Shown one piece after another: positions 1-64,000 of a stretch of 64,000 bases of DNA. The position numbers and the translations under genes were made by a program. The notes under the pieces were generated by a model that ran no database searches, was not told the DNA's origin, and was given only the letters and a program-made list of their open reading frames with translations. The DNA is from Carboxydocella thermautotrophica (GTDB taxonomy: Bacteria; Bacillota; GCA-003054495; Carboxydocellales; Carboxydocellaceae). Within the stretch, counting starts at the first letter, position 1. The number at the start of each line of letters is the position of its first letter. Where the stretch lies: assembly GCA_003054495.1 (NCBI GenBank), contig CP028514.1, positions 1,651,501 through 1,715,500 of the forward strand, read 5' to 3'.

Positions 1-1244
1 GCGCCCTTGCTGATCCGCAACCAGCACAGATCCCGCTGGGCCACGTGCCAGAGACCTTCACCATAGTTGATGAAGTAATGGATCCGTCTTTCCAGCACTG
101 GCTCGAAGTCTTCCTGCATCTTGCGGCCAGCTACATCGACAATAATTCCGATAGGATAGGCCTTGCCTTCTTCCATCTGATCCACATCAGGTCCAATCAG
201 TTCGATCTTATGGTCTTCCACATCATCCAGTGGCATCATCCGCACCAGTTCGAAGCCAGGCTTACGGCCACCGCCGAATTCCACATACATATCTTTCTTA
301 CGGATGGATTCCCCTTCGAAGGCAGGACCGATGGTGACCGGTACGGGAATATCCACGATTTTGAGCTTGATGCCCCGCAGTTCCATGGCCACCTGGACCA
401 TTTTCTTGTAATCCTTTTCAGTCACAAACCAGTCAGGCAGCTCTTCCTCCAGATCCTGGTCGGTGATGCAGGGGAAACCGAGGTCAATGGCACCAAAACC
501 GGCAGCAATCCGCACCTGATCCAGTTCGCCCAGGAAGAGGACGAAAGCACGAACCCGGCGAGCCTGGTAGTCCAGCATTTCTTCCCGGCGGCCAGGTTTG
601 ATACCCCCGAAAGCCAGACCAGCGCGCAAGGCGAAGTTAACAGCATGAATAACCTGAGTGAAATCCCCCAGCGGGAAAGCAATATAATCGGTACCCAGTT
701 TGATGCCGGCCTCAATACACTGTTCGATCACTTCATTGCACAGCATCAACATCATGCCTTTGGATTGCAGGTCCTTGATCATTGCAGCCAGCTCTTCTGT
801 ACTGCGGGCCTTACCGACAATAACTGCAACCCCGGGAATAGTAAAGTCAACCAGAGGTACACCGAATTTCCGCAAAATCCGGTCATTGAGGAAACCGGTG
901 AAATAGTCACCCGCATAGGGATCATTGCCGTTAACATACTTAATAGCCTCAATTACTTCGGCAGCATAGAGGGTGGCTTCTCCGGCCAGTTTGGCATTTT
1001 CAAAAGTAAGAGCCTCTCTCAGGTACTGGTTTTCCACCCGGCTCAGAATGGGCGGCAGATCACCCAGTTTGGTCACTTCTTCCCCGCTCAGGGAGAGCAT
1101 AACCGGCAATTTATAGGCCGTATCCGGATAGGCGATAGGCGCTTCCGGACCATACTCCTGCAGAGCTTTGTCCAGCAAAATTTTCGCATAGCCAAGAGCG
1201 ATTATCGCTCCCTCATATGCATCTTTAAACAAAGTCTGTGACAT
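1..1244 (-). CDS. acsB: Acetyl-CoA synthase subunit AcsB, 3'-truncated by window edge
   Basis: Acetyl-CoA synthase of the CODH/ACS complex joins CO, a methyl group from the corrinoid protein and CoA into acetyl-CoA in the cytoplasm. The minus strand reads through 414 codons from an ATG at 1244 and runs off the window. The residues match the AcsB N-terminal half, including YPDTAY, ELTFENA-like, GPAFEGESIRK and KMQEDFEPVLERRIHY. The A-cluster cysteines lie in the C-terminal part (about 730 residues in the family) and are not in view. The start follows an AGGAGGA Shine-Dalgarno. The gene lies 40 bases after acsA and is presumably cotranscribed with cooC-acsA. Identity is firm. The remaining carbonyl-branch genes are not in the window. 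Confidence 0.95.
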   Translation of the reverse strand, partial: MSQTLFKDAYEGAIIALGYAKILLDKALQEYGPEAPIAYPDTAYKLPVMLSLSGEEVTKLGDLPPILSRVENQYLREALTFENAKLAGEATLYAAEVIEAIKYVNGNDPYAGDYFTGFLNDRILRKFGVPLVDFTIPGVAVIVGKARSTEELAAMIKDLQSKGMMLMLCNEVIEQCIEAGIKLGTDYIAFPLGDFTQVIHAVNFALRAGLAFGGIKPGRREEMLDYQARRVRAFVLFLGELDQVRIAAGFGAIDLGFPCITDQDLEEELPDWFVTEKDYKKMVQVAMELRGIKLKIVDIPVPVTIGPAFEGESIRKKDMYVEFGGGRKPGFELVRMMPLDDVEDHKIELIGPDVDQMEEGKAYPIGIIVDVAGRKMQEDFEPVLERRIHYFINYGEGLWHVAQRDLCWLRISKG

Positions 1245-1284
1245 CTTTCCTCCTCCTTACCTTCCAATATGGGCTGTTGAGATG

Positions 1285-3240
1285 TTACTTACCAGCCAGT
1301 TCAGCAGCCTGGGCCAAAGCCTTTTTGCGGATGCGCAGACGCCATGCCCGTTCTTCCAGTTTGTTCAGCATCTTTTCAGCAGCCTTTTCATAATCCTGTT
1401 CCAGAATCAGGTAGCCACCAAAGACATCTTCAGCGATATTGGTGACCACTCCATAGACCAGTTTGGAGCCTTCCACAGGAACCAGGGTACCGACATGAAC
1501 AGGCATGCCCAGAGTTACACACCAGCTACCAATGGCAATGGCCTTCTCACTCATAGCCTCAGGCGCAGATGCCACCCAGGGAACTCTTGGTGTATCTACC
1601 CCCAGTTCATCCGCCATCAGCATCAACAAGTCGCTGGCCCGGCTATTATCAACACAGGAACCCATATGGAAAACCAAAGGAAGCTTTTCGCTGATCTTAC
1701 CGGCATTGGCTTCATTCAAGCGATTCAGGAAAGCCTTCAGGCCAGGACCGGCAAATTCCTCAACCGCCTCACCGTTCAGCAGGCCATGTTTAGCAAAAGC
1801 TTGCGCTGAACAGCCTGTTGCCACTACGAACACATCATTGGCTACCATTTTCTTAATCACGCCAATGTGTTTTTCATCCTGCACACCTTTCAGGTTGTTA
1901 CAACCGGCGAAAAGCGCCACACCCTTGATTTCACCATTCAAAATGGCATCAGTTAAGACACTGATCGGACGCTCGGGATTGATGGCAGCGAAAATCTCCA
2001 GTAATGCCTCCAGACTCCAGCCACCGACAACCTTGTTCTTGATTTGCGGGATATAGACCTTTTGACCATCTCTTTCTTTGTAGTTTTCAATGGCCAGACG
2101 GATAACCTTGCGGGCATTTTCCATGGCATCTTCTTCATTGAAATAAACATGATAGGCACCAGGAATCTTGGCGATATCGGAAGTAGTAATCAATTTGGTA
2201 TGGAAGCATTCACAGACCGCCTGCAAGCCGGGCATAATACACTGAACATCTACTACCATGGCATCTAAGGCCCCGGTCATAATGGCCAGTTCCTGAGAGC
2301 CAAAGCTAGTAGCAATGGGCACACCCTGGCGCATCAGAACCTCGTTACCGGTACAGCAGATACCTACACAGTTGATGCCTTCAGCCCCGGCAGCTTTGGC
2401 TTCAGCTTCCATTTCCTTGGCAGCCCGGACAATCAGTTCACTCAAGAGGGGGTTGTGACCGTGAACAGCGATATTGACTTTGTTTTCCTTGATTACCCCC
2501 AGGTTAGCTTCAGTGACAGTGGGGACAGGAGTGCCGAAAATCACGTCAGACAGATCAGTACTGATATGCATGCCGGTATAGTCACCCATAGCAGCTTTCA
2601 GACCACCAAAGATAATGGATACAGGATCAGCATCCATACCCATGTGAGTCTGGCTTAACAGTTCTACGATAGCACTATTGATACCTGCAGGCATGGTCTT
2701 AGTTTCCCGCAGTTTCTTGACCCGGCCTTCGGTAACAGTTGTTTTAACCCAGGTGGCCTCACCGAAACCGCTGAGTCGCTGATAATCTTCCAGAGCTGCC
2801 AGAGCCACTTCCTTGGCCAGTTGCTCAGGGGTTTTCCCTTCGGTTTCGATACCGATTCTTGCGGCGATTTTCTTCAGTTTGTTGATATCCTTAATTTCAT
2901 AGTCCTTGGTCTTGCCTTCAGCAACATGCAGTAATGCCATTGCAATATGCCGACCATGATCGGAGTGAGCAGATGCACCACCCGCTACTGCGCGTACCAG
3001 GTTACGAGCCACAATAGTATAGTCAGTAGCTCCACAAATACCCTTGTTGCCACCCTGTTTTTTGGGCATAATCCGACACGGGCCCTGGATACAAATCCGG
3101 CAACAAATACCATTACTGCCGAAACCACACTGAGGCGACTGGGCTTTGGCCCGATCAAAAGCGGTAAAAATGTTCAATTCACTAGCCCGGCTCAGCATCT
3201 GCAACACACCGGGGTCAATGGACTTTTTTTGTTCGCTCAT
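1285..3240 (-). CDS. acsA: Anaerobic CO dehydrogenase catalytic subunit (AcsA/CooS)
   Basis: Ni-Fe CO dehydrogenase interconverts CO and CO2; paired with AcsB it supplies or consumes CO for acetyl-CoA synthesis. The 651 residues are normal length for the CooS/AcsA family. The N-terminal cysteines C38 and C46 fit the intersubunit D-cluster, and C47, C50, C55 and C69 fit the B-cluster. VHGHNP carries the C-cluster histidine, and later GICCTGNE, FAGCNN, ATGCSA and MGSCVD supply C-cluster cysteines. An AGGAGG site precedes the ATG. It sits between cooC, its nickel-insertion ATPase, and acsB, so the ACS-linked form is more likely than a hydrogenase-linked CooS. Confidence 0.95.
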   Translation of the reverse strand: MSEQKKSIDPGVLQMLSRASELNIFTAFDRAKAQSPQCGFGSNGICCRICIQGPCRIMPKKQGGNKGICGATDYTIVARNLVRAVAGGASAHSDHGRHIAMALLHVAEGKTKDYEIKDINKLKKIAARIGIETEGKTPEQLAKEVALAALEDYQRLSGFGEATWVKTTVTEGRVKKLRETKTMPAGINSAIVELLSQTHMGMDADPVSIIFGGLKAAMGDYTGMHISTDLSDVIFGTPVPTVTEANLGVIKENKVNIAVHGHNPLLSELIVRAAKEMEAEAKAAGAEGINCVGICCTGNEVLMRQGVPIATSFGSQELAIMTGALDAMVVDVQCIMPGLQAVCECFHTKLITTSDIAKIPGAYHVYFNEEDAMENARKVIRLAIENYKERDGQKVYIPQIKNKVVGGWSLEALLEIFAAINPERPISVLTDAILNGEIKGVALFAGCNNLKGVQDEKHIGVIKKMVANDVFVVATGCSAQAFAKHGLLNGEAVEEFAGPGLKAFLNRLNEANAGKISEKLPLVFHMGSCVDNSRASDLLMLMADELGVDTPRVPWVASAPEAMSEKAIAIGSWCVTLGMPVHVGTLVPVEGSKLVYGVVTNIAEDVFGGYLILEQDYEKAAEKMLNKLEERAWRLRIRKKALAQAAELAGK

Positions 3241-3289
3241 TCCCTTCCAAACCTCCTTAATCGTTTGTTACAGGTTAAAACCATGCTAA

Positions 3290-4066
3290 TTAAATATCCC
3301 TGTTCCCTACCTCCTCCTCCAGCCTTTTCTTAATCTCTTTTAAAGTTTTATAGATAATCCCTTGCGGGCTGATGGCAACCCCGTCTTCCATCGCAGTGTC
3401 CACAGCCTCGTCATCATAGGGAATAATACCTAACAATAAATCCTGAGGCAGTTTACTGCTTAAAAACTCTTTTTCCTTCTCAGTTCTGACTTTATTACCG
3501 ATAAAATAAACCCGGTTAATTCCCAGATCTTCGGACATTTTCTTCACCTGCAGAGCAGTGCCGACACTGTTCAGGGAAGGTTCTACCACTACCAGCATGG
3601 CATCCACTCCACGGGCTGTGCCCCGGGATAAATGTTCTATACCGGCCCCCATATCCAGGATAACCACATCATTTCTGTCCAGCAACAGGGAATTAACAAC
3701 AGAATTAAGAAAACTGTTTTCTTTACAATAACAGGCTTCACCGCCTTTTTTCAAGCCCCCCATCCGCAAAAAGTTAATATTGTCCTTTTTCAGGCAATAC
3801 TCCTCCAGAATCTCATCCACATCTGGATTCAAGGTGAAAAAAGCGCCCCCGCCGGCGTTCTTGGCATCGATGATTTCCTTCAGTTCGATGACCGGCCGGT
3901 GTTCCTGAGCAACCTGGCGCTCAATGCCAACCCCCTGAGCCAAACAGGCATCAGGGTCAGCATCAATGGCAAAAACCCGGGGATGATCTTCAGCAAAAAT
4001 CCTTACCAGCGTTGATGCAATCGTCGTTTTACCTACTCCGCCTTTTCCTGAGATGGCCAGCTTCAT
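3290..4066 (-). CDS. cooC: CODH nickel-insertion ATPase CooC
   Basis: CooC is a MinD/SIMIBI-type dimeric ATPase that helps insert nickel into the C-cluster of CO dehydrogenase. The 258-residue protein starts with a deviant Walker A motif, GKGGVGKTT (residues 7-15). It carries the CYC metal-binding pair at about 113-115 that bridges the CooC dimer, and a VVILDMGAG Walker B-like segment. A GGGGTG site precedes the ATG. It is the first gene of the cooC-acsA-acsB unit, and two sigma-H-like promoters lie in the 233 bases upstream. A general MinD-like partition protein is ruled out by the CXC motif and the neighbours. Confidence 0.93.
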   Translation of the reverse strand: MKLAISGKGGVGKTTIASTLVRIFAEDHPRVFAIDADPDACLAQGVGIERQVAQEHRPVIELKEIIDAKNAGGGAFFTLNPDVDEILEEYCLKKDNINFLRMGGLKKGGEACYCKENSFLNSVVNSLLLDRNDVVILDMGAGIEHLSRGTARGVDAMLVVVEPSLNSVGTALQVKKMSEDLGINRVYFIGNKVRTEKEKEFLSSKLPQDLLLGIIPYDDEAVDTAMEDGVAISPQGIIYKTLKEIKKRLEEEVGNRDI

Positions 4067-4114
4067 TCCATCACCCCCTATTTCAGAAAATTTCTAATAA
4101 TATTAACTTAATTA

Positions 4115-4141
4115 TTTCGTCGTTGTCAACAAAAATCCTGC
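4115..4141 (-). promoter_or_regulatory. Sigma-H-type promoter, proximal, before cooC
   Basis: On the minus strand: -35 GCAGGATTT (4133-4141), an 11-base spacer, -10 GACGAAA (4115-4121), about 50 bases before the cooC start. It matches RNAGGAWWW-N11/12-RNNGAAW, the sigma-H pattern known from Bacillus. Confidence 0.7.
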
Positions 4142-4214
4142 TAGGTGTTGAAAAATAATCTTGAAATGTTGTTTCTGTTATACAAATGGTCAGGTCGGGT
4201 TATTAATAATTATA

Positions 4215-4241
4215 TTTCGACACAAATTGTTAATTCCCTGC
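4215..4241 (-). promoter_or_regulatory. Sigma-H-type promoter, distal, before cooC
   Basis: On the minus strand: -35 GCAGGGAAT (one mismatch), an 11-base spacer, -10 GTCGAAA (4215-4221). It lies exactly 100 bases upstream of the proximal element, suggesting two start sites for the CODH/ACS unit. Confidence 0.5.
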
Positions 4242-4269
4242 TAGTTCCCAAAAAATTCTGAAAATAAAT

Positions 4270-4300
4270 ACAAAAAGAAAAGATACCCGCACTTGCGGGC
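4270..4300 (-). terminator. Rho-independent terminator after the 326-residue envelope protein gene
   Basis: On the minus strand a CCCGC-AAGT-GCGGG hairpin (4286-4299) is followed by TATCTTTTCTTTTTG. It ends the upstream unit before the cooC promoters. Confidence 0.7.
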
Positions 4301-5280
4301 TAAAAAAGCAAATATCTTTTTCGGAGTATCCTGTATTCAATAATTAACAACAAAATAGAAAGAATAATCAGCGCTCCTGCTACACCGCGCCAGAACAGGA
4401 TTTGCCTCAAATTTTTAGTTAATCTATTGTGCAGCTCCCGTTCCCTTTGTTGCCAATTGGCCTGCTGAGTGGCAATGTTTTTTATAGTAGTCTCGTTGTC
4501 TCTGATTACTTTTTCTTTTTCAGCCAGCATCTCATAAACCCGGGCCAGAGATTGTTGCCAGAGGGAAATTTCTTTCTGCCATAACCGCAGTTCACTGTTC
4601 TGTCCTAATGCCAGCGACGGTAACGGTGGACTTGACAGCCGTCGATTTACCCAGGCCTCCAGTACCTGATTGTAAATTTCTCCCGGTAATATTAAACTCT
4701 GGTCACGAGGCATAAGCCCAGGCCCTTTCCAGATTGACAGGTAATTGCTTGAGTCTTTAATATTTATTACTAACAGCGTTCCGGGCCAGACGCCAGCCTG
4801 GTAGATTGAGCCATAGAGATTCAGCAATTGCTTGTTTAATCTGCTCAAATATTGACTGCTGGCAACAAGTTGAACCTTCAAAAACTCCGGTTTTTCGGCT
4901 GCCCAGGAAACTTTAGCCCGGTTGAGGATTTCCTCAGACGCATCCTGAACAATCTTGTCATAAGCTTGAGTAGCCTCCTGGTTACTGTAAAGGGAATCGG
5001 CCAGATAAAGATATGCCTGCAGTTCAGCTGCGGGTTTCATATCTCGCACATTATCGGGATCAGGTATTTGCAGCCAAATACCTTCCCCGGCTAAAGCTCT
5101 AACCGCCGATAAATTGCTGATTTTTTTACTGTCACCGGTAATGTCAATGATGATTGTGTGTTGTAAACGTCTTTCTTCTGCCTGCCTTTTTTCCTCATCA
5201 GGCGGATTCGCCAGAACCGGTTGAGCCAAAGCCAGGTACAATAATAACAAAACAAATAATCCAGTTTTATTTCTGAGCAT
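4300..5280 (-). CDS. Unknown exported, membrane-anchored protein
   Basis: I do not recognise this 326-residue protein. It has a cleavable-looking signal peptide (residues 1-24, ending VLANPP) and a charged segment. A central soluble domain of about 160 residues includes LLVINIKDSSNYL. A probable coiled coil (about 225-285) is rich in K/E/Q, and a C-terminal membrane helix (about 293-313) is followed by a basic tail. That suggests a protein exposed outside the membrane and held by its C-terminus. The central part loosely recalls TPM-type domains (G-x-G after a hydrophobic strand), but this is a guess. It lies downstream of another unknown membrane-anchored protein. Its stop codon abuts a terminator. 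Confidence 0.75.
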   Translation of the reverse strand: MLRNKTGLFVLLLLYLALAQPVLANPPDEEKRQAEERRLQHTIIIDITGDSKKISNLSAVRALAGEGIWLQIPDPDNVRDMKPAAELQAYLYLADSLYSNQEATQAYDKIVQDASEEILNRAKVSWAAEKPEFLKVQLVASSQYLSRLNKQLLNLYGSIYQAGVWPGTLLVINIKDSSNYLSIWKGPGLMPRDQSLILPGEIYNQVLEAWVNRRLSSPPLPSLALGQNSELRLWQKEISLWQQSLARVYEMLAEKEKVIRDNETTIKNIATQQANWQQRERELHNRLTKNLRQILFWRGVAGALIILSILLLIIEYRILRKRYLLF

Positions 5281-5355
5281 AGACTGGCCCCCTTTATCGT
5301 CCTACTTCGTTAACATATATATAAGCCAGTCCAGCTCAATATGACTACCAGTCCA

Positions 5356-5928
5356 TTATTTAGCTCGTACCACTTCCACCATTTTCATAATGATGGGTCT
5401 GGGAACCTGATATAGTTGCCAGTTCTGGTCTTCAAAACTCTTTCTGACAAAGAGTGTTCCTGCACTCTTCCCACCTATTGCCACTACGATATGATCACCG
5501 TTGATTTTCAACTTGTTGCGGTTTTGGAGTTGCTGAACATCCATCAGAAAAGCGCCAAAAGAAGGTACAGCACTCTTGACCACATTAATATTGGGAGGCA
5601 AGCCGCCGCTGTTTTTCATAATCTCTTTGGCTTTAGCTGGATCTGTTACATCCCCTTCGGGTATGATAGCATTCTTGAACTGGCCAGCTTCCGCAAAATA
5701 GACAGCTTCTTCTAACAACTTCTTGACTTTAGGATAAAGGGGGTGGTCACTGCCCATAATGATATCATTGCCCTGATTGTAGAGTATGATTTGACCCATA
5801 GTAATTGCAGGCACTTTTTCCTCTTTAACCTGTTGCGGCTGCTTCAGCCCCAAAAAATAATAAAGGAGACCAATTCCGATTAGTATTATGACTACTACAA
5901 CAGCTAATGTATATTTTCTTTTTTTCAT
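5356..5928 (-). CDS. Unknown single-helix membrane protein
   Basis: An unrecognised 190-residue protein with a basic start and one membrane helix (about residues 8-28), then a soluble extracytoplasmic domain. The domain contains IILYNQGNDIIMG, a predicted alpha-beta stretch, and GDHIVVAIGGKSAG near the C-terminus. I chose the ATG at 5928 because GGAGGTGATAGGA sits just before it; an in-frame start lies five codons upstream. A sigma-H-like promoter overlaps the region immediately upstream, giving a very short leader. It may be cotranscribed with the unknown anchored protein that follows. No cysteines or catalytic motifs stand out. Confidence 0.72.
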   Translation of the reverse strand: MKKRKYTLAVVVVIILIGIGLLYYFLGLKQPQQVKEEKVPAITMGQIILYNQGNDIIMGSDHPLYPKVKKLLEEAVYFAEAGQFKNAIIPEGDVTDPAKAKEIMKNSGGLPPNINVVKSAVPSFGAFLMDVQQLQNRNKLKINGDHIVVAIGGKSAGTLFVRKSFEDQNWQLYQVPRPIIMKMVEVVRAK

Positions 5929-5949
5929 TCCTATCACCTCCAAACAAAA

Positions 5950-5976
5950 TTTCTACAAAAAAAATGATTTTCCTGC
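5950..5976 (-). promoter_or_regulatory. Sigma-H-type promoter before the unknown membrane protein gene
   Basis: On the minus strand: -35 GCAGGAAAA (5968-5976), an 11-base spacer, -10 GTAGAAA (5950-5956). It abuts, back to back, the plus-strand promoter of the tRNA pair, so the two units diverge from about 5977. Confidence 0.6.
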
Positions 5977-6005
5977 TTGACGAAGCAGCAAGAGTGCGTT
6001 ATAAT
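5977..6005 (+). promoter_or_regulatory. Sigma-A promoter for tRNA-Tyr/tRNA-Leu
   Basis: TTGACG (5977-5982), a 17-base spacer and TATAAT (6000-6005), ending 14 bases before tRNA-Tyr. It is a near-consensus housekeeping promoter and contrasts with the sigma-H-like element on the other strand. Confidence 0.85.
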
Positions 6006-6019
6006 TTCAAATGTCTCAC

Positions 6020-6105
<86 letters not shown>

Positions 6106-6120
6106 TAAAATATAATTCGT

Positions 6121-6207
6121 GCGGACATGGCGGAATTGGCAGACGCGCTAGATTCAGGTTCTAGTGGGCTCACGCCCGTGGAGGTTCAAGTCCTCTTGTC
6201 CGCACCA
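6121..6207 (+). tRNA. tRNA-Leu (anticodon CAG), copy 1
   Basis: Acceptor stem GCGGACA/TGTCCGC, class II variable arm, anticodon CAG at 6155-6157, T-loop GGTTCAAGTCC and encoded CCA. It follows tRNA-Tyr by 15 bases. A second copy at 8931-9017 differs by one base in the variable arm. Confidence 0.95.
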
Positions 6208-6220
6208 AATCTGCAAACTA

Positions 6221-6248
6221 AATCCCCTAAGATGGGGATTTTTATTTT
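6221..6248 (+). terminator. Terminator of the tRNA-Tyr/tRNA-Leu unit
   Basis: AATCCCC-TAAGAT-GGGGATT followed by TTTATTTT on the plus strand. Confidence 0.8.
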
Positions 6249-6256
6249 ACCAGAGA

Positions 6257-6290
6257 AAAGGCCAGCGTCTACCCCCAAACGCTGGCCTCC
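6257..6290 (-). terminator. Terminator after the small gene at 6296
   Basis: On the minus strand GGCCAGCG and CGCTGGCC (6260-6287) form an 8-bp stem followed by TTTTCTCT. It converges with the tRNA terminator. Confidence 0.8.
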
Positions 6291-6295
6291 AAATA

Positions 6296-6490
6296 TTAAA
6301 CTTCACCAATTAGAAACAAATAATCATTATAATAGGTAAGTACTTTTTGCTGCAGCTGGCTGTCACCTACCTGTTTGGCATGCCGCATCAGACGCGTCAG
6401 AATCCGTTCCAGGTCCGGATCCTGCAAGTCCAGATCAACCAGCTCACCCAGCTCCTTCTGAATTTTGCCTGCCAGTTTTTCTACCGTCAT
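6296..6490 (-). CDS. Small unknown acidic helical protein
   Basis: A 64-residue protein starting MTVEKLAGKIQ. The ATG at 6490 is supported by GGGGAGGAACAAAAG directly before it; a longer reading upstream lacks a ribosome binding site and would overlap the asparaginase gene. The sequence looks wholly helical, with leucine-rich spacing and no signal peptide or cysteines. It follows the asparaginase gene by 25 bases and ends at a strong terminator, so the two are likely one transcript. Function unknown. Confidence 0.65.
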   Translation of the reverse strand: MTVEKLAGKIQKELGELVDLDLQDPDLERILTRLMRHAKQVGDSQLQQKVLTYYNDYLFLIGEV

Positions 6491-6515
6491 CTTTTGTTCC
6501 TCCCCTTTGATGTTT

Positions 6516-7517
6516 TTATCTGTGAAAAGCCAGTTTAAATACCGGCTTGATGGTCCCAACTACAGCATTATGAAAATTTTTAACTTCAACTTGCCAGTAG
6601 GAAGCCAGTTTATTTTTCTCGGTAGAAGTCAACCAGCCCAGCTGTTGTAAGGCCTCGATTAATATCGGCCCCAGGGCCCGCGGATTACCATCTGCGATTT
6701 TTAGCGCCAGGCCCTGGCCCTGGTCAACCAGGCCGACGCAATAGACCCCTTCATATCCCGATTTGGCCAGTAAACGCCCCCGGGTAACCTGCATCAAATC
6801 AGTACATATCCTGTCACTACCTGCGACATAGTAAGGAGAGGAGATCATTGCCCTTACTACTGTATCAGCCGCAGAAGTGCGATGAGACGAAACCAGTCGA
6901 GCATAAGCCATTGCCATACTTTTAAGGGGCAAATGAAAGACCGGCACCCCGCAGCCATCAACCCCAAGGCCAATATCTGTCACCGCCTGGTCCGTATAGT
7001 TACTTACCATATTAAGCATCTCTTGCTGAACGGGATGTTCAGGCAGCCAGTACCCCTGGGTATCCCAACCCTTACAACGAGCCAGGGCCAGCATGCCCAG
7101 GTGCTTGCCCGAACAGTTGGAGTGCCAGGGCTGGGGTTGTTCTCCCCGCTGCCGCATTTCTTGAGCTGTTGGCCGATGGGTTGGGTAATGTAAACCGCAA
7201 TGCAGTTCTGTTACATCAGCCTGGATTTTGGCAGCCAACTGCTGAGCTACCCGGATATGCTCCGGCTCAGCATTATGACTGGCACAAAGCAAAGCTATTT
7301 CTGCCGGTTCCAGGTCAAAGGTTTGCACTGCGCCTGCTTCGATTACCGCCAGAGCCTGTATTGGCTTGGCTGCTGAACGCCAGAAAGTTTTATAGTCAGG
7401 GTTTCCGACAGCCGCAAGGATAGTTCCATTGTGGTCAGTAACTACAATATGGCCGGTATGAACACTCTCTTCAAGTCCGTTGCGCAAAACCTGAGCTAAT
7501 ATTTCCACTTTATTCAT
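6516..7517 (-). CDS. Asparaginase (Rhizobium AnsA-type, PF06089 family)
   Basis: This 333-residue cytoplasmic protein belongs to the family typified by the thermolabile L-asparaginase of Rhizobium etli, unrelated in sequence to the E. coli enzymes. Visible family marks are WRSAAKPIQALA near residue 47, CASHNAEPEH, HSNCSGKHLGMLA and GVDGCGVPVFHLPL. It would hydrolyse asparagine to aspartate and ammonia, or a related amide. AAGGAGG stands very close to the ATG. A sigma-H-like promoter lies 26 bases upstream. The substrate is inferred from the family only. Confidence 0.85.
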   Translation of the reverse strand: MNKVEILAQVLRNGLEESVHTGHIVVTDHNGTILAAVGNPDYKTFWRSAAKPIQALAVIEAGAVQTFDLEPAEIALLCASHNAEPEHIRVAQQLAAKIQADVTELHCGLHYPTHRPTAQEMRQRGEQPQPWHSNCSGKHLGMLALARCKGWDTQGYWLPEHPVQQEMLNMVSNYTDQAVTDIGLGVDGCGVPVFHLPLKSMAMAYARLVSSHRTSAADTVVRAMISSPYYVAGSDRICTDLMQVTRGRLLAKSGYEGVYCVGLVDQGQGLALKIADGNPRALGPILIEALQQLGWLTSTEKNKLASYWQVEVKNFHNAVVGTIKPVFKLAFHR

Positions 7518-7543
7518 GACCTCCTTGCCATCTAACTTTATTA

Positions 7544-7570
7544 TTTCGCTGTTTTCTGCTAAAATCCTAC
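7544..7570 (-). promoter_or_regulatory. Sigma-H-type promoter before the asparaginase gene
   Basis: On the minus strand: -35 GTAGGATTT (7562-7570), an 11-base spacer, -10 AGCGAAA (7544-7550). It is the weakest -10 match of the set. Confidence 0.5.
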
Positions 7571-7617
7571 TTATAAACCTGTGAACAATTTCATTAAGTA
7601 AGCGGGAGGGATTATAC

Positions 7618-8793
7618 TTGTATCCAACTCTAACCCTGGCCCCGGGCCGGCAAAAGCGCCTGTCTACCGGTCATCCCTGGGTCTATGCTACCGAAATTGC
7701 TTCGGTCGACCCCAGAATTGAGCCCGGCTCAATTGTCGATGTCGTAGATTTCCGTGGCCGTTTTATCGGCCGCGGTTATTACAATCCCCGTTCCCAGATT
7801 GCTGTCAGGCTGCTTACCCGCAAAGATGAAACTATCGACCGGGAATTTTTTCGACAAAAATTGCTGTATTGCCTGAAACACCGGCAAAAAGTAATGCCCG
7901 AGGCAACTTCCTACCGCCTGGTTTTTGGCGAAGCAGACTTCTTGCCCGGGCTTATCATTGACAAGTTTGAAGACTACCTGGTCATGCAGGTATTAACCCT
8001 GGGCATGGAAAAACAAAAGCAGCTCCTTACCGAATTACTGGTGGAACTGTTGCAGCCCAGGGCAATCTATGAACGCAATGACGTCAATGTTCGGGAGCTA
8101 GAAGGCCTGGCTCAAGTTAAAGGTGTCCTCTATGGAGAGTTTCAACCTGAAGTAATAATCAAAGAAAACGGTCTCTCCTTCCTGGTCGATATGGAAAATG
8201 GCCAAAAAACCGGCTATTTCCTGGATCAGAAGGAGAACCGGGCTGCCATTGCCCCTTATGTTAAAGACAGAACAGTGCTGGATTGTTTTTGTCACACTGG
8301 CTCCTTTACTGTTCATGCTGCCCACTATGGTGCCCGCTCCGTTCTGGCTCTGGATATATCGGAGCACGCCATTGAAACAGCCCGGAGAAATGCCTCCCTG
8401 AATGGATTAGAAAACAGCTGCAGTTTTCAAGTAGGCAATGCCTTTGATGTGCTGCGGGAAATGGACAGGGAAAAACGCCGCTTTGATGTTATAATTCTTG
8501 ATCCCCCTGCTTTTACCAAAAGTAAGCAAACTCTGGAAGGCGCCGTTCGGGGCTACAAGGAAATTAACTTAAGGGCAATGAAATTATTACCACCTTCCGG
8601 TATTTTGATCACCTGCTCCTGTTCTTATCACATGCAGGAGGACTTATTTCTGGAAGTAATTGAAAGCGCTGCTCTTGATGTAGGACGGCAAGTGCGCCTG
8701 CTGGAGTTAAGGCGACAATCCAAAGATCACCCCATTTTGCTGGCTGCCAAAGAGACCTATTACTTGAAGTTCTTAATCCTAGAAATTCTTTAA
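7618..8793 (+). CDS. Class I rRNA methyltransferase, RlmI/YwbD family
   Basis: A 391-residue SAM-dependent methyltransferase, the only plus-strand protein gene here. An N-terminal PUA domain (residues 1-75, with HPWVYATEI) is followed by the RlmI-type fold. It has a SAM site DCFCHTGSFTVHAA (about 222-235), motif IV DPPAFTKSK, and CSCSYHM, a cysteine motif typical of m5C rRNA methyltransferases. By family it would methylate a cytosine in 23S rRNA; the exact site is not certain. The start is TTG at 7618, chosen because GGGAGGG stands seven bases upstream and the reading begins with the conserved LTLAPGRQKRL segment. Confidence 0.88.
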   Translation: MYPTLTLAPGRQKRLSTGHPWVYATEIASVDPRIEPGSIVDVVDFRGRFIGRGYYNPRSQIAVRLLTRKDETIDREFFRQKLLYCLKHRQKVMPEATSYRLVFGEADFLPGLIIDKFEDYLVMQVLTLGMEKQKQLLTELLVELLQPRAIYERNDVNVRELEGLAQVKGVLYGEFQPEVIIKENGLSFLVDMENGQKTGYFLDQKENRAAIAPYVKDRTVLDCFCHTGSFTVHAAHYGARSVLALDISEHAIETARRNASLNGLENSCSFQVGNAFDVLREMDREKRRFDVIILDPPAFTKSKQTLEGAVRGYKEINLRAMKLLPPSGILITCSCSYHMQEDLFLEVIESAALDVGRQVRLLELRRQSKDHPILLAAKETYYLKFLILEIL

Positions 8794-8802
8794 AACAAAC
8801 TC

Positions 8803-8834
8803 TTGACAATCCGGGGTTTTTGCGCTAATATAAT
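8803..8834 (+). promoter_or_regulatory. Sigma-A promoter for tRNA-Pro/tRNA-Leu
   Basis: TTGACA (8803-8808), a 17-base spacer and TAATAT (8826-8831), with an overlapping TATAAT three bases on. It ends about 10 bases before tRNA-Pro. Confidence 0.8.
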
Positions 8835-8844
8835 CAATGTCAGT

Positions 8845-8921
8845 CGGGGCGTAGCTCAGTTTGGTAGAGCGCCATCTTGGGGTGGTGGAGGTCGCTGGTT
8901 CAAGTCCAGTCGCTCCGACCA
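8845..8921 (+). tRNA. tRNA-Pro (anticodon GGG)
   Basis: Acceptor CGGGGCG/CGCTCCG, D-arm GTAGCTCAG...TAGAGC, anticodon loop TTGGGGT (GGG), T-loop GGTTCAAGTCC, encoded CCA. 77 bases. Confidence 0.95.
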
Positions 8922-8930
8922 GTTAAATGT

Positions 8931-9017
8931 GCGGACATGGCGGAATTGGCAGACGCGCTAGATTCAGGTTCTAGTGGGCTTACGCCCGTGGAGGTTCAAG
9001 TCCTCTTGTCCGCACCA
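8931..9017 (+). tRNA. tRNA-Leu (anticodon CAG), copy 2
   Basis: Identical to the copy at 6121-6207 except for one C-to-T change in the variable arm. Anticodon CAG, encoded CCA. It follows tRNA-Pro by nine bases. Confidence 0.95.
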
Positions 9018-9030
9018 TTAATTGAAAGTA

Positions 9031-9063
9031 AAACCGGTTGGTTATACCAACCGGTTTTTATTC
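9031..9063. terminator. Bidirectional terminator between tRNA-Leu and the FtsA-like gene
   Basis: AAACCGGTTGG-TTATA-CCAACCGGTTT (9031-9057) with T-runs on both strands. It serves the tRNA unit on plus and the long haem-operon transcript on minus. Confidence 0.85.
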
Positions 9064-11040
9064 TTCCTTTTGCCAGTAAAGCTTGACTAGATCACCTGGC
9101 TGCAGGGCCTGGGAAAACTGGCTGATTTTATCATTTACCAGCAATATGGCTTTTGCTCCCGGCCAGGGGGGCTTGGGAACGAATCCTACCAGGTCCAGAG
9201 CGTGCACAACCAGCATCCCTTCCTGCCACTCTATTTCCCGGGCCTGTCCTTCCAGATCCACGATAATTGTTTCCCGGCGCACCTCATATTCAATCCAGTC
9301 TCCGGGCCTGATTTTTGCCTCCAGACCAGCAGGTTGCTTGTTAAGATATATTTCCCCTTTTCCGATCTCTATCTGCTGCCCTTGTAAAAATTGGGCTACA
9401 GTTAAATCCAGTCCTATTTCTACCGTAGCCAGATCAGGTATAAAGCTATCCCAGGTCACCGTCTGGCCGTTAATCTTTACTGTCCAGGGCCAGCGTACCT
9501 CCTGACCATTAAACCAGAACCGGCTATATTCTTCCCCCTCCCAAATCTCCTTGACGCGGACCCTGGCATCTGCCCCCGGTTGCCCCGGAGAATAATCGAT
9601 CCTGTCCCCGGGCCTAACTCGCGCCGAATAATCCACCAGCTGGCCATTCAGCCAGATTTGACCTGGCTGACCGGCTTCCCCTTTGACCAGGCGCAATTGC
9701 CCGTTCAGGGTAAAACTCAAGGCCATTCCAGGTTTGCCTAAGATTTCCCGCAGGGGTACTCCAGCCTCCCGTAATACCTCCAGTACCTGGGGAGATTGCC
9801 AGCCAAACACATCGATATCCTGGCCATTAACAGAACAACGAAAGCGTTTGAGATTTTCCCCTGCTAAAGCTGTTAAACCGATCCCCAGAGGGGTAATCAT
9901 ATCGGGGCCATCAAAATCTTTCGGCCACTTGTTTACCCACTGCTGCAAAGCATCCTTGCCTTTGATGCCTACCCGGTTACTGCTGAGACCCAGCTCATCA
10001 GCCAGCAACGGCGCCAGGCCCGGAGTCAGGGCACCGCCCCCGACCAGCAGGACCGCCTGTACCCCTTTAGGGGCTATTGCTAAAATTTGTTGACCTATCT
10101 TCTGGGCCAGCTCTCGTACCCTGGGTTCCAGCAGTTTTATTATTTCACTGCTCTCAGCATGGTGTTTTTGGCCCAGGATATCAGTGTATTCCAGCTTATC
10201 TTTTTGATTCAGCCAGCGTTTAAGACGTTCTGCTTCATTAAAATCCAGTAGCAAGAGCTGGGCTAGAGCTTCGGTGATTTCATCTCCTGCCTCAGGAACC
10301 ATCCCATATCCCTGGATTGCTCCTTGCTGGGTAACCGCTATGTCGGCAGTTCCGGCTCCGATATCCACTAAAGCAAGAGACAACTGCCGCATCGCAGGAG
10401 GTATTACAACCCGGGCAGCAGCTATAGGCTCCAGAGTCAGGCTATCCATACTCAATCCCGTCATATCCAGCACAGCCTGTAAGGAATCCACTACTTCCCG
10501 GGGCAAAAAGGTAGCAATCAGCTCGACTCCGATCCGGTTCCCTCTCTGACCGACAAGGTTGGCAATTGGCTGTCCAGATAAATAGTAATGTACTATGCTG
10601 TAACCAACACACTGATAATGCCAGTCCAGTCTGGTCCTGGTAACATTAGAACGAGCTTGCTGTAAGGCCTCTTCTTCCAGTTCACTGATATCTCCTGCCT
10701 GTACCGGCTTTCCCCAATCCCAGTCCTTTTCCAGCCGTACTCGCTCTGTACGCAAAGAACGTCCTGCTGCCGCTACGGCCACGCTCCTTATGGGACGCCG
10801 CGCTTTTTTGGCCAGCTGCCCGACCACATGCTTTACTGCCGCTGCTACAGCCGGTATATCATGAATCTGCCCGTCCAGCATGGCGCGATCAGGATGTTCC
10901 CAGCGCTGGCAGGTAACCACTTTCAAACCCTTTTCTTCTTGTTTCAGGATTAAACCAATTAATGTCCTGGTCCCTATATCCAGGACCACCTGATATTTCT
11001 CCTCTGCCACGCTCTCACAGCCTTTCCCATACACTCCCAT
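9058..11040 (-). CDS. FtsA/PilM-like actin-fold ATPase with long C-terminal extension
   Basis: A 660-residue protein. Residues 15-390 form an actin/Hsp70-fold ATPase: phosphate-1 motif VLDIGTRTLIGLI, phosphate-2 LALVDIGAGTADIAV (about 225-239), adenosine motif AVLLVGGGALTPGL. This resembles FtsA and PilM, which polymerise or organise divisome or pilus platforms at the membrane. The remaining 270 residues hold repeated short beta-rich units of the form NGQ-x-V...RPGDWIEYE, as in ubiquitin-like or SH3-like extensions. There is no C-terminal amphipathic anchor. An internal GTG at 11010, preceded by AAAGG, may be the real start; the ATG at 11040 has no clear ribosome binding site. It is last in the long haem operon, six bases after the Ca2+ exchanger. 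Confidence 0.75.
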   Translation of the reverse strand: MGVYGKGCESVAEEKYQVVLDIGTRTLIGLILKQEEKGLKVVTCQRWEHPDRAMLDGQIHDIPAVAAAVKHVVGQLAKKARRPIRSVAVAAAGRSLRTERVRLEKDWDWGKPVQAGDISELEEEALQQARSNVTRTRLDWHYQCVGYSIVHYYLSGQPIANLVGQRGNRIGVELIATFLPREVVDSLQAVLDMTGLSMDSLTLEPIAAARVVIPPAMRQLSLALVDIGAGTADIAVTQQGAIQGYGMVPEAGDEITEALAQLLLLDFNEAERLKRWLNQKDKLEYTDILGQKHHAESSEIIKLLEPRVRELAQKIGQQILAIAPKGVQAVLLVGGGALTPGLAPLLADELGLSSNRVGIKGKDALQQWVNKWPKDFDGPDMITPLGIGLTALAGENLKRFRCSVNGQDIDVFGWQSPQVLEVLREAGVPLREILGKPGMALSFTLNGQLRLVKGEAGQPGQIWLNGQLVDYSARVRPGDRIDYSPGQPGADARVRVKEIWEGEEYSRFWFNGQEVRWPWTVKINGQTVTWDSFIPDLATVEIGLDLTVAQFLQGQQIEIGKGEIYLNKQPAGLEAKIRPGDWIEYEVRRETIIVDLEGQAREIEWQEGMLVVHALDLVGFVPKPPWPGAKAILLVNDKISQFSQALQPGDLVKLYWQKEE

Positions 11041-11046
11041 TCAATA

Positions 11047-12105
11047 TTATGCTGTTGGTAAGAAATAAAACGCCAGAGCCATCACTATGTAAGTAACCAG
11101 CAGCTGAACCCCCTCCAGCCAGTTAGATTTGCCATCCAGAGAAATTAAATTGACGATTGTAATCGATACTGCCAGTGCCGCCAGCTCAAAGGGTTGAAAA
11201 ATCAGGTCCATGGGTCTGCCAAAAATCAGACTGGCAAACACCAGCACCGGGGCAACGAAGAGAGCAATCTGAATCGAGGAACCCACTGCAATCTCCAGGG
11301 CTGCATCCATTCGGTTTTTGCCAGCCATCAGCACTGCTGAAAAATGCTCAGCTGCATTGCCAACAATAGGAACCAGTATTACCCCGACAAAAAGCTCAGA
11401 CCAGTGCCAGGTAGCAATAACCTCTTCCAAAGCGCTGACCAGAACCTCACTGGTGACAGCCACCAGCACAGTAGCTCCGGCCAAAATAGTAATGCTTTTT
11501 CTCAATGACCAGCAAGGTTCGTTCTCCTCTTCCACCTCACATACTGGCGCCAGGATTTCACGATGAGTAACCAGGGAGAAAAACAGAGCCGCCAAATAGA
11601 CGAGAAAGAGGGCGACAGCTACACCAATGCTAAGCTGAACAGCCCTGTCGGAATGGGGTTGATGGGCTGAATACATAAACACAGCCGGAATAACCAGACC
11701 GGCAACGGCCAGAGCCAGCATGGTGGAATTCATACCAGCTGCCTGCTGGTTAAAAGATTGTTCCCGGTGTTTTATCCCACCATATAACAGGGCAAAACCC
11801 AGTACCAGCGACAGGTTGCCCAGTATAGAACCGGTGATGGATGCCTTTACCATTTCAAACAAGCCCTTTTTGATGGCAATCAGGGTGATAATCAGCTCAA
11901 CGGCATTGCCAAAAGTGCCATTGAGGAAACCCCCGATCCGCGGTCCAGTGAAGTGGGCCAATTCCTCCGTAGCTTTACCCATCAGGGCGCTCAGAGGTAG
12001 GATGGCCAGGCAGGCAGTAAGCAACACCCAGCCGGCAGAAAAATGCCAGTATTCCAGTGCTATGGATACAGGTACAAATGCTAGCAGCCAGTAGAAAATA
12101 TTCAT
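11047..12105 (-). CDS. Ca2+/H+ antiporter, CaCA/Cax family
   Basis: A 352-residue integral membrane protein with about 11 helices. The two alpha repeats of the family are plain: GNAVELIITLIAI near residue 66 and GNAAEHFSAVLMAGKNRMD near residue 250, each with the essential acidic residue. An acidic loop (VEEENEP) lies between the halves. It exchanges cytoplasmic Ca2+ or another divalent cation for protons. It lies between cheR and the FtsA-like gene in the tail of the haem operon, with no obvious functional tie to haem. Confidence 0.88.
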   Translation of the reverse strand: MNIFYWLLAFVPVSIALEYWHFSAGWVLLTACLAILPLSALMGKATEELAHFTGPRIGGFLNGTFGNAVELIITLIAIKKGLFEMVKASITGSILGNLSLVLGFALLYGGIKHREQSFNQQAAGMNSTMLALAVAGLVIPAVFMYSAHQPHSDRAVQLSIGVAVALFLVYLAALFFSLVTHREILAPVCEVEEENEPCWSLRKSITILAGATVLVAVTSEVLVSALEEVIATWHWSELFVGVILVPIVGNAAEHFSAVLMAGKNRMDAALEIAVGSSIQIALFVAPVLVFASLIFGRPMDLIFQPFELAALAVSITIVNLISLDGKSNWLEGVQLLVTYIVMALAFYFLPTA

Positions 12106-12141
12106 TTCAACCCTCCTCGGAAAAAGGGCGGGTAGAAAGAT

Positions 12142-12918
12142 CTATCCCGCCGCTTTCTGGTAGAAAAAGAGTGCCACTGATTTAAATCCTATTTCCTGGG
12201 CCTGAAAAATCTGTTCAGTACTGCCGATAAACAGAACTCCTCCCGGTTTGAGGGCATTATAAAACTTGCGATAGATGGTATTTTTGGCTTCCTCGGTAAA
12301 ATAGATCACTACATTGCGACAAATAATCAAATCACACAAAATCTCATAGGGATCTTTCAGCAAATCATGTTTTTTAAATTTAACCCACTTCTTTAGTTCT
12401 GGTTTTACCAGGACCACTTCTCCATCCCGGTCAAAGTATTTTTTGAAGTAGGGTTCGGGAAGCCCTGCTACAGATTTTATGTTGTATCTTCCCTCCTGGG
12501 CCCGTTCCAGAATAGCACTATCGATATCAGAAGCGATAATCTGGTGCCGCCCCTGAGGTGCCAGCTCATTCAAAATCATAGCGACTGTGTAAGGTTCTTC
12601 TCCTGAAGAACAGCCGGCACTCCAAACTTTCAAATTCGGGGATCGCTGCAATAGCTCTGGTAAAATCTGTTTTTCCAGCTGCTGCCATTGAGCAGGGTTG
12701 CGGTAAAACTCCGAAACATTGATGGTCAAATGGTTCATGAATTTGTCCAGCTGGGCTTGATCCCCCCGCAAAACCTGCACATATTTCTCCAGGGAATCCA
12801 CCCCAACCGTCCGCATCAAGCTCAGAATTCTACGCTCCATCTGGGGCCGCTTATACTGTAACAGGTCTACCCCGAAATAGCGGTTTATCTGTTTGGCAAA
12901 CTCAATATACTGATCCAC
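12142..12918 (-). CDS. cheR: CheR-type protein-glutamate methyltransferase
   Basis: A chemotaxis receptor methyltransferase that uses SAM to methylate glutamates of chemoreceptors. The N-terminal helical CheR domain (FGVDLLQYKRPQMERRI) is followed by the SAM-binding part with VWSAGCSSGEEPYTVAMIL, DIDSAILERA and CRNVVIYF. I place the start at GTG 12918, nine bases after GGAGGG and 18 bases after the preceding stop. A longer reading (from 12984) would overlap the diheme gene. No other chemotaxis gene is in the window, so its receptors are elsewhere; a non-chemotaxis signalling role is possible. Confidence 0.87.
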   Translation of the reverse strand: MDQYIEFAKQINRYFGVDLLQYKRPQMERRILSLMRTVGVDSLEKYVQVLRGDQAQLDKFMNHLTINVSEFYRNPAQWQQLEKQILPELLQRSPNLKVWSAGCSSGEEPYTVAMILNELAPQGRHQIIASDIDSAILERAQEGRYNIKSVAGLPEPYFKKYFDRDGEVVLVKPELKKWVKFKKHDLLKDPYEILCDLIICRNVVIYFTEEAKNTIYRKFYNALKPGGVLFIGSTEQIFQAQEIGFKSVALFFYQKAAG

Positions 12919-12935
12919 CTGCTCCTTCCCTCCAC

Positions 12936-13202
12936 TTACTGCGCCTGTGGCCACTGAACTTTGACTCCCCGCTCCTGATGGCACCTGTCACAGAAATTCT
13001 CCTTGGTCTGCCCCAGTTTCTTGCTGTGACACTTCAGACAGTTTTTTTCCGGGTTACGGTTACGCATTACAGTTTCCCCGTGTTTGGCCAGCCAGTCTTC
13101 CCCATGGGGATTGCCTTTGGCATTGGCAAAAAAGGAAACCACCAGAACAGCCAGAATGGCCACCACAATCAGACCTGAGATCAGGTGACGGTATTTCTTC
13201 AT
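12936..13202 (-). CDS. Small membrane-anchored diheme c-type protein
   Basis: An 88-residue protein with an uncleaved-looking N-terminal helix (about residues 8-27) and a short extracytoplasmic tail with two haem motifs, CLKCH and CDRCH, 13 residues apart. Histidines outside the motifs (HGEDWLAKHGE) could be distal ligands. GGGGGT precedes the ATG. It lies four bases after hemL and just before cheR. It may be a small electron shuttle or a redox or haem sensor. I know no named family for it. Confidence 0.8.
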   Translation of the reverse strand: MKKYRHLISGLIVVAILAVLVVSFFANAKGNPHGEDWLAKHGETVMRNRNPEKNCLKCHSKKLGQTKENFCDRCHQERGVKVQWPQAQ

Positions 13203-13206
13203 TTTC

Positions 13207-14514
13207 TTACCCCCGCTTCCAGTGTTCTTTCACTATGCGGAATGATTCTGCGGCAGCGGCAATCGTCCGGTCGATGTCTTCCTCAGTATGAGCCAGAGAA
13301 ACAAAAGCTGCCTCAAACTGGCTGGGTGCCAGGTAAACCCCGCGTTTTAACATCTCCTGGAAAAAGAGGGCAAAGGCTTGTGTATCTGAGGTGCTGGCCG
13401 ACTGGAAGTCCACCACCGGCTGACTGGTAAAGAAGGTACATACCATGGAACCCACCCGATTCTGAGTCAATTCCAGCCCTGCTTCTTTTGCGGCTCGGGC
13501 CATTCCCTCTGCCAGTCTGGCACTCTTTCTTTCCAATTCCTCATATGCTACAGGGGTTAATTGTTCCAGAGTGGCTATCCCGGCAGCCATGGCCAGAGGG
13601 TTACCGGATAGCGTGCCTGCCTGATAGACAGGACCAGCGGGAGCAACCATGGACATAATTTCCTTTTTGCCACCATAAGCTCCTACCGGCAAGCCGCCAC
13701 CAATGACTTTACCGAAACAGGTCAAATCAGGCTCAATGTTGAACAAGCCCTGGGCACAGTGATAATCCACCCTAAAACCGGTCATCACTTCATCAAAGAT
13801 TAGCAGGGTTCCGTAACGCCGGGTCAGTTCCCGCACACCCTCCAGGTAACCAGGCTGAGGCGGTACCACCCCCATATTGCCAGGTACCGGTTCGATGATT
13901 ACCGCCGCAATATCTTTGCCCTCCAGGGCAAAAATCTCCTCCAGCATGGCCAGGTCATTAAACCGGGCGGTAATGGTATTACTGGCAATATTGACTGGCA
14001 CTCCAGGGCTGGTGGGTACTCCCAGGGTGAGAGCCCCGGAACCTGCCTTGATAAGAAGCGAATCCGCATGCCCGTGATAACAACCTTCAAATTTAACGAT
14101 TTTATTGCGACCTGTGTAGGCCCGGGCCAACCGCAAAGCGCTCATAGTAGCTTCCGTACCGGAGTTAACCATCCGCACCATTTCCACAGATGGCACGCGC
14201 TCAATCACCATCCGGGCCAGACGGGTTTCCAGTTCCGTGGGAGCACCAAAGCTGGTGCCCAGATCAACCCATTTATGTAAAGCTTCAGTCACAGCCGGAT
14301 GGCAATGTCCGAGAATCAACGGCCCCCAGGAACCCACATAATCAATATACTCATTGCCATCTACATCATAAATTTTTGACCCCTGTCCCCGGACAAAAAA
14401 GACAGGCTGACCTCCTACTGCTTTAAAAGCCCGGACAGGACTGTTTACTCCACCGGGAATATACTGCTGTGCCTCAGCAAACAATTCGAGCGAGCGGTTA
14501 AAACCCTTATGCAC
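13207..14514 (-). CDS. hemL: Glutamate-1-semialdehyde 2,1-aminomutase
   Basis: A PLP enzyme that converts glutamate-1-semialdehyde to 5-aminolevulinate, the second step of the C5 tetrapyrrole route. It has 435 residues, normal length. Family marks are [49 protein letters not shown] and the PLP lysine in [16 protein letters not shown]. The start is GTG at 14514 with GGGAGG eight bases upstream. It works directly after HemA (encoded at 19044-20369) and belongs to the same collinear block, separated from nirJ2 by a hairpin. Confidence 0.95.
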
Positions 14515-14559
14515 GATCCGATCCTCCCTTTCTATTGGCTGGCCTTAGATGGAGATAAG

Positions 14560-14584
14560 GGACAGGAGATTAACTCCCCTGTCC
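14560..14584 (-). terminator. Hairpin between nirJ2 and hemL
   Basis: GGACAGG/CCTGTCC stem plus inner pairs, followed on the minus strand by CTTATC with only a weak T-run. It could be a partial terminator or an mRNA-stability element inside the operon. Confidence 0.45.
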
Positions 14585-14606
14585 GCTTTTCCCACCTTCC
14601 CATTTT

Positions 14607-15602
14607 TTAGTAGCCTTTGCGCCCATGATAGAGACACCAGGGCTCCTCTGCCATGTAGTCCCCGTTATTGTAGAAAGCTGCCCGGGCCCGGCATCCGCCA
14701 CAGATTTTCTTGTACTTGCACACACCACATCCACCGGAATAGTTGAGGGTACGCAATTCCTGCAGCACCGGATTTTCTGCCCAGATTTTGCTGAAGGGAA
14801 TATCTCTTACATTCCCCATCGGAATATTCAGATAGGCACAGGGCTGCACATCTCCTTTGGGGGAAATGATACAGTAGGATGTTCCGGCCAGACAGCCTCG
14901 GCCAAAACGCAAATCCATGCCCATTTCCTTGGCAATGCGCATGAACTGTGGAGCACAGGTTGGCTTCAGTTCAATATCCACTTCCTGCTGTTTTTTCATG
15001 ATCCGGGTTAGCAGAGCTTCATATTGTTCTGCCCGCAAAGATTCTTCTTCAATGTTAACAGCCCGGCCGGTAGGCACCAGGAAGAAGATATGGTGAGCCA
15101 CCGCCCCCATTCCCACCGCCAGGTCAGTGATCTTTTCCACTTCATCATAGTTCCAGTCTACTACTGTGGTATGGATCTGGAACGGTAAGCCGGCATCCCG
15201 GCAATTTTTCATGCCCTTGAGAGCATCCCGCCAGGCGCCGGGATAGGCTCTGAATTTATCGTGCTTGTCTGCATCAATGCTGTCCAGAGAAATACCCACA
15301 CCCATAGTGCCTACTTCTTTCAGGCGGCGGGCCACTTCCGGAGTTATCAGAGTACCGTTGGTACCAAACACCGGCCGCAGCCCCAGCTTAACGGCATGTT
15401 CCACCAGCTCGAAAATATCCGGCCGCATGAGAGGCTCGCCACCACTGAAAATCATTATCTTAAAGCCAGCTTTAGCTATTTCCTCCAGCAAAGCCTTGCC
15501 TTCTTCGGTGGACAATTCCTCTGAAGCTTTGGCTCCTGCATCCCGGTAGCAATGTTCACAATACATGTTGCATTGATTAGTAGTATTCCAGGAAATAATC
15601 AT
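14607..15602 (-). CDS. nirJ2: Radical SAM haem-synthesis protein NirJ2 (AhbD-like)
   Basis: A 331-residue radical SAM/SPASM protein. The cluster cysteines are C11, C15 and C18 in CNMYCEHC near the N-terminus. FSGGEPLMRPD binds SAM, and C-terminal cysteines (CLAGTSYC, CGVCKYKKICGGC) fit auxiliary iron-sulfur clusters. It matches NirJ2 of Firmicutes, thought to oxidatively decarboxylate iron-coproporphyrin III to haem b (AhbD step) in the siroheme-dependent route. The start at 15602 has GAAGGAGGG in front and overlaps the hemB stop as TAATG. AhbA, AhbB and the NirJ1/AhbC partner are not in this window. Confidence 0.85.
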   Translation of the reverse strand: MIISWNTTNQCNMYCEHCYRDAGAKASEELSTEEGKALLEEIAKAGFKIMIFSGGEPLMRPDIFELVEHAVKLGLRPVFGTNGTLITPEVARRLKEVGTMGVGISLDSIDADKHDKFRAYPGAWRDALKGMKNCRDAGLPFQIHTTVVDWNYDEVEKITDLAVGMGAVAHHIFFLVPTGRAVNIEEESLRAEQYEALLTRIMKKQQEVDIELKPTCAPQFMRIAKEMGMDLRFGRGCLAGTSYCIISPKGDVQPCAYLNIPMGNVRDIPFSKIWAENPVLQELRTLNYSGGCGVCKYKKICGGCRARAAFYNNGDYMAEEPWCLYHGRKGY

Positions 15603-16582
15603 TAATAGCCCTCCTTCAACCACTTCGCTACATCCAGGGCATGATAGGTCAGGATTATATCAGCCCCGGCCCGTTTAAAGCCAAGCATCGTTTCCAGCAC
15701 AATCCGTTTTTCATCTATCCAGCCCAGACGGGCCGCAGCCTTGATCATGGCATATTCACCGCTGACATTATAGGCTGCCACTGGTACCACCACTGCATCC
15801 TTGACCTGACGGATTATATCCATGTAAGCCAGAGCCGGCTTGACCATGACAATATCGGCTCCTTCTTCCAGATCAAGGGCAACCTCTTTTAATGCTTCCC
15901 GGCTATTGGCAGGATCCATCTGATAAGCCTTGCGATCTCCGAATTGCGGTGCCGATTCGGCTACCTCCCGAAAAGGGCCATAATAAGCAGAAGCATATTT
16001 AACCGCATAGGACATGATGGCAACATCCTGATAGCCATGGTGGTCCAGCATGGTGCGAATGGCTGCCACCCTGCCGTCCATCATATCCGACGGAGCCACG
16101 ATGTCCGCCCCGGCCCGGGCATGGCTGAGAGCTGTGCGGGCCAGTAACTCCAGGGTAGGATCATTGGCCACTTCCTGGCCCTGAAGCAGGCCACAATGCC
16201 CATGGCTGGTATATTCACAGAGGCAAACATCGGTAATCACCAGCAGCTGCGGTACTGTCTTTTTGATTTCCCGCACAGCTCTTTGCACTGCCTCATCCTC
16301 GGCCCAGGCACTGCTGCCTGTTTCATCCTTGTAGGCGGGAATACCAAACAGGATAACTGCCGGGATCCCCAGTTCAGCTGCCTTCTGCGCTTCTTCCACT
16401 GCCAGATCCACTGAAAGCTGGGCTACCCCTGGCATGGATTCAATTTCCTTGCGAAAGCCCTGGCCCTGAGTAACAAAAAGAGGATAAACCAGGTCTTCGA
16501 CCCGCAAATGATTTTCCCGCACCAGTCGCCGCATGGTTTCATTACGCCTTAGCCGCCGCGGGCGGTTAACCGGAAAACCCAT
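15602..16582 (-). CDS. hemB: Delta-aminolevulinic acid dehydratase (porphobilinogen synthase)
   Basis: Condenses two 5-aminolevulinates to porphobilinogen. From the ATG at 16582 (GGAGGGAAGGA upstream) the protein has 326 residues, a normal length. Motifs are the zinc cysteines in [14 protein letters not shown], the first active lysine in [16 protein letters not shown], and the Schiff-base lysine in [10 protein letters not shown], followed by [13 protein letters not shown]. An in-frame ATG 21 bases upstream overlaps the cobA/hemD stop and has no ribosome binding site. It sits between cobA/hemD and nirJ2 with overlapping or near-touching ends, so translational coupling is likely. Confidence 0.95.
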
Positions 16583-16602
16583 ATTCCTTCCCTCCGTCTC
16601 CA

Positions 16603-18117
16603 TTATACCATACTTTCCACAATTGCTGTGACCAAACCGTCAATGGTGTATTCCCGGGCCTCCACGGTTATCGTCAGTCCCAGCTCCCTGGCGGTCTGGG
16701 AAGTAATAGGCCCTATGGAAGCCAGTTTAACAGTTTGCAACAGCTCCTGGTAATCTTCTCCTAGCAATTTAATAAAGTTCTTCACTGTTGATGAGCTGGT
16801 AAAGGTAACCCAGGAGATGGTCTTCTCCTGCAACAGACGCCGTAACAGGGCTTTATCCCCGGAACCAGCCACAGTCCGGTAGGCATCCACTTCTGTAACC
16901 TCAGCCCCCAGCTTGCGCAATTCTTCCGGTAACACCTTTCTGGCTATATCCGCCCGGGGCAATAGTACCCTTTTCCCGGCCAGGTCAGTTTGCTTCAGAA
17001 CCTCAACAATGGCTTCAGCCCGGTATTCCTCCGGGATAAAGGAACAACGAATACCCCGCCTTTCAATCTCATCCCTGGTTTTAGGACCGATGGCGCAAAT
17101 CTCGATACCAGCCAGTTCGCGTACATCCTTGCCCTGCTGCCAGAGACGGCGGAAAAAGCGCTCAACCCCATTCACACTGGTAAAAATGATATAGTTGTAA
17201 CTCTGCAGCTCATTAATCGCCTGATCCAGGGGACCAAAATCCAGCGGGTCGGTAATTTCAATGGCAGGAAACTCCCAGACTTCGGCACCCAGTTCTTCCA
17301 GTTTGCTGGTCAGGCTGCTGGCCTGTTCTCTTGCTCGGGTCACCACAATCCGCTGACCGAAGAGGGGTTTAGCTTCATACCAGCGCAGCTTATCCCGCAT
17401 TGTCACTACTTCTCCCACTACAATAGTAGCCGGATGTTTGACCCCAGCAGCCCTGGCCTTTTCCACGATATCAGCCAGGGTAGCCGTTACCGTTATTTGT
17501 TCCGGCCTGGTCCCCCAGCGAATGATGGCAACCGGGGTCTCTGGTGAACGGCCATGTTCAATGAGTTTCTCCACGATTAAGGGCAAGTTGGCCATACCCA
17601 TCAATATTACCAGGGTACCTGCCCCGGTAGCTAAATGTTCCCATCTGATTTGACTGTTTCCCTTTTCCGGATCCTCATTGCCGGTAATAATAGCCAGACT
17701 GGCCGATAGTTCCCGATGAGTGACAGGTATCCCGGCGTAGGCCGGTACCGCAATAGCAGAAGTAATCCCTGGCACAATTTCAAAACCAATCCCATGCTCC
17801 ACCAGGGCCTCGGCCTCCTCGCCCCCCCTTCCAAAAACGAAGGGGTCACCCCCCTTCAGGCGGGTGACAATTTTCCCTGCCAGGGCCTTTTCCACCAGTA
17901 AAGCATTGATTTCCTGCTGTCGAAAGGTATGCTTGTCCGGTTCCTTTCCGGCAAAGATCAGTTCAGCATCTTTACGGGCATAAGTCAGAAGTTTGGGACT
18001 GGCCAACCGGTCATAAACAATAACATCTGCCTTGCTGATACACTCCAGTCCCCGTAGAGTGATCAGTTTCGGATCTCCCGGGCCCGCACCGACCAGATAA
18101 ACAAAACCTTTTTGCAT
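16603..18117 (-). CDS. cobA-hemD: Fused uroporphyrinogen-III C-methyltransferase / uroporphyrinogen-III synthase
   Basis: A bifunctional 504-residue enzyme. Residues 1-245 are the SUMT (CobA) domain: [31 protein letters not shown] and [20 protein letters not shown]. It methylates uroporphyrinogen III twice to precorrin-2. Residues 250-504 are HemD, which cyclises hydroxymethylbilane to uroporphyrinogen III. Such fusions are common in clostridia. Its stop touches hemB and its start follows hemC by no gap, within the tight sirC-hemA-hemC-cobA/hemD-hemB-nirJ2 block. The fusion commits flux toward siroheme and cobalamin rather than coproporphyrin. Confidence 0.94.
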
Positions 18118-19047
18118 CTAACTCAGCTCCCTTACCTCCGCCAGTATCCGATCAGCTCCTTCAGCCAGCATGAGCTCGGCCAGTCTTTCCCCCAGCTCTT
18201 CCGCCGCTTCAGGATTGCCATTTATCTGTTTTCTGATTAATTTCTGTCCATCCAGGGAAGCTACCACACCCTGTAAAATCAGCTGTTCACCCTGTAAAAC
18301 GCCATAAGCTCCAATCGGAATTTGACAACCGCCTTCTAATTTGCGCAGGAAAGCCCTTTCTGCCAGGATAGCCTTAGCAGCAGCTCTGTCATTAAGCGGT
18401 CGTAACAGCTCTTTAATCTCTTCATCATTTTCCCTGATTTCAATCCCAATCGACCCCTGCCCTACCGCAGGCAGGCTGATCTCAAAAGGTATATACTGGG
18501 TGATACGTTCCTGCCAGCCCAGGCGTAAAACCCCGGCTGCTGCCAGGATCATACCATCCAGCTGCTGCTCCTCCATTTTGCGAAAGCGGGTAGCCAGATT
18601 GCCCCGCATATCCACTATTTGCAAATCAGGCCGGTAAGCCAGAAGCTGGGCCCGTCTTCTCAGGCTAGATGTAGCCACTTTTGCCCCCTGAGGAAGGGTG
18701 GCAAGGGTATAACCCTTAGGACTGATCAGCACATCGCCGGGGTTTTCCCGGACACAGATGGCTCCCAGGGCCAAACCGTCAGGCAAACGGGTCGGCAGGT
18801 CCTTCATGCTATGCACCGCCATGTCTATTTTCCCTGCCAGCATAGCAACTTCCAGTTCCTTGGTAAAAAGCCCTTTGTCACCGATTTTGGCCAGTGCCAC
18901 ATCCAGAATTTTATCTCCCTGGGTTTTCATGGGTACGATCTCCAGGCCCAGGTCGGGGTACAATTTTCTCAACTGGGTTACCACCCATTCCGTTTGCCAC
19001 ATGGCCAGGGCGCTGTCCCGGGTGCCAACCCTTACCGTTTTGCTCAT
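18118..19047 (-). CDS. hemC: Porphobilinogen deaminase (hydroxymethylbilane synthase)
   Basis: Polymerises four porphobilinogens to hydroxymethylbilane. It has 309 residues. Marks are the N-terminal [13 protein letters not shown], the ligand loop [28 protein letters not shown], and the dipyrromethane cofactor cysteine in [17 protein letters not shown] precedes the ATG, and the start overlaps the hemA stop by four bases (ATGA type). Its product is the substrate of the HemD domain encoded next. Confidence 0.95.
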
Positions 19048-20369
19048 ACCAATTCCTCCACTTCTTCTGCTGCCATGGGTTTGCCTGGTTTTATTCTCTG
19101 TCCTTCTATCTGTAAATCAAACAGGTTTTGCAAAATTTCGGTATAGAGATGACCGTGACTGGTCTGGGCATAAGCTTTAAGATTAACAATTGGCCGATGT
19201 AAAATACTGTTAACGATGCTATGGGCCAGAGCCTGGATAATATTGCGCTCTCGTTCCGTTAAATCGCCCAGTTTATTAAACGCCTTTTCCAGCTCCCGTT
19301 GTTTGATTTCTTCCCCAAACTGTTTCAGAGCTACAATGGTTGGCACCACAAACTGGGTATTTAACCAGCTGAAAAACTCCTTGATTTCTTCATCCACTAT
19401 TTTCTGGGCCTTGACGGCCTCTTTTTTCCGTTCCTGTAAATTGCGATCTACCACATTTTGCAAATCATCAATATCGAAGAGGGTTACTCCCTTAATGGTG
19501 GCCACTTCCGGATCGATGTCCCGAGGTACGGCGATATCAATCAAAAATATGGGCCGGTATTGTCTGGTTTGCATAACTTTTTGCACAATTTCCGGCAAAA
19601 TAATGGCATGGCGGGCGGCGGTAGCACTGATTACAATATCAGCCTGAATCAGGCATTCCACTAATTGATCGAATTTCACTGCTTTACCGCCAAATTTCTC
19701 AGCCAGCTCCACTGCTTTATCATAAGAGCGGTTGGAAACCAGCACACTGGTAACTCCGTTGGCCACCAGGTGTTTTGCCGTCAGCTCACTCATTTTCCCG
19801 GCGCCAATGATCAGAATGGCCTTGCCTTCCAGGGTGCCAAACAGCTGGCGAGCCAGCTCTACTGCAGCATAGCTGATAGAAACAGCATTTTTGTCGATTT
19901 CCGTCTCGGTTCTTACCCGTTTGCCAACAGCAATAGCCTTATGAAACAGAGTGTTAATGATTTTATTGGTGCTTTCCGCCGCACTGGCAATTTGATAGGC
20001 CTGGCGCACCTGGCCTAGAATCTGGGTCTCACCTAGTATCATCGAATCCAGTCCGGATGCAACTCGAAACAGATGATGGACACAGTCATAGAGGGTATGA
20101 ATATAGAGGAAGTTATCAATTTCACATTCTTCTTCATGCAAGCATTCCATCAGAAAAGTTTTTATGGATTTTAAACCCTGGGTCATATCTGTGCAAGCCG
20201 CATAAATCTCCGTACGGTTACAAGTGGATAGTAGTACACACCCATCAATGGCCGGATATTGTTTCAAGGTTTGCAAGGCCTCAGGCAATTGGCTTTCAGT
20301 AAAAGCCAGTTTTTCTCTGATTTCCACCGGAGCAGTCTTATGATTGAGGCCAACAGTCACCAAAAACAT
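19044..20369 (-). CDS. hemA: Glutamyl-tRNA reductase
   Basis: First committed step of the C5 pathway: NADPH-dependent reduction of glutamyl-tRNA to glutamate-1-semialdehyde. The 441 residues contain [16 protein letters not shown] at the N-terminus, the catalytic cysteine in [11 protein letters not shown] (about C50), the nucleotide-binding [15 protein letters not shown] and a C-terminal dimerisation helix. GGAGCGG precedes the ATG at 20369, which lies inside the end of sirC, a 32-base overlap. This suggests strong translational coupling. Confidence 0.95.
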
Positions 20370-20979
20370 TTTTTATCCGCTCCTTTACCTTCTCCATTTC
20401 TCCCCGGACCAGATCCTCCCAGAATCCCTCCGCCAGTAAACCCTCCATAATCCTCTGGCGTTCCCCTGGGTCAGGAATTCTGGCAAGTAAAATTTGCCTG
20501 AGTTCACCGAGCAAATCATTGATCTCTCCATACTCAGGTCCTATAGATCGCGCCAGATGATCCCTTAATTTGCGGGCAAACACCGGACTCTGTCCTCCCG
20601 TGGAGACAGCCAGCTGCAAATGGCCCCGCCTCAGAACTGCCGGCAGATAGAAGTCCCCCCGTTCCGGGTCATCAACCACATTGACCCAGATCTTCCTTTG
20701 CTGGCACTCCCGGGCAATCCTGGCATTAACCGCAGCATCATCTGTGGCTGCATAGACCAGATGTGCCTGTTCCACATCATCGGGTTGAAAAAGGCGCCGG
20801 TACCACATTACGCGACCGGCGCCGGCCCATCCTTCAATTCTTTCTGTTACCTCAGGGCTGACTACCAGTACCCCTGCTCCTGCCTGGAGCAAGCCAGCTA
20901 TTTTCCGTTCTGCCACCTGGCCTCCGCCAACTACCAGACATTTCTTGCCGTCCAGACGGAGAAAAATTGGATACAGCAC
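20338..20979 (-). CDS. Precorrin-2 dehydrogenase / sirohydrochlorin ferrochelatase-like protein
   Basis: A 213-residue protein matching the CysG N-terminal / Met8 / SirC family. A Rossmann NAD site [20 protein letters not shown] sits near residue 16, and [22 protein letters not shown] and [15 protein letters not shown] follow. It oxidises precorrin-2 to sirohydrochlorin and may also insert iron. It is first in the tight haem-gene run, behind a sigma-H-like promoter. With CobA/HemD it yields siroheme, the entry to the NirJ-type haem route. Whether this copy keeps chelatase activity cannot be told by eye. Confidence 0.9.
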
Positions 20980-21015
20980 CTCAGCCCCTCCTAAACTATC
21001 AGGGAATAAAAATTA

Positions 21016-21042
21016 ATTCGTCATATTTCGTAAAAATCCTGC
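21016..21042 (-). promoter_or_regulatory. Sigma-H-type promoter before the sirC-hemA haem run
   Basis: On the minus strand: -35 GCAGGATTT (21034-21042), an 11-base spacer, -10 GACGAAT (21016-21022), 37 bases before the sirC-like start. It is a near-perfect match. It lies just after the ccsA stop, so the haem genes can be transcribed without resB-ccsA. Confidence 0.75.
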
Positions 21043-21056
21043 CTACATGCGATTTT

Positions 21057-21890
21057 TTACGCCCCGGAATAAGAATGCAAACCTGGCAACAGGATATTAA
21101 CTCCGAAGTAGGTAAACAGCACAGTTAAAAAGCCAATAATCGCCATCCAGGCTGCCCGGCGCCCTTTCCAGCCATAGGTTAAACGGGCATGCAAATAAGC
21201 AGAGTAGACCAACCAGGTAATCAAGGACCAGGTTTCTTTAGGGTCCCAGCTCCAGTAGCGACCCCAGGCAAACTCTGCCCAGACTGCCCCGGTGATGATG
21301 ACCAGGGACATCAAAGGAAAACCAAAGGCAATAAAGCGATAGGAAAGCTCATCCAGCAAAGCTGCCCTGGGCAACTCCCGGTTAAACCAGCTGGTGCTGC
21401 CCACAGCCTCCATTTTTTCTTTCCAGAGGTACATAATGGCCAAACCACAGGAAAAAGCAAAGGCACCATAGGCAATAATGGCAGTAGCCACATGGGCATG
21501 CAGCCAGTTGCTTTGCAGAGCAGGCATCAATTCTTTGCTGCCTTCAAAAGGCAAACCCAGCATCATGGTGGAAATCTCCAGCACAAAGGCTACGGGAACT
21601 ACGAAAGCCCCGGCGATGCGCATATCGTACTTCCACTCAGCAAAGAGATAGATCAGCATTACACCAAAGGCAAAAGAAGAAGAATACTCATACATATTGG
21701 TAAAAGGTGGATGCCCGGTGGTTACCGTTCTCATGATCAGCCCGGCAAAATTAGAAAGTAGACCTGCAAAAGCAGTACCCGTTGCCACTTTACCAATAGT
21801 ATCGTTTTTAGTCAATAAATATCCCAGGTAACACAGGGAGGAAATCAGATAAAAACCAATGGTTAGATAATATAAAGACAGCTCACTCAC
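21057..21890 (-). CDS. ccsA: Cytochrome c synthase subunit CcsA/ResC, pair 1
   Basis: A membrane haem-handling subunit of System II cytochrome c synthase, which moves haem outward and attaches it to CXXCH with ResB. It has 277 residues and about eight helices. The tryptophan-rich haem site WGRYWSWDPKETWSLITW is near residue 220, with conserved histidines flanking it. The GTG start at 21890 has AAGGGG upstream and touches the resB stop. It is the copy most like the housekeeping CcsA of Bacillus-type bacteria, since it is coupled to the haem operon. Confidence 0.93.
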   Translation of the reverse strand: MSELSLYYLTIGFYLISSLCYLGYLLTKNDTIGKVATGTAFAGLLSNFAGLIMRTVTTGHPPFTNMYEYSSSFAFGVMLIYLFAEWKYDMRIAGAFVVPVAFVLEISTMMLGLPFEGSKELMPALQSNWLHAHVATAIIAYGAFAFSCGLAIMYLWKEKMEAVGSTSWFNRELPRAALLDELSYRFIAFGFPLMSLVIITGAVWAEFAWGRYWSWDPKETWSLITWLVYSAYLHARLTYGWKGRRAAWMAIIGFLTVLFTYFGVNILLPGLHSYSGA

Positions 21891-21893
21891 AGC

Positions 21894-23228
21894 TTATCCC
21901 CTTTCTTGCACTGCTGTCAGAATCTCATCCAGATCCTGCTCCAGCCCCAGTTTATTTTTGTCAACCTGAGCCCCGTACTCAGCAATGATAGTATTACCAG
22001 CCTGCTTTAGCACTACCCAGATTTTCCGGTGCTGCAACATAAAGGAAAGGAAAATCCCCACCACCATCAGTATACTACCTGCCCAAACAATAGGTACTCC
22101 GGGATCTCGCCGTACCGATAAGCCTGTCATATTAACGGTTTTGATTCCATTTGCTGTCACTTTATAATTTTCAACCTGAGCCGCCTGGCCGATATACTGA
22201 TATGAATAGGCAATTTGCTGATTGTTTTTAAAGACTTGATACAGGACAGCCGGCTTACCATTAGGAGCTTGCGGGTTCTGGGGCTGATTGGGATCGAATT
22301 GCGGTACATACCCCTGGATATTGAGGTAAAGGTTGTTATCCAGTGGCAAGACCTCCCCTTCCAATCCCGTTACTTCCCGTTTCTGCCCCTTTTCATCCTC
22401 AATGGTAAAGTTCAGGGCGGGCAGACCAGCCTGGAAACTGCTTTGATAGAACTTAACGCCTTTCCATTTCAAAGGATCGTTAACTTCGATCCGTTTACGA
22501 AATACCTCTTTTCCGTTTTCAATCACAGAAAGATCACTATACCAGTCCTTGACCATACCCGGTGTGGATGTGCTCCCCTCTTCCCAGGCACGGTTAATGC
22601 GAATGGAGAAATTCTCCTCAGGATCAAAGTTTTTAATGTCTGGCAAGGACAACATACTGATGGTTTGGCCTTCCACACCGGCCAGATAAGTTTCAAAACC
22701 GGTAAAATTACCATAAATAGCTCCCAGGACAATCACTAAAAAGGAAAGGTGAGTAATAAAGCTACCCAGTACTCCAAAACGGCCACGGTCTGCTGCCAGT
22801 ATCTTTTTACCCTCATTCTCATCGGCAAAAACCCGGTAGCCTTTCGCTGCCAGTGCTTCAACCCAGACTTTTTCCGTCTCAGCCAAACTGGCTTTATGAC
22901 GTACGGTCCCTGCCAATTTTAAATTTTTAACAAAAGCTTCTGAAATTTTTGTATTGGGTTCCCCGAGAGCTTTTCTGATCAGTTTAATTCGTTCCAGGCT
23001 GCAGATCAGCAAATTCATGCTGAGTAACCCCAGTAAGCCCCGGTACCAGAAACTGTGGTAAATATCATAAACCGGCTGCCTGGTCTGTGGGTCCTGGGGA
23101 AGTAAGGTTCCTACCACTGATGCCACAGCCAGAATAAGAAGCACAAACAGAGCCAGCTTCATCGAGGAGAAAAAGCGCCAGACCTCCTCTATACCGCTGC
23201 GTTGTGCTGGTTTGGATTGTTCTTGCAT
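21894..23228 (-). CDS. resB: Cytochrome c biogenesis protein ResB, pair 1
   Basis: A System II partner of CcsA. It has three N-terminal helices (FFSSMKLALFVLLILAVASVVGTLLPQ and two further), a large extracytoplasmic domain (about 190-380) and a last helix near residue 385. The family marks GSFITHLSFLVIVLGAIYG and DPGVPIVWAGSILMVVG are visible. From the ATG at 23228 it has 444 residues; an in-frame ATG six codons upstream is also possible. It is the full-length ResB of the window. Upstream lie a sigma-H-like promoter and a CRP/FNR-type palindrome, so cytochrome maturation and haem synthesis appear to be controlled together. Confidence 0.92.
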   Translation of the reverse strand: MQEQSKPAQRSGIEEVWRFFSSMKLALFVLLILAVASVVGTLLPQDPQTRQPVYDIYHSFWYRGLLGLLSMNLLICSLERIKLIRKALGEPNTKISEAFVKNLKLAGTVRHKASLAETEKVWVEALAAKGYRVFADENEGKKILAADRGRFGVLGSFITHLSFLVIVLGAIYGNFTGFETYLAGVEGQTISMLSLPDIKNFDPEENFSIRINRAWEEGSTSTPGMVKDWYSDLSVIENGKEVFRKRIEVNDPLKWKGVKFYQSSFQAGLPALNFTIEDEKGQKREVTGLEGEVLPLDNNLYLNIQGYVPQFDPNQPQNPQAPNGKPAVLYQVFKNNQQIAYSYQYIGQAAQVENYKVTANGIKTVNMTGLSVRRDPGVPIVWAGSILMVVGIFLSFMLQHRKIWVVLKQAGNTIIAEYGAQVDKNKLGLEQDLDEILTAVQERG

Positions 23229-23268
23229 GTCTCCCCATCCTTTCATTAAGTCTACTTCCGTATCAAAT

Positions 23269-23295
23269 ATTCTCCCCTCTTCCTAATAATCCTGT
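23269..23295 (-). promoter_or_regulatory. Sigma-H-type promoter before resB-ccsA-haem operon
   Basis: On the minus strand: -35 ACAGGATTA (23287-23295), an 11-base spacer, -10 GGAGAAT (23269-23275). It lies 41 bases before the chosen resB start. Confidence 0.65.
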
Positions 23296-23315
23296 CGAAA
23301 AAAAATTGAAATTTT

Positions 23316-23331
23316 TGTGACTTGCTTCACA
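23316..23331. promoter_or_regulatory. CRP/FNR-family operator, perfect TGTGA-N6-TCACA palindrome
   Basis: TGTGA (23316-23320), six bases, TCACA (23327-23331). Its centre is about 61 bases upstream of the start point expected from the sigma-H-like promoter, the classical class I activator position. The regulator could be any CRP/FNR-family protein; redox or CO sensing is only an inference. Confidence 0.65.
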
Positions 23332-23334
23332 CAC

Positions 23335-23363
23335 GAAAAATATACCCAGCTTCAGCCGGGTAT
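23335..23363 (-). terminator. Terminator after the triheme Fn3 gene
   Basis: On the minus strand ATACCCGGCT and AGCTGGGTAT (23342-23363) form the stem, followed by ATTTTTC. Confidence 0.75.
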
Positions 23364-24553
23364 CAGGGTTTGGGTCTGTGGGGATTATGGCAGGCACAGC
23401 AATTGGAATCAAGGCCATGTCCCATTTGGGGCGCATCAAAAAAGAGCACAACACTGCCACTGCCATCATGGCAGGACTGACAGAGGCCGGCAATAGCCTG
23501 ATTAATTATGAGCTTGCTTCCACCGGCTGCATGGGCAGAATGACACAAGGCACAGGGAGCAGTGGAAAAAAGGTAATTGCCGTGAGGGCTAACAAAAGGA
23601 GAGTTAATTGTAGTAAACACCCAGGAAGTGAAACCTGCTGCCAGACCAGAGGTACTCTTGATACCTGAGTTTATTACCACTTTATAGGATGTGTTAGCAG
23701 ACCAGGGTTGAGCCGGGGTAAAATACATGGTGCGAGTTTTCTCATCCCAGGCATATTTGCCCGGTAATTTTACACCGGAAAAATTAACAGTTACATAGAA
23801 GTTGCTGGGTGTGATAGTTGCTGGATCCAGCCAATCATTCCAGACTACTTCTACCCGCTCATTTCTTTTTACCCCTGTCCCGGTTGGTTTTTTACTTGTG
23901 ACCATTGGCGGCGAGCTGTTCGCCTGTGTAGTAACTGTTACTATTTCACCAGGGGGAGAGATTTGCCCCTGTACGACCTGCTGAACATAAAAATTATAAG
24001 TCGTAAGGGGCATTAAGTCTGTAACTGTCGTTCCAGTTGTAGTCACATTCTTGAGCCAGTTGAAGTAATTCCCCTCTTTTGCCATATAGACCTGATATAG
24101 AACATCATCCCCGGTTATTCCATTCCAGGACAACTCTACGGTATTTGGTCCGGTAGCGACAGCTGTTAGACCGGTTGGTGGCTCTGGTGTGCTACCCACC
24201 TGTACTGTATCCGGCTGGTTATCATATATATCTTCACTAACAGCCACAATCCTTTCCTCCCCAGCAGTCGTCTCCGGGAGTGGAGGCGGCGGTGGAGTCT
24301 CACCTGTACCTGCTGGATTGGTTTGCTCTGTGGCTCCTGAATCAGCCACAACCGGTTGGGACTCTGTGTTATCTTCAGCAACAGGATTACCTGCAGATGT
24401 CTCTGCTGTTTGGCTCGCTGGTTGCTCCACCTGTGGTTGTTCAGGCATTTCTGCTGGTAAACTCAATAACTCATCTGCCCAGGGTACCAGCCCGCTCCAG
24501 TTTACAGCAGTCAAAATTGTAGCCAGCATAAATATCAATAACCAGCGCCGCAT
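23363..24553 (-). CDS. Secreted triheme cytochrome with Fn3 and Ig-like domains
   Basis: A 396-residue exported protein. A signal peptide (residues 1-22) is followed by a low-complexity P/T/E/Q linker (about 25-110). An Fn3 domain comes next (PPTGLTAVATGPNTVELSW..., about 120-210), then a bacterial Ig-like domain (about 215-315). A C-terminal module of 75 residues has three haem sites, CALCH, CQSCH and CCACH, in the doubled-CXXCH style (CHSAHAAGG...CHDGSG...CHNPHRP). The start at 24553 follows AGGGGGATGGAAA; an upstream TTG is unlikely. It looks like a wall-spanning spacer that presents a small haem head. It is a single-gene unit between the B12-rSAM and resB genes. Confidence 0.85.
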   Translation of the reverse strand: MRRWLLIFMLATILTAVNWSGLVPWADELLSLPAEMPEQPQVEQPASQTAETSAGNPVAEDNTESQPVVADSGATEQTNPAGTGETPPPPPLPETTAGEERIVAVSEDIYDNQPDTVQVGSTPEPPTGLTAVATGPNTVELSWNGITGDDVLYQVYMAKEGNYFNWLKNVTTTGTTVTDLMPLTTYNFYVQQVVQGQISPPGEIVTVTTQANSSPPMVTSKKPTGTGVKRNERVEVVWNDWLDPATITPSNFYVTVNFSGVKLPGKYAWDEKTRTMYFTPAQPWSANTSYKVVINSGIKSTSGLAAGFTSWVFTTINSPFVSPHGNYLFSTAPCALCHSAHAAGGSKLIINQAIAGLCQSCHDGSGSVVLFFDAPQMGHGLDSNCCACHNPHRPKP

Positions 24554-24653
24554 TTTCCATCCCCCTGAGGATTGTGCTTTCTGTTGCAATTATACTCTTT
24601 CGGGGATGAGAAAATTGTCGCAAACAGTCAAAAATCTTTTATTTTTTTTCGAC

Positions 24654-24683
24654 AAAAAAGAATCCGGTCTATATTCCGGATTC
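24654..24683 (-). terminator. Terminator after the B12-binding radical SAM gene
   Basis: GAATCCGG and CCGGATTC (24660-24683) with TTTTTT following on the minus strand. The rSAM stop codon lies in the loop. It closes the operon that begins at NHL protein 1. Confidence 0.8.
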
Positions 24684-26123
24684 CAATAGCTCCAGCGCTT
24701 TTTGCATGGCAGCAGGCAAAAGCCCCTCCCTTTGCATATGGCGCCGTAAAAAGGAGTTATTGATCATAACCTGGAGAGAACGCAGCATATATTCCCGTTT
24801 AAACCTATCACGAATAGCTGGATAAGTTTCAATTCTTTCCAGATAATATTCTTTATAACATTTCAGGACAGCCTGAGCCAGCTCCTCTACTTCCATTTGC
24901 CTGGGCTTGATCACCGGCTCAACAAAATTATACTTACTGTAGTCCTGCTCAATAATAAATGGTTTCAATTCAGGATAAAGGTCAGCATAAGGCCAGGGTG
25001 CCAGCAATAAGAAGTGGGCGAAATCCGGATTGTAGTGCTTGGCTAATTCCAGAGTCTGGTCTATATGTTCCGGCGTTTCTTCCGGGGTTCCAAGCACAAA
25101 GGAACATTCGCTGATAATATTGGCCTCATTAAGTAACGCCAAAGCCTCTCTGCCCTGTTCACAGGTGATGGATTTTTTGAATTGATCCAGACTGGCCTGG
25201 TCGGTAGCCTCTACCCCTACATAGACATGGATAACCCCCGCTGCCCGGTATTTATCAAGAATATCCCGGTCCCGCAAAACATCGCTGACACAGGTCTCCA
25301 GCAGGAGATACATGCCCACCTGTCGTTCCAGCAGCAGATCCAGGATTTTTTCCCAGCGCTCCCGGTTACGGGTAGGATATTCATCAGAAAGCATCACCAC
25401 ATTGACCCCGTAGGTCTGTTTCAGATGCTCCAGTTCACTGACAAAGCTCTCTGCACTGCGTTCCCGGTAGCTCTGTTGCCAGAATTTTTGCTGAGAACAA
25501 AAGGCGCACTGATGGGGACAACCCCGGCTGGAATTGACCAGACCCAGACGGGAGCCGGGTAGAACATAAAAAGTATAGTCCTCCCACTCGACCAGATCCC
25601 AGGCCGGAATCAGCCGGTCCAGGTCAGGCAGAAAAGGTCTGGCTGGATTAACGATGATTTCTCCCCGCTGGTTGCGCCAGGCAATGCCTTTTACCTGAGC
25701 CAGTTTCTTTTCATCAGGCCAGCTGTCCAGCAATTCCGGCAGGGTCTCTTCTCCCTCTCCCCGCACTACTACGTCAACCCAGGGCCAGTCCTTCAACATT
25801 TCCTCGTACATAAAGTTAGCATGGATACCGCCAAACACTGTCAGAATCGATGGATCAACGGCTTTAGCCACTTGTAAAACCTGGCTGGCAGCTGGCGCTG
25901 AGGCTGTATAGGAGGTGGTCCCCACTACCCGGGGCCTTTCCTGTTCAATCCTGGCTTTAATCTGCGCCAGGTCATGCCCTTTAGTCATGGCATCATAGAT
26001 AACCACTTCATGCCCGGCCGCCCTCAAATGCCCGGCCAGGTAAACTAGACCAAGGTTAGGCCAGGAACCAGCTGCTTCCACCACGCCGGCATGATAAGAC
26101 GGAGTGATTAACAATACTTTCAT
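24669..26123 (-). CDS. B12-binding radical SAM protein, BchE-like family
   Basis: A 484-residue cytoplasmic protein. An N-terminal cobalamin-binding fold comes first (PNLGLVYLAGHLRAAGHEVVIYDA; VVGTTSYTASAPAASQ; FGGIHANFMYEEML). The radical SAM domain has the cluster motif CPHQCAFC near residue 200, MLSDEYPTRN and VGVEATDQASLDQF. The group includes BchE (an anaerobic ring cyclase), methyltransferases and other tetrapyrrole or lipid enzymes. The substrate is unknown. It is last in the operon that also encodes NHL protein 1, a 6-haem protein, the 2792-residue cytochrome and two ResB/CcsA pairs. Modification of haem, cytochrome or quinone is therefore worth considering, but nothing in the sequence proves it. 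Confidence 0.82.
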   Translation of the reverse strand: MKVLLITPSYHAGVVEAAGSWPNLGLVYLAGHLRAAGHEVVIYDAMTKGHDLAQIKARIEQERPRVVGTTSYTASAPAASQVLQVAKAVDPSILTVFGGIHANFMYEEMLKDWPWVDVVVRGEGEETLPELLDSWPDEKKLAQVKGIAWRNQRGEIIVNPARPFLPDLDRLIPAWDLVEWEDYTFYVLPGSRLGLVNSSRGCPHQCAFCSQQKFWQQSYRERSAESFVSELEHLKQTYGVNVVMLSDEYPTRNRERWEKILDLLLERQVGMYLLLETCVSDVLRDRDILDKYRAAGVIHVYVGVEATDQASLDQFKKSITCEQGREALALLNEANIISECSFVLGTPEETPEHIDQTLELAKHYNPDFAHFLLLAPWPYADLYPELKPFIIEQDYSKYNFVEPVIKPRQMEVEELAQAVLKCYKEYYLERIETYPAIRDRFKREYMLRSLQVMINNSFLRRHMQREGLLPAAMQKALELLESGI

Positions 26124-26142
26124 TACCGCTCACCTCCTGCTG

Positions 26143-26460
26143 CTAGTGTAATAACTGCCAGTGGTAAATTAAACCTGCAGTCCATACTACCCCTAATATA
26201 CCGTGTTTAATCAGCAATAAGCGTTTGCGCTCCCGCGCTACATCCCCGGTCCAGCCATAATAACGGAAACTGATACCGCGCAGGGCACCGGTGACCAGAA
26301 TGAGCACTAGCGCTAGCCAAACCCAGGTGTTAAGCTCCCAGAAAAGAGCGTCCTGACCATAACTGGCCTTGATTTTCCCCAGCAGAAACAGCCCTGCCAG
26401 CCACAGCCCTGTTGCCGTATCATGGATAAAACTGTTGGTAACAATTAACCAGTCTTTCAT
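26143..26460 (-). CDS. Small unknown three-helix membrane protein
   Basis: A 105-residue protein with three or four predicted helices (about 10-28, 45-63, 86-103) and conserved-looking histidines at H13, H86 and H100. The last lies near the C-terminal end (YHWQLLH). The pattern recalls small haem- or copper-handling membrane proteins of the CopD/cytochrome b561 kind, but I cannot assign a family. It follows ccsA copy 2 by eight bases and precedes the B12-rSAM gene, so it belongs to the cytochrome maturation operon. Confidence 0.72.
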   Translation of the reverse strand: MKDWLIVTNSFIHDTATGLWLAGLFLLGKIKASYGQDALFWELNTWVWLALVLILVTGALRGISFRYYGWTGDVARERKRLLLIKHGILGVVWTAGLIYHWQLLH

Positions 26461-26468
26461 CTTCTCAC

Positions 26469-27260
26469 CTATTTCAAATGTTCATGAATGGATTGATAGA
26501 TGTATGGGACGCCAAAATAGGCAAATATAATCAGAACAAATGCCCCTATCGCCAGCCAGGCCGCCTTTTCGCCACGCCAGCCATAAGTGAAGCGTAAATG
26601 CAGTACCAGTCCGTAAATCAACCAGCTAATCATCGCCCAGGTTTCTACAGGGTCCCAGGCCCAGTATCGGCCCCAGGACTGGTTGGCCCAGAGGGCCCCG
26701 GTAATCATCATGATAGCCAGCATTAAAAAGGCCAGGGCCAGGAAACGATAGGTTAGATCATCTACTTCAGCCACATTGTTGCCTTTCCGCTTGTGCAGCA
26801 AATAGTAGGCTCCTGTACCTGCCGCCAGCAAGGCACTGCCATAGGCCAGTTTAGCGAACAACACGTGCAGGTAGAGCCAGAAACTACGGTAGGTTAGAGG
26901 AATGCTTTCCATCTGGTCTGAATTTAAAACTGCCGCTCCCAAAGCCAGCATAGTAGCCGGCGCAACAAATAAAAGCAAAGTTCTAAAGCGGGGCTTATAA
27001 TAGCAAAGCCAGAGGAAACCAGCCATGCCCGCCCAGGCATCAGCAGGAACTACTTCCGCAAAATCGACATACGGCCCATGACCGACCCGGTACCAGCGAT
27101 AGAGTAAAGCCGCAGTGTGCGCAAGAAAACCGGCAGTGGCTAAGTACAAATCCAGCCTGCCCTGTTCTTTTTTCCAGATGATTTTTACAGCTGACATAAA
27201 AAGGGAGCCAGCATACAACAGTACAGCCAGCCAGTAGAAAATAACTTCGACTTTACTCAC
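26469..27260 (-). CDS. CcsA-type cytochrome c synthase subunit, pair 2
   Basis: A 263-residue, eight-helix protein of the CcsA/ResC family with the haem-site motif WGRYWAWDPVETWAMISW near residue 195. Helix-flanking histidines are present (HTAALLYRW, HVLFAKLAYGSA). The GTG start at 27260 overlaps the resB-2 stop by eight bases and has AGGAG upstream. It is shorter and diverged from pair 1. It is one of three CcsA copies encoded inside the cytochrome island. Confidence 0.9.
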   Translation of the reverse strand: MSKVEVIFYWLAVLLYAGSLFMSAVKIIWKKEQGRLDLYLATAGFLAHTAALLYRWYRVGHGPYVDFAEVVPADAWAGMAGFLWLCYYKPRFRTLLLFVAPATMLALGAAVLNSDQMESIPLTYRSFWLYLHVLFAKLAYGSALLAAGTGAYYLLHKRKGNNVAEVDDLTYRFLALAFLMLAIMMITGALWANQSWGRYWAWDPVETWAMISWLIYGLVLHLRFTYGWRGEKAAWLAIGAFVLIIFAYFGVPYIYQSIHEHLK

Positions 27261-28437
27261 CCAGTACCTCTCCTTTTTGCATTACTTGCCGCAGTTCAGC
27301 CACTATCCCGCTCTGCCATTGTTTCCGTCTGGCTTTCAAAATCCAATTCCCTTTTTCTTCGTTCAGTACTATTTCCAGCGGCGGCCGGAATAACCAGAAG
27401 AACAAAGCGATTATACCTGCGGAACTACCAGCCACAATCCAGTACAGCCCCGGGTCTTTTACCAGCAAAAATGACGCCCAGTAACGCAAATCGATAAAAG
27501 CGACAGTTAGGCCTTGCGGTAAGGTTCTGGTTTCCCCCTGGTTTAATGGCAGACCATTGACTAACAGCTGCTGGTTTTTTTGATCATAAGCAAGGGAAAG
27601 GGCTTGTTCACCGGGCAGCTTTATTTCACCCTGCCCGCTTTCTTCCTTAATGGCAACATAGCCAGCCAGCAACACCTTGGAGCCTTCTTTCACTTCCAGG
27701 CCGGGAGCATAACCGCTCCGGGCCAGATAGAGAGTATAGCCATGCCATTGCAGATTCTCATTCACAGCTATTTTTTCCCGGGCCAGCACTTCTCCCTTGC
27801 TGGTTAGTCTGACCACATAGGCTGCCGGTTCAGTTGCATTAGCATCAAACTTATCCAGGCCCAGATATTCTGCCGGAAATTTAATGTCCGCCCAGGGGCC
27901 CTTTTTTATTTCTTCCAGCTGTTGTTGGCCGGTGAAGGCCTGTCCTTCAGTCAAGGAAACAGTAGCCTGAACGCGCAAAAGATAGGTGACTGCGCCGCCA
28001 ATGATAATCAGGATGAGCGCCAGATGAAAAAGGGGAATGGCAAAAAGGCTAACAGGATGGCGCAGCCAGCCCTGGTTAACCTGTTTTAGCCCTGCTTTTT
28101 GCCACCAATTATCTGCTGGTTTTTGCTTCAACTTCACTGGCTGCCAGCGGCCACCAATGCCGCCGCGACACCATTGTTGATACGCCAGTGCAAACTGTTG
28201 CAAGAGTGAATAAAGTGCCACCAGGGCAAAAACTCCTACCCCCAGTTTAAAAGGCCAGGTAGCAGCAAAATGAGTTAATCCCAGCCGGTCAACCCAGACT
28301 GCCCAGCTTCCGTTGCTGGCCACCCATTTAGCGATACCATTGGCCCCGTAGATGTTTTCCTGAGGAACCAGAACTAGGATTAGGATAAAAACCAGCAAAA
28401 TAAACCAGAGAGCAATGGTAAGTCGGCGGATGTTCAT
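27253..28437 (-). CDS. ResB-like cytochrome c biogenesis protein, pair 2
   Basis: A 394-residue ResB relative. It has an N-terminal helix (RLTIALWFILLVFILILVLV), a second near 55-80, a third in HPVSLFAIPLFHLALILIIIGGAVTYLLR, and an extracytoplasmic beta-rich domain (about 165-335). The last helix is WIVAGSSAGIIALFFWLF. The sequence is much diverged from resB pair 1 and lacks part of its N-terminal membrane region. The ATG at 28437 has TTGAGGTG upstream, the same start context as resB pair 4. It overlaps ccsA-2 by eight bases, so the two are clearly coupled. Confidence 0.85.
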   Translation of the reverse strand: MNIRRLTIALWFILLVFILILVLVPQENIYGANGIAKWVASNGSWAVWVDRLGLTHFAATWPFKLGVGVFALVALYSLLQQFALAYQQWCRGGIGGRWQPVKLKQKPADNWWQKAGLKQVNQGWLRHPVSLFAIPLFHLALILIIIGGAVTYLLRVQATVSLTEGQAFTGQQQLEEIKKGPWADIKFPAEYLGLDKFDANATEPAAYVVRLTSKGEVLAREKIAVNENLQWHGYTLYLARSGYAPGLEVKEGSKVLLAGYVAIKEESGQGEIKLPGEQALSLAYDQKNQQLLVNGLPLNQGETRTLPQGLTVAFIDLRYWASFLLVKDPGLYWIVAGSSAGIIALFFWLFRPPLEIVLNEEKGNWILKARRKQWQSGIVAELRQVMQKGEVLGE

Positions 28438-28445
28438 GGCACACC

Positions 28446-29270
28446 TCAACTCATATATTCTGAATGAACAGTATCATAAAGGTAAGGAACTGCAAACAAT
28501 GTGATCAGTAAGATTAATAAAGAGAGCAAGTTCAGCAGGGCAGCCCGCCGCGGCTTGCCTCCAGTAAAGCGGTAATGCAAGTATAAACCATAAAGCAGCC
28601 AGGAAATCAGGGACCAGGTCTCAATGGGATCCCAGGCCCAGTAGTACCCCCAGGCCTGGTTGGCCCAGATAGCCCCGGCCACAATCATTACTCCCACCAT
28701 TAAAAAAGCAAAGGCCGTCAGGCGATAACTATAGTAATCCAGCCAGTTTGGTTCTGGCACCCGCTGCAGCCAGCCGGACTTTGTGCTGCCTGTTTTCAAC
28801 AAATAGATAGCAGCCAGGGCAGAACTGAGCAGCGCGCTACCATAGGCGAATTTGGCAAAAATGATATGAATGATTAGCCAGATAGTCTGAAAGGTAGCCG
28901 GGATCTGGCTGATTTCCCGGGACGAAAGCAGGGCCCAGCCAGAAAACACCAAGGTAAGTGGATAAACGAATAATGCTGCTGGCATTAGCCTGGGCAGGCG
29001 CCAGAGCAAGAGCATGAACAGAGCAGCTCCAACCCAGGCATCAGAGGAAACAATCTCGTAAGTTTGTAAATAGGGACCATGACCTGTGGCTAGCCAGCGC
29101 AGAATTATCGCTATCCCATGGGGAACAAGCGCCAGGACAAAGATTATATTGCAGGCCCGCTGTAAATTCTGCTTGGTCCACACGACTCCAATTGCTGCCA
29201 GCACAGTTGCAGCCGCATATAAAATAACTGCCAGCCAGAAAAGAGTGATTTCTGCTACTTCAATGTTCAT
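28446..29270 (-). CDS. CcsA-type cytochrome c synthase subunit, pair 3
   Basis: A 274-residue CcsA homologue, eight helices. The haem motif WGYYWAWDPIETWSLISW is near residue 205. FAKFAYGSALLSSALAAIYLL and a C-terminal HY-x-FTGGKPRRAALLN segment match the other copies. The AGGAGG before the ATG lies in the end of resB-3; the genes overlap by 11 bases. It lies immediately upstream of resB-2, making the order resB3-ccsA3-resB2-ccsA2. Confidence 0.9.
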   Translation of the reverse strand: MNIEVAEITLFWLAVILYAAATVLAAIGVVWTKQNLQRACNIIFVLALVPHGIAIILRWLATGHGPYLQTYEIVSSDAWVGAALFMLLLWRLPRLMPAALFVYPLTLVFSGWALLSSREISQIPATFQTIWLIIHIIFAKFAYGSALLSSALAAIYLLKTGSTKSGWLQRVPEPNWLDYYSYRLTAFAFLMVGVMIVAGAIWANQAWGYYWAWDPIETWSLISWLLYGLYLHYRFTGGKPRRAALLNLLSLLILLITLFAVPYLYDTVHSEYMS

Positions 29271-30471
29271 TCTCTGTCCTCCTCAGGGGAAATGTGGACC
29301 AGGTATATAAATATATTACTTCCTTTTCCCCCTCATGTCCAATGCACGCAAAAGAAGCGGGCAACAGATAATGCCCTGCTAGAGCTCCTAAACCCAGCCA
29401 GAAGGCTATAAAAATCAGAACCATGCCATAATCTTTAATAATTTTCACCTGGAGATAATAGCGAAAATCACCTGTTTTAATTTTAAATTGCCCCAGGTCA
29501 CCGGAACTGTGCAATGGTAAAACCAGGGACTGTCCTCCTGAACTGATTTTTACCAGCGGTTCACTGGGGTACATAAACTTGTCCGGTTTTCCCCAGTCTG
29601 CATCCTGCCCCCGGGGTAAAAATTCTATCTCTATTTCTCTCCCATCAGGCAATATCAGAGAGTCACGACTGAACTTCTGGTCTCCCCTGGTGATAGTGGC
29701 CAGGGAGACATAGCCGCTGAGCAGGAGCTGGTCTCCCTGGCTGAGTTCTAGATAGGGAGCAAAACCGAAATCCCAGACATTGAAATCATGGCCATAGTAG
29801 CTCACAGGGGGTACCTTGCTTAACTTTCCTGATTTGACTTGAACATCATTGTGCCAGAGCTTAAATTGCCCCTGGACATCCTGGGGCCAGCCCTGGGCTG
29901 GATAGTTAACATGAATTTGCTCCACTTCCAGTCGCCACTGTTCCGTATTCAGGCGACCATAGGGCCCCTGTTGCAAAAGGGAGAAGCTTTCCCTGGTCAA
30001 GGGTACCTGTTCCCCTGCCGTAACCGGAACCAGGCCTTCGATACGGCCCCAGGCACTCCAGAGATAACCAAGTCCTATTAATAAGAAGGAGAAATGAAAA
30101 AGAATGATAAAAGTCAACCCATAGAGGCGACGAGCCCAAACTACGGGACCTAAAGGCCGGAACCCCTGCCGGATCAGCCAGTCCCTGGCAGTTCCTTCTA
30201 CCCATAACCGCTCCCGCCAGCGGTATTTCCTCTCGGTAATCCTTAATTTCCTGTACAAGCGCCATCGCTTACGTATCTGTGCTACCATGCAGGCTGCTGT
30301 GTTGATAAGCAGTAAAACCAGCAAAACTTGTAGAGGTGTGCTGCGAAAAAAACCGGTATCATACTGTCCGCTGGGCAGACCGCGGGCTACACCCAGGAAG
30401 ATATACAGGCCCAGGGCAATGATTAAGATATAGGCCACTTTTTTGGATTTTAGTAATTGATAAATCAACAT
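29260..30471 (-). CDS. ResB-like cytochrome c biogenesis protein, pair 3
   Basis: A 403-residue ResB relative. Helices are at KVAYILIIALGLYIFLGVA and PLQVLLVLLLINTAACMVA. A third, IILFHFSFLLIGLGYLW, holds the likely haem histidine, and the last is MVLIFIAFWLGLGALAGHYLL. In between is a beta-rich outer domain with NVWDFGFAPYLEL. AAGGTGATGTT precedes the ATG. It follows the 2792-residue cytochrome by 58 bases that hold a GC-rich hairpin. Position suggests it serves that cytochrome. Confidence 0.85.
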   Translation of the reverse strand: MLIYQLLKSKKVAYILIIALGLYIFLGVARGLPSGQYDTGFFRSTPLQVLLVLLLINTAACMVAQIRKRWRLYRKLRITERKYRWRERLWVEGTARDWLIRQGFRPLGPVVWARRLYGLTFIILFHFSFLLIGLGYLWSAWGRIEGLVPVTAGEQVPLTRESFSLLQQGPYGRLNTEQWRLEVEQIHVNYPAQGWPQDVQGQFKLWHNDVQVKSGKLSKVPPVSYYGHDFNVWDFGFAPYLELSQGDQLLLSGYVSLATITRGDQKFSRDSLILPDGREIEIEFLPRGQDADWGKPDKFMYPSEPLVKISSGGQSLVLPLHSSGDLGQFKIKTGDFRYYLQVKIIKDYGMVLIFIAFWLGLGALAGHYLLPASFACIGHEGEKEVIYLYTWSTFPLRRTENEH

Positions 30472-30489
30472 AACATCACCTTGTGAAGA

Positions 30490-30519
30490 GAAGGGCCCGG
30501 CTCAGAGGCTGGGCCCTTC
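30490..30519 (-). terminator. GC-rich hairpin between the giant cytochrome and resB-3
   Basis: GAAGGGCCC and GGGCCCTTC form a 9-bp stem (30490-30519). It is followed on the minus strand by TCTTCAC, without a T-run. It is more likely a partial terminator or RNA-stabilising stem than a full stop, since resB-3 has no promoter of its own that I can see. Confidence 0.5.
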
Positions 30520-30529
30520 TGTAATGAAA

Positions 30530-33500
30530 TTAACTGCCACTGGTTCGGGAAGTTCTGGTGGTATGACTGCCACAGGTTCCCTGTAACAAGTAGCACCCGT
30601 TCTTAGAACCAATGTTAGATGGATAGTATTCGGCAATTGCCCGGCCGCGAATGAACTTGCCATACCCGTTCCAGGTAAAACCGTGCATATAGCCTTTAAC
30701 ACTCGGGTCACCATGGCATTCATAACAACCATTGCTGGTTTTGTGATCCCCTTTACTATGATTGGAGAACCGTGAACCAGTACTTGTAGTGTAACCATAG
30801 GATGTCGGCTTATGGCACAAGGTACAGTGCTTTACAATCAGCGGCGCACTGCTAACTGCAGTATCCGTACTGAGCTTCAGGTTATATGGATTGCTGACAT
30901 CAGTACCAGTATGGGTATAGTGGCAATCAGAGCACAAAACTTTTCCCTGCCCAGCCGGAGGAGTCCGGTTCAGGATATTGAGACCATAAGTAGTAAGAGT
31001 GGTAGAGTTAACATAAGTATTGGTCCCTTTTACCCCGAACACACCGTGGTGCGAATCATGAGTGGTCTGGAAGCGACTGCGTACATCCGACCAGCCCGTG
31101 GGCAAGGTGGTCTTGCTGCCAAAAGTACTGTGACACTTGATACATACTTCATACTGGAAGTCAGCTACCTGTTTGAAGTTACCATTGACGTCAATCCCCG
31201 AAGCTTTCAGGTTGTCCCGAACGAAAGTGTCTTTTGTCTTCAGGATGTGCGTATTATGACAGTCTACACACTGTACTGTCTTGGAGTTATCATCATAGTT
31301 CATCTGAGCCGGGTCCTGGCCGGGCACATGGCGGGCAATGTAATTAGGATCTTTAACCGTATGCCCTACCGTGCCATCGAACTGACCAGCCACATTCTTG
31401 CTTGAGGGGCCTGTACCATCATGACAGGTGAAACACAGGTCTGAAGCTGGTTTCAAGGTCGAGCTCTGGTAACCTGAGCCATGGGGATCATGGCAGTTAT
31501 AACAGGCACCTGCTGCATTACTGGCCTGGGTATAATTACCACCCTCTGTTCCGCCCGGCCATTTGGCATTGGCATTAGAGCCATGGGAGCTGACAGAGAA
31601 CAGGCTCTGACCGGCTATCTTCACAGCCGGATCCACCAGTTCGGTATCTGGAATGGTGTTATCATTATTATTGGTACCACCTTTCCAGTAGACGGTCGGA
31701 TAACCAGGAGCAGCAGCTTCGTACCAGTAAACCCCTGTTCCATAAACCTTTTTCACCAGGGCCACACTGTCATGGCAATTATAGCAGAGCTCGTTATTGT
31801 CCGGATTTTTCAACAACTGCTTCGGATAAGGATTGCCCGGATTGCTCGGGTCCTCCTTGCCATGAGGGCTGTGACAGTTCATACAGTTACCGGGAACAAA
31901 CATGGCCGATTGCCCTGTGGCTGAATCATACCACTTAGCTTTGCTGGCATGTTCCGAGGCATTATAGGCTGCCTTACCCCGGAACCAGTAAGTTTGAGCA
32001 ATCACTTCTGGCTTATCATGGCACCAGAAACAAACACTGTTCTTCAAACTATTACCATTGCTGTCTACAGCATCGGTATTCATGGGCAATTTCAACATGC
32101 TGCCATAATCGGTGCCATGGGGATCATGGCAGTTGGTGCATTCACTGGGTGCAGATTCGTTATCCCAGCGGACCAACAAGTTATTTTTATTGCCATGGGC
32201 AGTTTTGTTGTAAATGGTAAAACCATTCCAGGCACCAAAACTTACAGCAGCATGACATCCTTCACAGAGAGCATTGACACTGATAAAGGTATCAGCACCC
32301 ACCGTAAAGCGATAGCTATCCAGGGTCGAAGCTCTGGTCACACTCACGCCATCTCCGCCATGCTCTGTCGGCACAAACTTACCGTGCGGAGTATGACAGT
32401 TAAAGCATTTACCAGCATAAGTCGCTTTATCGGCTGCACTATTGGGATCCCTGGTGCCCCCGGTTCCATAGCTATTCGGGAAAACTATGGGCGTTCCGGA
32501 AGGCGAATCTGTGGTCCGGCTGTGCGCCGACATTTCAAAGGTACGGCGACCGGAATATTTGTAATTGCTGGAGGCGTTGGTGTGACAATCAAAGCACAGT
32601 TCATTATCCTTGGCTTTCTTCAGCAAGCTGGGATACTGAGAACCATGGGGCACATGGCACTTGGTACAGTTACCATAGTAAATACTGCCATCACTAAAGG
32701 TGTCCACCGGTACATCCACGTTATGTTTGCTACTGTTATAAGATGTACCGATTACAGGCGCCCCAGGCGGTGAGCCGGTGCCGTCGTGACAGGTCATACA
32801 CAGGGCTCGCTCCAGTGATGCCATGGGATCAACCAGAGTCAAAGCTGTTACCTTGGTACTGAAACTGGATTCGTTCCCCTCCAGGTCAAAGGCTGTAACG
32901 TAGTAACTATAACTGGTGGTACCTTTGAGATAGAGGTCCGTCCAGGTAGTACCGGTAGTGGAACCCACCTTCAAAGGTTGACTGAACCCGGGCACAATCC
33001 GGTAGATGTTATAGCCCACTACTCCATCAGCAGCGCTAGCCGGAGCCCAGGTTAACTCTACGGCCATACTGCCGGTGACAATATCCTTGATGGGAGTAGC
33101 ATTAACCCCTGCCGGAGGAGGCGGAGCCACATTATCCACCGGCTCAGCAGCAGTTGTTGTCGTTACAGCAGCACCGGTTGAAGCATTGCCACTCAAATCA
33201 AAGGCACTGACACGATACCAGTACTGGGTATTTCCTTTTAAGCCGCTATCAGTAAAGCTCAAGTTTGCCGCATCCACCGAGCCTACCTTGATGTAGTTAG
33301 TCCCATCACTGCTGCGATAGATACTATAGCCAGCCACATCATCGGCAGGAGTGGACGCCGACCAGTTTACAACTACACTGTTGCTGCCAGGCTGCAAGCT
33401 GCTAATCGTCGGCGCTGAAGGCGGAGTAGTATCAACGGCATAATTCTTCAGCAGCTTGTATTCATTGACCAACGTGGTGCCGCCGGTGTTGCGTACCCGG

Positions 33501-36500
33501 ATATACAAAGAATACCAGTCTCCGGCATTCAGGCCACTGGGCCAGGTCACCTGGAAGCGGATATAGTTACCGTTATAAGCTACGTTGCTGGCAGTCAAAG
33601 TGGCTGCTGTAGTTCCATCCATTCTGTATAGAGTTGCAGTAGTGGTGCCGATAGTACCATTGACATTGGCCGAAACTTCACCATAAACAACCTGCCCGGC
33701 CTGGAACTCCAGCTTTTCTGTCGTATAGCCACTATCTTCATATGTGCGATAATGTTCGGTAGTTGCTGCAATTTCCACCGCCTCATAAGCCCTAATTGTA
33801 CCTGCTCCGCTTGAGACCTCAACCAGGAAATAGTAGAGACCCGGGGTCGAACGGGTAAAGGTCACCTCATAAGTGTAAGGTGCGCTAGTACTGGTCTGGC
33901 TCATAGTATAAGTTGCTAACTGCCCGCCAGTCTTACTGTAAACAATTACCCGCCGCGTAGTAGCATTATTAATGGTACTGGTAGTCACCTTAACCCGGAT
34001 ATTAGTGCCAGCCGGGAAAATATTGGTGCGACCGTTCTGATAGTCAAAGAATTCGACCACATTGCTACCCGACTTGTAAAGTCCATTGGTTACAGGTATA
34101 GTTGCAGTTGGTGTAGTGACCGAGGCAACATTGCTATAACCGGATTCATTACCAGTGCCGCCTAAATCCAGGGTTTTATCGATTGCCGTAACTTTATACC
34201 AGTAGGTTGTATTGGGCAAAATGCCATTATTCAAGCCCGGTGCATCCACAAAACTGGTAGTACCGCTAAAGCCAATGCGGCTAAAGTTAGTGCCATCTGT
34301 ACTGCGATAGATATAATATCCTTTCACCCCGGAGGCGTCAGTACTGCGCGACCAGGTCAGACTGATCCGGGCACTATTCAGGGCTACCGCCTTCAAGTCA
34401 GCAGGCGCACTGGGAGCAGTTGTATCCGAAGTATAGGCTGGTGATACGTTCACGGTTGTATTCAGCCAGGTACTATTACCTGCTCTGTCAAAGGCCTTAA
34501 TCTTATAAGTAAATGGTGGTGTGCCTCTTACTGCGCCATCATAGAAGGACACTGTACCAGTAGTGCTGGTGTTATTGATCACCCCAATAGCATTGGCATC
34601 GGTGAAATCATTACGGTAGATATAGTATCCAAAAATGTCACTGGAATCAGATGGAGTCCAGCTGACCTTCACCAGACTCTTGGCCAGCGCCTGGGCACTT
34701 AAACCGCTGGGAGCATTAGGTGGTGTTACATCACCACTGGCACCAGTGCGGTCTTTGATCAAATCCGCTTTCGGGTTATGGGAATGAGGTTTATGACAAT
34801 TGGTCATACAGGTATTGGTATCAGGTGACAGCGCATCAGTTATTTTATGGTAGGACACAATCGTACTGGTTGTCGTCCTGCCACCTTGCCCGTCAGGCCA
34901 GGTGTTTTGAGTTCCATCCCACAAACCGGCTAACTGGTCTATATTGGGCGCTAAAGCGCTGGACCCGCCATGACATTTGTAACAATCCTTGTTGGACCCC
35001 ACCGGCCGCGGGTCATGGGGGTTATGACAGGCCATACAGTTAGCGGTGCTTACTGCCGTATGCTCACTCAAAGTAATACCACTCTTGGGCCCTACCAGGG
35101 GCAATTCAGCAAGATCAATCTGGCCGCCAGGCAGATCGGGATCAACCCAGCGCACAAAATCCGCACTGGCATCCTGGTTATTGGGCAAATGGCAAACCGT
35201 ACAAAAAGGACGGCGGCTGTCATTGCTGCCAATATTGCTGGGGAAAGTGCGTAACTGGTTGGTATCCCCATTAGTATAGATGGCTTCACTGACATCAGCA
35301 TCCCGCAGGTACTTTGTATTGGAAGTTCCATGCGGGAAATGACAATCGGCACATTTCAGCTTCTTGGTTGGGTCGCTTTTTAGATAATGGCCATAAGCCT
35401 GATACAATGTCTTGATATTGCTAATCGTAGCCCCATTACCATCAGTATGCAGACCATCATGACATTGATAACACAGAGTATCGCCATTGGCCCACTTCAA
35501 CAAAGGCTTATAATCAGAACCGTGAGGATTATGGCACTTGGTACAGTTATTGCCGAAACCACTGCCGTCACTGTAGGAGTGTTCCTGTTTCACGTAATCA
35601 TGGGGCTTACCCGCATATTTCAGCATGTCAATCCGCGGCTGTGGTCCCGGTGCCCCGTTTGTATCATGGCAATTGAAGCACAGGGTCTTTTCATCTACCG
35701 CCTTGATATTATTGGAACGCGGATTATGCGGGTGAGCCAGGTGACATTTGGTCATACAATCATTGGTATCAGCTGTGTTGGGATCATAAATCTTATGACG
35801 GCTGATTTTCCCTGCACTCAAAGTTCCTTCTTGCCCCATCAATGCCTCGATATTATAGGCCTCACCCCGTTTGCCATGGCAGAGATAGCAATCGGCATTA
35901 GAGCCTGTAGCCGGCCAGGGCTTATGAGGATCATGACAGATATCGCATTTATCCGTTGATGTACTGCTATGAGAAGCAATGCTGGCCGGCAACGGTTTGA
36001 TAGTGATTTTATAGCTGTTAGCCGGCTGGTCACTGGAAGTCACTTTGATAGTATTACCGGTATAGTAGACACGGCTGGGCTGGTCTGAAGTCGGGTGACA
36101 GACCAGGCAAAACTCCCTGACGTTAAAACTACTGCCGGTCTTATTGGTCGGCCAGGCCGTTCCGGCAAACTGCAAGGTACCGTATTTGTCCCGATCCCAG
36201 AGATACTTGGCGTTGGTCGTACCATGAGGGCTATGACATTCGGTACATAGCAGTTTTTTGGTAGAATCTACAGACTTGATAAAATGGCCGGCAGAAGTCT
36301 CAGCATAATAGAGCTTCCGAATATCCTGTTTGGCCGGATAACCATCATGGCAATCCAGACAGGCATTTACCTTACCAACATCAGTATCAGCATCAATCGC
36401 ATGAGTATCGGTAGTATCAATATCCCGCCGCAGCAAACGCACGTTAGTCGAAGCATGGTGTTCATGGCAGACCAGACAGGGCTGATCCTTGCTTACCCCA

Positions 36501-38908
36501 TCAGCAGTAGTGCCATATTTACTGTTGCTCCGGCTCAAGCTGGCATGGGGCTTGCCGGTAAAGTTGGCCTGATAATCCTCGGTAATATGCCTGGTAGTAC
36601 CATGACAGGTAAAACACCAGTCGCGATACTCGGTTGTAGCAAAATTGGGCACACTGACCGGGTCCGGCGTAACCGCTGTCCCTGAGACAGGGTCGGTCCA
36701 GGCGACCGGGTTTTTCAAACCATAGGGGTTAGAACCCGTATGTTTGGTATGATCCGGTTCGTGGCAGGTATCACAGGATACCTTTTTGCCACTGGATGTA
36801 CCCGCATAAATAATGGGATGGGATGAGTTTTTGTCAAATTCATTCTGGTCATGGCAGGCTGCACAGTTCAGAGCAGGACCTGCATAAGGATTACGCAAAT
36901 ATCCTTTTGGCGTATGGTTAGCTTTACAATTCAAATAACAGGCATAGCCGGTGGCATTGCCCTGGCTGTCGGTACCGGTAGCATAAAAGGCCAGACGGCC
37001 ATTGGCCGGACTCACCGCATTGAGGAGATAAGACCAGTCAAAACTGATATTGACCGGGTTATTCAAATTCCAGTTAGAGTTATTTACTTTGGTTCCGTTC
37101 TTATAGGCATTGGTATTACTTAGATCAAAATACTGGTTACTACCTGTATGAGGATCATGACATGTCCGACAAGAGAGTTTATAACTATTCACGTGCCAGT
37201 GATAGTTGCGACCATTGCCATTGCCGAAACGGCTACCTACAATGGGGTTACTGCCATTATTCCAGTAATAACGGTAGTCATGGCATTTAAAACACAACTC
37301 ATTACGGTTATGAGTTACTGCCGTCGGATAAGGTTTGTTAACAAAAGGTGCTGTAATCATAAATTGATATTTTGAGCCATGGGGTTCATGGCACATCATA
37401 CAGCCATTCCAGGCCGCAAACTTCTGGTCATGGATTGAACCTGTAAAAGCATTACTGGAATTATAGATCTTGTTTTGCGAACTATATTGGTAATAATTAA
37501 AACCTTTACTAACATGACAGTTAATACAAAGATTGGCCTTATTCTCCCAGCGCAAAAGCGGGTAATTAGAGGAACCATGAGGTTTATGGCAATTCAGACA
37601 GGCGATCATGGTTCCGGTTGCAGATTCGCCAGTAATGGGCTCTCGCTCCACCATGGCGATCCCATCAGTCTGGGGGCTGCTGGTCGGTGCCACCGGATTC
37701 AGGTTAGCATCAACGCTGGCATATTGCATTAAACTATTGGGGTCATTGCCAATATTATGAACGGAATTAGCAAAAAAAGTCTGATGATCAATTCCAAAAG
37801 GCCTGGGTAGATCCGAAGGAGCTCCGTGACAGGTCCAGCAGACATCATTGCCACTATAATTAGGGCCTTTGAGCGTCCCGTTAACATTGCGCTGGGCTGC
37901 CAGCAAGCGAATGGAGCCGTTTTTCTTTCCCGTTACTGCACTGGTAGAGTCTGTGTTGCTGAAGTGGGGATTGTGACAATCCTGACAAAAGGTTTTGCCC
38001 TCCGGCACCTTATGGTGGGAGGTATTAACCTGAACATCAAACTGGCTTTTGACATCATAAATTGAAGCTGTACCGTCATGGCAGACATAACAGGTCTCAG
38101 CAACAGTGTCTTTCAAGACCAGCTGATAACCATGGGCTGAATGGGTAGAATGACACAGTTTGCAAAGGTCCTGCCGCCCCGGGTCAGTAAACTTGCCATG
38201 GGGCTGCAGAGTTGGTGTAGCGACAACCTTCACAGTAACTGCCTGTTGAGCATAAGCCAGATTGCCGGTACTATCGCGGCCTATCCCCTGCACATAAATA
38301 GTATAAACCCCTTGAGTAGCCGGGGGAATCAGTTTAACCTTAAATACTTCATCATGAAGTTTACGGTTACGGTCTCCGGGAGTTCCATTGCTACCATCAT
38401 CCAATGTAACCCCCTGCTGATTAACCGGAGTAGAATTAGCAGGAAAATCAGTAACAAACATAAAAGGACTATACAAAGGCGCATTTTTGGCTGTATCCTG
38501 TTTGGCAACAGCCCAGGGGGTCAGATCAGATTGGCCATTATCACTCCAGGGAGTATCAGGATTAGCCACTTGCCACTGGTAAGTAGCAGGTACCTGGACG
38601 GCACCTGCTACAGTTCCGTTTAATCCGTAGCCCAATCCTGTGACCCGATAAGTAATCTCAAGCGCCTGACCAGCAGTAAGGCTGACTTCAGACACTGCTC
38701 CCTTACTTGTTCCGTTGACAGATACATCCAGGAGCGTCACAGTTCCCCCGCCCCTGGTATCATGACAGGAATTACAATAATTCTTCTCACTGGCGGTATC
38801 CAGTTTGCCATTCGGCCAGGCCCAGGCCCAGCTGATAAAGGCGAGCCAGCACCCGACGGTCAGGAGGAATATATTAAATTTTCCAGTAGACAAGACTGTT
38901 TTTTTCAT
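30530..38908 (-). CDS. Giant secreted multihaem cytochrome with four Fn3 domains (42 CXXCH + 3 unusual sites)
   Basis: A 2792-residue exported protein. Signal peptide 1-30 (ending WAWAWP). Haem domain A (about 44-1385) holds 26 CXXCH sites plus CX3CK (CYLNCK) and two CX3CH sites (CMTKCH, CMTNCH). Then come about 640 residues of beta-sandwich: four Fn3 domains (each with PP/AP-x-AP and GYYIYR or GYNIYR) around a 200-residue non-Fn3 segment. Haem domain B (about 2040-2700) has 16 CXXCH sites. Many haems are in CHNPHGS or CHDPHGT doubled motifs. The C-terminus ends in a C-x6-C-G-x-H tail. It has no sortase or S-layer anchor. AAGGAGG precedes the ATG. It likely conducts electrons across or beyond the wall. 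It is cotranscribed with a 6-haem protein and ResB/CcsA pairs 3 and 2. Confidence 0.92.
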   Translation of the reverse strand: MKKTVLSTGKFNIFLLTVGCWLAFISWAWAWPNGKLDTASEKNYCNSCHDTRGGGTVTLLDVSVNGTSKGAVSEVSLTAGQALEITYRVTGLGYGLNGTVAGAVQVPATYQWQVANPDTPWSDNGQSDLTPWAVAKQDTAKNAPLYSPFMFVTDFPANSTPVNQQGVTLDDGSNGTPGDRNRKLHDEVFKVKLIPPATQGVYTIYVQGIGRDSTGNLAYAQQAVTVKVVATPTLQPHGKFTDPGRQDLCKLCHSTHSAHGYQLVLKDTVAETCYVCHDGTASIYDVKSQFDVQVNTSHHKVPEGKTFCQDCHNPHFSNTDSTSAVTGKKNGSIRLLAAQRNVNGTLKGPNYSGNDVCWTCHGAPSDLPRPFGIDHQTFFANSVHNIGNDPNSLMQYASVDANLNPVAPTSSPQTDGIAMVEREPITGESATGTMIACLNCHKPHGSSNYPLLRWENKANLCINCHVSKGFNYYQYSSQNKIYNSSNAFTGSIHDQKFAAWNGCMMCHEPHGSKYQFMITAPFVNKPYPTAVTHNRNELCFKCHDYRYYWNNGSNPIVGSRFGNGNGRNYHWHVNSYKLSCRTCHDPHTGSNQYFDLSNTNAYKNGTKVNNSNWNLNNPVNISFDWSYLLNAVSPANGRLAFYATGTDSQGNATGYACYLNCKANHTPKGYLRNPYAGPALNCAACHDQNEFDKNSSHPIIYAGTSSGKKVSCDTCHEPDHTKHTGSNPYGLKNPVAWTDPVSGTAVTPDPVSVPNFATTEYRDWCFTCHGTTRHITEDYQANFTGKPHASLSRSNSKYGTTADGVSKDQPCLVCHEHHASTNVRLLRRDIDTTDTHAIDADTDVGKVNACLDCHDGYPAKQDIRKLYYAETSAGHFIKSVDSTKKLLCTECHSPHGTTNAKYLWDRDKYGTLQFAGTAWPTNKTGSSFNVREFCLVCHPTSDQPSRVYYTGNTIKVTSSDQPANSYKITIKPLPASIASHSSTSTDKCDICHDPHKPWPATGSNADCYLCHGKRGEAYNIEALMGQEGTLSAGKISRHKIYDPNTADTNDCMTKCHLAHPHNPRSNNIKAVDEKTLCFNCHDTNGAPGPQPRIDMLKYAGKPHDYVKQEHSYSDGSGFGNNCTKCHNPHGSDYKPLLKWANGDTLCYQCHDGLHTDGNGATISNIKTLYQAYGHYLKSDPTKKLKCADCHFPHGTSNTKYLRDADVSEAIYTNGDTNQLRTFPSNIGSNDSRRPFCTVCHLPNNQDASADFVRWVDPDLPGGQIDLAELPLVGPKSGITLSEHTAVSTANCMACHNPHDPRPVGSNKDCYKCHGGSSALAPNIDQLAGLWDGTQNTWPDGQGGRTTTSTIVSYHKITDALSPDTNTCMTNCHKPHSHNPKADLIKDRTGASGDVTPPNAPSGLSAQALAKSLVKVSWTPSDSSDIFGYYIYRNDFTDANAIGVINNTSTTGTVSFYDGAVRGTPPFTYKIKAFDRAGNSTWLNTTVNVSPAYTSDTTAPSAPADLKAVALNSARISLTWSRSTDASGVKGYYIYRSTDGTNFSRIGFSGTTSFVDAPGLNNGILPNTTYWYKVTAIDKTLDLGGTGNESGYSNVASVTTPTATIPVTNGLYKSGSNVVEFFDYQNGRTNIFPAGTNIRVKVTTSTINNATTRRVIVYSKTGGQLATYTMSQTSTSAPYTYEVTFTRSTPGLYYFLVEVSSGAGTIRAYEAVEIAATTEHYRTYEDSGYTTEKLEFQAGQVVYGEVSANVNGTIGTTTATLYRMDGTTAATLTASNVAYNGNYIRFQVTWPSGLNAGDWYSLYIRVRNTGGTTLVNEYKLLKNYAVDTTPPSAPTISSLQPGSNSVVVNWSASTPADDVAGYSIYRSSDGTNYIKVGSVDAANLSFTDSGLKGNTQYWYRVSAFDLSGNASTGAAVTTTTAAEPVDNVAPPPPAGVNATPIKDIVTGSMAVELTWAPASAADGVVGYNIYRIVPGFSQPLKVGSTTGTTWTDLYLKGTTSYSYYVTAFDLEGNESSFSTKVTALTLVDPMASLERALCMTCHDGTGSPPGAPVIGTSYNSSKHNVDVPVDTFSDGSIYYGNCTKCHVPHGSQYPSLLKKAKDNELCFDCHTNASSNYKYSGRRTFEMSAHSRTTDSPSGTPIVFPNSYGTGGTRDPNSAADKATYAGKCFNCHTPHGKFVPTEHGGDGVSVTRASTLDSYRFTVGADTFISVNALCEGCHAAVSFGAWNGFTIYNKTAHGNKNNLLVRWDNESAPSECTNCHDPHGTDYGSMLKLPMNTDAVDSNGNSLKNSVCFWCHDKPEVIAQTYWFRGKAAYNASEHASKAKWYDSATGQSAMFVPGNCMNCHSPHGKEDPSNPGNPYPKQLLKNPDNNELCYNCHDSVALVKKVYGTGVYWYEAAAPGYPTVYWKGGTNNNDNTIPDTELVDPAVKIAGQSLFSVSSHGSNANAKWPGGTEGGNYTQASNAAGACYNCHDPHGSGYQSSTLKPASDLCFTCHDGTGPSSKNVAGQFDGTVGHTVKDPNYIARHVPGQDPAQMNYDDNSKTVQCVDCHNTHILKTKDTFVRDNLKASGIDVNGNFKQVADFQYEVCIKCHSTFGSKTTLPTGWSDVRSRFQTTHDSHHGVFGVKGTNTYVNSTTLTTYGLNILNRTPPAGQGKVLCSDCHYTHTGTDVSNPYNLKLSTDTAVSSAPLIVKHCTLCHKPTSYGYTTSTGSRFSNHSKGDHKTSNGCYECHGDPSVKGYMHGFTWNGYGKFIRGRAIAEYYPSNIGSKNGCYLLQGTCGSHTTRTSRTSGS

Positions 38909-38935
38909 TCCGTCCCCCTCCTTCTCCGCTCAGGT

Positions 38936-40180
38936 TTAGGGATTATCAGTTTTCTGATGGCAATCCTCACAGATCACCATACCAGGGGCGCGTTTTAAAG
39001 CGGTAGATAAACGCCCACTTCTGGTAATATTTTGTTCAACCACAGTAGTGCCATGAGCGCGATGACAGGTCAGGCAGACCACCAGATTGCCATTTTCATA
39101 CGGATAATTTCCTCGCGGTGTCAAACCATTGTAACTGTTAGGAATATTTACGGCATGCATAACAAAATCTATGGAATTTGCATTCAAGTCATAGCCTGTT
39201 TGCTCGGTAAATTTGGCCAAACGATGTCCACTCCCGGCTTTCTGGTTAAAGTCACTGTGACAGGTACCACAGAAATATACAGTACCACTCACATATTTTG
39301 GTATTTCCTGATTGGTACCAGTATCGGTTACGGCGTAGCCAATAATAGCGTTAGTTTGTTCTCCACTACTTGACCCTACCAAGCTTTTTAACAACCGATA
39401 ATTACCATTATCATGAGGGTTGTGACAACTAGTGCAATCCAGCTGCCTGGCCATGAAAAATGAGTCATAAATCATTTCCCCTGGTGCCTCCCCATGGGGG
39501 GTCCCGACATTGTGGACCGAAGTGGGTACCGCAGTGATAGCAGCACTGCCATTGTAATCGTAATATACCGCAGCATAAACCTCAGCAGTAGTATTGCTGG
39601 CAGGTGGCAGAGTACCAAAAGGCCCACTGGATGTAGGAGCAAGTACAGAACCTGGCAGGGTAACTGTGCCATTTAAGACATTATACTTACTCTGAGTGCC
39701 ATCATGACAAACCAGACAGGTACGGGTTCCTGTTTTTTGTGTCAAAAGTTTGGGGCCTTCGGCTGCGTGGGTAACATGACAACTGGCACATGCCCCTAAG
39801 TTTTGATCATAGTAGTCATGGGGACTGGTATTAGGGGGAAATGCCTTCCCGATAGGAGACTCAATAGTAGTAGTACCATCCGTCGCTGTCACCTTGTAAT
39901 AGTAATTGCGATAATTCTCCACTCCAGTATCCGCATATTGTGTTGCCGGACCAGTATACAAAGTAGTCCAGGTGGTCCCGTCGGCAGTCCGGCTCAAAGT
40001 GTAGCTGGTAGCCCCAGTTACACTGGTCCAGTAGACTGTTTCCTGGTTATTGCCTCCTACCATCCCGGTGAACCGGATTGTTGCTTCCGGGTCAATTGCC
40101 GCCCAGGCCTGAATAGTATGGAACAGAAGCAACAGGATTGTTATGGCCGTGATTGTACTATATTTAATTATCTTGACCAT
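38936..40180 (-). CDS. OmcS-like hexahaem cytochrome with N-terminal Fn3-like domain
   Basis: A 414-residue exported protein. Signal peptide 1-28, an Fn3-like domain (about 30-112), then six CXXCH sites starting at C131, C155, C249, C304, C369 and C404. The run CASCHVTHAAEG, SVHNV, CTSCHNPHDNG, CGTCH and CLTCHRAHGT parallels the 338-residue hexahaem protein encoded at 52377-53393 and, from memory, the order and spacing in Geobacter OmcS. By that likeness it may polymerise into a conductive filament, with the Fn3 domain as a decoration. It lies between NHL protein 1 and the giant cytochrome, all in one unit. Filament formation is inference. Confidence 0.85.
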   Translation of the reverse strand: MVKIIKYSTITAITILLLLFHTIQAWAAIDPEATIRFTGMVGGNNQETVYWTSVTGATSYTLSRTADGTTWTTLYTGPATQYADTGVENYRNYYYKVTATDGTTTIESPIGKAFPPNTSPHDYYDQNLGACASCHVTHAAEGPKLLTQKTGTRTCLVCHDGTQSKYNVLNGTVTLPGSVLAPTSSGPFGTLPPASNTTAEVYAAVYYDYNGSAAITAVPTSVHNVGTPHGEAPGEMIYDSFFMARQLDCTSCHNPHDNGNYRLLKSLVGSSSGEQTNAIIGYAVTDTGTNQEIPKYVSGTVYFCGTCHSDFNQKAGSGHRLAKFTEQTGYDLNANSIDFVMHAVNIPNSYNGLTPRGNYPYENGNLVVCLTCHRAHGTTVVEQNITRSGRLSTALKRAPGMVICEDCHQKTDNP

Positions 40181-40197
40181 AACAACCCCTCCTTTTT

Positions 40198-41151
40198 CTA
40201 TTTCAAGACTACAATCCGGTCATTTTCCCGGTCAGTTATATAAATTCTGCCTGTGCCATCAGTCGCTACCCCATTGGGAAAGCGAAAAGGATCTCCTTCC
40301 TTAAAGCCAGCAATCTGTCCGACCAGTTTAAAATTAGCATCCAAAACTATCACAGCCTGTTGCATCGTATCCACTACAATCCAGGCATTTCTTTCCCGGT
40401 CAAAGGTAATTCCCCGCGGTAGTACAAACCCTATTCCTTCCTTAATGGTCTTTACATGTTTACCGTTATCCGCATTGAAAACTTGCAAGCGTCCATTGTT
40501 GGAATCTGCCACTATCAGCAAGCTCTCATCTTCATTTAGGGCTATCCCGTTAGCATAGGATAAACCTCGCTCACCCGAACCTGGTTCTCCGATTCTTTTA
40601 ACCACCCTGCCCTGTTCATCTAAAACCAGTACTTGCTGACTTAATAGATCTGATACATATAATAAACCTTTACTGTTTAATGCAAGGGCCACCGGACGAA
40701 GATTGTTTTTACTATCCCTGGGCCAGGACTCCAGGTATTTCCCTTCCTTATCAAGTACTACAATCCGATTATTATTCAAATCAGCAACAAAAATTTTACC
40801 AGCACCAGCAGCAACAGCTACTGGGTAATTAAATTTATCGGGGCCGTTACCAAAACTGCCAACGCTTTTTAACTTTTTTCCATTGCGATCAAACCAAACT
40901 AGCCTGTGTTTGGCAGAATCAGCAACAATAATTTTATTGCCATCAACCCCCACTCCCAGGGGTTTTAACAGTCCGGTTTGTTTATCATTGCCAAAGGCAA
41001 ACAATCCCTGGGGCAATGAATGCACTGGCTGCGTAATCGATTCCAGTGGGTTTTGTTTAGTCAGGTAGAAATAAAAGAATATGCTCATGCTGATTATAAT
41101 CAGCGTTAGTATGATGATCACTAGTTTATCACGGCTGATAGTTTTAGTCAT
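40198..41151 (-). CDS. NHL-repeat beta-propeller protein 1, membrane-anchored
   Basis: A 317-residue protein with one N-terminal helix (about 9-29) and six NHL-type blades. Examples are FGNGPDKFNYPVAVAAGAGKIFVADLNNNRIVV and GIALNEDESLLIVADSNNGRLQV. The ATG at 41151 is supported by GAGGTGGC upstream. It would face outward. It is first in the operon, directly before the hexahaem protein. The same NHL-hexahaem pairing recurs at 52377-54464, so a chaperone or assembly role for the cytochrome is the best guess; NHL proteins usually bind partners and lack catalysis. Confidence 0.85.
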   Translation of the reverse strand: MTKTISRDKLVIIILTLIIISMSIFFYFYLTKQNPLESITQPVHSLPQGLFAFGNDKQTGLLKPLGVGVDGNKIIVADSAKHRLVWFDRNGKKLKSVGSFGNGPDKFNYPVAVAAGAGKIFVADLNNNRIVVLDKEGKYLESWPRDSKNNLRPVALALNSKGLLYVSDLLSQQVLVLDEQGRVVKRIGEPGSGERGLSYANGIALNEDESLLIVADSNNGRLQVFNADNGKHVKTIKEGIGFVLPRGITFDRERNAWIVVDTMQQAVIVLDANFKLVGQIAGFKEGDPFRFPNGVATDGTGRIYITDRENDRIVVLK

Positions 41152-41201
41152 AATTGCCACCTCGAGGATGTAATTTAGTTCACAATTTACCTTACTACAT
41201 T

Positions 41202-41228
41202 ATTCGACATAAACTTTACTTTTCCTGC
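41202..41228 (-). promoter_or_regulatory. Sigma-H-type promoter before the NHL1-hexahaem-giant cytochrome operon
   Basis: On the minus strand: -35 GCAGGAAAA (41220-41228), an 11-base spacer, -10 GTCGAAT (41202-41208), 51 bases before the NHL1 start. Confidence 0.75.
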
Positions 41229-41238
41229 CACAAAAACA

Positions 41239-41267
41239 AAAAAGCCGGATTAAACTCCGGCTTTTTT
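41239..41267 (-). terminator. Terminator after the LuxE-like gene
   Basis: AAAAAGCCGGA and TCCGGCTTTTTT form a strong stem (41239-41267) with a T-run on the minus strand. It overlaps the stop region of the LuxE-like gene and separates it from the NHL1 promoter. Confidence 0.85.
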
Positions 41268-42446
41268 CAAGATCTGGTCCATTACTGTCGAACAGGCATG
41301 GGAGTGGGCCAGCATTCCATCTACTACCGTGGAACAACGGTGTCCTAACCCGAGAGCAAAATCCTTCACTGAGGTGACCTGTTCAGCACGCCCTATTATT
41401 TCAAATCCATTTGCAGTCAAATAGCCCAGATTATCAGTCTGTACAGCCAGTACAGTGGCCCGGTTGGTCAAATCATAGTGGCGGATTAGCCCGATCTCCC
41501 CTGGCGGTAAAGGCTGCCCGGTACGCAATCCAACCACAACTGTCCTGGTCCAGGGAGGAGTAATTTTTTGTCTTTCCACATTTGTCCGTCCCTGCAATAC
41601 TTCCGCCAGGACATTGTCGATATAATTGGTACCACTTTCACTCATACCCAGGACATTCACACACATATATGCAGGCACGCTCAGGAATTCCTGACAGTTC
41701 TGATAAAACTCTTCTCTGGTCATAGCCCCAAAGGTGCCCTGATAACCACCCCCATCAAGAACCCTGGAACCAGCGGGCAGCTCCAGCCGCAGATTCAGCT
41801 GGCGCAAGTGGTTAAAGAAGAGGACAAAGCCCGATGTAGCACCCACCAGGGCTACAGGTTCTTGACCTTTTACCGCATCTTGCAAAAAGGTCAGTAACCC
41901 ATCCACATCCAGCCCTTGCGTAGAAATAAAATAGCGACTGTCTTCCTTGCCATAATTTTTCACCAACTGGGCCAGACCAAAAGCCATCGCCATCCCTGGG
42001 GCCTGTTCCGGCGGTGGGATCAACATGGCCATGGTCATTTTATCCCGATCAGGAAAACAGTACTTTTTCGTCAGCAACGCATTAGCCTGGATGATATTGG
42101 CCAGACTGGACCGGTCCCGGAAAATTTTTCCCCGCAAATTGGGATCGGAAGTGCCACTGGTCAACAGGGCCAATTCACTCTTCTCTACCGGGATGCTGGC
42201 TACTACCGACTCCTTAAAAGCCTGGGTAGGAATCGCCGGAATCTGGCTCCAGTGGCTGATTTGACCAGGATATTTGCCCAATTGTTCACATAAGTTGCGG
42301 TAATAGTCGTTTGCCTCAAACTGGTAAGCGAAGATTTCCAGCGCCAGGGCATTAAACTCAGCCTCATTAGTTTCCTGCTCCCAGCTGCGGGCAATAAATG
42401 CCGCCACCTTCGCATCCAGCTCTTCAGCCCATTTTGTTAATTCCAT
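41250..42446 (-). CDS. LuxE-type acyl-protein synthetase family protein
   Basis: A 398-residue cytoplasmic protein of the LuxE (acyl-protein synthetase) branch of the adenylate-forming superfamily. Visible marks are IPAIPTQAFKESVVAS, LTSGTSDPNLRGKI (nucleotide loop), LDGGGYQGTFGAMTREEFY, VNVLGMSESGTNYID and a C-terminal GRAEQVTSVKDFALGLGHRC. It would activate a carboxylate as an adenylate and pass it to a protein thiol or other acceptor. The C-terminus repeats CSTV-x-D in two adjacent copies. It is last in the operon of the 1767-residue cytochrome with resB/ccsA pair 4. The link to cytochromes is unexplained. Confidence 0.82.
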   Translation of the reverse strand: MELTKWAEELDAKVAAFIARSWEQETNEAEFNALALEIFAYQFEANDYYRNLCEQLGKYPGQISHWSQIPAIPTQAFKESVVASIPVEKSELALLTSGTSDPNLRGKIFRDRSSLANIIQANALLTKKYCFPDRDKMTMAMLIPPPEQAPGMAMAFGLAQLVKNYGKEDSRYFISTQGLDVDGLLTFLQDAVKGQEPVALVGATSGFVLFFNHLRQLNLRLELPAGSRVLDGGGYQGTFGAMTREEFYQNCQEFLSVPAYMCVNVLGMSESGTNYIDNVLAEVLQGRTNVERQKITPPWTRTVVVGLRTGQPLPPGEIGLIRHYDLTNRATVLAVQTDNLGYLTANGFEIIGRAEQVTSVKDFALGLGHRCSTVVDGMLAHSHACSTVMDQILKKAGV

Positions 42447-42464
42447 CTTGCTCTCCCCCTTATT

Positions 42465-43268
42465 TTAATAGGTTAAATGCTCATGAGCAGTGGGATAAAA
42501 CAGCGGAATGCCGAAAAAGGCAAAGAGGATTAAAAGTAAAGCCGCAATACTGAGCCAGGCTGCCCTGACTCCCCGCCATCCCCAGGAAAAACGAAGGTGC
42601 AAGGCTATGCCATAAACCAGCCAGGAAATGAGGGCCCAGGTTTCAATCGGATCCCAGCGCCAGTAAGCTCCCCAGGCCTTATAGGCCCAGATGGATCCGG
42701 AAAGAATCATAATTCCCAGCATAATAAAAGCAAACCCGGAAACGCTATAATTTAAACGATCCAATCTTTCCAGCTCCGCCGGATCCGCTGTTTTCCTTCG
42801 CCAGAGAAATGCCCCACCAAGTCCGGCAGCAATCAGGGCAGAACCGTATGATAGTTTAGCGAAAAAAATGTGTACTCCCAGCCAGAAAGTATAAAAAGTT
42901 CTGGGTATTTCCTCAATTTCTTTGGTCCCCATTGCGCCCAGGCCTATCATCAAAAACACCACTGGCCATAACCAGCCCACTATACTTCTCGCCGCCGGTA
43001 CCAGCATCGAAAATAATTGAATTAATAGTGCAGCCCCCCAGGCATAAGAGGTATATACTTCATAAGTGCCCCAGTAAGGAAAATGCCCGGTTTGATACCA
43101 GCGCAACAACAATGCCGCCGTCTGAGGAACCAATCCCAGCCAGGCTACAACATAGCTCCATTGCCGCCAGTTTGGTTTGCTAAACCATGAGCCTGCTATT
43201 GTCAGTGAAGCTGCTACAACATAAAAGAAAACACTTACCCAGAGCAAAATCAGTTGTGTCTTGAGCAC
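42465..43268 (-). CDS. CcsA-type cytochrome c synthase subunit, pair 4
   Basis: A 267-residue CcsA homologue with about eight helices. The haem motif is WGAYWRWDPIETWALISW near residue 200, and FFAKLSYGSALIAAGLGGAF is the conserved helix. The arginine replacing the usual S/A after Y-W in the haem motif sets this copy apart from the other three. The GTG start at 43268 has GGAGGTGAGCTG upstream. It follows resB-4 by four bases and precedes the LuxE-like gene. Confidence 0.9.
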   Translation of the reverse strand: MLKTQLILLWVSVFFYVVAASLTIAGSWFSKPNWRQWSYVVAWLGLVPQTAALLLRWYQTGHFPYWGTYEVYTSYAWGAALLIQLFSMLVPAARSIVGWLWPVVFLMIGLGAMGTKEIEEIPRTFYTFWLGVHIFFAKLSYGSALIAAGLGGAFLWRRKTADPAELERLDRLNYSVSGFAFIMLGIMILSGSIWAYKAWGAYWRWDPIETWALISWLVYGIALHLRFSWGWRGVRAAWLSIAALLLILFAFFGIPLFYPTAHEHLTY

Positions 43269-43272
43269 CAGC

Positions 43273-44235
43273 TCACCTCCTTCGATTTTTGCCAGTAAAC
43301 CAGAGGCCCAATCCTGCCGTCGCTAACCAGGAACCAGCAAAGACAATTTTGGCTCCAGGATCATAAACTGTTTCTAAACCCACCCAGGCTCTGATCTCCC
43401 CTAACTCCAGCTGATAGGGACCTAAATTCCTTACCTGCCCGGGGCGAAGCTCTACTTCTTCTCCGGCTTTCACGATCAGCATGGGATTTATCAGTTTTTC
43501 CGAGTTTTTGTTTTTCTCATCTGGATAAAAGATCCCGCTCAATTTTAAATCAGGTAATATCTCTAATAGCTTAATTCTGTATCCCTGCTCATTTTCATCT
43601 GTTTTTTCTGCCGGCAATAAGAAAGCACCCACCAATTCACCATCTTTTTTTACTACCAGACCCGGGGCGTAACCCGTAGCGTAATGAAAGAAACGCCAAT
43701 CTCCAATGATTAGTGGTTGCCCTTTTTCAATCCATACTGCTTCTTCTCCCCGTTCAGTCTTGACCATTACCAGGGAACTGGTGTAAGCCAGAGTTCCATC
43801 GGCTCGCCAGTGCCGCTTCTGTTCCAATAACTGTAGGTTCCATCCTGGCCACTGACGCTGCCAGCGACCGGTTTCCAGGACAGAAAAAGCAGTAGGTGTT
43901 AAAGCCTTTTCCTGGCCCTCCCCCAGTACCAGATAACCTTCTACTTTATAAGCAAAACTGAGTAGCGCCCCGCAAGTTACAAAAATTAATCCCCAGTGAA
44001 AAATCACAGACCCCCATATTGCTAACGGTGCTGACCACCGTAATTTTCGACTTTGAAACAAAGTACAGGCTAATAAATTAATCAGGAAAACCAGACCTAA
44101 AAATAAAAATACCGGATGCCGAAATAGTTGTGATTGATTAAGAACCATGGCCATTATGCTGTATCCTAACATTAAAAACATAACAACTGCTGCTAAAGAG
44201 ACTGACCGCAAGAATCGCCCCAGTTTACTTATCAT
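43273..44235 (-). CDS. ResB-like cytochrome c biogenesis protein, pair 4 (short form)
   Basis: The shortest ResB copy, 320 residues. It keeps an N-terminal pair of helices (SVSLAAVVMFLMLGYSIMA; HPVFLFLGLVFLINLLACTLF) and the third helix with VIFHWGLIFVTCGALLSFAY. A reduced outer domain (about 105-290) and the last helix IVFAGSWLATAGLGLWF follow. The ATG at 44235 has TTGAGGTG upstream, like resB-2. It lies directly after the 1767-residue cytochrome. The reduced outer domain may mean a different client. Confidence 0.82.
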   Translation of the reverse strand: MISKLGRFLRSVSLAAVVMFLMLGYSIMAMVLNQSQLFRHPVFLFLGLVFLINLLACTLFQSRKLRWSAPLAIWGSVIFHWGLIFVTCGALLSFAYKVEGYLVLGEGQEKALTPTAFSVLETGRWQRQWPGWNLQLLEQKRHWRADGTLAYTSSLVMVKTERGEEAVWIEKGQPLIIGDWRFFHYATGYAPGLVVKKDGELVGAFLLPAEKTDENEQGYRIKLLEILPDLKLSGIFYPDEKNKNSEKLINPMLIVKAGEEVELRPGQVRNLGPYQLELGEIRAWVGLETVYDPGAKIVFAGSWLATAGLGLWFTGKNRRR

Positions 44236-44267
44236 ATTACACCTCAATGACGGAATTGAAATAAGGG

Positions 44268-44298
44268 CTGGTACCGGGCCTGGCTGGCCCGGTACCAG
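44268..44298 (-). terminator. GC-rich hairpin between the 1767-residue cytochrome and resB-4
   Basis: CTGGTACCGGGCC and GGCCCGGTACCAG form a perfect 13-bp stem. It is followed on the minus strand by CCCTTATTTC, no strong T-run. Its place matches the hairpin at 30490-30519: between a giant cytochrome and its resB. Confidence 0.55.
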
Positions 44299-44306
44299 AA
44301 AGCCAA

Positions 44307-47300
44307 TTAGTAACCCTTATGGTCTCCACACAAGGAGCTATTAGAACCACAATTGCTCTTGCTATAATTACCCGGCGCTGCATCAACAAACTTATACAAT
44401 ACTGCGCCACTGCTGTACGGCTTAGGATCGGTTGTCAGAACCATCAGATGCGGACGATTGACCCCATGGGGCACAGCACTGTGACACCAGGTACATTGCA
44501 AGTAGCCACCCTTCTTGTGATCTCCTAAATTATGCAGGTTCTTGGAACCGCCACCGGAACTGAAGCCGGTCTTGTAGGTACTGGAACCGCCGCCATAAGT
44601 ACCATAATCATGGCACATATAGCAAAGCATGTTCTTATCATTGGAACCTGAGGTATAGGTCCAGGTCCGGGGCAGGATATTGGCATAAGCTGTAGTGCCT
44701 CCAGGAGTCGTAGGCCCGTGACAGGATTTACAGGTCAACTGACTGGTAGCAGTATAGCCGCCAATGTAGCCACCCCAACCGCTAGCTTTACTGGTTCCCA
44801 AAATGGCATGATAGGATGCCTGGGTCGTAGCAAATTCCGCCGCCTGACCGGTATGACATTTCAGACAGTCGTCGCTGGTGCTGACTGTCGGGAAGATTCC
44901 CGTCAGGTGCGGTGTCGTCAAATCAGTGTGTACCACATGGCAAGCAGTGCACTTAGTGTTCTTGCTGCTAATAGCTGTCCGCACATCGGTACGGGTACTG
45001 TTATGACAGGTAGCACAGGTGAAGCCGCGGTTCTGATGCTCCACGCTCAGTACATTGCTGTGACACTTGCTGCAATCCCACTGCGGAGAGTCAACAAAGG
45101 TACTGGTATGCACGGTGTTAACATCCGCATGGATGGTATGGCAGGCATCACAGTTAACTTTTCCCTGAGTAATAGCAGTCTGAACCTCGGTCCGGGTGCT
45201 CTGGTGACAGACCGCACAGGAGCCGGTGCCAGATGTACTGTTATCACTGGAAGGATTCCAGCTCAGATCAATCTGGGCTGAGTTGACAGCCGTAGCAGTC
45301 AGTCCGCCCGGTACGGTCGGAGGCTGGGTATCAGTGCTGCCAGTTACCGGCGCAACTGTAGTACTGGGTGTAGTGACAGAGCTTTCCGTACTTGTACCGC
45401 TGCTCAGCAAGAACCGCACTTCACTGATGGCCGCTTCTTTGTAAGTCCCATCACTGCCAGTCTTGATGCGGAACTTCATCCAGCCAAAATTCTGCATTGT
45501 GCTGGCTGCTGAAGTCACATCAATGACATAATCAGCATAGGTCCCTTTGGCGGCAGGATTGGTGATCTTGTAAGTTACGGCTGAGGTAGTGTTGATGCTC
45601 TTACCGTCACTCTTATAAGGATAGATCACGATGCTACCAGCACTATCAGTGCTCTTCCAGGAAGCCCGTACCTGTAGCTTTATAGCAGTGTAGTTCTTAG
45701 CATCTTCCAGTAACCGTACATATAGCCACTGGTCACTGTTGCTCCCTTCTTTTACCACCACATCAGAGGTGGAATAGAAGGTATCTTTATTATCGGTAAT
45801 CCGGGTCAAGGCAGTGGGACTCAGTGACCTGATACCTGTATCGGATACACTGTCGCCATTATTGCCGCTAGCATATTCAGCAGCTCCCGGATTCTTGGTT
45901 ATACCGGTAACCGGTGCCGGTTTAGTGGTAGCACTTACCACAGAGCTGAATCCTGAATAATTACCCGCAGCATCATAGGCCCGTACCCGGAAGTAATAGG
46001 TCGTGTTGGGACTCAGGCTGCCCACACTAAAGGTAGTACCAGTAGTAGTTCCCACCTTGACGAAGTTAACATTATCGCTACTGCGCTGCACTTCATAAGC
46101 AATACCACTGGATGTTTGCAGTGCCTTCAAGTGTTCCTCAGGCAGGTAATTCTTGTGGCAATCAGCGCAGTTCATGGGCGGATTGGCCACATAACTGGAG
46201 GTATGCAGTATCGTCCAGGACCCATGCACGGTGCCATGGCAGCTATCACAGGCGTAACCGGTCTTAGTTCCGGTATTCCTGCTCCAGTTGCTGGTAATCA
46301 CCTGCTGCGCAGTGGCAAAGATCGGGCTTTGCGGATTGTCATGACAGGTATTACAGCCTTTGGACTTATGCAGCTCAGTTACCTTCAAGGTGCTATGACA
46401 GTTGGTGCAGCTGTAGCCATCCAGGCTGGTCAAGGCGCCATAACCACTGGCAGTATGACCTGGCGCCGGGCTGGTATGCCGTGCTGGTGCCTTAGTACCA
46501 TCATGGCAGCTACTGCAGTAGGGTACATTGATGGCACCATCTTTGATTATCACACTGCCTTCAAAAGTCGGGTTGTGACAGGTAGCACAGGACAGGCCCC
46601 GATCCAGGTGCAGTTTTGCCAGCTCAGTAGAACCTGTAGCCTGGTCAGTTGTGTGACAGGCTTTACAGCTTACCTCTTCTTGAGCTTCGAAGCTGTTAAC
46701 CGGATGCTTGTGCCCGGTACCACCGCTATGGCAAGCATCACAGCTGACATTGTTGTTAGCTATAGCCTGTTGCACTTCCGGTCTGCTGGAGCCGTGACAG
46801 GTATTGCAGGTAACTGTGCTGGTTGACTTGGCCTTATGCACTGCCAGTAAGTTATTGCCTGCAGTACCATGGCATTTCAGGCAATCTCCAGCTACGGGGT
46901 ATTTGGCGGTATCTACGTTATGAGGTGTGGTATGCCGATCAACCATAGTCGCCTGGTGACAACCAGAACAATCAGTGTTCAAAGAAGTTACTATAGGTTT
47001 ATAAGTTGTTCTGGTATGACAAACGTCACAGGAAACCGGTCCGACAGGAGGCTGTACATCATTGTGCAAGCTGATGAACTGCTTGTTATGACAGCTGCCA
47101 CAATCCGGAGCATATTCCGGCAAGAAGGCCGGGAACTTGTTAACATGTCTGGGCACGTACTGTTCGCTCGGATGCGGTGCCTGAACGCTGGTACCATTAT
47201 GGCAATCTGTACACTGTTTCAATTTCAGTTGCACCTGGCTGTTCACCGGACTGGTTGTGCCATGACAGGTATTACAGGTATAGGTACCGTTTAATGTAAT

Positions 47301-49610
47301 AGTCGGTTTCAGGTGAGTATCCACCAGGCTGGTGGAGTGACACCAGGTACAATCAATAGGATAGGTAGAGATAGTGGTTATGTGCTTACTGCTGATATCA
47401 CCATGGCACTCCGAACATTGATAGCCAGAAGTCCCTTTCAGCTGAGCTATGATGGGGGCAACTGTCGTATTGGTATGACAGGTTGCGCAATCCTTGTGAA
47501 TAGTAACCGTCGATTCGGGACTGCTGTTAGCATCAAAACGCGCCTGGTGACTGGGATTTGCCGCCACAGTACCATTATGACACTCTGTACACAGGTAACC
47601 ACTGGTACCCTTTAACTGGCTAATAGTGTTATTCGCATTTGTATTGCCATGACAGGTAGCACACTGACTGTGGAATGTTAGTGTAGAAAGAGCCTGACCA
47701 TTGCTGTCAAACCTGGCCTGATGGTAAGGCTGAGGTGCCACAGTGCCATTGTGGCAATCCAGACAATAATAGGGATTCTTAGTCTTCAAAGCTGAAATGT
47801 TGTTGACTACCTGCTGGTTGCCATGACAGGTAGTGCAATCAGGATGGAAACTGGCTGTATTGTAAAGAGTTCCCCCTGCCTCCAGCAAGGCCTGATGGCG
47901 CGGTGCCATGCTACCAGTATGGCAGGCACTACAATTGTAACTGGTCTGACCAACCAGAACCTTAATCTGGGTTTTAACATTACTGTCAGTACTCAAGTGG
48001 CAGGTATTGCAGCTGGGGTGCATTTTCGGGGTTTCATAAGCTACCCCCGTCTGATCCAGGGTAGCTTTATGGGTAGCCGTCGGTGCCACTACCCCATCGT
48101 GACAGCTCCAGCACTGATAGCTACCAGCCTGTTTCAACCCACTGACTTTAGCCTGAGCTGCCGGGTTGGCGTGACAGGTGGCACAATCAGGGTGATACTG
48201 GGTGGTATCCAGAGTTGCTGCTCCAGCTTCAGGTTCTGCCTGATGTTTAGGAATAGAAGCTACACTGCCATTATGGCAGTCAGTGCACAGGTAGCTTCCT
48301 GCCGTAGCTTTTAGCTGCGGAATAATAGCTGTTACCTGAGCGTTACCATGACAGGTAGTGCAGCTGGGATGGAAACCAACAGTATCAAGAGACGCTCCAC
48401 CGAAAGTTAAAGCAGCACTGTGCTTGGGTTGCATACTGCCACTATGGCACTCATTACAGGAATAGGCCGAAGCAGGATTGGTTGCTGCCAGGCTATTGAT
48501 CTTGTCATTCACAGCGGGATTGCCATGACAGGTTGCACAAGCACTATGCATTGCCGGTAAGTCATATTCCTGGTTATTGCCGCTGAATACGGCCTTGTGC
48601 AACGGTGAACGGCTCCCGTTGTGGCAGACAAAACAACTGTAGTCCTGGTTGGATGTTGCCAGTGTTTTCACTGTGCCCGCCAAATCCGTCTGGCTATGAC
48701 AGGTATTGCAATCACTATGCAACGCAGGTGTGTTGGTAACATTGTCGGCTGTATGAGCAGGTTGATGCTTCAGTGGCGGATTGACATGACAGTTAAAGCA
48801 TTGTTTGGCAGCCAAATCTGCAACCGGATCAGTAGTAGCTTTAGCTGCATCTACTACTGTTTTTACATCGGTCCGTACTGAATCACCATGACAGTTGGCA
48901 CAGTCATTGACTTTACCAGCGTGCTCCTGGTTGAGTTTATCCAGGTGACACTGACCACAGTTAAGGGAAATGGGTCCAGTCGAACCGTTTAGCTGATCGG
49001 GCAAGACTGTCTGATGCTTGGCATCAATATCGCCATGGCCAGTTAAACCCGTGCTGTGACAGTTATAGCATAGATCGCTGCCATCAGAACGTTTGCGAAC
49101 CACATTGGGAAGATTGCCATGACAATTGGATGTCCAACAGGATAATGTCTTAAGACTGTAAGTCTTCCCATCAGCAGCATAATTATTCTGAGGCAAGTAT
49201 TTGGTCAAACTATGGCTGATGTGAGTCACATTATTATGGCAGGCATCACAGGACACATTGCTGTGACAGCGCATGCAAGCACTAGTTGTTGCCTGAAGAT
49301 TGTTACCAGCATGGACATTATGCAGATAGCTGGCACTGGATTGTAGAGCCAGTGTCCCGGTAAAGTAACCCACACCATCGACCAGCACCGTCGGCCAGCT
49401 GGCATGTGCCCCCGACATATGGCAGACAGCACAGTTACTGCCTTTGGTTAGCGGAGAAAGTTGAAAATTTTGTACCGTCGACTGATGGCAAAGGGCACAA
49501 TCACTGCTGGACTGCGCTTCAGCCCGACCGGATAGAAAAACCATCGCAACCAGCAACATTAAACAAAGTACTATTCCTGGCAGCTTTCGTCTCAATGCTG
49601 AGACCACCAT
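44307..49610 (-). CDS. Giant secreted multihaem cytochrome, 49 CXXCH + 1 CX4CH
   Basis: A 1767-residue exported protein. Signal peptide 1-33. The N-terminal pentahaem-type module includes the CX4CH site CWTSNCH. A tandem array of about eight diheme repeats follows (near residues 290-740), each about 59 residues, H-x-x-C-x-x-CHGN...YxCxxCHxGxxxxxxHxA. More irregular haem segments reach 40 CXXCH sites. Then a 290-residue beta-rich insert (45230-46107) and nine more CXXCH sites. The C-terminus has the C-x6-C-G-x-H tail shared with the 2792-residue cytochrome. I chose the ATG at 49610 (GAGGAGGTGAACGG upstream); a TTG at 49649, also with AAGGAGG, gives 13 more residues. First in the operon with resB-4, ccsA-4 and the LuxE-like gene. 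Confidence 0.92.
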   Translation of the reverse strand: MVVSALRRKLPGIVLCLMLLVAMVFLSGRAEAQSSSDCALCHQSTVQNFQLSPLTKGSNCAVCHMSGAHASWPTVLVDGVGYFTGTLALQSSASYLHNVHAGNNLQATTSACMRCHSNVSCDACHNNVTHISHSLTKYLPQNNYAADGKTYSLKTLSCWTSNCHGNLPNVVRKRSDGSDLCYNCHSTGLTGHGDIDAKHQTVLPDQLNGSTGPISLNCGQCHLDKLNQEHAGKVNDCANCHGDSVRTDVKTVVDAAKATTDPVADLAAKQCFNCHVNPPLKHQPAHTADNVTNTPALHSDCNTCHSQTDLAGTVKTLATSNQDYSCFVCHNGSRSPLHKAVFSGNNQEYDLPAMHSACATCHGNPAVNDKINSLAATNPASAYSCNECHSGSMQPKHSAALTFGGASLDTVGFHPSCTTCHGNAQVTAIIPQLKATAGSYLCTDCHNGSVASIPKHQAEPEAGAATLDTTQYHPDCATCHANPAAQAKVSGLKQAGSYQCWSCHDGVVAPTATHKATLDQTGVAYETPKMHPSCNTCHLSTDSNVKTQIKVLVGQTSYNCSACHTGSMAPRHQALLEAGGTLYNTASFHPDCTTCHGNQQVVNNISALKTKNPYYCLDCHNGTVAPQPYHQARFDSNGQALSTLTFHSQCATCHGNTNANNTISQLKGTSGYLCTECHNGTVAANPSHQARFDANSSPESTVTIHKDCATCHTNTTVAPIIAQLKGTSGYQCSECHGDISSKHITTISTYPIDCTWCHSTSLVDTHLKPTITLNGTYTCNTCHGTTSPVNSQVQLKLKQCTDCHNGTSVQAPHPSEQYVPRHVNKFPAFLPEYAPDCGSCHNKQFISLHNDVQPPVGPVSCDVCHTRTTYKPIVTSLNTDCSGCHQATMVDRHTTPHNVDTAKYPVAGDCLKCHGTAGNNLLAVHKAKSTSTVTCNTCHGSSRPEVQQAIANNNVSCDACHSGGTGHKHPVNSFEAQEEVSCKACHTTDQATGSTELAKLHLDRGLSCATCHNPTFEGSVIIKDGAINVPYCSSCHDGTKAPARHTSPAPGHTASGYGALTSLDGYSCTNCHSTLKVTELHKSKGCNTCHDNPQSPIFATAQQVITSNWSRNTGTKTGYACDSCHGTVHGSWTILHTSSYVANPPMNCADCHKNYLPEEHLKALQTSSGIAYEVQRSSDNVNFVKVGTTTGTTFSVGSLSPNTTYYFRVRAYDAAGNYSGFSSVVSATTKPAPVTGITKNPGAAEYASGNNGDSVSDTGIRSLSPTALTRITDNKDTFYSTSDVVVKEGSNSDQWLYVRLLEDAKNYTAIKLQVRASWKSTDSAGSIVIYPYKSDGKSINTTSAVTYKITNPAAKGTYADYVIDVTSAASTMQNFGWMKFRIKTGSDGTYKEAAISEVRFLLSSGTSTESSVTTPSTTVAPVTGSTDTQPPTVPGGLTATAVNSAQIDLSWNPSSDNSTSGTGSCAVCHQSTRTEVQTAITQGKVNCDACHTIHADVNTVHTSTFVDSPQWDCSKCHSNVLSVEHQNRGFTCATCHNSTRTDVRTAISSKNTKCTACHVVHTDLTTPHLTGIFPTVSTSDDCLKCHTGQAAEFATTQASYHAILGTSKASGWGGYIGGYTATSQLTCKSCHGPTTPGGTTAYANILPRTWTYTSGSNDKNMLCYMCHDYGTYGGGSSTYKTGFSSGGGSKNLHNLGDHKKGGYLQCTWCHSAVPHGVNRPHLMVLTTDPKPYSSGAVLYKFVDAAPGNYSKSNCGSNSSLCGDHKGY
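45230..46107 (-). other. Fn3/beta-sandwich insertion inside the 1767-residue cytochrome, Fn3 halves in swapped order
   Basis: The insert starts with the C-terminal half of an Fn3 domain (GIAYEVQRSS... to ATTKP). It then has about 190 residues of an unknown beta-rich domain. It ends with the N-terminal half of an Fn3 domain (PPTVPGGLTATAVNSAQ...). Joining its two ends would rebuild one intact Fn3, and removing it would rejoin a normal haem module (EEHLKALQTS + SGTGSCAVCHQS). Confidence 0.75.
47380..48730 (-). repeat. Tandem diheme repeats in the 1767-residue cytochrome
   Basis: About eight in-frame copies of a roughly 177-base unit encode HPxCxTCHGN...LKxxxxYxCxxCHxGxxAxxxHQA. Copies are diverged at protein level but keep haem spacing, so the array is old and selected. 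Confidence 0.8.
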
Positions 49611-49678
49611 CCGTTCACCTCCTCTGCTAGTGATGTTATTCACATTCAAACCTTCTCACCTCCTTCTCAATATTTTTT

Positions 49679-49705
49679 ATTCGACATGTGTTAATAAATT
49701 CCTGC
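49679..49705 (-). promoter_or_regulatory. Sigma-H-type promoter before the 1767-residue cytochrome
   Basis: On the minus strand: -35 GCAGGAATT (49697-49705), an 11-base spacer, -10 GTCGAAT (49679-49685). This is the best match of the set. Confidence 0.78.
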
Positions 49706-49709
49706 AATT

Positions 49710-49740
49710 AAAAAGAAAATTCCGCCATTACTGGCGGAAC
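49710..49740 (-). terminator. Terminator after the 829-residue cytochrome
   Basis: TTCCGCC-AGTAAT-GGCGGAA on the minus strand (49720-49739), followed by TTTTCTTTTT. Confidence 0.85.
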
Positions 49741-49747
49741 AAAAATC

Positions 49748-52237
49748 TTATTGATAATCAAAACTGTGACAGTTACGGCAAAGTTTCTGGTTATCCGGTC
49801 TGACACGTCTAATACTGTAACCTGTATCATGACAGGCCGAATTGTTACAACTAAGAGGTACTAAGCTATAGCTAGCACCACTAGCTCTAAATTCGGCCCT
49901 GGCCCCAACCTGTCCATGCTGCTCATGATTGACAGTACTATGACAGCTTTTACAGGATGCCTGTGCATGACAGCGCATACATAGGGAAGTTGTTGCCGCC
50001 AGGTTATCACCGTTATGCCAGCGGTGGATTTCTGCCGCTGTAAGGTTTAAGGAGTTAGTAGTGGCAAAATTGCCTTCCGGAAGCATAACACTTACATTGC
50101 CATGGCCAACATAATGACAGATCTTGCAGGTTACACTTTTGTTAACCTGGCCCTCTGAAAATGCCTGGCCTGCTGGCTGATGGATTGTTGAGTGACAGGC
50201 AGAACAATCATTATTTCTTGTAGCAATAGCTGCCTGCACGGCGGGATTGCTACTTTGATGACAGCTCTCACAGGATAAATTGGTCTTGCCCAGGCTGGTC
50301 AGATTTTTAAGATGTTCTTCAGATATATCTGTTTTATGGCAAACTACACAGTCAGATCCTTGCTGATAGGTAATAACGTGGGTTCCGGAGAGGTTACCAT
50401 GAACTGTATGACAGGCATCACATCTGGCATTACCAGCAAGAACTGCCTGGCGTACTGTCGCCTGGTTGGATTTATGACAGGTATCGCAGGTTTTGCCGGT
50501 ATGCTGGGTTAGTAAATCATTACTGTGACATTCAGAACAATTCGAGCTGCTATAGCCCGACCAATCTGCGAGGTGATAGTTCTGGTACTGTTCAGCGTGT
50601 CCGCTATGACAGGCAGAACAGTTAACATTCCCACTGCTTACTACTTCAGCAACTGGGGCAGGAACGCTGGCTCCATGACAGAGGTTACAATCATAGGCCT
50701 GACCATTGCGGTCAGTTCGTGCCGCATGCTCACCTGTCAGAGTCGCCTGATGGCACTGGGTACAATTACTCCCGGCAACAAATACTTGATGGAGAGCATT
50801 AATATCTCCCTGTCCATTCATATCAAAGTTATGGCAGTTTAAGCATAGCTGGCTGCCATCAGCTCGAAGTCTTTTTACACTACCCAGTACGCCGTGGCAA
50901 TTACTGTTGGTACAGTTTTCCTGCAGGACAAGAATAGATGTCCCATTAGCAACTCTTAGCTGTTGCCCCTGGTATTGAGTGGAACTGTGACTGCCGTGGG
51001 TCAGATCTATGTGACAGGCCTGACAGGCAACAGTGAAATGGCATTTTTGACAGCTACTGGTGGTTGCTGGTAAGTTATCGCCCCGGTGAACAGAGTGTAA
51101 AACTGCTGGTTGTGAATTTACACTGGCGGCCGACTGGAACCAGCCAGCACCCCCGGGATCAAGATAGCTGGTGTTGTGTCCCGCTTTATGACACTTATAA
51201 CATACCGCCGCCTTGTTCATCGGCGCCTGCTCAAACATAACTGTCGGGTTGACATGCGGTGTATGACACCCTGTACACTGGGTATTGTTCAGGGCAATCG
51301 CCGTTTGAACTGTAGCACTGGTATTATCATGACAGGTGCTGCAGGTTATGCTATTTCCCTGCCTATCCTTTTTACCGATATGTTCACCTGTCAAATTAGC
51401 TTGGTGGCAATTGCCACAGTTTGTTGATACCCCGTCAAAATTGGTCAGATGATAACTGCTTACATCGGTGCCATGCAACGTATGACACGCATCACATCGG
51501 ATATTATTTTGTTTTATTGCATCCTTTACTTCCTGTCGCTGAGAATTATGACAGGAGCTGCAAGTAAGTAAATTTCCATCTGTCCCACGGCGACGGGCGT
51601 GTTCATCCATTAAATTGTTAAGATGGCACTGACTGCAATCCTGTTGCGGAAAAGTGGCAGCAAAATTCAGTGTATGCTTGCCAGTTACATCACCATGTCC
51701 TGTACTAACGGTAATTGTGTGACAATTTAAACACAGGTCACTATTATCTCCCCTCTTCCTGACTACCGTGGGCAAATTCTGGTGACAGTTACTAGTCCAG
51801 CAACTCAGAGACACATTAGTATACGAGGTTTTGATGGCTGCAGGCTGGGTCAGCGCAGCATACCGGGTAGAGCTATGGTTGGCGTGGCCAACATTCTGGT
51901 GGCACATGGTACAGGATACGTTACCATGACATTTATTACAGGAAGAAGTAGTAGCTTGCAGGTTATCCCCCGCATGCAGCTGGTGCAGCTGTTGTGCGGA
52001 ACTATAAACCGCATCCATGGTACTAAAATAGCCTGCATTAGGCACCAGCACAGTATTCCAGGTAGCATGGGCCCCGCTGTTGTGACAGCTCGCACACTCA
52101 GACGTGCGGCTCAACGGCGGTAAAGTAAAGTTGCTGATCGTTTGCCCATGACACAGACTGCAATCTTCGGCTGCATAAACAGGACTAACAATGCAGAAGA
52201 ACAAAAAAAGCACAAACATTAAAGCCTTTCTGCTCAT
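49748..52237 (-). CDS. Secreted multihaem cytochrome, 28 CXXCH + 3 CX4CH
   Basis: An 829-residue exported protein, signal peptide 1-22. It is built of three pentahaem-type modules (N-terminal, middle, C-terminal). Each has the order GDNLxATTSxCxxCH, a second CXXCH, a CX4CH site (CWTSNCH, CTNSNCH, CNNSACH), then a basic stretch ending LCxNCH. Irregular CXXCH segments lie between. Its N-terminal module closely matches that of the 1767-residue cytochrome, so the two are paralogues. It has no Fn3 domains and no visible anchor. AAAGGAGGTG precedes the ATG. It is a single-gene unit with its own sigma-H-like promoter and terminator. Confidence 0.92.
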   Translation of the reverse strand: MSRKALMFVLFLFFCIVSPVYAAEDCSLCHGQTISNFTLPPLSRTSECASCHNSGAHATWNTVLVPNAGYFSTMDAVYSSAQQLHQLHAGDNLQATTSSCNKCHGNVSCTMCHQNVGHANHSSTRYAALTQPAAIKTSYTNVSLSCWTSNCHQNLPTVVRKRGDNSDLCLNCHTITVSTGHGDVTGKHTLNFAATFPQQDCSQCHLNNLMDEHARRRGTDGNLLTCSSCHNSQRQEVKDAIKQNNIRCDACHTLHGTDVSSYHLTNFDGVSTNCGNCHQANLTGEHIGKKDRQGNSITCSTCHDNTSATVQTAIALNNTQCTGCHTPHVNPTVMFEQAPMNKAAVCYKCHKAGHNTSYLDPGGAGWFQSAASVNSQPAVLHSVHRGDNLPATTSSCQKCHFTVACQACHIDLTHGSHSSTQYQGQQLRVANGTSILVLQENCTNSNCHGVLGSVKRLRADGSQLCLNCHNFDMNGQGDINALHQVFVAGSNCTQCHQATLTGEHAARTDRNGQAYDCNLCHGASVPAPVAEVVSSGNVNCSACHSGHAEQYQNYHLADWSGYSSSNCSECHSNDLLTQHTGKTCDTCHKSNQATVRQAVLAGNARCDACHTVHGNLSGTHVITYQQGSDCVVCHKTDISEEHLKNLTSLGKTNLSCESCHQSSNPAVQAAIATRNNDCSACHSTIHQPAGQAFSEGQVNKSVTCKICHYVGHGNVSVMLPEGNFATTNSLNLTAAEIHRWHNGDNLAATTSLCMRCHAQASCKSCHSTVNHEQHGQVGARAEFRASGASYSLVPLSCNNSACHDTGYSIRRVRPDNQKLCRNCHSFDYQ

Positions 52238-52270
52238 AGTACACCTCCTTTACAAAAACTCAGATAATTA

Positions 52271-52298
52271 ATTCTATCATTTTTTATAAAATTCCTGC
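52271..52298 (-). promoter_or_regulatory. Sigma-H-type promoter before the 829-residue cytochrome
   Basis: On the minus strand: -35 GCAGGAATT (52290-52298), a 12-base spacer, -10 ATAGAAT (52271-52277), 33 bases before the start codon. Confidence 0.68.
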
Positions 52299-52321
52299 AA
52301 AACCTGTCAGTTTTTTACCGA

Positions 52322-52360
52322 CAAAAATCGACACCTCCGCAAGTGGAGGTGTCGATTTTG
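52322..52360 (-). terminator. Terminator after the 338-residue hexahaem gene
   Basis: A 15-bp perfect stem (52324-52338 with 52345-52359) ends in ATTTTTGTC on the minus strand. It closes the 17-haem/TPR/NHL2/hexahaem unit. Confidence 0.88.
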
Positions 52361-52376
52361 CTGCTAGCAGCTCGAT

Positions 52377-53393
52377 TTATGAAGGCTTGTTGTACTGAGC
52401 AGCACCATGGCAACTGTAGCAGACATCCCGCTCAGGCAGACGCAGCAGAACAGAGCTGGTGCTTTGGGCTTGACCATTATAGCTTGCATAACGCATAAAC
52501 CCGTTGGAAGTAGTGGCAGAAGAACCATGAGCCCGGTGGCAGCTCAAGCAGTTCAGCTTGCCAGCAGAGTCAAGAGCAATTCCATCATCACTATCCAGAC
52601 CAGGATTCCATTCGGGGTGGGTAGTTTGTGATACCAGTACACCCATGGCGTGACGATATTTGCCATTGACATCAGCAGTGTGACCAGAACCAGCTACACC
52701 TTCAGTATTAAAGACACCATGGCAGGCACCACACCAGGCGTTGATACCTGTACCATACTGGGTTACCCTGTTAGTACCGGTATTATTAGTTGTGTTGCTG
52801 ATAGTCCATAGGCCCATGTAGGGGACATCCACACCCAACGGTGCCTTCTTCAGTAACCGCGGGTTTTTGCTGGTATAAGTTGTGTTATCATAGGTACCGC
52901 CAGCATGGGGGTTGTGGCAGGAGCCGCAACGGAAATTGTCAGCCAAAGTTCCGGAACCGCCGGGAATCTGGAATCCGTTGCCCACACCGGCAGGCATATT
53001 GGTGGAACCAGAGTCTTTTTCTACGTTATGCACAGAAGTAACAGCTTTATAGGTTCCAGAACCACCAAAATCGTAGGCCTGATCAAAACCTCCGGCCCAG
53101 GAAGGATTCCAGGTAGTGCCGTCCTCGGTTTGGATCTTACCATTTTTGACATCAAAACCGCTGATACCGGCATTACCATGGCAAACGAAACAAAATTCAG
53201 TCTGGTTGGTACCGCCCTTTAACAGTTTGGCTGCGGAAGCACCGTGGGTTACGTGACAGTCAGCACAGCCTTTGGAGTTCCCGGCAAAGTTACCGTGAGT
53301 TACCGGCCCTGAGTAGTTGATAGCAAATGCTACCGACGGCACCGTGAAGAGAGCGCAAAGAGCTGCCAGCACAAATAACATGCGCTTCTTCAT
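52377..53393 (-). CDS. OmcS-like hexahaem cytochrome
   Basis: A 338-residue exported protein, signal peptide 1-24, with six CXXCH sites starting at C43, C68, C156, C221, C282 and C325. Around the haems stand CADCHVTHGAS, SVHNV, CGSCHNPHAGG, CGACH and CLSCHRAHGSS followed by GFMRY, then a terminal CYSCH. This order, the wide gap between haems 2 and 3 and the CLSCHRAH run agree with what I recall of Geobacter OmcS (six haems, filament-forming, CLSCHRAHAS...MTRF). AATAGGAGGTG precedes the ATG. It is last in the unit 17-haem/TPR/NHL2/hexahaem. A filament role is inference; a monomeric shuttle remains possible. Confidence 0.88.
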   Translation of the reverse strand: MKKRMLFVLAALCALFTVPSVAFAINYSGPVTHGNFAGNSKGCADCHVTHGASAAKLLKGGTNQTEFCFVCHGNAGISGFDVKNGKIQTEDGTTWNPSWAGGFDQAYDFGGSGTYKAVTSVHNVEKDSGSTNMPAGVGNGFQIPGGSGTLADNFRCGSCHNPHAGGTYDNTTYTSKNPRLLKKAPLGVDVPYMGLWTISNTTNNTGTNRVTQYGTGINAWCGACHGVFNTEGVAGSGHTADVNGKYRHAMGVLVSQTTHPEWNPGLDSDDGIALDSAGKLNCLSCHRAHGSSATTSNGFMRYASYNGQAQSTSSVLLRLPERDVCYSCHGAAQYNKPS

Positions 53394-53440
53394 AAGCGTT
53401 CACCTCCTATTAAATATTACTTTAGATAAGATATAATTAG

Positions 53441-53468
53441 CTTTCCAGCAGCCACCGTCTGCCGGAAA
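53441..53468 (-). terminator. Hairpin between NHL2 and the hexahaem gene
   Basis: TTTCC-x-GCAG and CTGC-x-GGAAA arms (53442-53468), no T-run after it. It may tune or protect the hexahaem mRNA, expected to be needed in larger amounts than NHL2. Confidence 0.45.
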
Positions 53469-53477
53469 CTTTTAAAA

Positions 53478-54464
53478 CTACTTGAGGTCATAAACTACAA
53501 CTCTGCTGTTGCCATACTCCACCACATAAAGTCTCAGATTATCATCTATAAAAACTGAATTTGGTAGCTCTAATGAATCCGGTTCTCCGGCAACCGTCTT
53601 GTCCTCTGCATAGCTAAATCGTTTTACTACAATCCCTTTTTCATCAGTTATCGCTACCATGTTACTTAAGGTTTCACAGGTATACATATAGCCCTTTTTA
53701 TCAAATGCTAGCCCTCTGGGTATCGCATAGCCCCCTGTCCCATTTTCTTCTTTCCCCAGCAAAACTTTGATGGACTTGCCGTTTTCATCAATCACCTGAA
53801 TGCGGTTATTGTTGGAGTCGGCAATCCAGATCTGTCCCTGGTCATCAACTTTGATACTCAGAGGATAATAAAACTCTCCCGGGTTTCCGCCCCGTTTGCC
53901 AATTTGTTTCAGGACTTTGCCTTCCGGTGACACGATATGAACAGTAGTTTTCGCACCAGTATCAAGAACATAGAATTTTCCATCATGGTAAGCAATGTTT
54001 ACAGGAGATGTGGCATAATCAGATTTAAAATATCGTTTAAAATTACCATTCAGATCATAAACTACTATCTTCTTCAATGCAGGGTCAACTACATAAATTT
54101 CATTATCTACCGCAGTAATACCGATTGGGTCCTCCAGCTTGCCCTGACTGCCACTCTTTCCAAATTCCTTGATAAATTTACCATTATAATCGGTAATTAT
54201 CACTCGTCCATTATCGGTATCGGTAATATAGATGCGATCATTCACAACCACCAGGTTATAGGGGTGATTTAAACGCTTGCTGTCAGGTCCGTAAATAGTG
54301 TAAAGATATTTAGGATTAGGTACAGTCGATGTTACATCTAAAACACTGGCTACCTTATCAATCGGGCTCTGTTTTTTTAAATAAAACCAGCCAAAGCCTA
54401 CCACCGCTAGCAAAGACACAGCTAAAATGATATTAATTAAAGTGCTTAATTTAACTTTTTTCAT
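53478..54464 (-). CDS. NHL-repeat beta-propeller protein 2, membrane-anchored
   Basis: A 328-residue protein with an N-terminal helix (about 7-27) and a six-bladed NHL propeller. Blades include DPIGITAVDNEIYVVDPALKKIVVYD and YPLSIKVDDQGQIWIADSNNNRIQV. I use the ATG at 54464, which follows AGGGGTAACC; a GTG eight codons upstream follows AGGAGG and is the alternative. It is homologous to NHL protein 1 and likewise adjacent to a hexahaem cytochrome gene. Likely an extracytoplasmic assembly or docking factor for that cytochrome. Confidence 0.85.
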   Translation of the reverse strand: MKKVKLSTLINIILAVSLLAVVGFGWFYLKKQSPIDKVASVLDVTSTVPNPKYLYTIYGPDSKRLNHPYNLVVVNDRIYITDTDNGRVIITDYNGKFIKEFGKSGSQGKLEDPIGITAVDNEIYVVDPALKKIVVYDLNGNFKRYFKSDYATSPVNIAYHDGKFYVLDTGAKTTVHIVSPEGKVLKQIGKRGGNPGEFYYPLSIKVDDQGQIWIADSNNNRIQVIDENGKSIKVLLGKEENGTGGYAIPRGLAFDKKGYMYTCETLSNMVAITDEKGIVVKRFSYAEDKTVAGEPDSLELPNSVFIDDNLRLYVVEYGNSRVVVYDLK

Positions 54465-54494
54465 GGTTACCCCTGAAACAGGGCCCACCTCCTG

Positions 54495-55130
54495 TTACTG
54501 CTGTTTAGCTAATTCCTGTTTCAATTGTAAGGCCTCCTGATAATCAGGGACGAATTTCAGTGCTTTTTCCACATCAGCCCTGGCCTTGGCAATTTCACCC
54601 ATATCCTTGTATACGCGGGCCCGGGAAACCAGAACATCCGCCGCTCCGCTTTCCAGGCGCAAAGCAATCTCAAATGCCTTTAATGACTTCTCATATTCTT
54701 TTTTATCTGCGTACAGTAAAGCCAGATTATACTGGGCCAGAAAGTGCCACTTGTTTTTCTTAACTACCTTTTCTAGATAGCTAATAGCTTCGTCTTTTTT
54801 CCCTATTTCCTTATAAGCCAGCCCCAGATTAAAGAGTACAGCCAGATCATCTGGCTTTGCCAGCTTTTGGGCCTCTTGATATTCCCGCAAAGCCTTATCC
54901 TTTTCTCCTCGTCTCAAATACTGATACCCTAAAGCCAGATGGCCTCTGGGATCCTTGGGATCCTTTTTCACCACTTCCATAGCAGCCTTGAGCTGGATAT
55001 CATCAACAGTAACCTGCTCGTACTGGTTCCAGAAGAATTTATAACCCACAAATAAGCCTGCACTAACGATAAGGACCAAGGATAACGCAAGGATCAAGAG
55101 CGCTTTCCCCAGAGATAGTTCTTTTTCCAT
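54495..55130 (-). CDS. Membrane-anchored TPR protein
   Basis: A 211-residue protein: an N-terminal helix (about 10-30), then four or five TPR units. Examples are PRGHLALGYQYLRRGEKDKALREYQEAQKLA and AVLFNLGLAYKEIGKKDEAISYLEKVVKKN. TPR proteins bind other proteins. Here it sits between the 17-haem and NHL2 genes and may hold apocytochromes, as CcmI-type TPR proteins do in System I, though no sequence kinship to CcmI is claimed. The ATG at 55130 lies eight bases after AGGAG; an ATG two codons upstream is too close to it. Confidence 0.85.
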   Translation of the reverse strand: MEKELSLGKALLILALSLVLIVSAGLFVGYKFFWNQYEQVTVDDIQLKAAMEVVKKDPKDPRGHLALGYQYLRRGEKDKALREYQEAQKLAKPDDLAVLFNLGLAYKEIGKKDEAISYLEKVVKKNKWHFLAQYNLALLYADKKEYEKSLKAFEIALRLESGAADVLVSRARVYKDMGEIAKARADVEKALKFVPDYQEALQLKQELAKQQ

Positions 55131-55141
55131 GTCCATCGCTC

Positions 55142-56599
55142 CTATTTCTTTTTCGGTAAAATACGGTGAATAATGATATCCTGATTGCGTTTCTCACCAT
55201 GACACTTCAAACATAACTGTGTTCGCGGCTCAAGAGTGAAATATTGATTGGGGGTACCATGGGGTCCATGACAACTGGTACAACGCATGCTGATACCGCG
55301 TATAGGATCCGTATATTTGGGCCCGACCGGATGGTTAATAGCGGCACGGGCTATTTTACCATGACAGGTTTTACACATATCCAACTGGTCTGCAAAAAGC
55401 AAGGGCCTGTATTGCGAACCATGCGGCTGATGGCAATTGATACAAAGCCCCTTACCAGCACGACCAACAGCTTTCTTGGCATGGGCCAGACTTTCAAAAC
55501 CTTCGCGCAGCCAGCCATGGCAGTTATAACACAGCTCATTTCCCGGAGCTATGGTCATCCTTTTACCAGGCCCGGAGTGAGGATTGTGGCAGCTAAAACA
55601 CTCAATCCTACCCGTATCAACCGGGTGATGAGAGGGCATACTAAAGTAGGATCGATACTTGCCATGACAGAGATAACACAACTGACTTCCTGGTTCTAAA
55701 ACCAAACTCTTATTGTAAGACCCATGCGGTGTATGACAACCGGTACATTGTCCTTTGGCAAAGGGAGGATGCTGATAACCAACCTTTGTTTGTTCTGCCT
55801 TATCTACATGACAGCTGAAACACAGCTTTTCTTTCGGATATCTCAACATCTTCTCGCCACTGGTAGCATGAGGACCATGACAGCCTATGCAGTTTCCCTC
55901 AGCATAAGGCTTATGTTTAACTGGCATACTTCTTTCAGCCAGGCGGTCATAATGGCAGGAAAAACAGAGTTTATCTCCTGGTAACTTGGTTAGACCTTTG
56001 CCTGTCGAGGCATGAGGGGTATGGCAGTCGGTACAATACCCTTTCGCAAAAGGCGGGTGTTTACTGGGCAAACCCGCATACCTCATCGCAACAGTATGGC
56101 AGGATTGACATAATTGTTGCTCTGGTATTCTCAGTTGCCTGGGGTAGTCAGATGCATGAGGATCATGGCAATCTATACAGCGCCCTTTAGCAAAGGGAGG
56201 GTGCTTAACCGGCATTGCCATTTCGTTTTTCCGATCGAAATGACAGGTAGCGCACAGCTTATCAATCTCAACTACAAATTCTTTTTTACCACTACCTACG
56301 GTATGAGGGACATGACAGTCTGTGCACTGCCAGCGCACAAAAGGGGCATGTTGATATTTCTTGCGAAAATCAGCACTTTTATCGGAATGGCAGGTGCCAC
56401 ATACTTTGCGGTCACCTTCACCACTTTTTCCTGGTTCTTTTGCTCCATCAGTATTTAGCAAACCATCTATCTGAACCAATCCAGCCAGCTTTTCTATTCC
56501 ATTCTGGAGAAGCTGTCGGCCGGTATCGGTAATTAACATGGTAACAACTAGAGCCACCGCTGTAATAATCGACACTATGTAACTCAGCCAGCGCCCCAT
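55142..56599 (-). CDS. Membrane-anchored 17-haem cytochrome of tandem doubled-CXXCH repeats
   Basis: A 485-residue protein with an N-terminal helix (about 5-25) and 17 CXXCH sites in a very regular tandem array. Each diheme unit reads CxDCHxPHAS...LCxSCH...HPPFAKG, about 38 residues between like positions in much of the array. Every second haem motif is followed by P-H. The histidines in KHPPFAKG and PHAS are evident distal ligands, implying a rod of stacked haems. I chose the ATG at 56599 after AAAGGGG; a longer reading to 56629 lacks a ribosome binding site. First in the unit with TPR, NHL2 and the hexahaem protein. It may bridge membrane and wall. Confidence 0.9.
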   Translation of the reverse strand: MGRWLSYIVSIITAVALVVTMLITDTGRQLLQNGIEKLAGLVQIDGLLNTDGAKEPGKSGEGDRKVCGTCHSDKSADFRKKYQHAPFVRWQCTDCHVPHTVGSGKKEFVVEIDKLCATCHFDRKNEMAMPVKHPPFAKGRCIDCHDPHASDYPRQLRIPEQQLCQSCHTVAMRYAGLPSKHPPFAKGYCTDCHTPHASTGKGLTKLPGDKLCFSCHYDRLAERSMPVKHKPYAEGNCIGCHGPHATSGEKMLRYPKEKLCFSCHVDKAEQTKVGYQHPPFAKGQCTGCHTPHGSYNKSLVLEPGSQLCYLCHGKYRSYFSMPSHHPVDTGRIECFSCHNPHSGPGKRMTIAPGNELCYNCHGWLREGFESLAHAKKAVGRAGKGLCINCHQPHGSQYRPLLFADQLDMCKTCHGKIARAAINHPVGPKYTDPIRGISMRCTSCHGPHGTPNQYFTLEPRTQLCLKCHGEKRNQDIIIHRILPKKK

Positions 56600-56715
56600 G
56601 GAAATCGGCCCCTTTCCCCAACCAACCATCGGATTGTGATATTTATTACATTTTTCCTCATTTGTGGGCTGATCTCTGTTGCCAGCGGTGCCCTTCGCTT
56701 GTGTTTAATTTATCA

Positions 56716-56742
56716 TTTCGACAAATATTGCAAAAATCCTTC
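56716..56742 (-). promoter_or_regulatory. Sigma-H-type promoter before the 17-haem unit
   Basis: On the minus strand: -35 GAAGGATTT (56734-56742), an 11-base spacer, -10 GTCGAAA (56716-56722), leaving a leader of about 110 bases to the chosen start. Confidence 0.68.
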
Positions 56743-56776
56743 CTTAGTCAGCCCTGCTTAAAAAATTTTATTAGAT

Positions 56777-56803
56777 AAAGGGACAGCGTATTGCTGTCCC
56801 TTT
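56777..56803 (-). terminator. Terminator after the 12-haem NapC-like gene
   Basis: AAAGGGACAGC and GCTGTCCCTTT form an 11-bp stem. The minus strand continues ATCTAATAAAATTTTT. Confidence 0.75.
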
Positions 56804-57991
56804 TTAGGTTTTGCCACCATTGGTGTGACACCGGAAGCAGTTGGATGTATCGTGACACTCAAAACAGCGACCGGTACCAGTACCTTTTTCCTTCACATAT
56901 TTAGGATGAATTTGACGCCAGTTAGACGGGTGTGAACTGGGCCCTTGCGGTTTACCGCTTTGTACCCCCCCGTTTTGATTGCTCCCACCTGTGAAAGTAG
57001 TTTGCCCTGGTAAAACCGTTGGTCCATGACATTTAGCACAATAAGTAGTGGTCGCTGTAGAATTGACTGCTGGTTTATTTTGATCATGACAGATGAAACA
57101 ACCATCTTTATCCTTGCGAGCCGAATGTTTGTGGACTATCTTCCAGTCAGCAGTATGGCTTTGCGGCCATTTCCTGTGACAGGTATAACAGAAAACATTG
57201 CCCCGGACATAATCCCTGGTTGAGACTTTTGTGCCTTCCTGAGTTTGCAATGAGAATGAATGGCACTTATTACAGTAATCAATGTCCTTCATAGCCAGTC
57301 GGCCATGCTGATACCACCAGTCCTCCTGTTCATGGTTGGTAGGTATGGCAATAGTCTTATGACAGGCCTCACAACGAGTGGTAACATTCCGTTTGGTATG
57401 ACATTCCAGACAGGTATTCATTTTGGGTTTGGCCAGCTTACCATCAGTCTGTTCTCTTGCTACTGTCTCATTCCAGGCCAGAAACTGAATCCTGGTAGTC
57501 ACTTTCCGTTTGGCAATTTCCCCATGAGCTACACCGCTGTGGCAATCAACACAGTAAACCCCTTTGGCATCATGGCGATCATGGGGGATTATCAAGTCCC
57601 CGGAAACAGTGAACTGACGATTACCAGGCGAATGGCATTTCTTACAGGTAATATTGGGAATGGGATTTTCCATTTTAATCGGCCGTGGATAGGTACCGGT
57701 AAAGTGGAGGTAGACCTCTCTAACTGCACTGATTTTATGGATGAGCAGACTGGCCAACCCCGGCTCAATATGGCATTCGGTGCAACGAAATTGACGATGA
57801 GATGTTACTTGCCAGGTATAATACTCAGGTCTCATCTCATGACAGGATTGACAAAAATCCGGCTCCATCGTAATCTGGATAGCCCCTACTGTCGCAACCC
57901 CGATAAAAATCAGTAGTCCGCTGACCAGTATGAAAGCCTTTAACCGGTTTTCTGTCGTACTGAGGTCCAGCTTTAACCTCCACTTACCCAT
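56804..57991 (-). CDS. NapC/NirT-type membrane multihaem protein, 12 haems
   Basis: A 395-residue probable menaquinol dehydrogenase. An N-terminal membrane helix (about 18-40, FILVSGLLIFIGVATVGAI) leads into a NapC-like tetrahaem domain: CQSCHEMRPEYYTW, CTECHIEPG, CKKCH, CVDCHSGVAHG. Eight further CXXCH sites follow (CLECH, CEACH, CNKCH, CYTCH, CFICH, CAKCH, CFECH, CFRCH). NapC-family proteins oxidise quinol at the outer face of the membrane and pass electrons to soluble cytochromes. GGAGGATAGG precedes the ATG. It follows its 10-haem paralogue by 20 bases and ends at a terminator. Confidence 0.92.
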   Translation of the reverse strand: MGKWRLKLDLSTTENRLKAFILVSGLLIFIGVATVGAIQITMEPDFCQSCHEMRPEYYTWQVTSHRQFRCTECHIEPGLASLLIHKISAVREVYLHFTGTYPRPIKMENPIPNITCKKCHSPGNRQFTVSGDLIIPHDRHDAKGVYCVDCHSGVAHGEIAKRKVTTRIQFLAWNETVAREQTDGKLAKPKMNTCLECHTKRNVTTRCEACHKTIAIPTNHEQEDWWYQHGRLAMKDIDYCNKCHSFSLQTQEGTKVSTRDYVRGNVFCYTCHRKWPQSHTADWKIVHKHSARKDKDGCFICHDQNKPAVNSTATTTYCAKCHGPTVLPGQTTFTGGSNQNGGVQSGKPQGPSSHPSNWRQIHPKYVKEKGTGTGRCFECHDTSNCFRCHTNGGKT

Positions 57992-58011
57992 TATCGCCTA
58001 TCCTCCTAATA

Positions 58012-59031
58012 TTAGTGGCAACGGTCACAGGTAATGCGAGCCGGTGCCTGTGGTCCTTCTTTGCTGGTTTGACTGTGGCAGGCAAAACAATTGTTAATGC
58101 CTTTAGCTGCCACTTGAGTTTTGTGCATTTTCCTCCACGTAGCCTCTTTATGGCTGGCAGGGGCCTGGCTGTGACAATTCACACAGTATTCATTGCCCCA
58201 GGCATAGGCAACGGCCTTATTGGTGTGTACCACCTGTTTTACAGTCATCCCATAGTTATGGCAGGACTTACAAACATTAATATCTTTTTCAGCATCTTTA
58301 CCATGCTGCGGCAACCATGCTGCTACCGGTGTATGATTATCCGGAGTCTTGATGGTAGCATGACAGGTTTCACACTTGATGGATTGCTTGTTCTTCACAT
58401 GGCATGCAATACAGTCGTCCATGTCTGCTTTAGTGAATTCGCGAATAGTCTGCTGTTTTCCGTCGTCTAATGTCCATGCCGCCAGATCGCCTTTTTTCAC
58501 AGCCGTTGGTGACCCTTCAGTAATCATACCCCTTTCGGAAATCTTGCCGTGAGCCACCCCTGCGTGACAATCCACACAGTAGACCTCTGTAATTTTGCTC
58601 TCAATATGTCTGGTATGAGGGATCTTTATATCCCCGGAAACAGTGAATTTACGAGTAGTGATAGAGTGACATTTCTCACAAACGAAATTCTCAATTTTGT
58701 GTGACATTTTAATCGGAGTAGGATAAGTATTGGTAGCGTATAAATATAATTCCTTCATCGCCCCGATCTTGTGCTTGATCAGGTTAAATACACCGGGCTC
58801 TATGTGACACTCCGTACAGCGGATATTGCTGTGGGAGGTCGCCTGCCAGGTTCGATACTCAGGCTTCATGATGTGACAGGTCTGGCAAAACTCAGGGTAC
58901 ATAGTCAGCTGAATTGCCGTAACTGTAGCCACACCAATGAAGATAAGCAGACCGCTGACCAGAATGAACAGTTTCAGCTTATCTTCTGTCTTGCTGAGAT
59001 CGAACTGCAGCCATTTTGGCCTCAGACCCAT
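58012..59031 (-). CDS. NapC/NirT-type membrane multihaem protein, 10 haems
   Basis: A 339-residue paralogue of the adjacent 12-haem protein. Membrane helix (FILVSGLLIFIGVATVTAI), NapC-like tetrahaem start CQTCHIMKPEYRTW, CTECHIEPG, CEKCH, CVDCHAGVAHG, then CIACH, CETCH, CKSCH, CVNCH, CFACH and CDRCH. The last motif is the very C-terminus. It lacks the neighbour's last two haems. The ATG at 59031 follows AAGGAGGGAG; a longer reading to 59073 is unlikely. Probably an alternative menaquinol oxidase feeding the same cytochrome network. Confidence 0.92.
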   Translation of the reverse strand: MGLRPKWLQFDLSKTEDKLKLFILVSGLLIFIGVATVTAIQLTMYPEFCQTCHIMKPEYRTWQATSHSNIRCTECHIEPGVFNLIKHKIGAMKELYLYATNTYPTPIKMSHKIENFVCEKCHSITTRKFTVSGDIKIPHTRHIESKITEVYCVDCHAGVAHGKISERGMITEGSPTAVKKGDLAAWTLDDGKQQTIREFTKADMDDCIACHVKNKQSIKCETCHATIKTPDNHTPVAAWLPQHGKDAEKDINVCKSCHNYGMTVKQVVHTNKAVAYAWGNEYCVNCHSQAPASHKEATWRKMHKTQVAAKGINNCFACHSQTSKEGPQAPARITCDRCH

Positions 59032-59074
59032 GAAAACTCCCTCCTTGTTATGACATTCACATTCTTGCAGCAAT

Positions 59075-59098
59075 GGACGACGAATATATTCGCCGTCC
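59075..59098. promoter_or_regulatory. 24-bp near-perfect palindrome over a promoter -10
   Basis: Half-sites GGACGACGAATA and TATTCGCCGTCC are inverted copies with one mismatch in 12. The palindrome covers the -10 of the sigma-H-like promoter of the NapC-type pair and has no T-run on the minus strand. It is an operator candidate, or else a hairpin ending the polyprenyl synthase mRNA. Confidence 0.45.
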
Positions 59099-59115
59099 TT
59101 CTCTACAATTCCTCT
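59088..59115 (-). promoter_or_regulatory. Sigma-H-type promoter before the NapC-type pair
   Basis: On the minus strand: -35 AGAGGAATT (59107-59115), a 12-base spacer, -10 GGCGAAT (59088-59094), 57 bases before the 10-haem protein start. Confidence 0.55.
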
Positions 59116-59133
59116 TTTTTGTCAGGAAAATTT

Positions 59134-60102
59134 TTAGTAATTCCGCCGATTTATGAAATGAGCCAGCTTCTCCAGCAAATCACGGGTTGGATTGACCGGG
59201 AGTATGGCCAATTCGCGCAAACCTTTCTCCACAAAGCGTCGACTGATTTCCCTGGTTTTCTCAATGGCACCAGCTGCTGAGATCAGCTGGATGGCTTCCT
59301 TGATTTCCTTTTCCCCTTTTTCGCGCGCAGCCAGGATTTCAGCCAGCCGGGAATTTTCTCCGTAGTATCTAAGGGCAAAAATCATCGGCAAAGTCATAAT
59401 CCCCTGACGAATATCTCCACCTATGGGTTTTCCCAGTTTTTTCTGGTCAGCAGTTAGATCAAGAATATCATCGGTAATTTGAAAGGCCATACCAATATAG
59501 TGGCCAAAACGACCCAGGGCCCGCACAATCGCTCGTTCCGCTCCTGCTGCCAGGGCCCCACAGCGGCAAGATGCCGCAATCAACAGGGCAGTCTTCCTTT
59601 CAATCCGGTAGAAATAGTCCTTGATAGTTTGCCTGATATCAAAAGCAGTGAGGATTTGCTGGATTTCGCCTTCGCACATCTTAACACTGGTGGTAGCCAA
59701 AATGCCACTTATTTCCCTGTTACCGATACTATGAATCAACTGCAAGGAACGGGCAAAAATATGATCGCCGGCATGCATGGACATCCTGTTGCCCCATTTG
59801 GCCCGCACAGTAGGTAGACCGCGTCTTGTGCTCGAGGCATCAATCACATCATCATGGACCAGAGAGGCCATATGTATAAGCTCTAAAGCCACTGCCAGCG
59901 GTATCATTTTCTTGAGATCATAATTGCTAAACTTGCCCGAAATCAGGGCAAAAGCAGGACGCAAACGTTTCCCTCCCGCTGCCAGCAAGTGGGAAGAAGC
60001 CTCCTCCAGGACAGGAATTGGCCCTTTTACTGCTTCCTGCAGCTCCTTCTCTACCAGTTGCAAATCACTACTGATTTCACCAAAAATATTCCAGGTATTC
60101 AT
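59134..60102 (-). CDS. Polyprenyl diphosphate synthase (menaquinone side chain, HepT/IspB type)
   Basis: A 322-residue trans-prenyltransferase that chains isopentenyl units to a long prenyl diphosphate. The aspartate-rich motifs are LVHDDVIDASSTRRG and FQITDDILDLTADQKK, with GGKRLRPAFALI near the N-terminus and GDHIFARSLQLIHSI between. The ATG at 60102 is preferred (AAAGGATG upstream); a longer reading would begin inside the promoter region. In this setting the product most likely becomes the menaquinone tail, the presumed electron donor of the NapC-type proteins. Chain length cannot be read here. Confidence 0.88.
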   Translation of the reverse strand: MNTWNIFGEISSDLQLVEKELQEAVKGPIPVLEEASSHLLAAGGKRLRPAFALISGKFSNYDLKKMIPLAVALELIHMASLVHDDVIDASSTRRGLPTVRAKWGNRMSMHAGDHIFARSLQLIHSIGNREISGILATTSVKMCEGEIQQILTAFDIRQTIKDYFYRIERKTALLIAASCRCGALAAGAERAIVRALGRFGHYIGMAFQITDDILDLTADQKKLGKPIGGDIRQGIMTLPMIFALRYYGENSRLAEILAAREKGEKEIKEAIQLISAAGAIEKTREISRRFVEKGLRELAILPVNPTRDLLEKLAHFINRRNY

Positions 60103-60155
60103 TAAATAGTTGCATCCTTTCTTCTCGTCAACTGCTTGGACACATAGATATATAT

Positions 60156-60182
60156 ATTCAATCTCCATCAAAAAATTCCTGC
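60156..60182 (-). promoter_or_regulatory. Sigma-H-type promoter before the polyprenyl synthase
   Basis: On the minus strand: -35 GCAGGAATT (60174-60182), an 11-base spacer, -10 ATTGAAT (60156-60162), 54 bases before the chosen start. Confidence 0.65.
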
Positions 60183-60185
60183 TTA

Positions 60186-60218
60186 GAAAAAAGACTGTCA
60201 GCCTTAGCCGACAGTCTT
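60186..60218 (-). terminator. Terminator of the formate dehydrogenase-fdhE-tatA unit
   Basis: AAGACTGTC and GACAGTCTT stem (60191-60218), then TTTTTT on the minus strand. The tatA stop codon is in the loop. It ends four bases before the -35 of the polyprenyl synthase promoter. Confidence 0.88.
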
Positions 60219-60425
60219 ATTGCTGTCTCCTTCCGATTTGGGCTCATCTTTTACCGCTTCGGTTATTTCCTTTTGCACTTCCCGGGAGGCCCGCTTAAAC
60301 TCATTGATACTTTTCCCCAGAGCCCTACCTACATCCGGTAATTTACCCGGGCCAAAAATAATCAGTGCCAGCACCAGAATGACAATTAACTCCGGCATAC
60401 CCAGACCGCCAATAAAACCAAACAT
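60204..60425 (-). CDS. tatA: Twin-arginine translocase subunit TatA
   Basis: A 73-residue TatA/E-type protein: one N-terminal helix (LIVILVLALIIFGPGKLPDVG), the conserved FGPGKLP hinge, an amphipathic helix (RALGKSINEFKRASREV) and a charged tail. It forms the pore of the Tat system, which exports folded cofactor-bearing proteins. It is last in the formate dehydrogenase operon, five bases after fdhE. A dedicated role in exporting the molybdenum/tungsten alpha subunit with its beta partner is likely. TatC is not in the window. Confidence 0.93.
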   Translation of the reverse strand: MFGFIGGLGMPELIVILVLALIIFGPGKLPDVGRALGKSINEFKRASREVQKEITEAVKDEPKSEGDSNKTVG

Positions 60426-60430
60426 GAGAC

Positions 60431-61129
60431 TTATTCCTCCTTCTGGTTGACAAAGTTGAGGGCTATTGATTCAGCATCCAGCAACCAGGGATGGACATCC
60501 TGCTTGCCAGTGCGCAAATCCAGAACCTTTAAAGAATATCCGCACTTCCTACAGCTATCCAGTTGCCAGCCCGGCAGTTCCTCGGCCTTGCGGTAATACA
60601 AGGTCTCATGGTCGCGATTACCACAGGCCGGACAGGCAAGAGCAGGATAATCCCAGCGGGTAGTGCAACTGCCACAAACCAGCTGTCTGGCCCCACCTGG
60701 TCCGCTCAGTACTGCCAGCAAAGGGATACTGCCACAGAGAGGACAGTGGGCGATATTATTTTTAGTTTCCAATTCCTTTTTTAGCATTTCTTTTTGTTGT
60801 TTAAGGATTGGATAGAAAATCAAGGTTCGCACCCAGGCAGCCTCCGTTTGCCCGGGTTGATAGGCCCAGAGGCCATTTATATCCATGGTTAGGAATTCCT
60901 GAAATAACCGCTGCCAGTCCTCCTTTTTCTCCGGCTTCAGTTCCTGTAAAAATGCCTGCCATCCCAGTAAATACTGGCGCCAGTCATCAGCATCTGCTTG
61001 CCAGCGGCAATCGGCCAGCAAAAAAGGCTGTCCCTCCATACTTTCTGCCAGTTCTACCTGTAGACTGACCGGGGGCTGATTTTCTGCAAAAGCCAGAATT
61101 CGTTTAACTACCTGCACTAATTCCTGCAT
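60431..61129 (-). CDS. fdhE: Formate dehydrogenase accessory protein FdhE
   Basis: A 232-residue cytoplasmic rubredoxin-like protein needed for maturation or Tat proofreading of respiratory formate dehydrogenases. Four CXXC knuckles in the C-terminal half mark the family: CPLCGSIP, CGSC, CPACGNRD and CRKCGYSL. FdhE of E. coli is longer (about 309 residues); this is a short form. It lies between the gamma subunit and tatA in the same unit, which fits the assignment. Confidence 0.9.
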   Translation of the reverse strand: MQELVQVVKRILAFAENQPPVSLQVELAESMEGQPFLLADCRWQADADDWRQYLLGWQAFLQELKPEKKEDWQRLFQEFLTMDINGLWAYQPGQTEAAWVRTLIFYPILKQQKEMLKKELETKNNIAHCPLCGSIPLLAVLSGPGGARQLVCGSCTTRWDYPALACPACGNRDHETLYYRKAEELPGWQLDSCRKCGYSLKVLDLRTGKQDVHPWLLDAESIALNFVNQKEE

Positions 61130-61169
61130 TAGACATCCCTAACCTTTCTTTATAATTATCGCATAAACA

Positions 61170-61203
61170 GAAGGAAAAAACAAGGGAGGGTAATACCCTC
61201 CCC
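61170..61203 (-). terminator. Hairpin/terminator after the gamma subunit gene
   Basis: GGGAGGG and CCCTCCC (61184-61202) followed on the minus strand by TTGTTTTTTCC. It may only partly stop transcription, since fdhE and tatA follow. Confidence 0.65.
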
Positions 61204-61210
61204 GGCAGGG

Positions 61211-61873
61211 TTAGCCCCGCATTTTCCCCTTGATCTCCTGATACCACAGGGGGTAATGGCTTTTGGCAAATTCCGCATCCACATAACCGCTCAACATACC
61301 GTTGATAGCCTCGTTGGTCTTGGGATGAAAAAGAGCCAAATAGGCATGACCGATCATAGCTGTAAAGGTCAGGACAAAAGCCAGATCGTGAACGATCAGG
61401 GCCAGTTGCTGGGTTCCCTGGCTGAAGCCCTGGGGGAACCAGAGGATCAACCCGCTGATTGCCAGCAAAGTGCAACCTACCAGCTGCAGCAAGGAGTTAA
61501 CCTTTTCACCGGCATTGAAGCGGCCCTGGGGCGGTACTTCGACATGAGCTCCAAAAAACTCTTTGACAAAGGCACCAAAGAAGGCGAAATCATTGGCACC
61601 CCAGCGAAAAACATGGCTCATCCATTCTTTGAAACCTGCCGGATTGGCAAACAGCGAGAGAATCGGCAGGACAATAAACCCTACTGCTGCAATCCGGTGC
61701 AGAAGCCGGGCCCCTTGCATGCCTCCGAATAGAGGTGCCAGGAAGTCCAGGACATCCATGTAAATCAACATGCCAGTAAAGGCAAGGAGCAGGAATGTCA
61801 CTGTATGGGACCAGTGGGCAAACCGGGCCACCGCCCCGAAGCGTAAAACCTTTTCCCCGCTTTTAGGCGCCAT
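61211..61873 (-). CDS. fdnI: Formate dehydrogenase-N gamma subunit, cytochrome b556
   Basis: A 220-residue dihaem cytochrome b with four helices, which takes electrons from the beta subunit and reduces menaquinone. Haem-ligand histidines are seen in FAHWSHTVTFLLLAFTG, ARLLHRIAAVGFI and GHAYLALFHP. The C-terminal NGMLSGYVDAEFAKSHYPLWY is typical of FdnI/FdoI. AAAGGAGGG precedes the ATG, which overlaps the beta stop by 11 bases. The enzyme's active side faces outward in this family, consistent with tatA nearby. Confidence 0.92.
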   Translation of the reverse strand: MAPKSGEKVLRFGAVARFAHWSHTVTFLLLAFTGMLIYMDVLDFLAPLFGGMQGARLLHRIAAVGFIVLPILSLFANPAGFKEWMSHVFRWGANDFAFFGAFVKEFFGAHVEVPPQGRFNAGEKVNSLLQLVGCTLLAISGLILWFPQGFSQGTQQLALIVHDLAFVLTFTAMIGHAYLALFHPKTNEAINGMLSGYVDAEFAKSHYPLWYQEIKGKMRG

Positions 61874-62672
61874 GGCTTTTCCCTCCTTTATCTACAGAAT
61901 GGCTATTCTCCCGAATCCGGGTGAGGAAGGCGCTGACCGCCACAGCTCCCAGGGCAGCCAGAGGCAGAGCTTTACCGATGGGCTGGATCACATCCTTCCA
62001 GGTGGTGAGAATGGCCGGAACCGATGGCTGTTTAGGCAAATCATAAAATTCCGGTGCTTTAGGCAGGAGATAGAAAACATTGGTCCCGCCCAGGAATTGC
62101 TCATCTAATCCATACAAGTTGGCTTCGGGATATAATTGCTTTACTTCTTCCAGCCGGGCTTTTGCCTTGCTGACCAGCTGGCTTCTTTCCCCGAACTGGA
62201 CAGCTCCGGGCGAACAGGTTTTACTGCAAGCCGGGGTCAATCCTTCCGCTACCCGGTCAAAGCAAAGAGTGCACTTGCCCATTTTCTGCACTCCCTCATC
62301 CACTTTGGGAATACCGAAGGGACAATATTTAGCACAATAGCCGCAGCCAATGCATTTGTCGTAATCCCTGACCACCGCTCCGGTTTCGGTATGGCTGAGG
62401 GCATTTTCCGGGCAGGCCTTGATACAGGCCGCTTCTGTACAGTGCATACATTGCCTTTTGAAGAAAAACCATTGCACCTGGCCATTTTCTTCAACTTCCT
62501 TGAATTTAATCAAATTATAGGTATGAGGCGTGGTATCCGGCATGGATTGCAAACCTGAGTAATAGACCGTCTTCTCCCCCGGCAACTGATTCCAGCTTTT
62601 GCAGGCTGTTTGACAGCCCCGACAGCCGACACAAAGGGTCAGGTCGACAAACATGCTAAGTTTCTCTGCCAT
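61863..62672 (-). CDS. fdnH: Formate dehydrogenase beta subunit, four [4Fe-4S] ferredoxin-type
   Basis: A 269-residue electron-transfer subunit. Four cysteine groups bind [4Fe-4S] clusters: CVGCRGCQTACK (about 13-24), CMHCTEAACIKACP, CIGCGYCAKYCP and CTLCFDRVAEGLTPACSKTC. A single C-terminal helix (ALPLAALGAVAVSAFL) anchors it, as in FdnH. AAGGAGGGCGG precedes the ATG, two bases after the alpha stop. Electrons pass from the alpha subunit to the cytochrome b subunit. Confidence 0.93.
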   Translation of the reverse strand: MAEKLSMFVDLTLCVGCRGCQTACKSWNQLPGEKTVYYSGLQSMPDTTPHTYNLIKFKEVEENGQVQWFFFKRQCMHCTEAACIKACPENALSHTETGAVVRDYDKCIGCGYCAKYCPFGIPKVDEGVQKMGKCTLCFDRVAEGLTPACSKTCSPGAVQFGERSQLVSKAKARLEEVKQLYPEANLYGLDEQFLGGTNVFYLLPKAPEFYDLPKQPSVPAILTTWKDVIQPIGKALPLAALGAVAVSAFLTRIRENSHSVDKGGKSHGA

Positions 62673-62673
62673 T

Positions 62674-64000
62674 CTACTCCGCCCTCCTTATATTGACCAA
62701 GAAGGCCTTGTATTCGGGAATCATGGTATTGCCATCCCCTACATGCGGGGTCAGCTTGTTGGCAATATCACCGGTAATCAGCCCCTGATAGCCAAAGTGC
62801 CAGGGCATCCCTACCTGATGGATTGTCTTGCCCATCACCGTCAGGGGGCGGAAACGTTTTGTGACCATAGCCCTTGCCTTGACCTGGCCGCGGCTGTTTT
62901 CCACGATTACCATATCCCCATCCTTGATCTTCAGTTCAGAGGCCAGAGCTTCCCCGATTTCCACCACCATCTCCGGTACCAGTTCCGCCTGCCATTCCAG
63001 GTTTCTGGTCATCTGACCGGCCTGCCAGTGCTCTGAGAAGCGATAGGTGGTAGCCACATAGGGATATTTGGCCGGATCGGATTGTTTATCCGGCTCCCAG
63101 ACCTTGACAACCGGGTTCAGTTGTACCTTGGAGAATGGATTCTGAACCGGGCTCTCCCAGGGCTCATAGTGTTCCGGGAAAGGTCCTTCATTCATCTTAT
63201 CCTTGGCGAAGAGCCAGGCCTTGCCGTCATCCTGCATGATAAAGGGATTGAGGAAGGCCGGATCATCGGGGCCAATTACCGCCTTGAAGTCAGGCACGTC
63301 ATGGCCGACCCATTTCTTCTGCACAGCATCCCACCAGATGACAGCCTTGTCCGGATGCCAGGGCTTCCCGGTGGTGTCTGCTGAAGCCCGGTTGTACAGG
63401 ATACGGCGGTTCAGCGGCCAGGCATAAGACCATCTGGGATAAATACCCAGACCACTGGGATCATCCTGTTCCCGGAGCTGAGCCAGGTTTTTTCCTTCTT
63501 CGGGGTAAATTCCTGAATAAATCCAGTTACCACAGAGGGTGGAGCCATCATCCATTAAGGAGAGGAAGTTTTTGACCTGCTTGCCTGTAGCAGTTTCCTG
63601 ACCATTTATTTCGCGAGCAACCTTATCTACATCGCACTCATCACCATCACCAAAGTTCCAGTAGAGATACTTAATCGGTTCATCAGCAGGGTTGGTACTA
63701 TCCTTGTATGTTTCCTTCAGCCGACGCGCCAATTGATGTATAATATCCAGATCAGCTCGCGACTCACCCAGAGGTTCGACCGCCTGCCAGCGCCACTGAG
63801 ACCAGCGGCCGGAAGATGCAATGCTGCCCTCCTTTTCAAAGGAAGCAGCTGCCGGTAAAACAAAGACCTCAGTCTTGATCTCGGCCGGGTTAGCCCCTGC
63901 TTCTTTTGTCCAGAAGGTCATAGTTTCAGTCAGCCAGAGGTCGGCTGCGACCAGCCAATCCAGTTTCTCCAGAGCCTTTCTCTCTTTATTGGAATTTGGG
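62674..64000 (-). CDS. fdnG: Formate dehydrogenase alpha subunit (FdnG type), N-terminus outside window
   Basis: The C-terminal 440 or so residues of the molybdopterin (Mo or W) catalytic subunit; the reading is open to the window edge. LEKLDWLVAADLWLTETMTFW, VLPAAASFEKEGS and the terminal molybdopterin-binding domain (MVVEIGEALASELKIKDGDMVIVENSRG; VGMPWHFG; GDGNTMIPEYKAFLVNIRR) match FdnG/FdoG. The active-site selenocysteine or cysteine and the Tat signal lie upstream of the window. First visible gene of the fdnG-fdnH-fdnI-fdhE-tatA unit. Confidence 0.92.
   Translation of the reverse strand, partial: PNSNKERKALEKLDWLVAADLWLTETMTFWTKEAGANPAEIKTEVFVLPAAASFEKEGSIASSGRWSQWRWQAVEPLGESRADLDIIHQLARRLKETYKDSTNPADEPIKYLYWNFGDGDECDVDKVAREINGQETATGKQVKNFLSLMDDGSTLCGNWIYSGIYPEEGKNLAQLREQDDPSGLGIYPRWSYAWPLNRRILYNRASADTTGKPWHPDKAVIWWDAVQKKWVGHDVPDFKAVIGPDDPAFLNPFIMQDDGKAWLFAKDKMNEGPFPEHYEPWESPVQNPFSKVQLNPVVKVWEPDKQSDPAKYPYVATTYRFSEHWQAGQMTRNLEWQAELVPEMVVEIGEALASELKIKDGDMVIVENSRGQVKARAMVTKRFRPLTVMGKTIHQVGMPWHFGYQGLITGDIANKLTPHVGDGNTMIPEYKAFLVNIRRAE

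Follow-up and report, generated by a model that had tools for sequence, protein, structure and literature searches.

There is a perfect CRP-type palindrome upstream of resB in Carboxydocella thermautotrophica. Taken together, the data lead us to propose, with about an even chance of being right, that it is the site of a Crp2/HcpR-like regulator giving class I help to RNA polymerase, probably in its sigma-H form, and that resB-ccsA (perhaps with the haem genes) would be raised in this way under nitrosative or redox stress. The site, its rarity, a regulator with CRP-type residues, the same element elsewhere and a sigma-H-type promoter were all computed from the DNA. The palindrome most likely ties the cytochrome-assembly and haem genes to a stress-response regulon. 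That regulon would be of a known kind, with resB as a probable new target; what would be novel is the proposed combination of CRP and sigma-H.

The palindrome is at 23316-23331 of the window (the whole 64,000-nucleotide stretch that was analysed), where TGTGACTTGCTTCACA reads as a perfect TGTGA-N6-TCACA, as the first-pass annotation had it; a pattern scan gives the same result. It lies in the 116 bp gap that separates resB, on the minus strand, from a multihaem cytochrome gene (23363-24589, minus strand; three CxxCH motifs), just beyond the intrinsic terminator at which the cytochrome gene ends (minus strand, 23337-23363 with its T tract, stem 23363-23342). Read along the minus strand, the order is terminator, palindrome TGTGAAGCAAGTCACA (23331-23316), an A/T-rich tract recognized by eye (23299-23315), the promoter AGGATTA-N11-GGAGAAT (23293-23269) and resB. 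Folding of the gap RNA gives the terminator and a five-pair hairpin formed by the palindrome itself, and nothing else. The flanking w positions of wTGTGAnnnnnnTCACAw are satisfied on one side only.

A rival explanation, which we consider rather unlikely, is that the palindrome is a chance occurrence or a relic and that resB is driven by its sigma-H (or sigma-A) promoter together with an UP-like A/T tract, with no CRP-type control. A/T-rich tracts upstream of promoters can act as UP elements, and this one could give a strong promoter without any activator. Base counts alone also predict about 2.6 perfect copies of the palindrome genome-wide (arithmetic), although mostly in coding DNA. Against this, the 2.74 Mb genome has five perfect copies and none of the reversed control pattern, and over 61 genomes (C. 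thermautotrophica and 60 relatives) the comparison is 149 to 50. All five copies are intergenic, each in the gap upstream of a gene. The number of perfect sites expected by chance in the resB gap is roughly 1e-4 (arithmetic scaled from whole-window shuffles), and a perfect copy would be expected only about 0.01 times upstream of any of the 97 sigma-H promoters examined (arithmetic). Palindromes with no more than one mismatch are also frequent within the window (18, of which 17 are imperfect, against 2.01 expected from whole-window shuffles), but this enrichment was rejected and carries no weight because 13 of the 17 imperfect matches encode CxxCH haem-binding motifs in cytochrome genes.

The sigma-H consensus, RnAGGAwWW/RnnGAAT, has an AGGA-type -35 and a GAAT -10 that are 11-12 nt apart. 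A sigma-H-like -10 had been proposed at 23269-23275, and GGAGAAT is indeed present there (minus strand, 23275-23269), with AGGATTA as its matching element 11 nt further upstream, so that the whole promoter spans 23269-23293 in the pattern scan; the genome also has a sigH that scores over the cut-off. The same -10 allows a sigma-A-type reading, TCGACA-N18-GAGAAT (minus strand, 23269-23298), with 9 of 12 matches. There are 131 AGGAWWW-N11/12-RNNGAAT elements in the genome and 3 in the reversed control, a control that is biased because the reversed pattern contains TAA. Window shuffles and a base-count expectation were therefore also used: there are 7 such elements within the window where shuffles predict 0.35, and about 10 would be expected genome-wide (arithmetic). 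The elements are intergenic in 67 of the 97 cases examined. The AGGA...GAAT elements and their spacing are similar to those of Clostridium difficile sigma-H promoters such as CD0142 (PMC7438776, as far as the available part of that paper goes), whereas the apparent regulon, by pattern only, is much larger here and includes cytochrome and haem genes. Judged from these patterns, sigma-H seems to be behind much of the respiratory gene expression in C. thermautotrophica.

In class I CRP promoters, of which E. coli lac is an example, TGTGA-N6-TCACA is centred near -61.5. Class I contact is made through the alpha C-terminal domain and need not depend on the bound sigma factor, so the combination of a CRP-type protein with sigma-H is mechanistically reasonable. 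The first-pass annotation had put the centre of the resB palindrome near -61, and this is compatible with our measurement: the centre is at -61.5 if the start point is set 7 bases after GAAT. With that start point, the resB promoter would have the lac-type palindrome near the lac position; it differs in being probably a sigma-H promoter and in having a regulator without a cAMP-type pocket. The centre would otherwise lie at -60.5 to -64.5, since most promoter sequences in the C. difficile sigma-H table, in the part available, end roughly 6-10 nt after GAAT (PMC7438776; the ends being read as start points). No good hexamer lies at the class II distance from the palindrome: the sequence there is CAGGAT, with three mismatches. 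Within 120 bp upstream of the start point, a palindrome with no more than one mismatch occurs at two of the 97 sigma-H promoters: resB (perfect, -61.5) and a carbonic-anhydrase-family gene (-58.5). The latter, a one-mismatch palindrome before a lipoprotein gene (L170:1464-1570), is possibly a second case of the same architecture. No other perfect site has the class I arrangement, and the histogram of spacings has no peak at 41 nt.

The genes downstream, all on the minus strand, are resB (PF05140; 21894-23246, or from 23228, where the ribosome-binding sequence is better by eye) and the cytochrome c biogenesis gene ccsA/ccsB (TIGR03144, PF01578; 21057-21890). They are followed by a set of haem genes: a precorrin-2 dehydrogenase of the CysG N-terminal type (20338-20979), hemA (19044-20369), hemC (18118-19047), a cobA-hemD fusion (16603-18117), hemB (15602-16603), a nirJ2-type radical SAM gene (14607-15623, TIGR04055 over cut-off) and hemL (13207-14514). 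Between ccsA and the haem genes the pattern scan found a second sigma-H-type promoter, a perfect one (21016-21040, minus strand). The haem genes may therefore not need the resB promoter at all, and the cluster may consist of two transcription units split at this point. The nirJ2-type gene stands beside hemB in a cluster that also has precorrin-2 dehydrogenase and cobA, an arrangement suggestive of a sirohaem-based route to haem. An hemE gene (named by eye, L163) also has a sigma-H-type promoter.

The first-pass annotation had advised a genome scan for CRP/FNR genes as well as for the palindrome. Three full CRP/FNR-type proteins came out of searches that used PF13545 and the best CRP-like protein as queries; their recognition helices are SRETATR (L003), TRQTVSV (L004, CooA-like, encoded before a cooS gene) and SRVIVVQ (L005). 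The CRP recognition residues R-E-x3-R are present only in L003, a protein of 229 aa (G000:C1:656775-657464). According to the R180/E181 rule for CRP-type TGTGA recognition, described in the available part of PMC1274295, L003 alone of the three should read TGTGA. SRET or TRET followed by R is kept in all aligned orthologues (13 relatives; L061 was left out of the alignment), and among 12 aligned sequences R194, E195, T196 and R199 do not vary. A perfect palindrome begins 2 nt past the stop codon of the regulator gene; it precedes cooS, which scores far above the cut-off for a CO dehydrogenase catalytic subunit, and is at -64.5 of the cooS TATAAT promoter (44 nt). The genome paper, in the part available, reports a lack of CooA sites in the neighbourhood of the other CO dehydrogenase genes (PMC6085454), and from its position L003 is a candidate regulator of this cooS, a CO dehydrogenase gene without a CooA site. 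The locus runs crp, cooS, a MoxR-type ATPase gene and a VWA-like gene (L089:12776-17861; the last two named by eye), and the order crp then MoxR-type gene recurs in relatives.

A phosphate-binding Arg in the nucleotide pocket is a mark of cAMP-CRP. In the nearest solved structures of the CRP/FNR family, which we take to be actinobacterial GlxR/CRP, this Arg is in GPRTSSA; in L003 it is replaced by Tyr (GPYPASA) and in the orthologues by Tyr or Phe, so cAMP is unlikely to be the signal. The regulator is best described as Crp2/HcpR-like, with a predicted role in nitrosative or redox stress.

Of the other four perfect copies of the palindrome, one lies before a hemerythrin-domain gene, one before a gene for a 63-aa ferredoxin, opposite a hydrogenase operon, one before a methyltransferase gene with a CGGC/PCP_red gene behind it, and one before cooS. 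At the hemerythrin, ferredoxin and methyltransferase promoters the palindrome is exactly 21 nt from TATAAT or TAAAAT, which therefore places its centre at -41.5, the class II position. That all three of these best-placed sites are class II counts in favour of the resB palindrome being a chance occurrence or relic. In the same genome hcp is preceded by the element at two mismatches, and a gene of no Pfam family is preceded by a one-mismatch element that is also found before its 59%-identical homologue in a relative (G043). Over the 61 genomes, TGTGA-N6-TCACA-N21-TATAAT with no more than one mismatch occurs 46 times compared with 4 control matches. A TATAAT-like hexamer is at exactly 21 nt from 12 of 34 perfect palindromes (the next commonest distance is found 3 times). 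The joint element is present in 12 of the 19 relatives that have a close orthologue of the regulator and in 7 of the 41 that do not (Fisher p 6e-4). Likewise, the palindrome plus -10 element separates the two groups of genomes (Mann-Whitney p 1.2e-4), whereas counts of the perfect palindrome alone do not (Mann-Whitney p 0.14).

Downstream of the element, hcp is found at 7 of the 28 loci read (L123-L150), all 7 by TIGR01703; the other loci include 4Fe-4S ferredoxins, CGGC/PCP_red proteins, one multihaem cytochrome and several unrelated or no clear genes. The element thus stands before hcp and further redox genes in many Firmicutes. In Caldanaerobacter subterraneus (L309) the regulator orthologue, a perfect palindrome and hcp are side by side, and among 80 loci around regulator homologues hcp is beside the regulator there and, by motif scan, at L300. 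The L309 arrangement matches the crp2-hcp regulation predicted in the available part of PMC1274295. The hcp-linked element, its co-occurrence with the orthologue and the crp2-hcp adjacency therefore argue for a Crp2/HcpR-type regulon. The shared targets hcp, hemerythrin, ferredoxins and a CO dehydrogenase point to a regulon of nitrosative or redox stress rather than of CO control. The redox- or CO-responsive CRP/FNR control that the first-pass annotation had inferred is thus supported in part: a CRP-type operator, a CRP-family gene with a matching helix, a sigma-H-type promoter and a spacing that would allow class I activation speak for it, but CO control finds no support, as both the CooA helix and the CooA consensus differ.

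The closest parallel is Crp2 of Thermoanaerobacter (Caldanaerobacter) tengcongensis, with its CRP-like palindrome, adjacent regulator gene and hcp target (PMC1274295). The L309 regulator is 42% identical to that of C. thermautotrophica. The differences are that hcp is elsewhere in C. thermautotrophica, where cooS follows the regulator gene, and that a resB-ccsA-haem target is absent from the description of Crp2 in the available part of PMC1274295. Desulfovibrio HcpR, as described in the same part of that paper, is alike in its consensus wTGTGAnnnnnnTCACAw, its hcp and ferredoxin-like targets and the R180/E181 rule. The match in synteny is to Crp2. In the literature searched, no paper mentions both Carboxydocella and HcpR, and a search on SigH, cytochrome c biogenesis and heme in Clostridia gave a match on Bacteroidetes only, going by the part of that source available.

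Conservation of the palindrome before resB in relatives, which had been suggested as a check, was not found. ResB homologues were present in 34 of 119 genomes, C. thermautotrophica included, and the 14 best other upstream regions were examined; a ResB search over the genome contigs found no relative. None of the 14 resB upstream regions, which come from order- and phylum-level relatives, has a usable palindrome, and the sole one-mismatch match (G001) falls within a cytochrome gene, about 430 nt upstream. In 3 of the 14 regions, two of them from one genus, there are sigma-H-like elements (spacer of 10-13 allowed). In these two (L031 and L032) there is also a two-mismatch palindrome further upstream of resB. 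AGTGATAATATTGACA, common to two genomes of one genus, was not counted because the region is generally alike. Of 398 genomes of the phylum, 2 have the palindrome combined with the sigma-H promoter in this arrangement, both of them C. thermautotrophica. The second genome of the species has 2 differences in 3,063 bases near resB (99.93% identical), none in the gap, and is therefore uninformative on conservation. A palindrome confined to the species before resB again favours a chance or relic origin. The pattern may also mean that sigma-H control is older and that the palindrome is a recent addition in this lineage.

We regard it as quite improbable that the palindrome is a site for the NADH/NAD+-sensing repressor Rex. 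The rex-hemACD case of Streptomyces is a precedent for Rex control, the Rex consensus shares TTGTGA...TTCACA with the resB site, and the genome has two rex genes. However, the resB site has two mismatches to TTGTKAA-N4-TTMACAA, and the genome shows no enrichment of the Rex motif (47 matches to 38 in the control at no more than two mismatches, none perfect). In addition, the other perfect palindromes lack the A and T flanking TGTGA/TCACA on at least one side. A CO-sensing CooA site seems very improbable. The organism oxidizes CO (PMC6085454) and has the CooA-like gene L004, but the consensus in the available part of that paper, TGTCR-N6-YGACR, differs in both half-sites and the recognition helix is TRQTVSV, not SRETATR. 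FNR was rejected, as the site is without TTGAT-N4-ATCAA and the 229-aa regulator without N-terminal cysteines; so was cAMP-CRP, for want of the pocket Arg.

For control by the Crp2/HcpR-like regulator, we infer binding, activation rather than repression, the choice of sigma factor, a contact of the class I type and the signal. The CRP-family protein L003 would bind the resB palindrome about six turns of the helix before the start point, with the centre near -61.5. From there it would aid RNA polymerase, probably the sigma-H form, most likely by touching the alpha C-terminal domain. The outcome would be a start of transcription at resB-ccsA, perhaps continuing into the haem genes behind, so that nitrosative or redox stress would raise cytochrome c maturation and haem supply in step with hcp, hemerythrin, ferredoxin and one CO dehydrogenase. 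The full scheme, in which a Crp2/HcpR-like activator acting as class I on a sigma-H promoter couples both cytochrome c maturation and haem synthesis to this stress, in a carboxydotroph whose sigma-H has widened to respiratory genes, is put forward tentatively and is in our view doubtful. If it is true, one small regulon joins stress defence with cytochrome assembly and haem supply and takes in a CO dehydrogenase for which no CooA site is reported, and does so in bacteria whose multihaem cytochromes are very large. The resB promoter would further provide a testable case of a CRP-type activator aiding a sporulation-type sigma factor. As the regulator gene is named, the way is open to the direct design of gel shifts and deletions.

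Finally, besides the CooA-like gene, the genome (two contigs) has many multihaem cytochromes and several genes for CO dehydrogenases; for strain 41T the available part of PMC6085454 describes a chromosome and a plasmid, with six CODH genes and with multihaem cytochromes numbering 30. Within the window there is another CO dehydrogenase catalytic-subunit gene at the start (1285-3240, minus strand, TIGR01702), and two open frames of 2792 and 1780 residues have 42 and 49 CxxCH motifs, respectively (30530-38908 and 44307-49649, minus strand). Further sigma-H-type promoters, all on the minus strand, precede genes of the multihaem region at 41202-41226, 49679-49703, 52271-52296, 59088-59113 and 60156-60180.

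Follow-up and report, generated by a model that had tools for sequence, protein, structure and literature searches.

A giant multihaem cytochrome of Carboxydocella thermautotrophica 41T very probably carries two haem sites with a CX3CH motif, a known kind of site that, judging from sequence comparison, is conserved here throughout a new family of giant proteins; a third site with the same spacing, CX3CK, appears to be a species-specific derivative. The gene lies in a 64,000-nucleotide stretch of the genome of this strain (here called the window; all coordinates below refer to it), and reverse-complement translation yielded a single open frame, free of interruptions, for a protein of 2792 amino acids. 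Of the 93 Cys residues in this protein, 84 belong to 42 CXXCH motifs and 6 to three CX3C[HK] motifs, with 1 more in the signal peptide and 2 within the last 21 residues. Matches to Pfam domains (Paired_CXXCH_1, Cytochrome_C7, and MtrC-type) were found along the protein, and the 42 CXXCH motifs neighbor the CX3C sites. The features considered below are collected in Table 1.

Table 1. Features of the giant cytochrome locus (positions in the window)
Feature	Position	Strand	Basis	Remarks
B12-binding radical SAM protein, BchE-like	24669..26123	minus		Conserved in orthologous loci
CcsA, second adjacent pair	26469..27260	minus	Pfam PF01578	WWD motif and His intact
ResB, second adjacent pair	27253..28449	minus	Pfam PF05140	
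CcsA, first adjacent pair	28446..29270	minus	Pfam PF01578	WWD motif and His intact
ResB, first adjacent System II pair	29260..30471	minus	Pfam PF05140	
Giant multihaem cytochrome	30530..38908	minus	ORF and Pfam	2792 aa; 42 CXXCH and 3 CX3C[HK]; fn3 domains separate the haem regions
C-terminal tail CYLLQGTCGSH	30563..30595	minus		Two Cys outside haem motifs; two-Cys tail in all orthologues
Octahaem unit B	34745..35689	minus	Unit alignment	Seven CXXCH and one CX3CH; homologous to unit A
Site 3, CMTNCH (CX3CH)	34793..34810	minus		aa 1367-1372; final predicted haem site of unit B
Octahaem unit A	35690..36625	minus	Unit alignment	Seven CXXCH and one CX3CH
Site 2, CMTKCH (CX3CH)	35741..35758	minus		aa 1051-1056; final predicted haem site of unit A
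Site 1, CYLNCK (CX3CK)	36923..36940	minus	Translation and orthologue alignment	aa 657-662; CX3CH in other species
Hexahaem cytochrome	38936..40180	minus		Conserved upstream neighbor of the giant gene
NHL beta-propeller protein	40198..41160	minus		Conserved upstream neighbor of the giant gene

All three exceptional motifs named in the original prediction (CMTNCH, CMTKCH, and CYLNCK) were confirmed in this one reading frame. The sequence context that the prediction had ascribed to both CX3CH sites, D/N-x-CMT-x-CH-x-x-H-x-HNP, is indeed shared, except that the residue at position -2 is Asn in both cases, so that the context should read N-x-CMT-x-CH-x2-H-x-HNP. Since one-codon insertions arise easily in repeat-rich genes, the three sites might have come about by chance, through errors in sequencing, or as CXXCH motifs decayed at random. 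When all residues lying outside CXXCH motifs were randomized, three CX3C[HK] motifs were obtained in 0, two in 1, and one in 37 of 20,000 shuffles, and no stop interrupts the frame. Identical spacing in seven species, whose genomes were assembled separately, refutes this explanation for sites 2 and 3; no positive support for it was found, and we give it practically no weight.

These relatives were identified by an alignment-based scan of genome contigs, a single-sequence scan having returned none. Orthologues, full length in all but one case, are present in six further species, Thermincola and its relatives, with 45 to 48% identity to the window protein across the region containing the three sites, so that, the window included, the giant protein is found in seven species from five genera and three families. 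Among the contigs concerned are JAENYP010000021 (G012, a Thermincola ferriacetica metagenome-assembled genome [MAG]), JAENZJ010000009 (G131), PHAB01000020 (G186), and JAJZQD010000061 (G284). In the six proteins that are complete and distinct, the count is always 42 CXXCH and 3 CX3C motifs, and the G284 protein, which is ended by a contig edge, retains 35 CXXCH and all three CX3C. Across the seven species, no substitution occurs in any of the six Cys columns of the CX3C sites, whereas of the 12 columns holding unpaired Cys residues outside the C-terminal tail, none is invariant. Sites 2 and 3 have, in addition, an unvarying His following their second Cys. Because the residues between the two Cys vary (site 2 occurs as MTK, MTR, MYR, MQR, VER, and SAD), the feature that has been kept is the spacing rather than the sequence. 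While this conservation is that of a single protein family, and hence does not represent many independent origins, the exact spacing held by relatives in five genera makes sites 2 and 3 very probably working c-haem sites, of a type proven elsewhere in MmcA.

The context common to sites 2 and 3 can be traced to an internal duplication. Two octahaem units, A (aa 762 to 1073) and B (about aa 1074 to 1388), adjoin each other, and their mean identities (66% for A-A, 60% for B-B, and 35% for A-B, the last ranging from 31 to 41%) indicate that the duplication predated the split of the species; the shared context thus reflects homology and not independent convergence. At 35% identity, both units have retained their CX3CH motif. 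An alignment of 14 units revealed, besides the eight invariant motif His, nine further invariant His residues (H30, H56, H101, H120, H210, H225, H281, H302, and H304), two of which directly follow the CX3CH motif (CHxxHxH); with these nine, eight bis-His haems, that of CX3CH included, could each be given a distal ligand. This bears on the possibility that the Cys of each CX3C pair are joined in a structural disulfide or coordinate some metal instead of haem iron. A disulfide within CX3C is sterically possible, and haem occupancy at these sites is read from the protein sequence; however, such roles would leave unexplained why sites 2 and 3 never vary in the His right behind their second Cys, why CX3CH stands eighth in a line of eight evenly arranged haem motifs, and why each unit has invariant His residues sufficient for eight haems. 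We consider a disulfide or another metal improbable.

Site 1 is a different matter. Its last residue, His in the six other species, is Lys in Carboxydocella alone, and about six alignment columns directly following the motif are missing there as well (CYLNCK------ANH versus CAIKCHNYDHYVSG). Although the alignment has no outgroup, a change from His to Lys is the direction to be presumed, because haem motifs as a rule carry His. The proposal that all three are real haem sites with shifted geometry is thus supported for sites 2 and 3, where spacing and His are conserved in seven species, but not for the three as a set, since CX3CK is no conserved lysine site, given the CX3CH of six other species and the local deletion. 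Likewise, a comparison of homologues, suggested at the time as a test of the extra residue, bore out CX3 spacing at all three sites, whereas the Lys of site 1, which in a lysine-type site would be conserved among homologues, is replaced by His in the six other species. The Carboxydocella site may therefore hold a lysine-ligated haem, possibly of a new lysine type, or may be a decaying site that no longer binds haem, and we judge decay to have an even chance. The restriction of Lys to Carboxydocella and the loss of the residues after the motif, including a D-H conserved in the others, speak for degeneration, as does the failure of the one CcsBA studied in vitro to load an H-to-K peptide (PMC8112865). 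On the other hand, both Cys and their spacing persist, and do so in both genomes of C. thermautotrophica, and lysine-type attachment may well be possible in this species. Two NrfA proteins of the genome have CXXCK (CMTCK and CWTCK), and all of its candidate synthases belong to System II: we found five CcsA genes, four of whose ResB-CcsA pairs lie inside the window (among them a general pair at 21057 to 23246), and 0 CcmF-type matches. If those NrfA proteins work, loading of a lysine motif must fall to one or more of the five pairs. The two nrfA loci (L130 and L131; G000:C1, about 597527 to 598681 and 180283 to 181398, respectively) have no CcsA match nearby. A literature search returned no report of CX3CK (CXXXCK) as a haem motif.

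The prediction held that CX3CH and lysine-type sites may need special synthases, and the surroundings of the gene are suggestive. Two tandem ResB-CcsA pairs are located directly downstream (26469 to 30471), and a pair occupies this position in every orthologous locus, one pair there and two in Carboxydocella. Synthase genes do adjoin the gene, but similar pairs also follow many multihaem cytochrome genes without CX3CH. Could the adjacent pair be dedicated to CX3CH, and the second one to CX3CK, in the manner of NrfI and CcsA1 of Wolinella (PMC12285233)? Apart from that precedent, such a division of labor is favored by the doubling of the pair in the very species that has CX3CK and by a CcsA tree in which the CcsAs beside CX3CH cytochromes of other genomes form two clades (support 100/99 each) outside the main group (95/88). 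The window's own two adjacent CcsAs, however, fall inside that main group, on a tree with long branches, and adjacency tracks a C-terminal Cys tail of the cytochrome rather than CX3CH. We therefore regard a synthase dedicated to CX3CH as possible but not supported, and the combined arrangement as unlikely; specificity of the second pair for CX3CK was rejected, since tandem double pairs exist without CX3CK at two other loci (L108 and L115).

The tail in question, with one or two extra Cys residues, was present in 31 of 39 multihaem genes located upstream of a ResB-CcsA pair and in 2 of 31 others (Fisher p = 3e-10, a value that is too optimistic because orthologues were counted and because the loci had been chosen for holding such genes). 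It is often followed by His, as in SGNYSKSNCGSNSSLCGDHKGY, and is a hallmark of multihaem cytochromes whose genes immediately precede ResB-CcsA (L083, L086, L087, L089, L094, L097, L098, L100, L101, L104, L106, L107, L110, L111, and L115); in the window it was also observed at the C-terminal end of a 1780-aa cytochrome (about 44307 to 44350). Possibly, it serves as a recognition tag, an anchor, or a modified tail. In many Bacillota genomes with multihaem cytochromes, a further recurrent neighbor of ResB-CcsA pairs is a BchE-like B12-binding radical SAM protein (L086, L092, L094, L097 to L101, L104, L107 to L109, L111, and L113 to L115; at 24669 to 26123 and 41250 to 42446 in the window), which in some genomes adjoins or is fused with a LuxE-like acyl-protein synthetase and which could modify the haem or the cytochrome. 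In a literature search, no paper was found that connects BchE-like radical SAM or LuxE-like proteins with ResB-CcsA pairs. It is conceivable, though we would call it rather doubtful, that a Cys-tailed substrate, its private ResB-CcsA pair, and the radical SAM protein, sometimes beside or fused with the LuxE-like protein, make up an undescribed maturation module for multihaem cytochromes of Gram-positive bacteria, with the giant protein as one of its members, and that System II of Carboxydocella loads haem on CX3CK. One of the loci with a double pair, L115 (G101:C4), encodes a 1491-aa cytochrome with 18 CXXCH and a C-terminal two-Cys tail; its ResB-CcsA pairs are present in G101 and absent from the window's genome, and the cytochrome resembles a 17-haem cytochrome linked to Fe(III) reduction in strain 019 (PMC6085454).

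Among 73 multihaem ORFs at the loci that were read, the number of residues between the first Cys and CH was two in 1,062 motifs, three in 25, four in 8, and six in 3, with two stray others. Besides the giant family, CX3CH is carried at these loci by one cytochrome of 1473 aa in G058 (L088) and by two in G004 (L099). The trio with six residues comes from three Thermincola genomes and is a single site among orthologues: CFGGGLGCH (CX6CH), possibly a haem motif, is conserved in three orthologous Thermincola-type cytochromes of about 2000 to 2400 aa (L085, L090, and L096). Two further giants encoded next door in the window contain CX4CH motifs in a shared context, three (CWTSNCH, CTNSNCH, and CNNSACH) besides 28 CXXCH in one (49748 to 52237) and one (CWTSNCH) besides 49 CXXCH in the other (44307 to 49649).

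That CX3CH is a known kind of site follows from two other proteins. First, LC-MS/MS proved haem on the CXXXCH of MmcA (PMC11024163), a heptahaem cytochrome of Methanosarcina acetivorans with five CXXCH, one CXXXCH, and one CXXXXCH, which likewise places such a site within a multihaem electron conduit but differs in its archaeal Ccm system, its 7 haems, and its unrelated size; the giant protein, by comparison, combines System II, 45 sites, and a CX3CH ending each octahaem unit. Second, a conserved CX3CH among six CXXCH is characteristic of ImcH, an electron-transfer cytochrome of Geobacter, and its homologues (PMC6295460); whereas ImcH, a protein of the inner-membrane quinol oxidase type, has its CX3CH next to a transmembrane domain, the giant protein is secreted. 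Unusual motifs handled by System II, one of them with Lys, are known from Wolinella succinogenes, namely the CXXCK of NrfA (with NrfI) and the CX15CH of MccA (with CcsA1) (PMC12285233; PMC3601427), but those bind catalytic haems and have dedicated synthases established by genetics, while the giant has CX3 spacing and candidate synthases only. Finally, the surface cytochromes OcwA, CwcA, ImdcA, and PdcA come from the same kind of organism, Thermincola, and T. ferriacetica MAGs encode giant orthologues; with 6 to 10 haems, the described proteins are smaller in haem number, and the giant is not among them in the parts of the literature that we consulted. A PDB sequence search gave a single, weak match (multihaem 6r2q_A), no relatives were found in the plasmid collection or in the viral collection, and structure predictions for the region with the three CX3C sites and for one octahaem unit gave no usable fold (mean pLDDT of 30 and 36, respectively).

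A surface electron conduit would fit with the leader peptide and fn3 domains of the protein and with the hexahaem cytochrome and NHL propeller encoded beside it; considering its family as well, the giant cytochrome is probably an extracellular electron conduit. C. thermautotrophica has 30 multihaem cytochromes, and strain 019 reduces Fe(III), while 41T does not (PMC6085454). Taking the evidence together, we are fairly confident in the following account: a secreted cytochrome with about 45 sites, in which both CX3CH motifs are real c-haem sites. At sites 2 and 3, both Cys would be thioether linked to the haem vinyls, with the next His as axial ligand; the extra residue would make for a longer loop, under selection since before the tandem duplication into two octahaem units ending in CX3CH. 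Haem would be inserted by System II (ResB-CcsA), and site 1, CX3CH elsewhere, would in Carboxydocella either hold a lysine-ligated haem or be losing its haem.

Haem counts that rely on CXXCH miss real sites, then, and for this family the number is very probably 45 (44 if site 1 is lost) instead of 42. In the giant family, nature supplies CX3CH sites together with CXXCH controls on a single polypeptide and with System II genes adjoining, and site 1 of Carboxydocella provides a natural His/Lys difference at one position. Lysine-motif haem attachment in System II organisms other than Wolinella has been stated to be unknown (PMC12285233); Carboxydocella, which has NrfA proteins with CXXCK and no more than five candidate synthases, makes that question directly testable.
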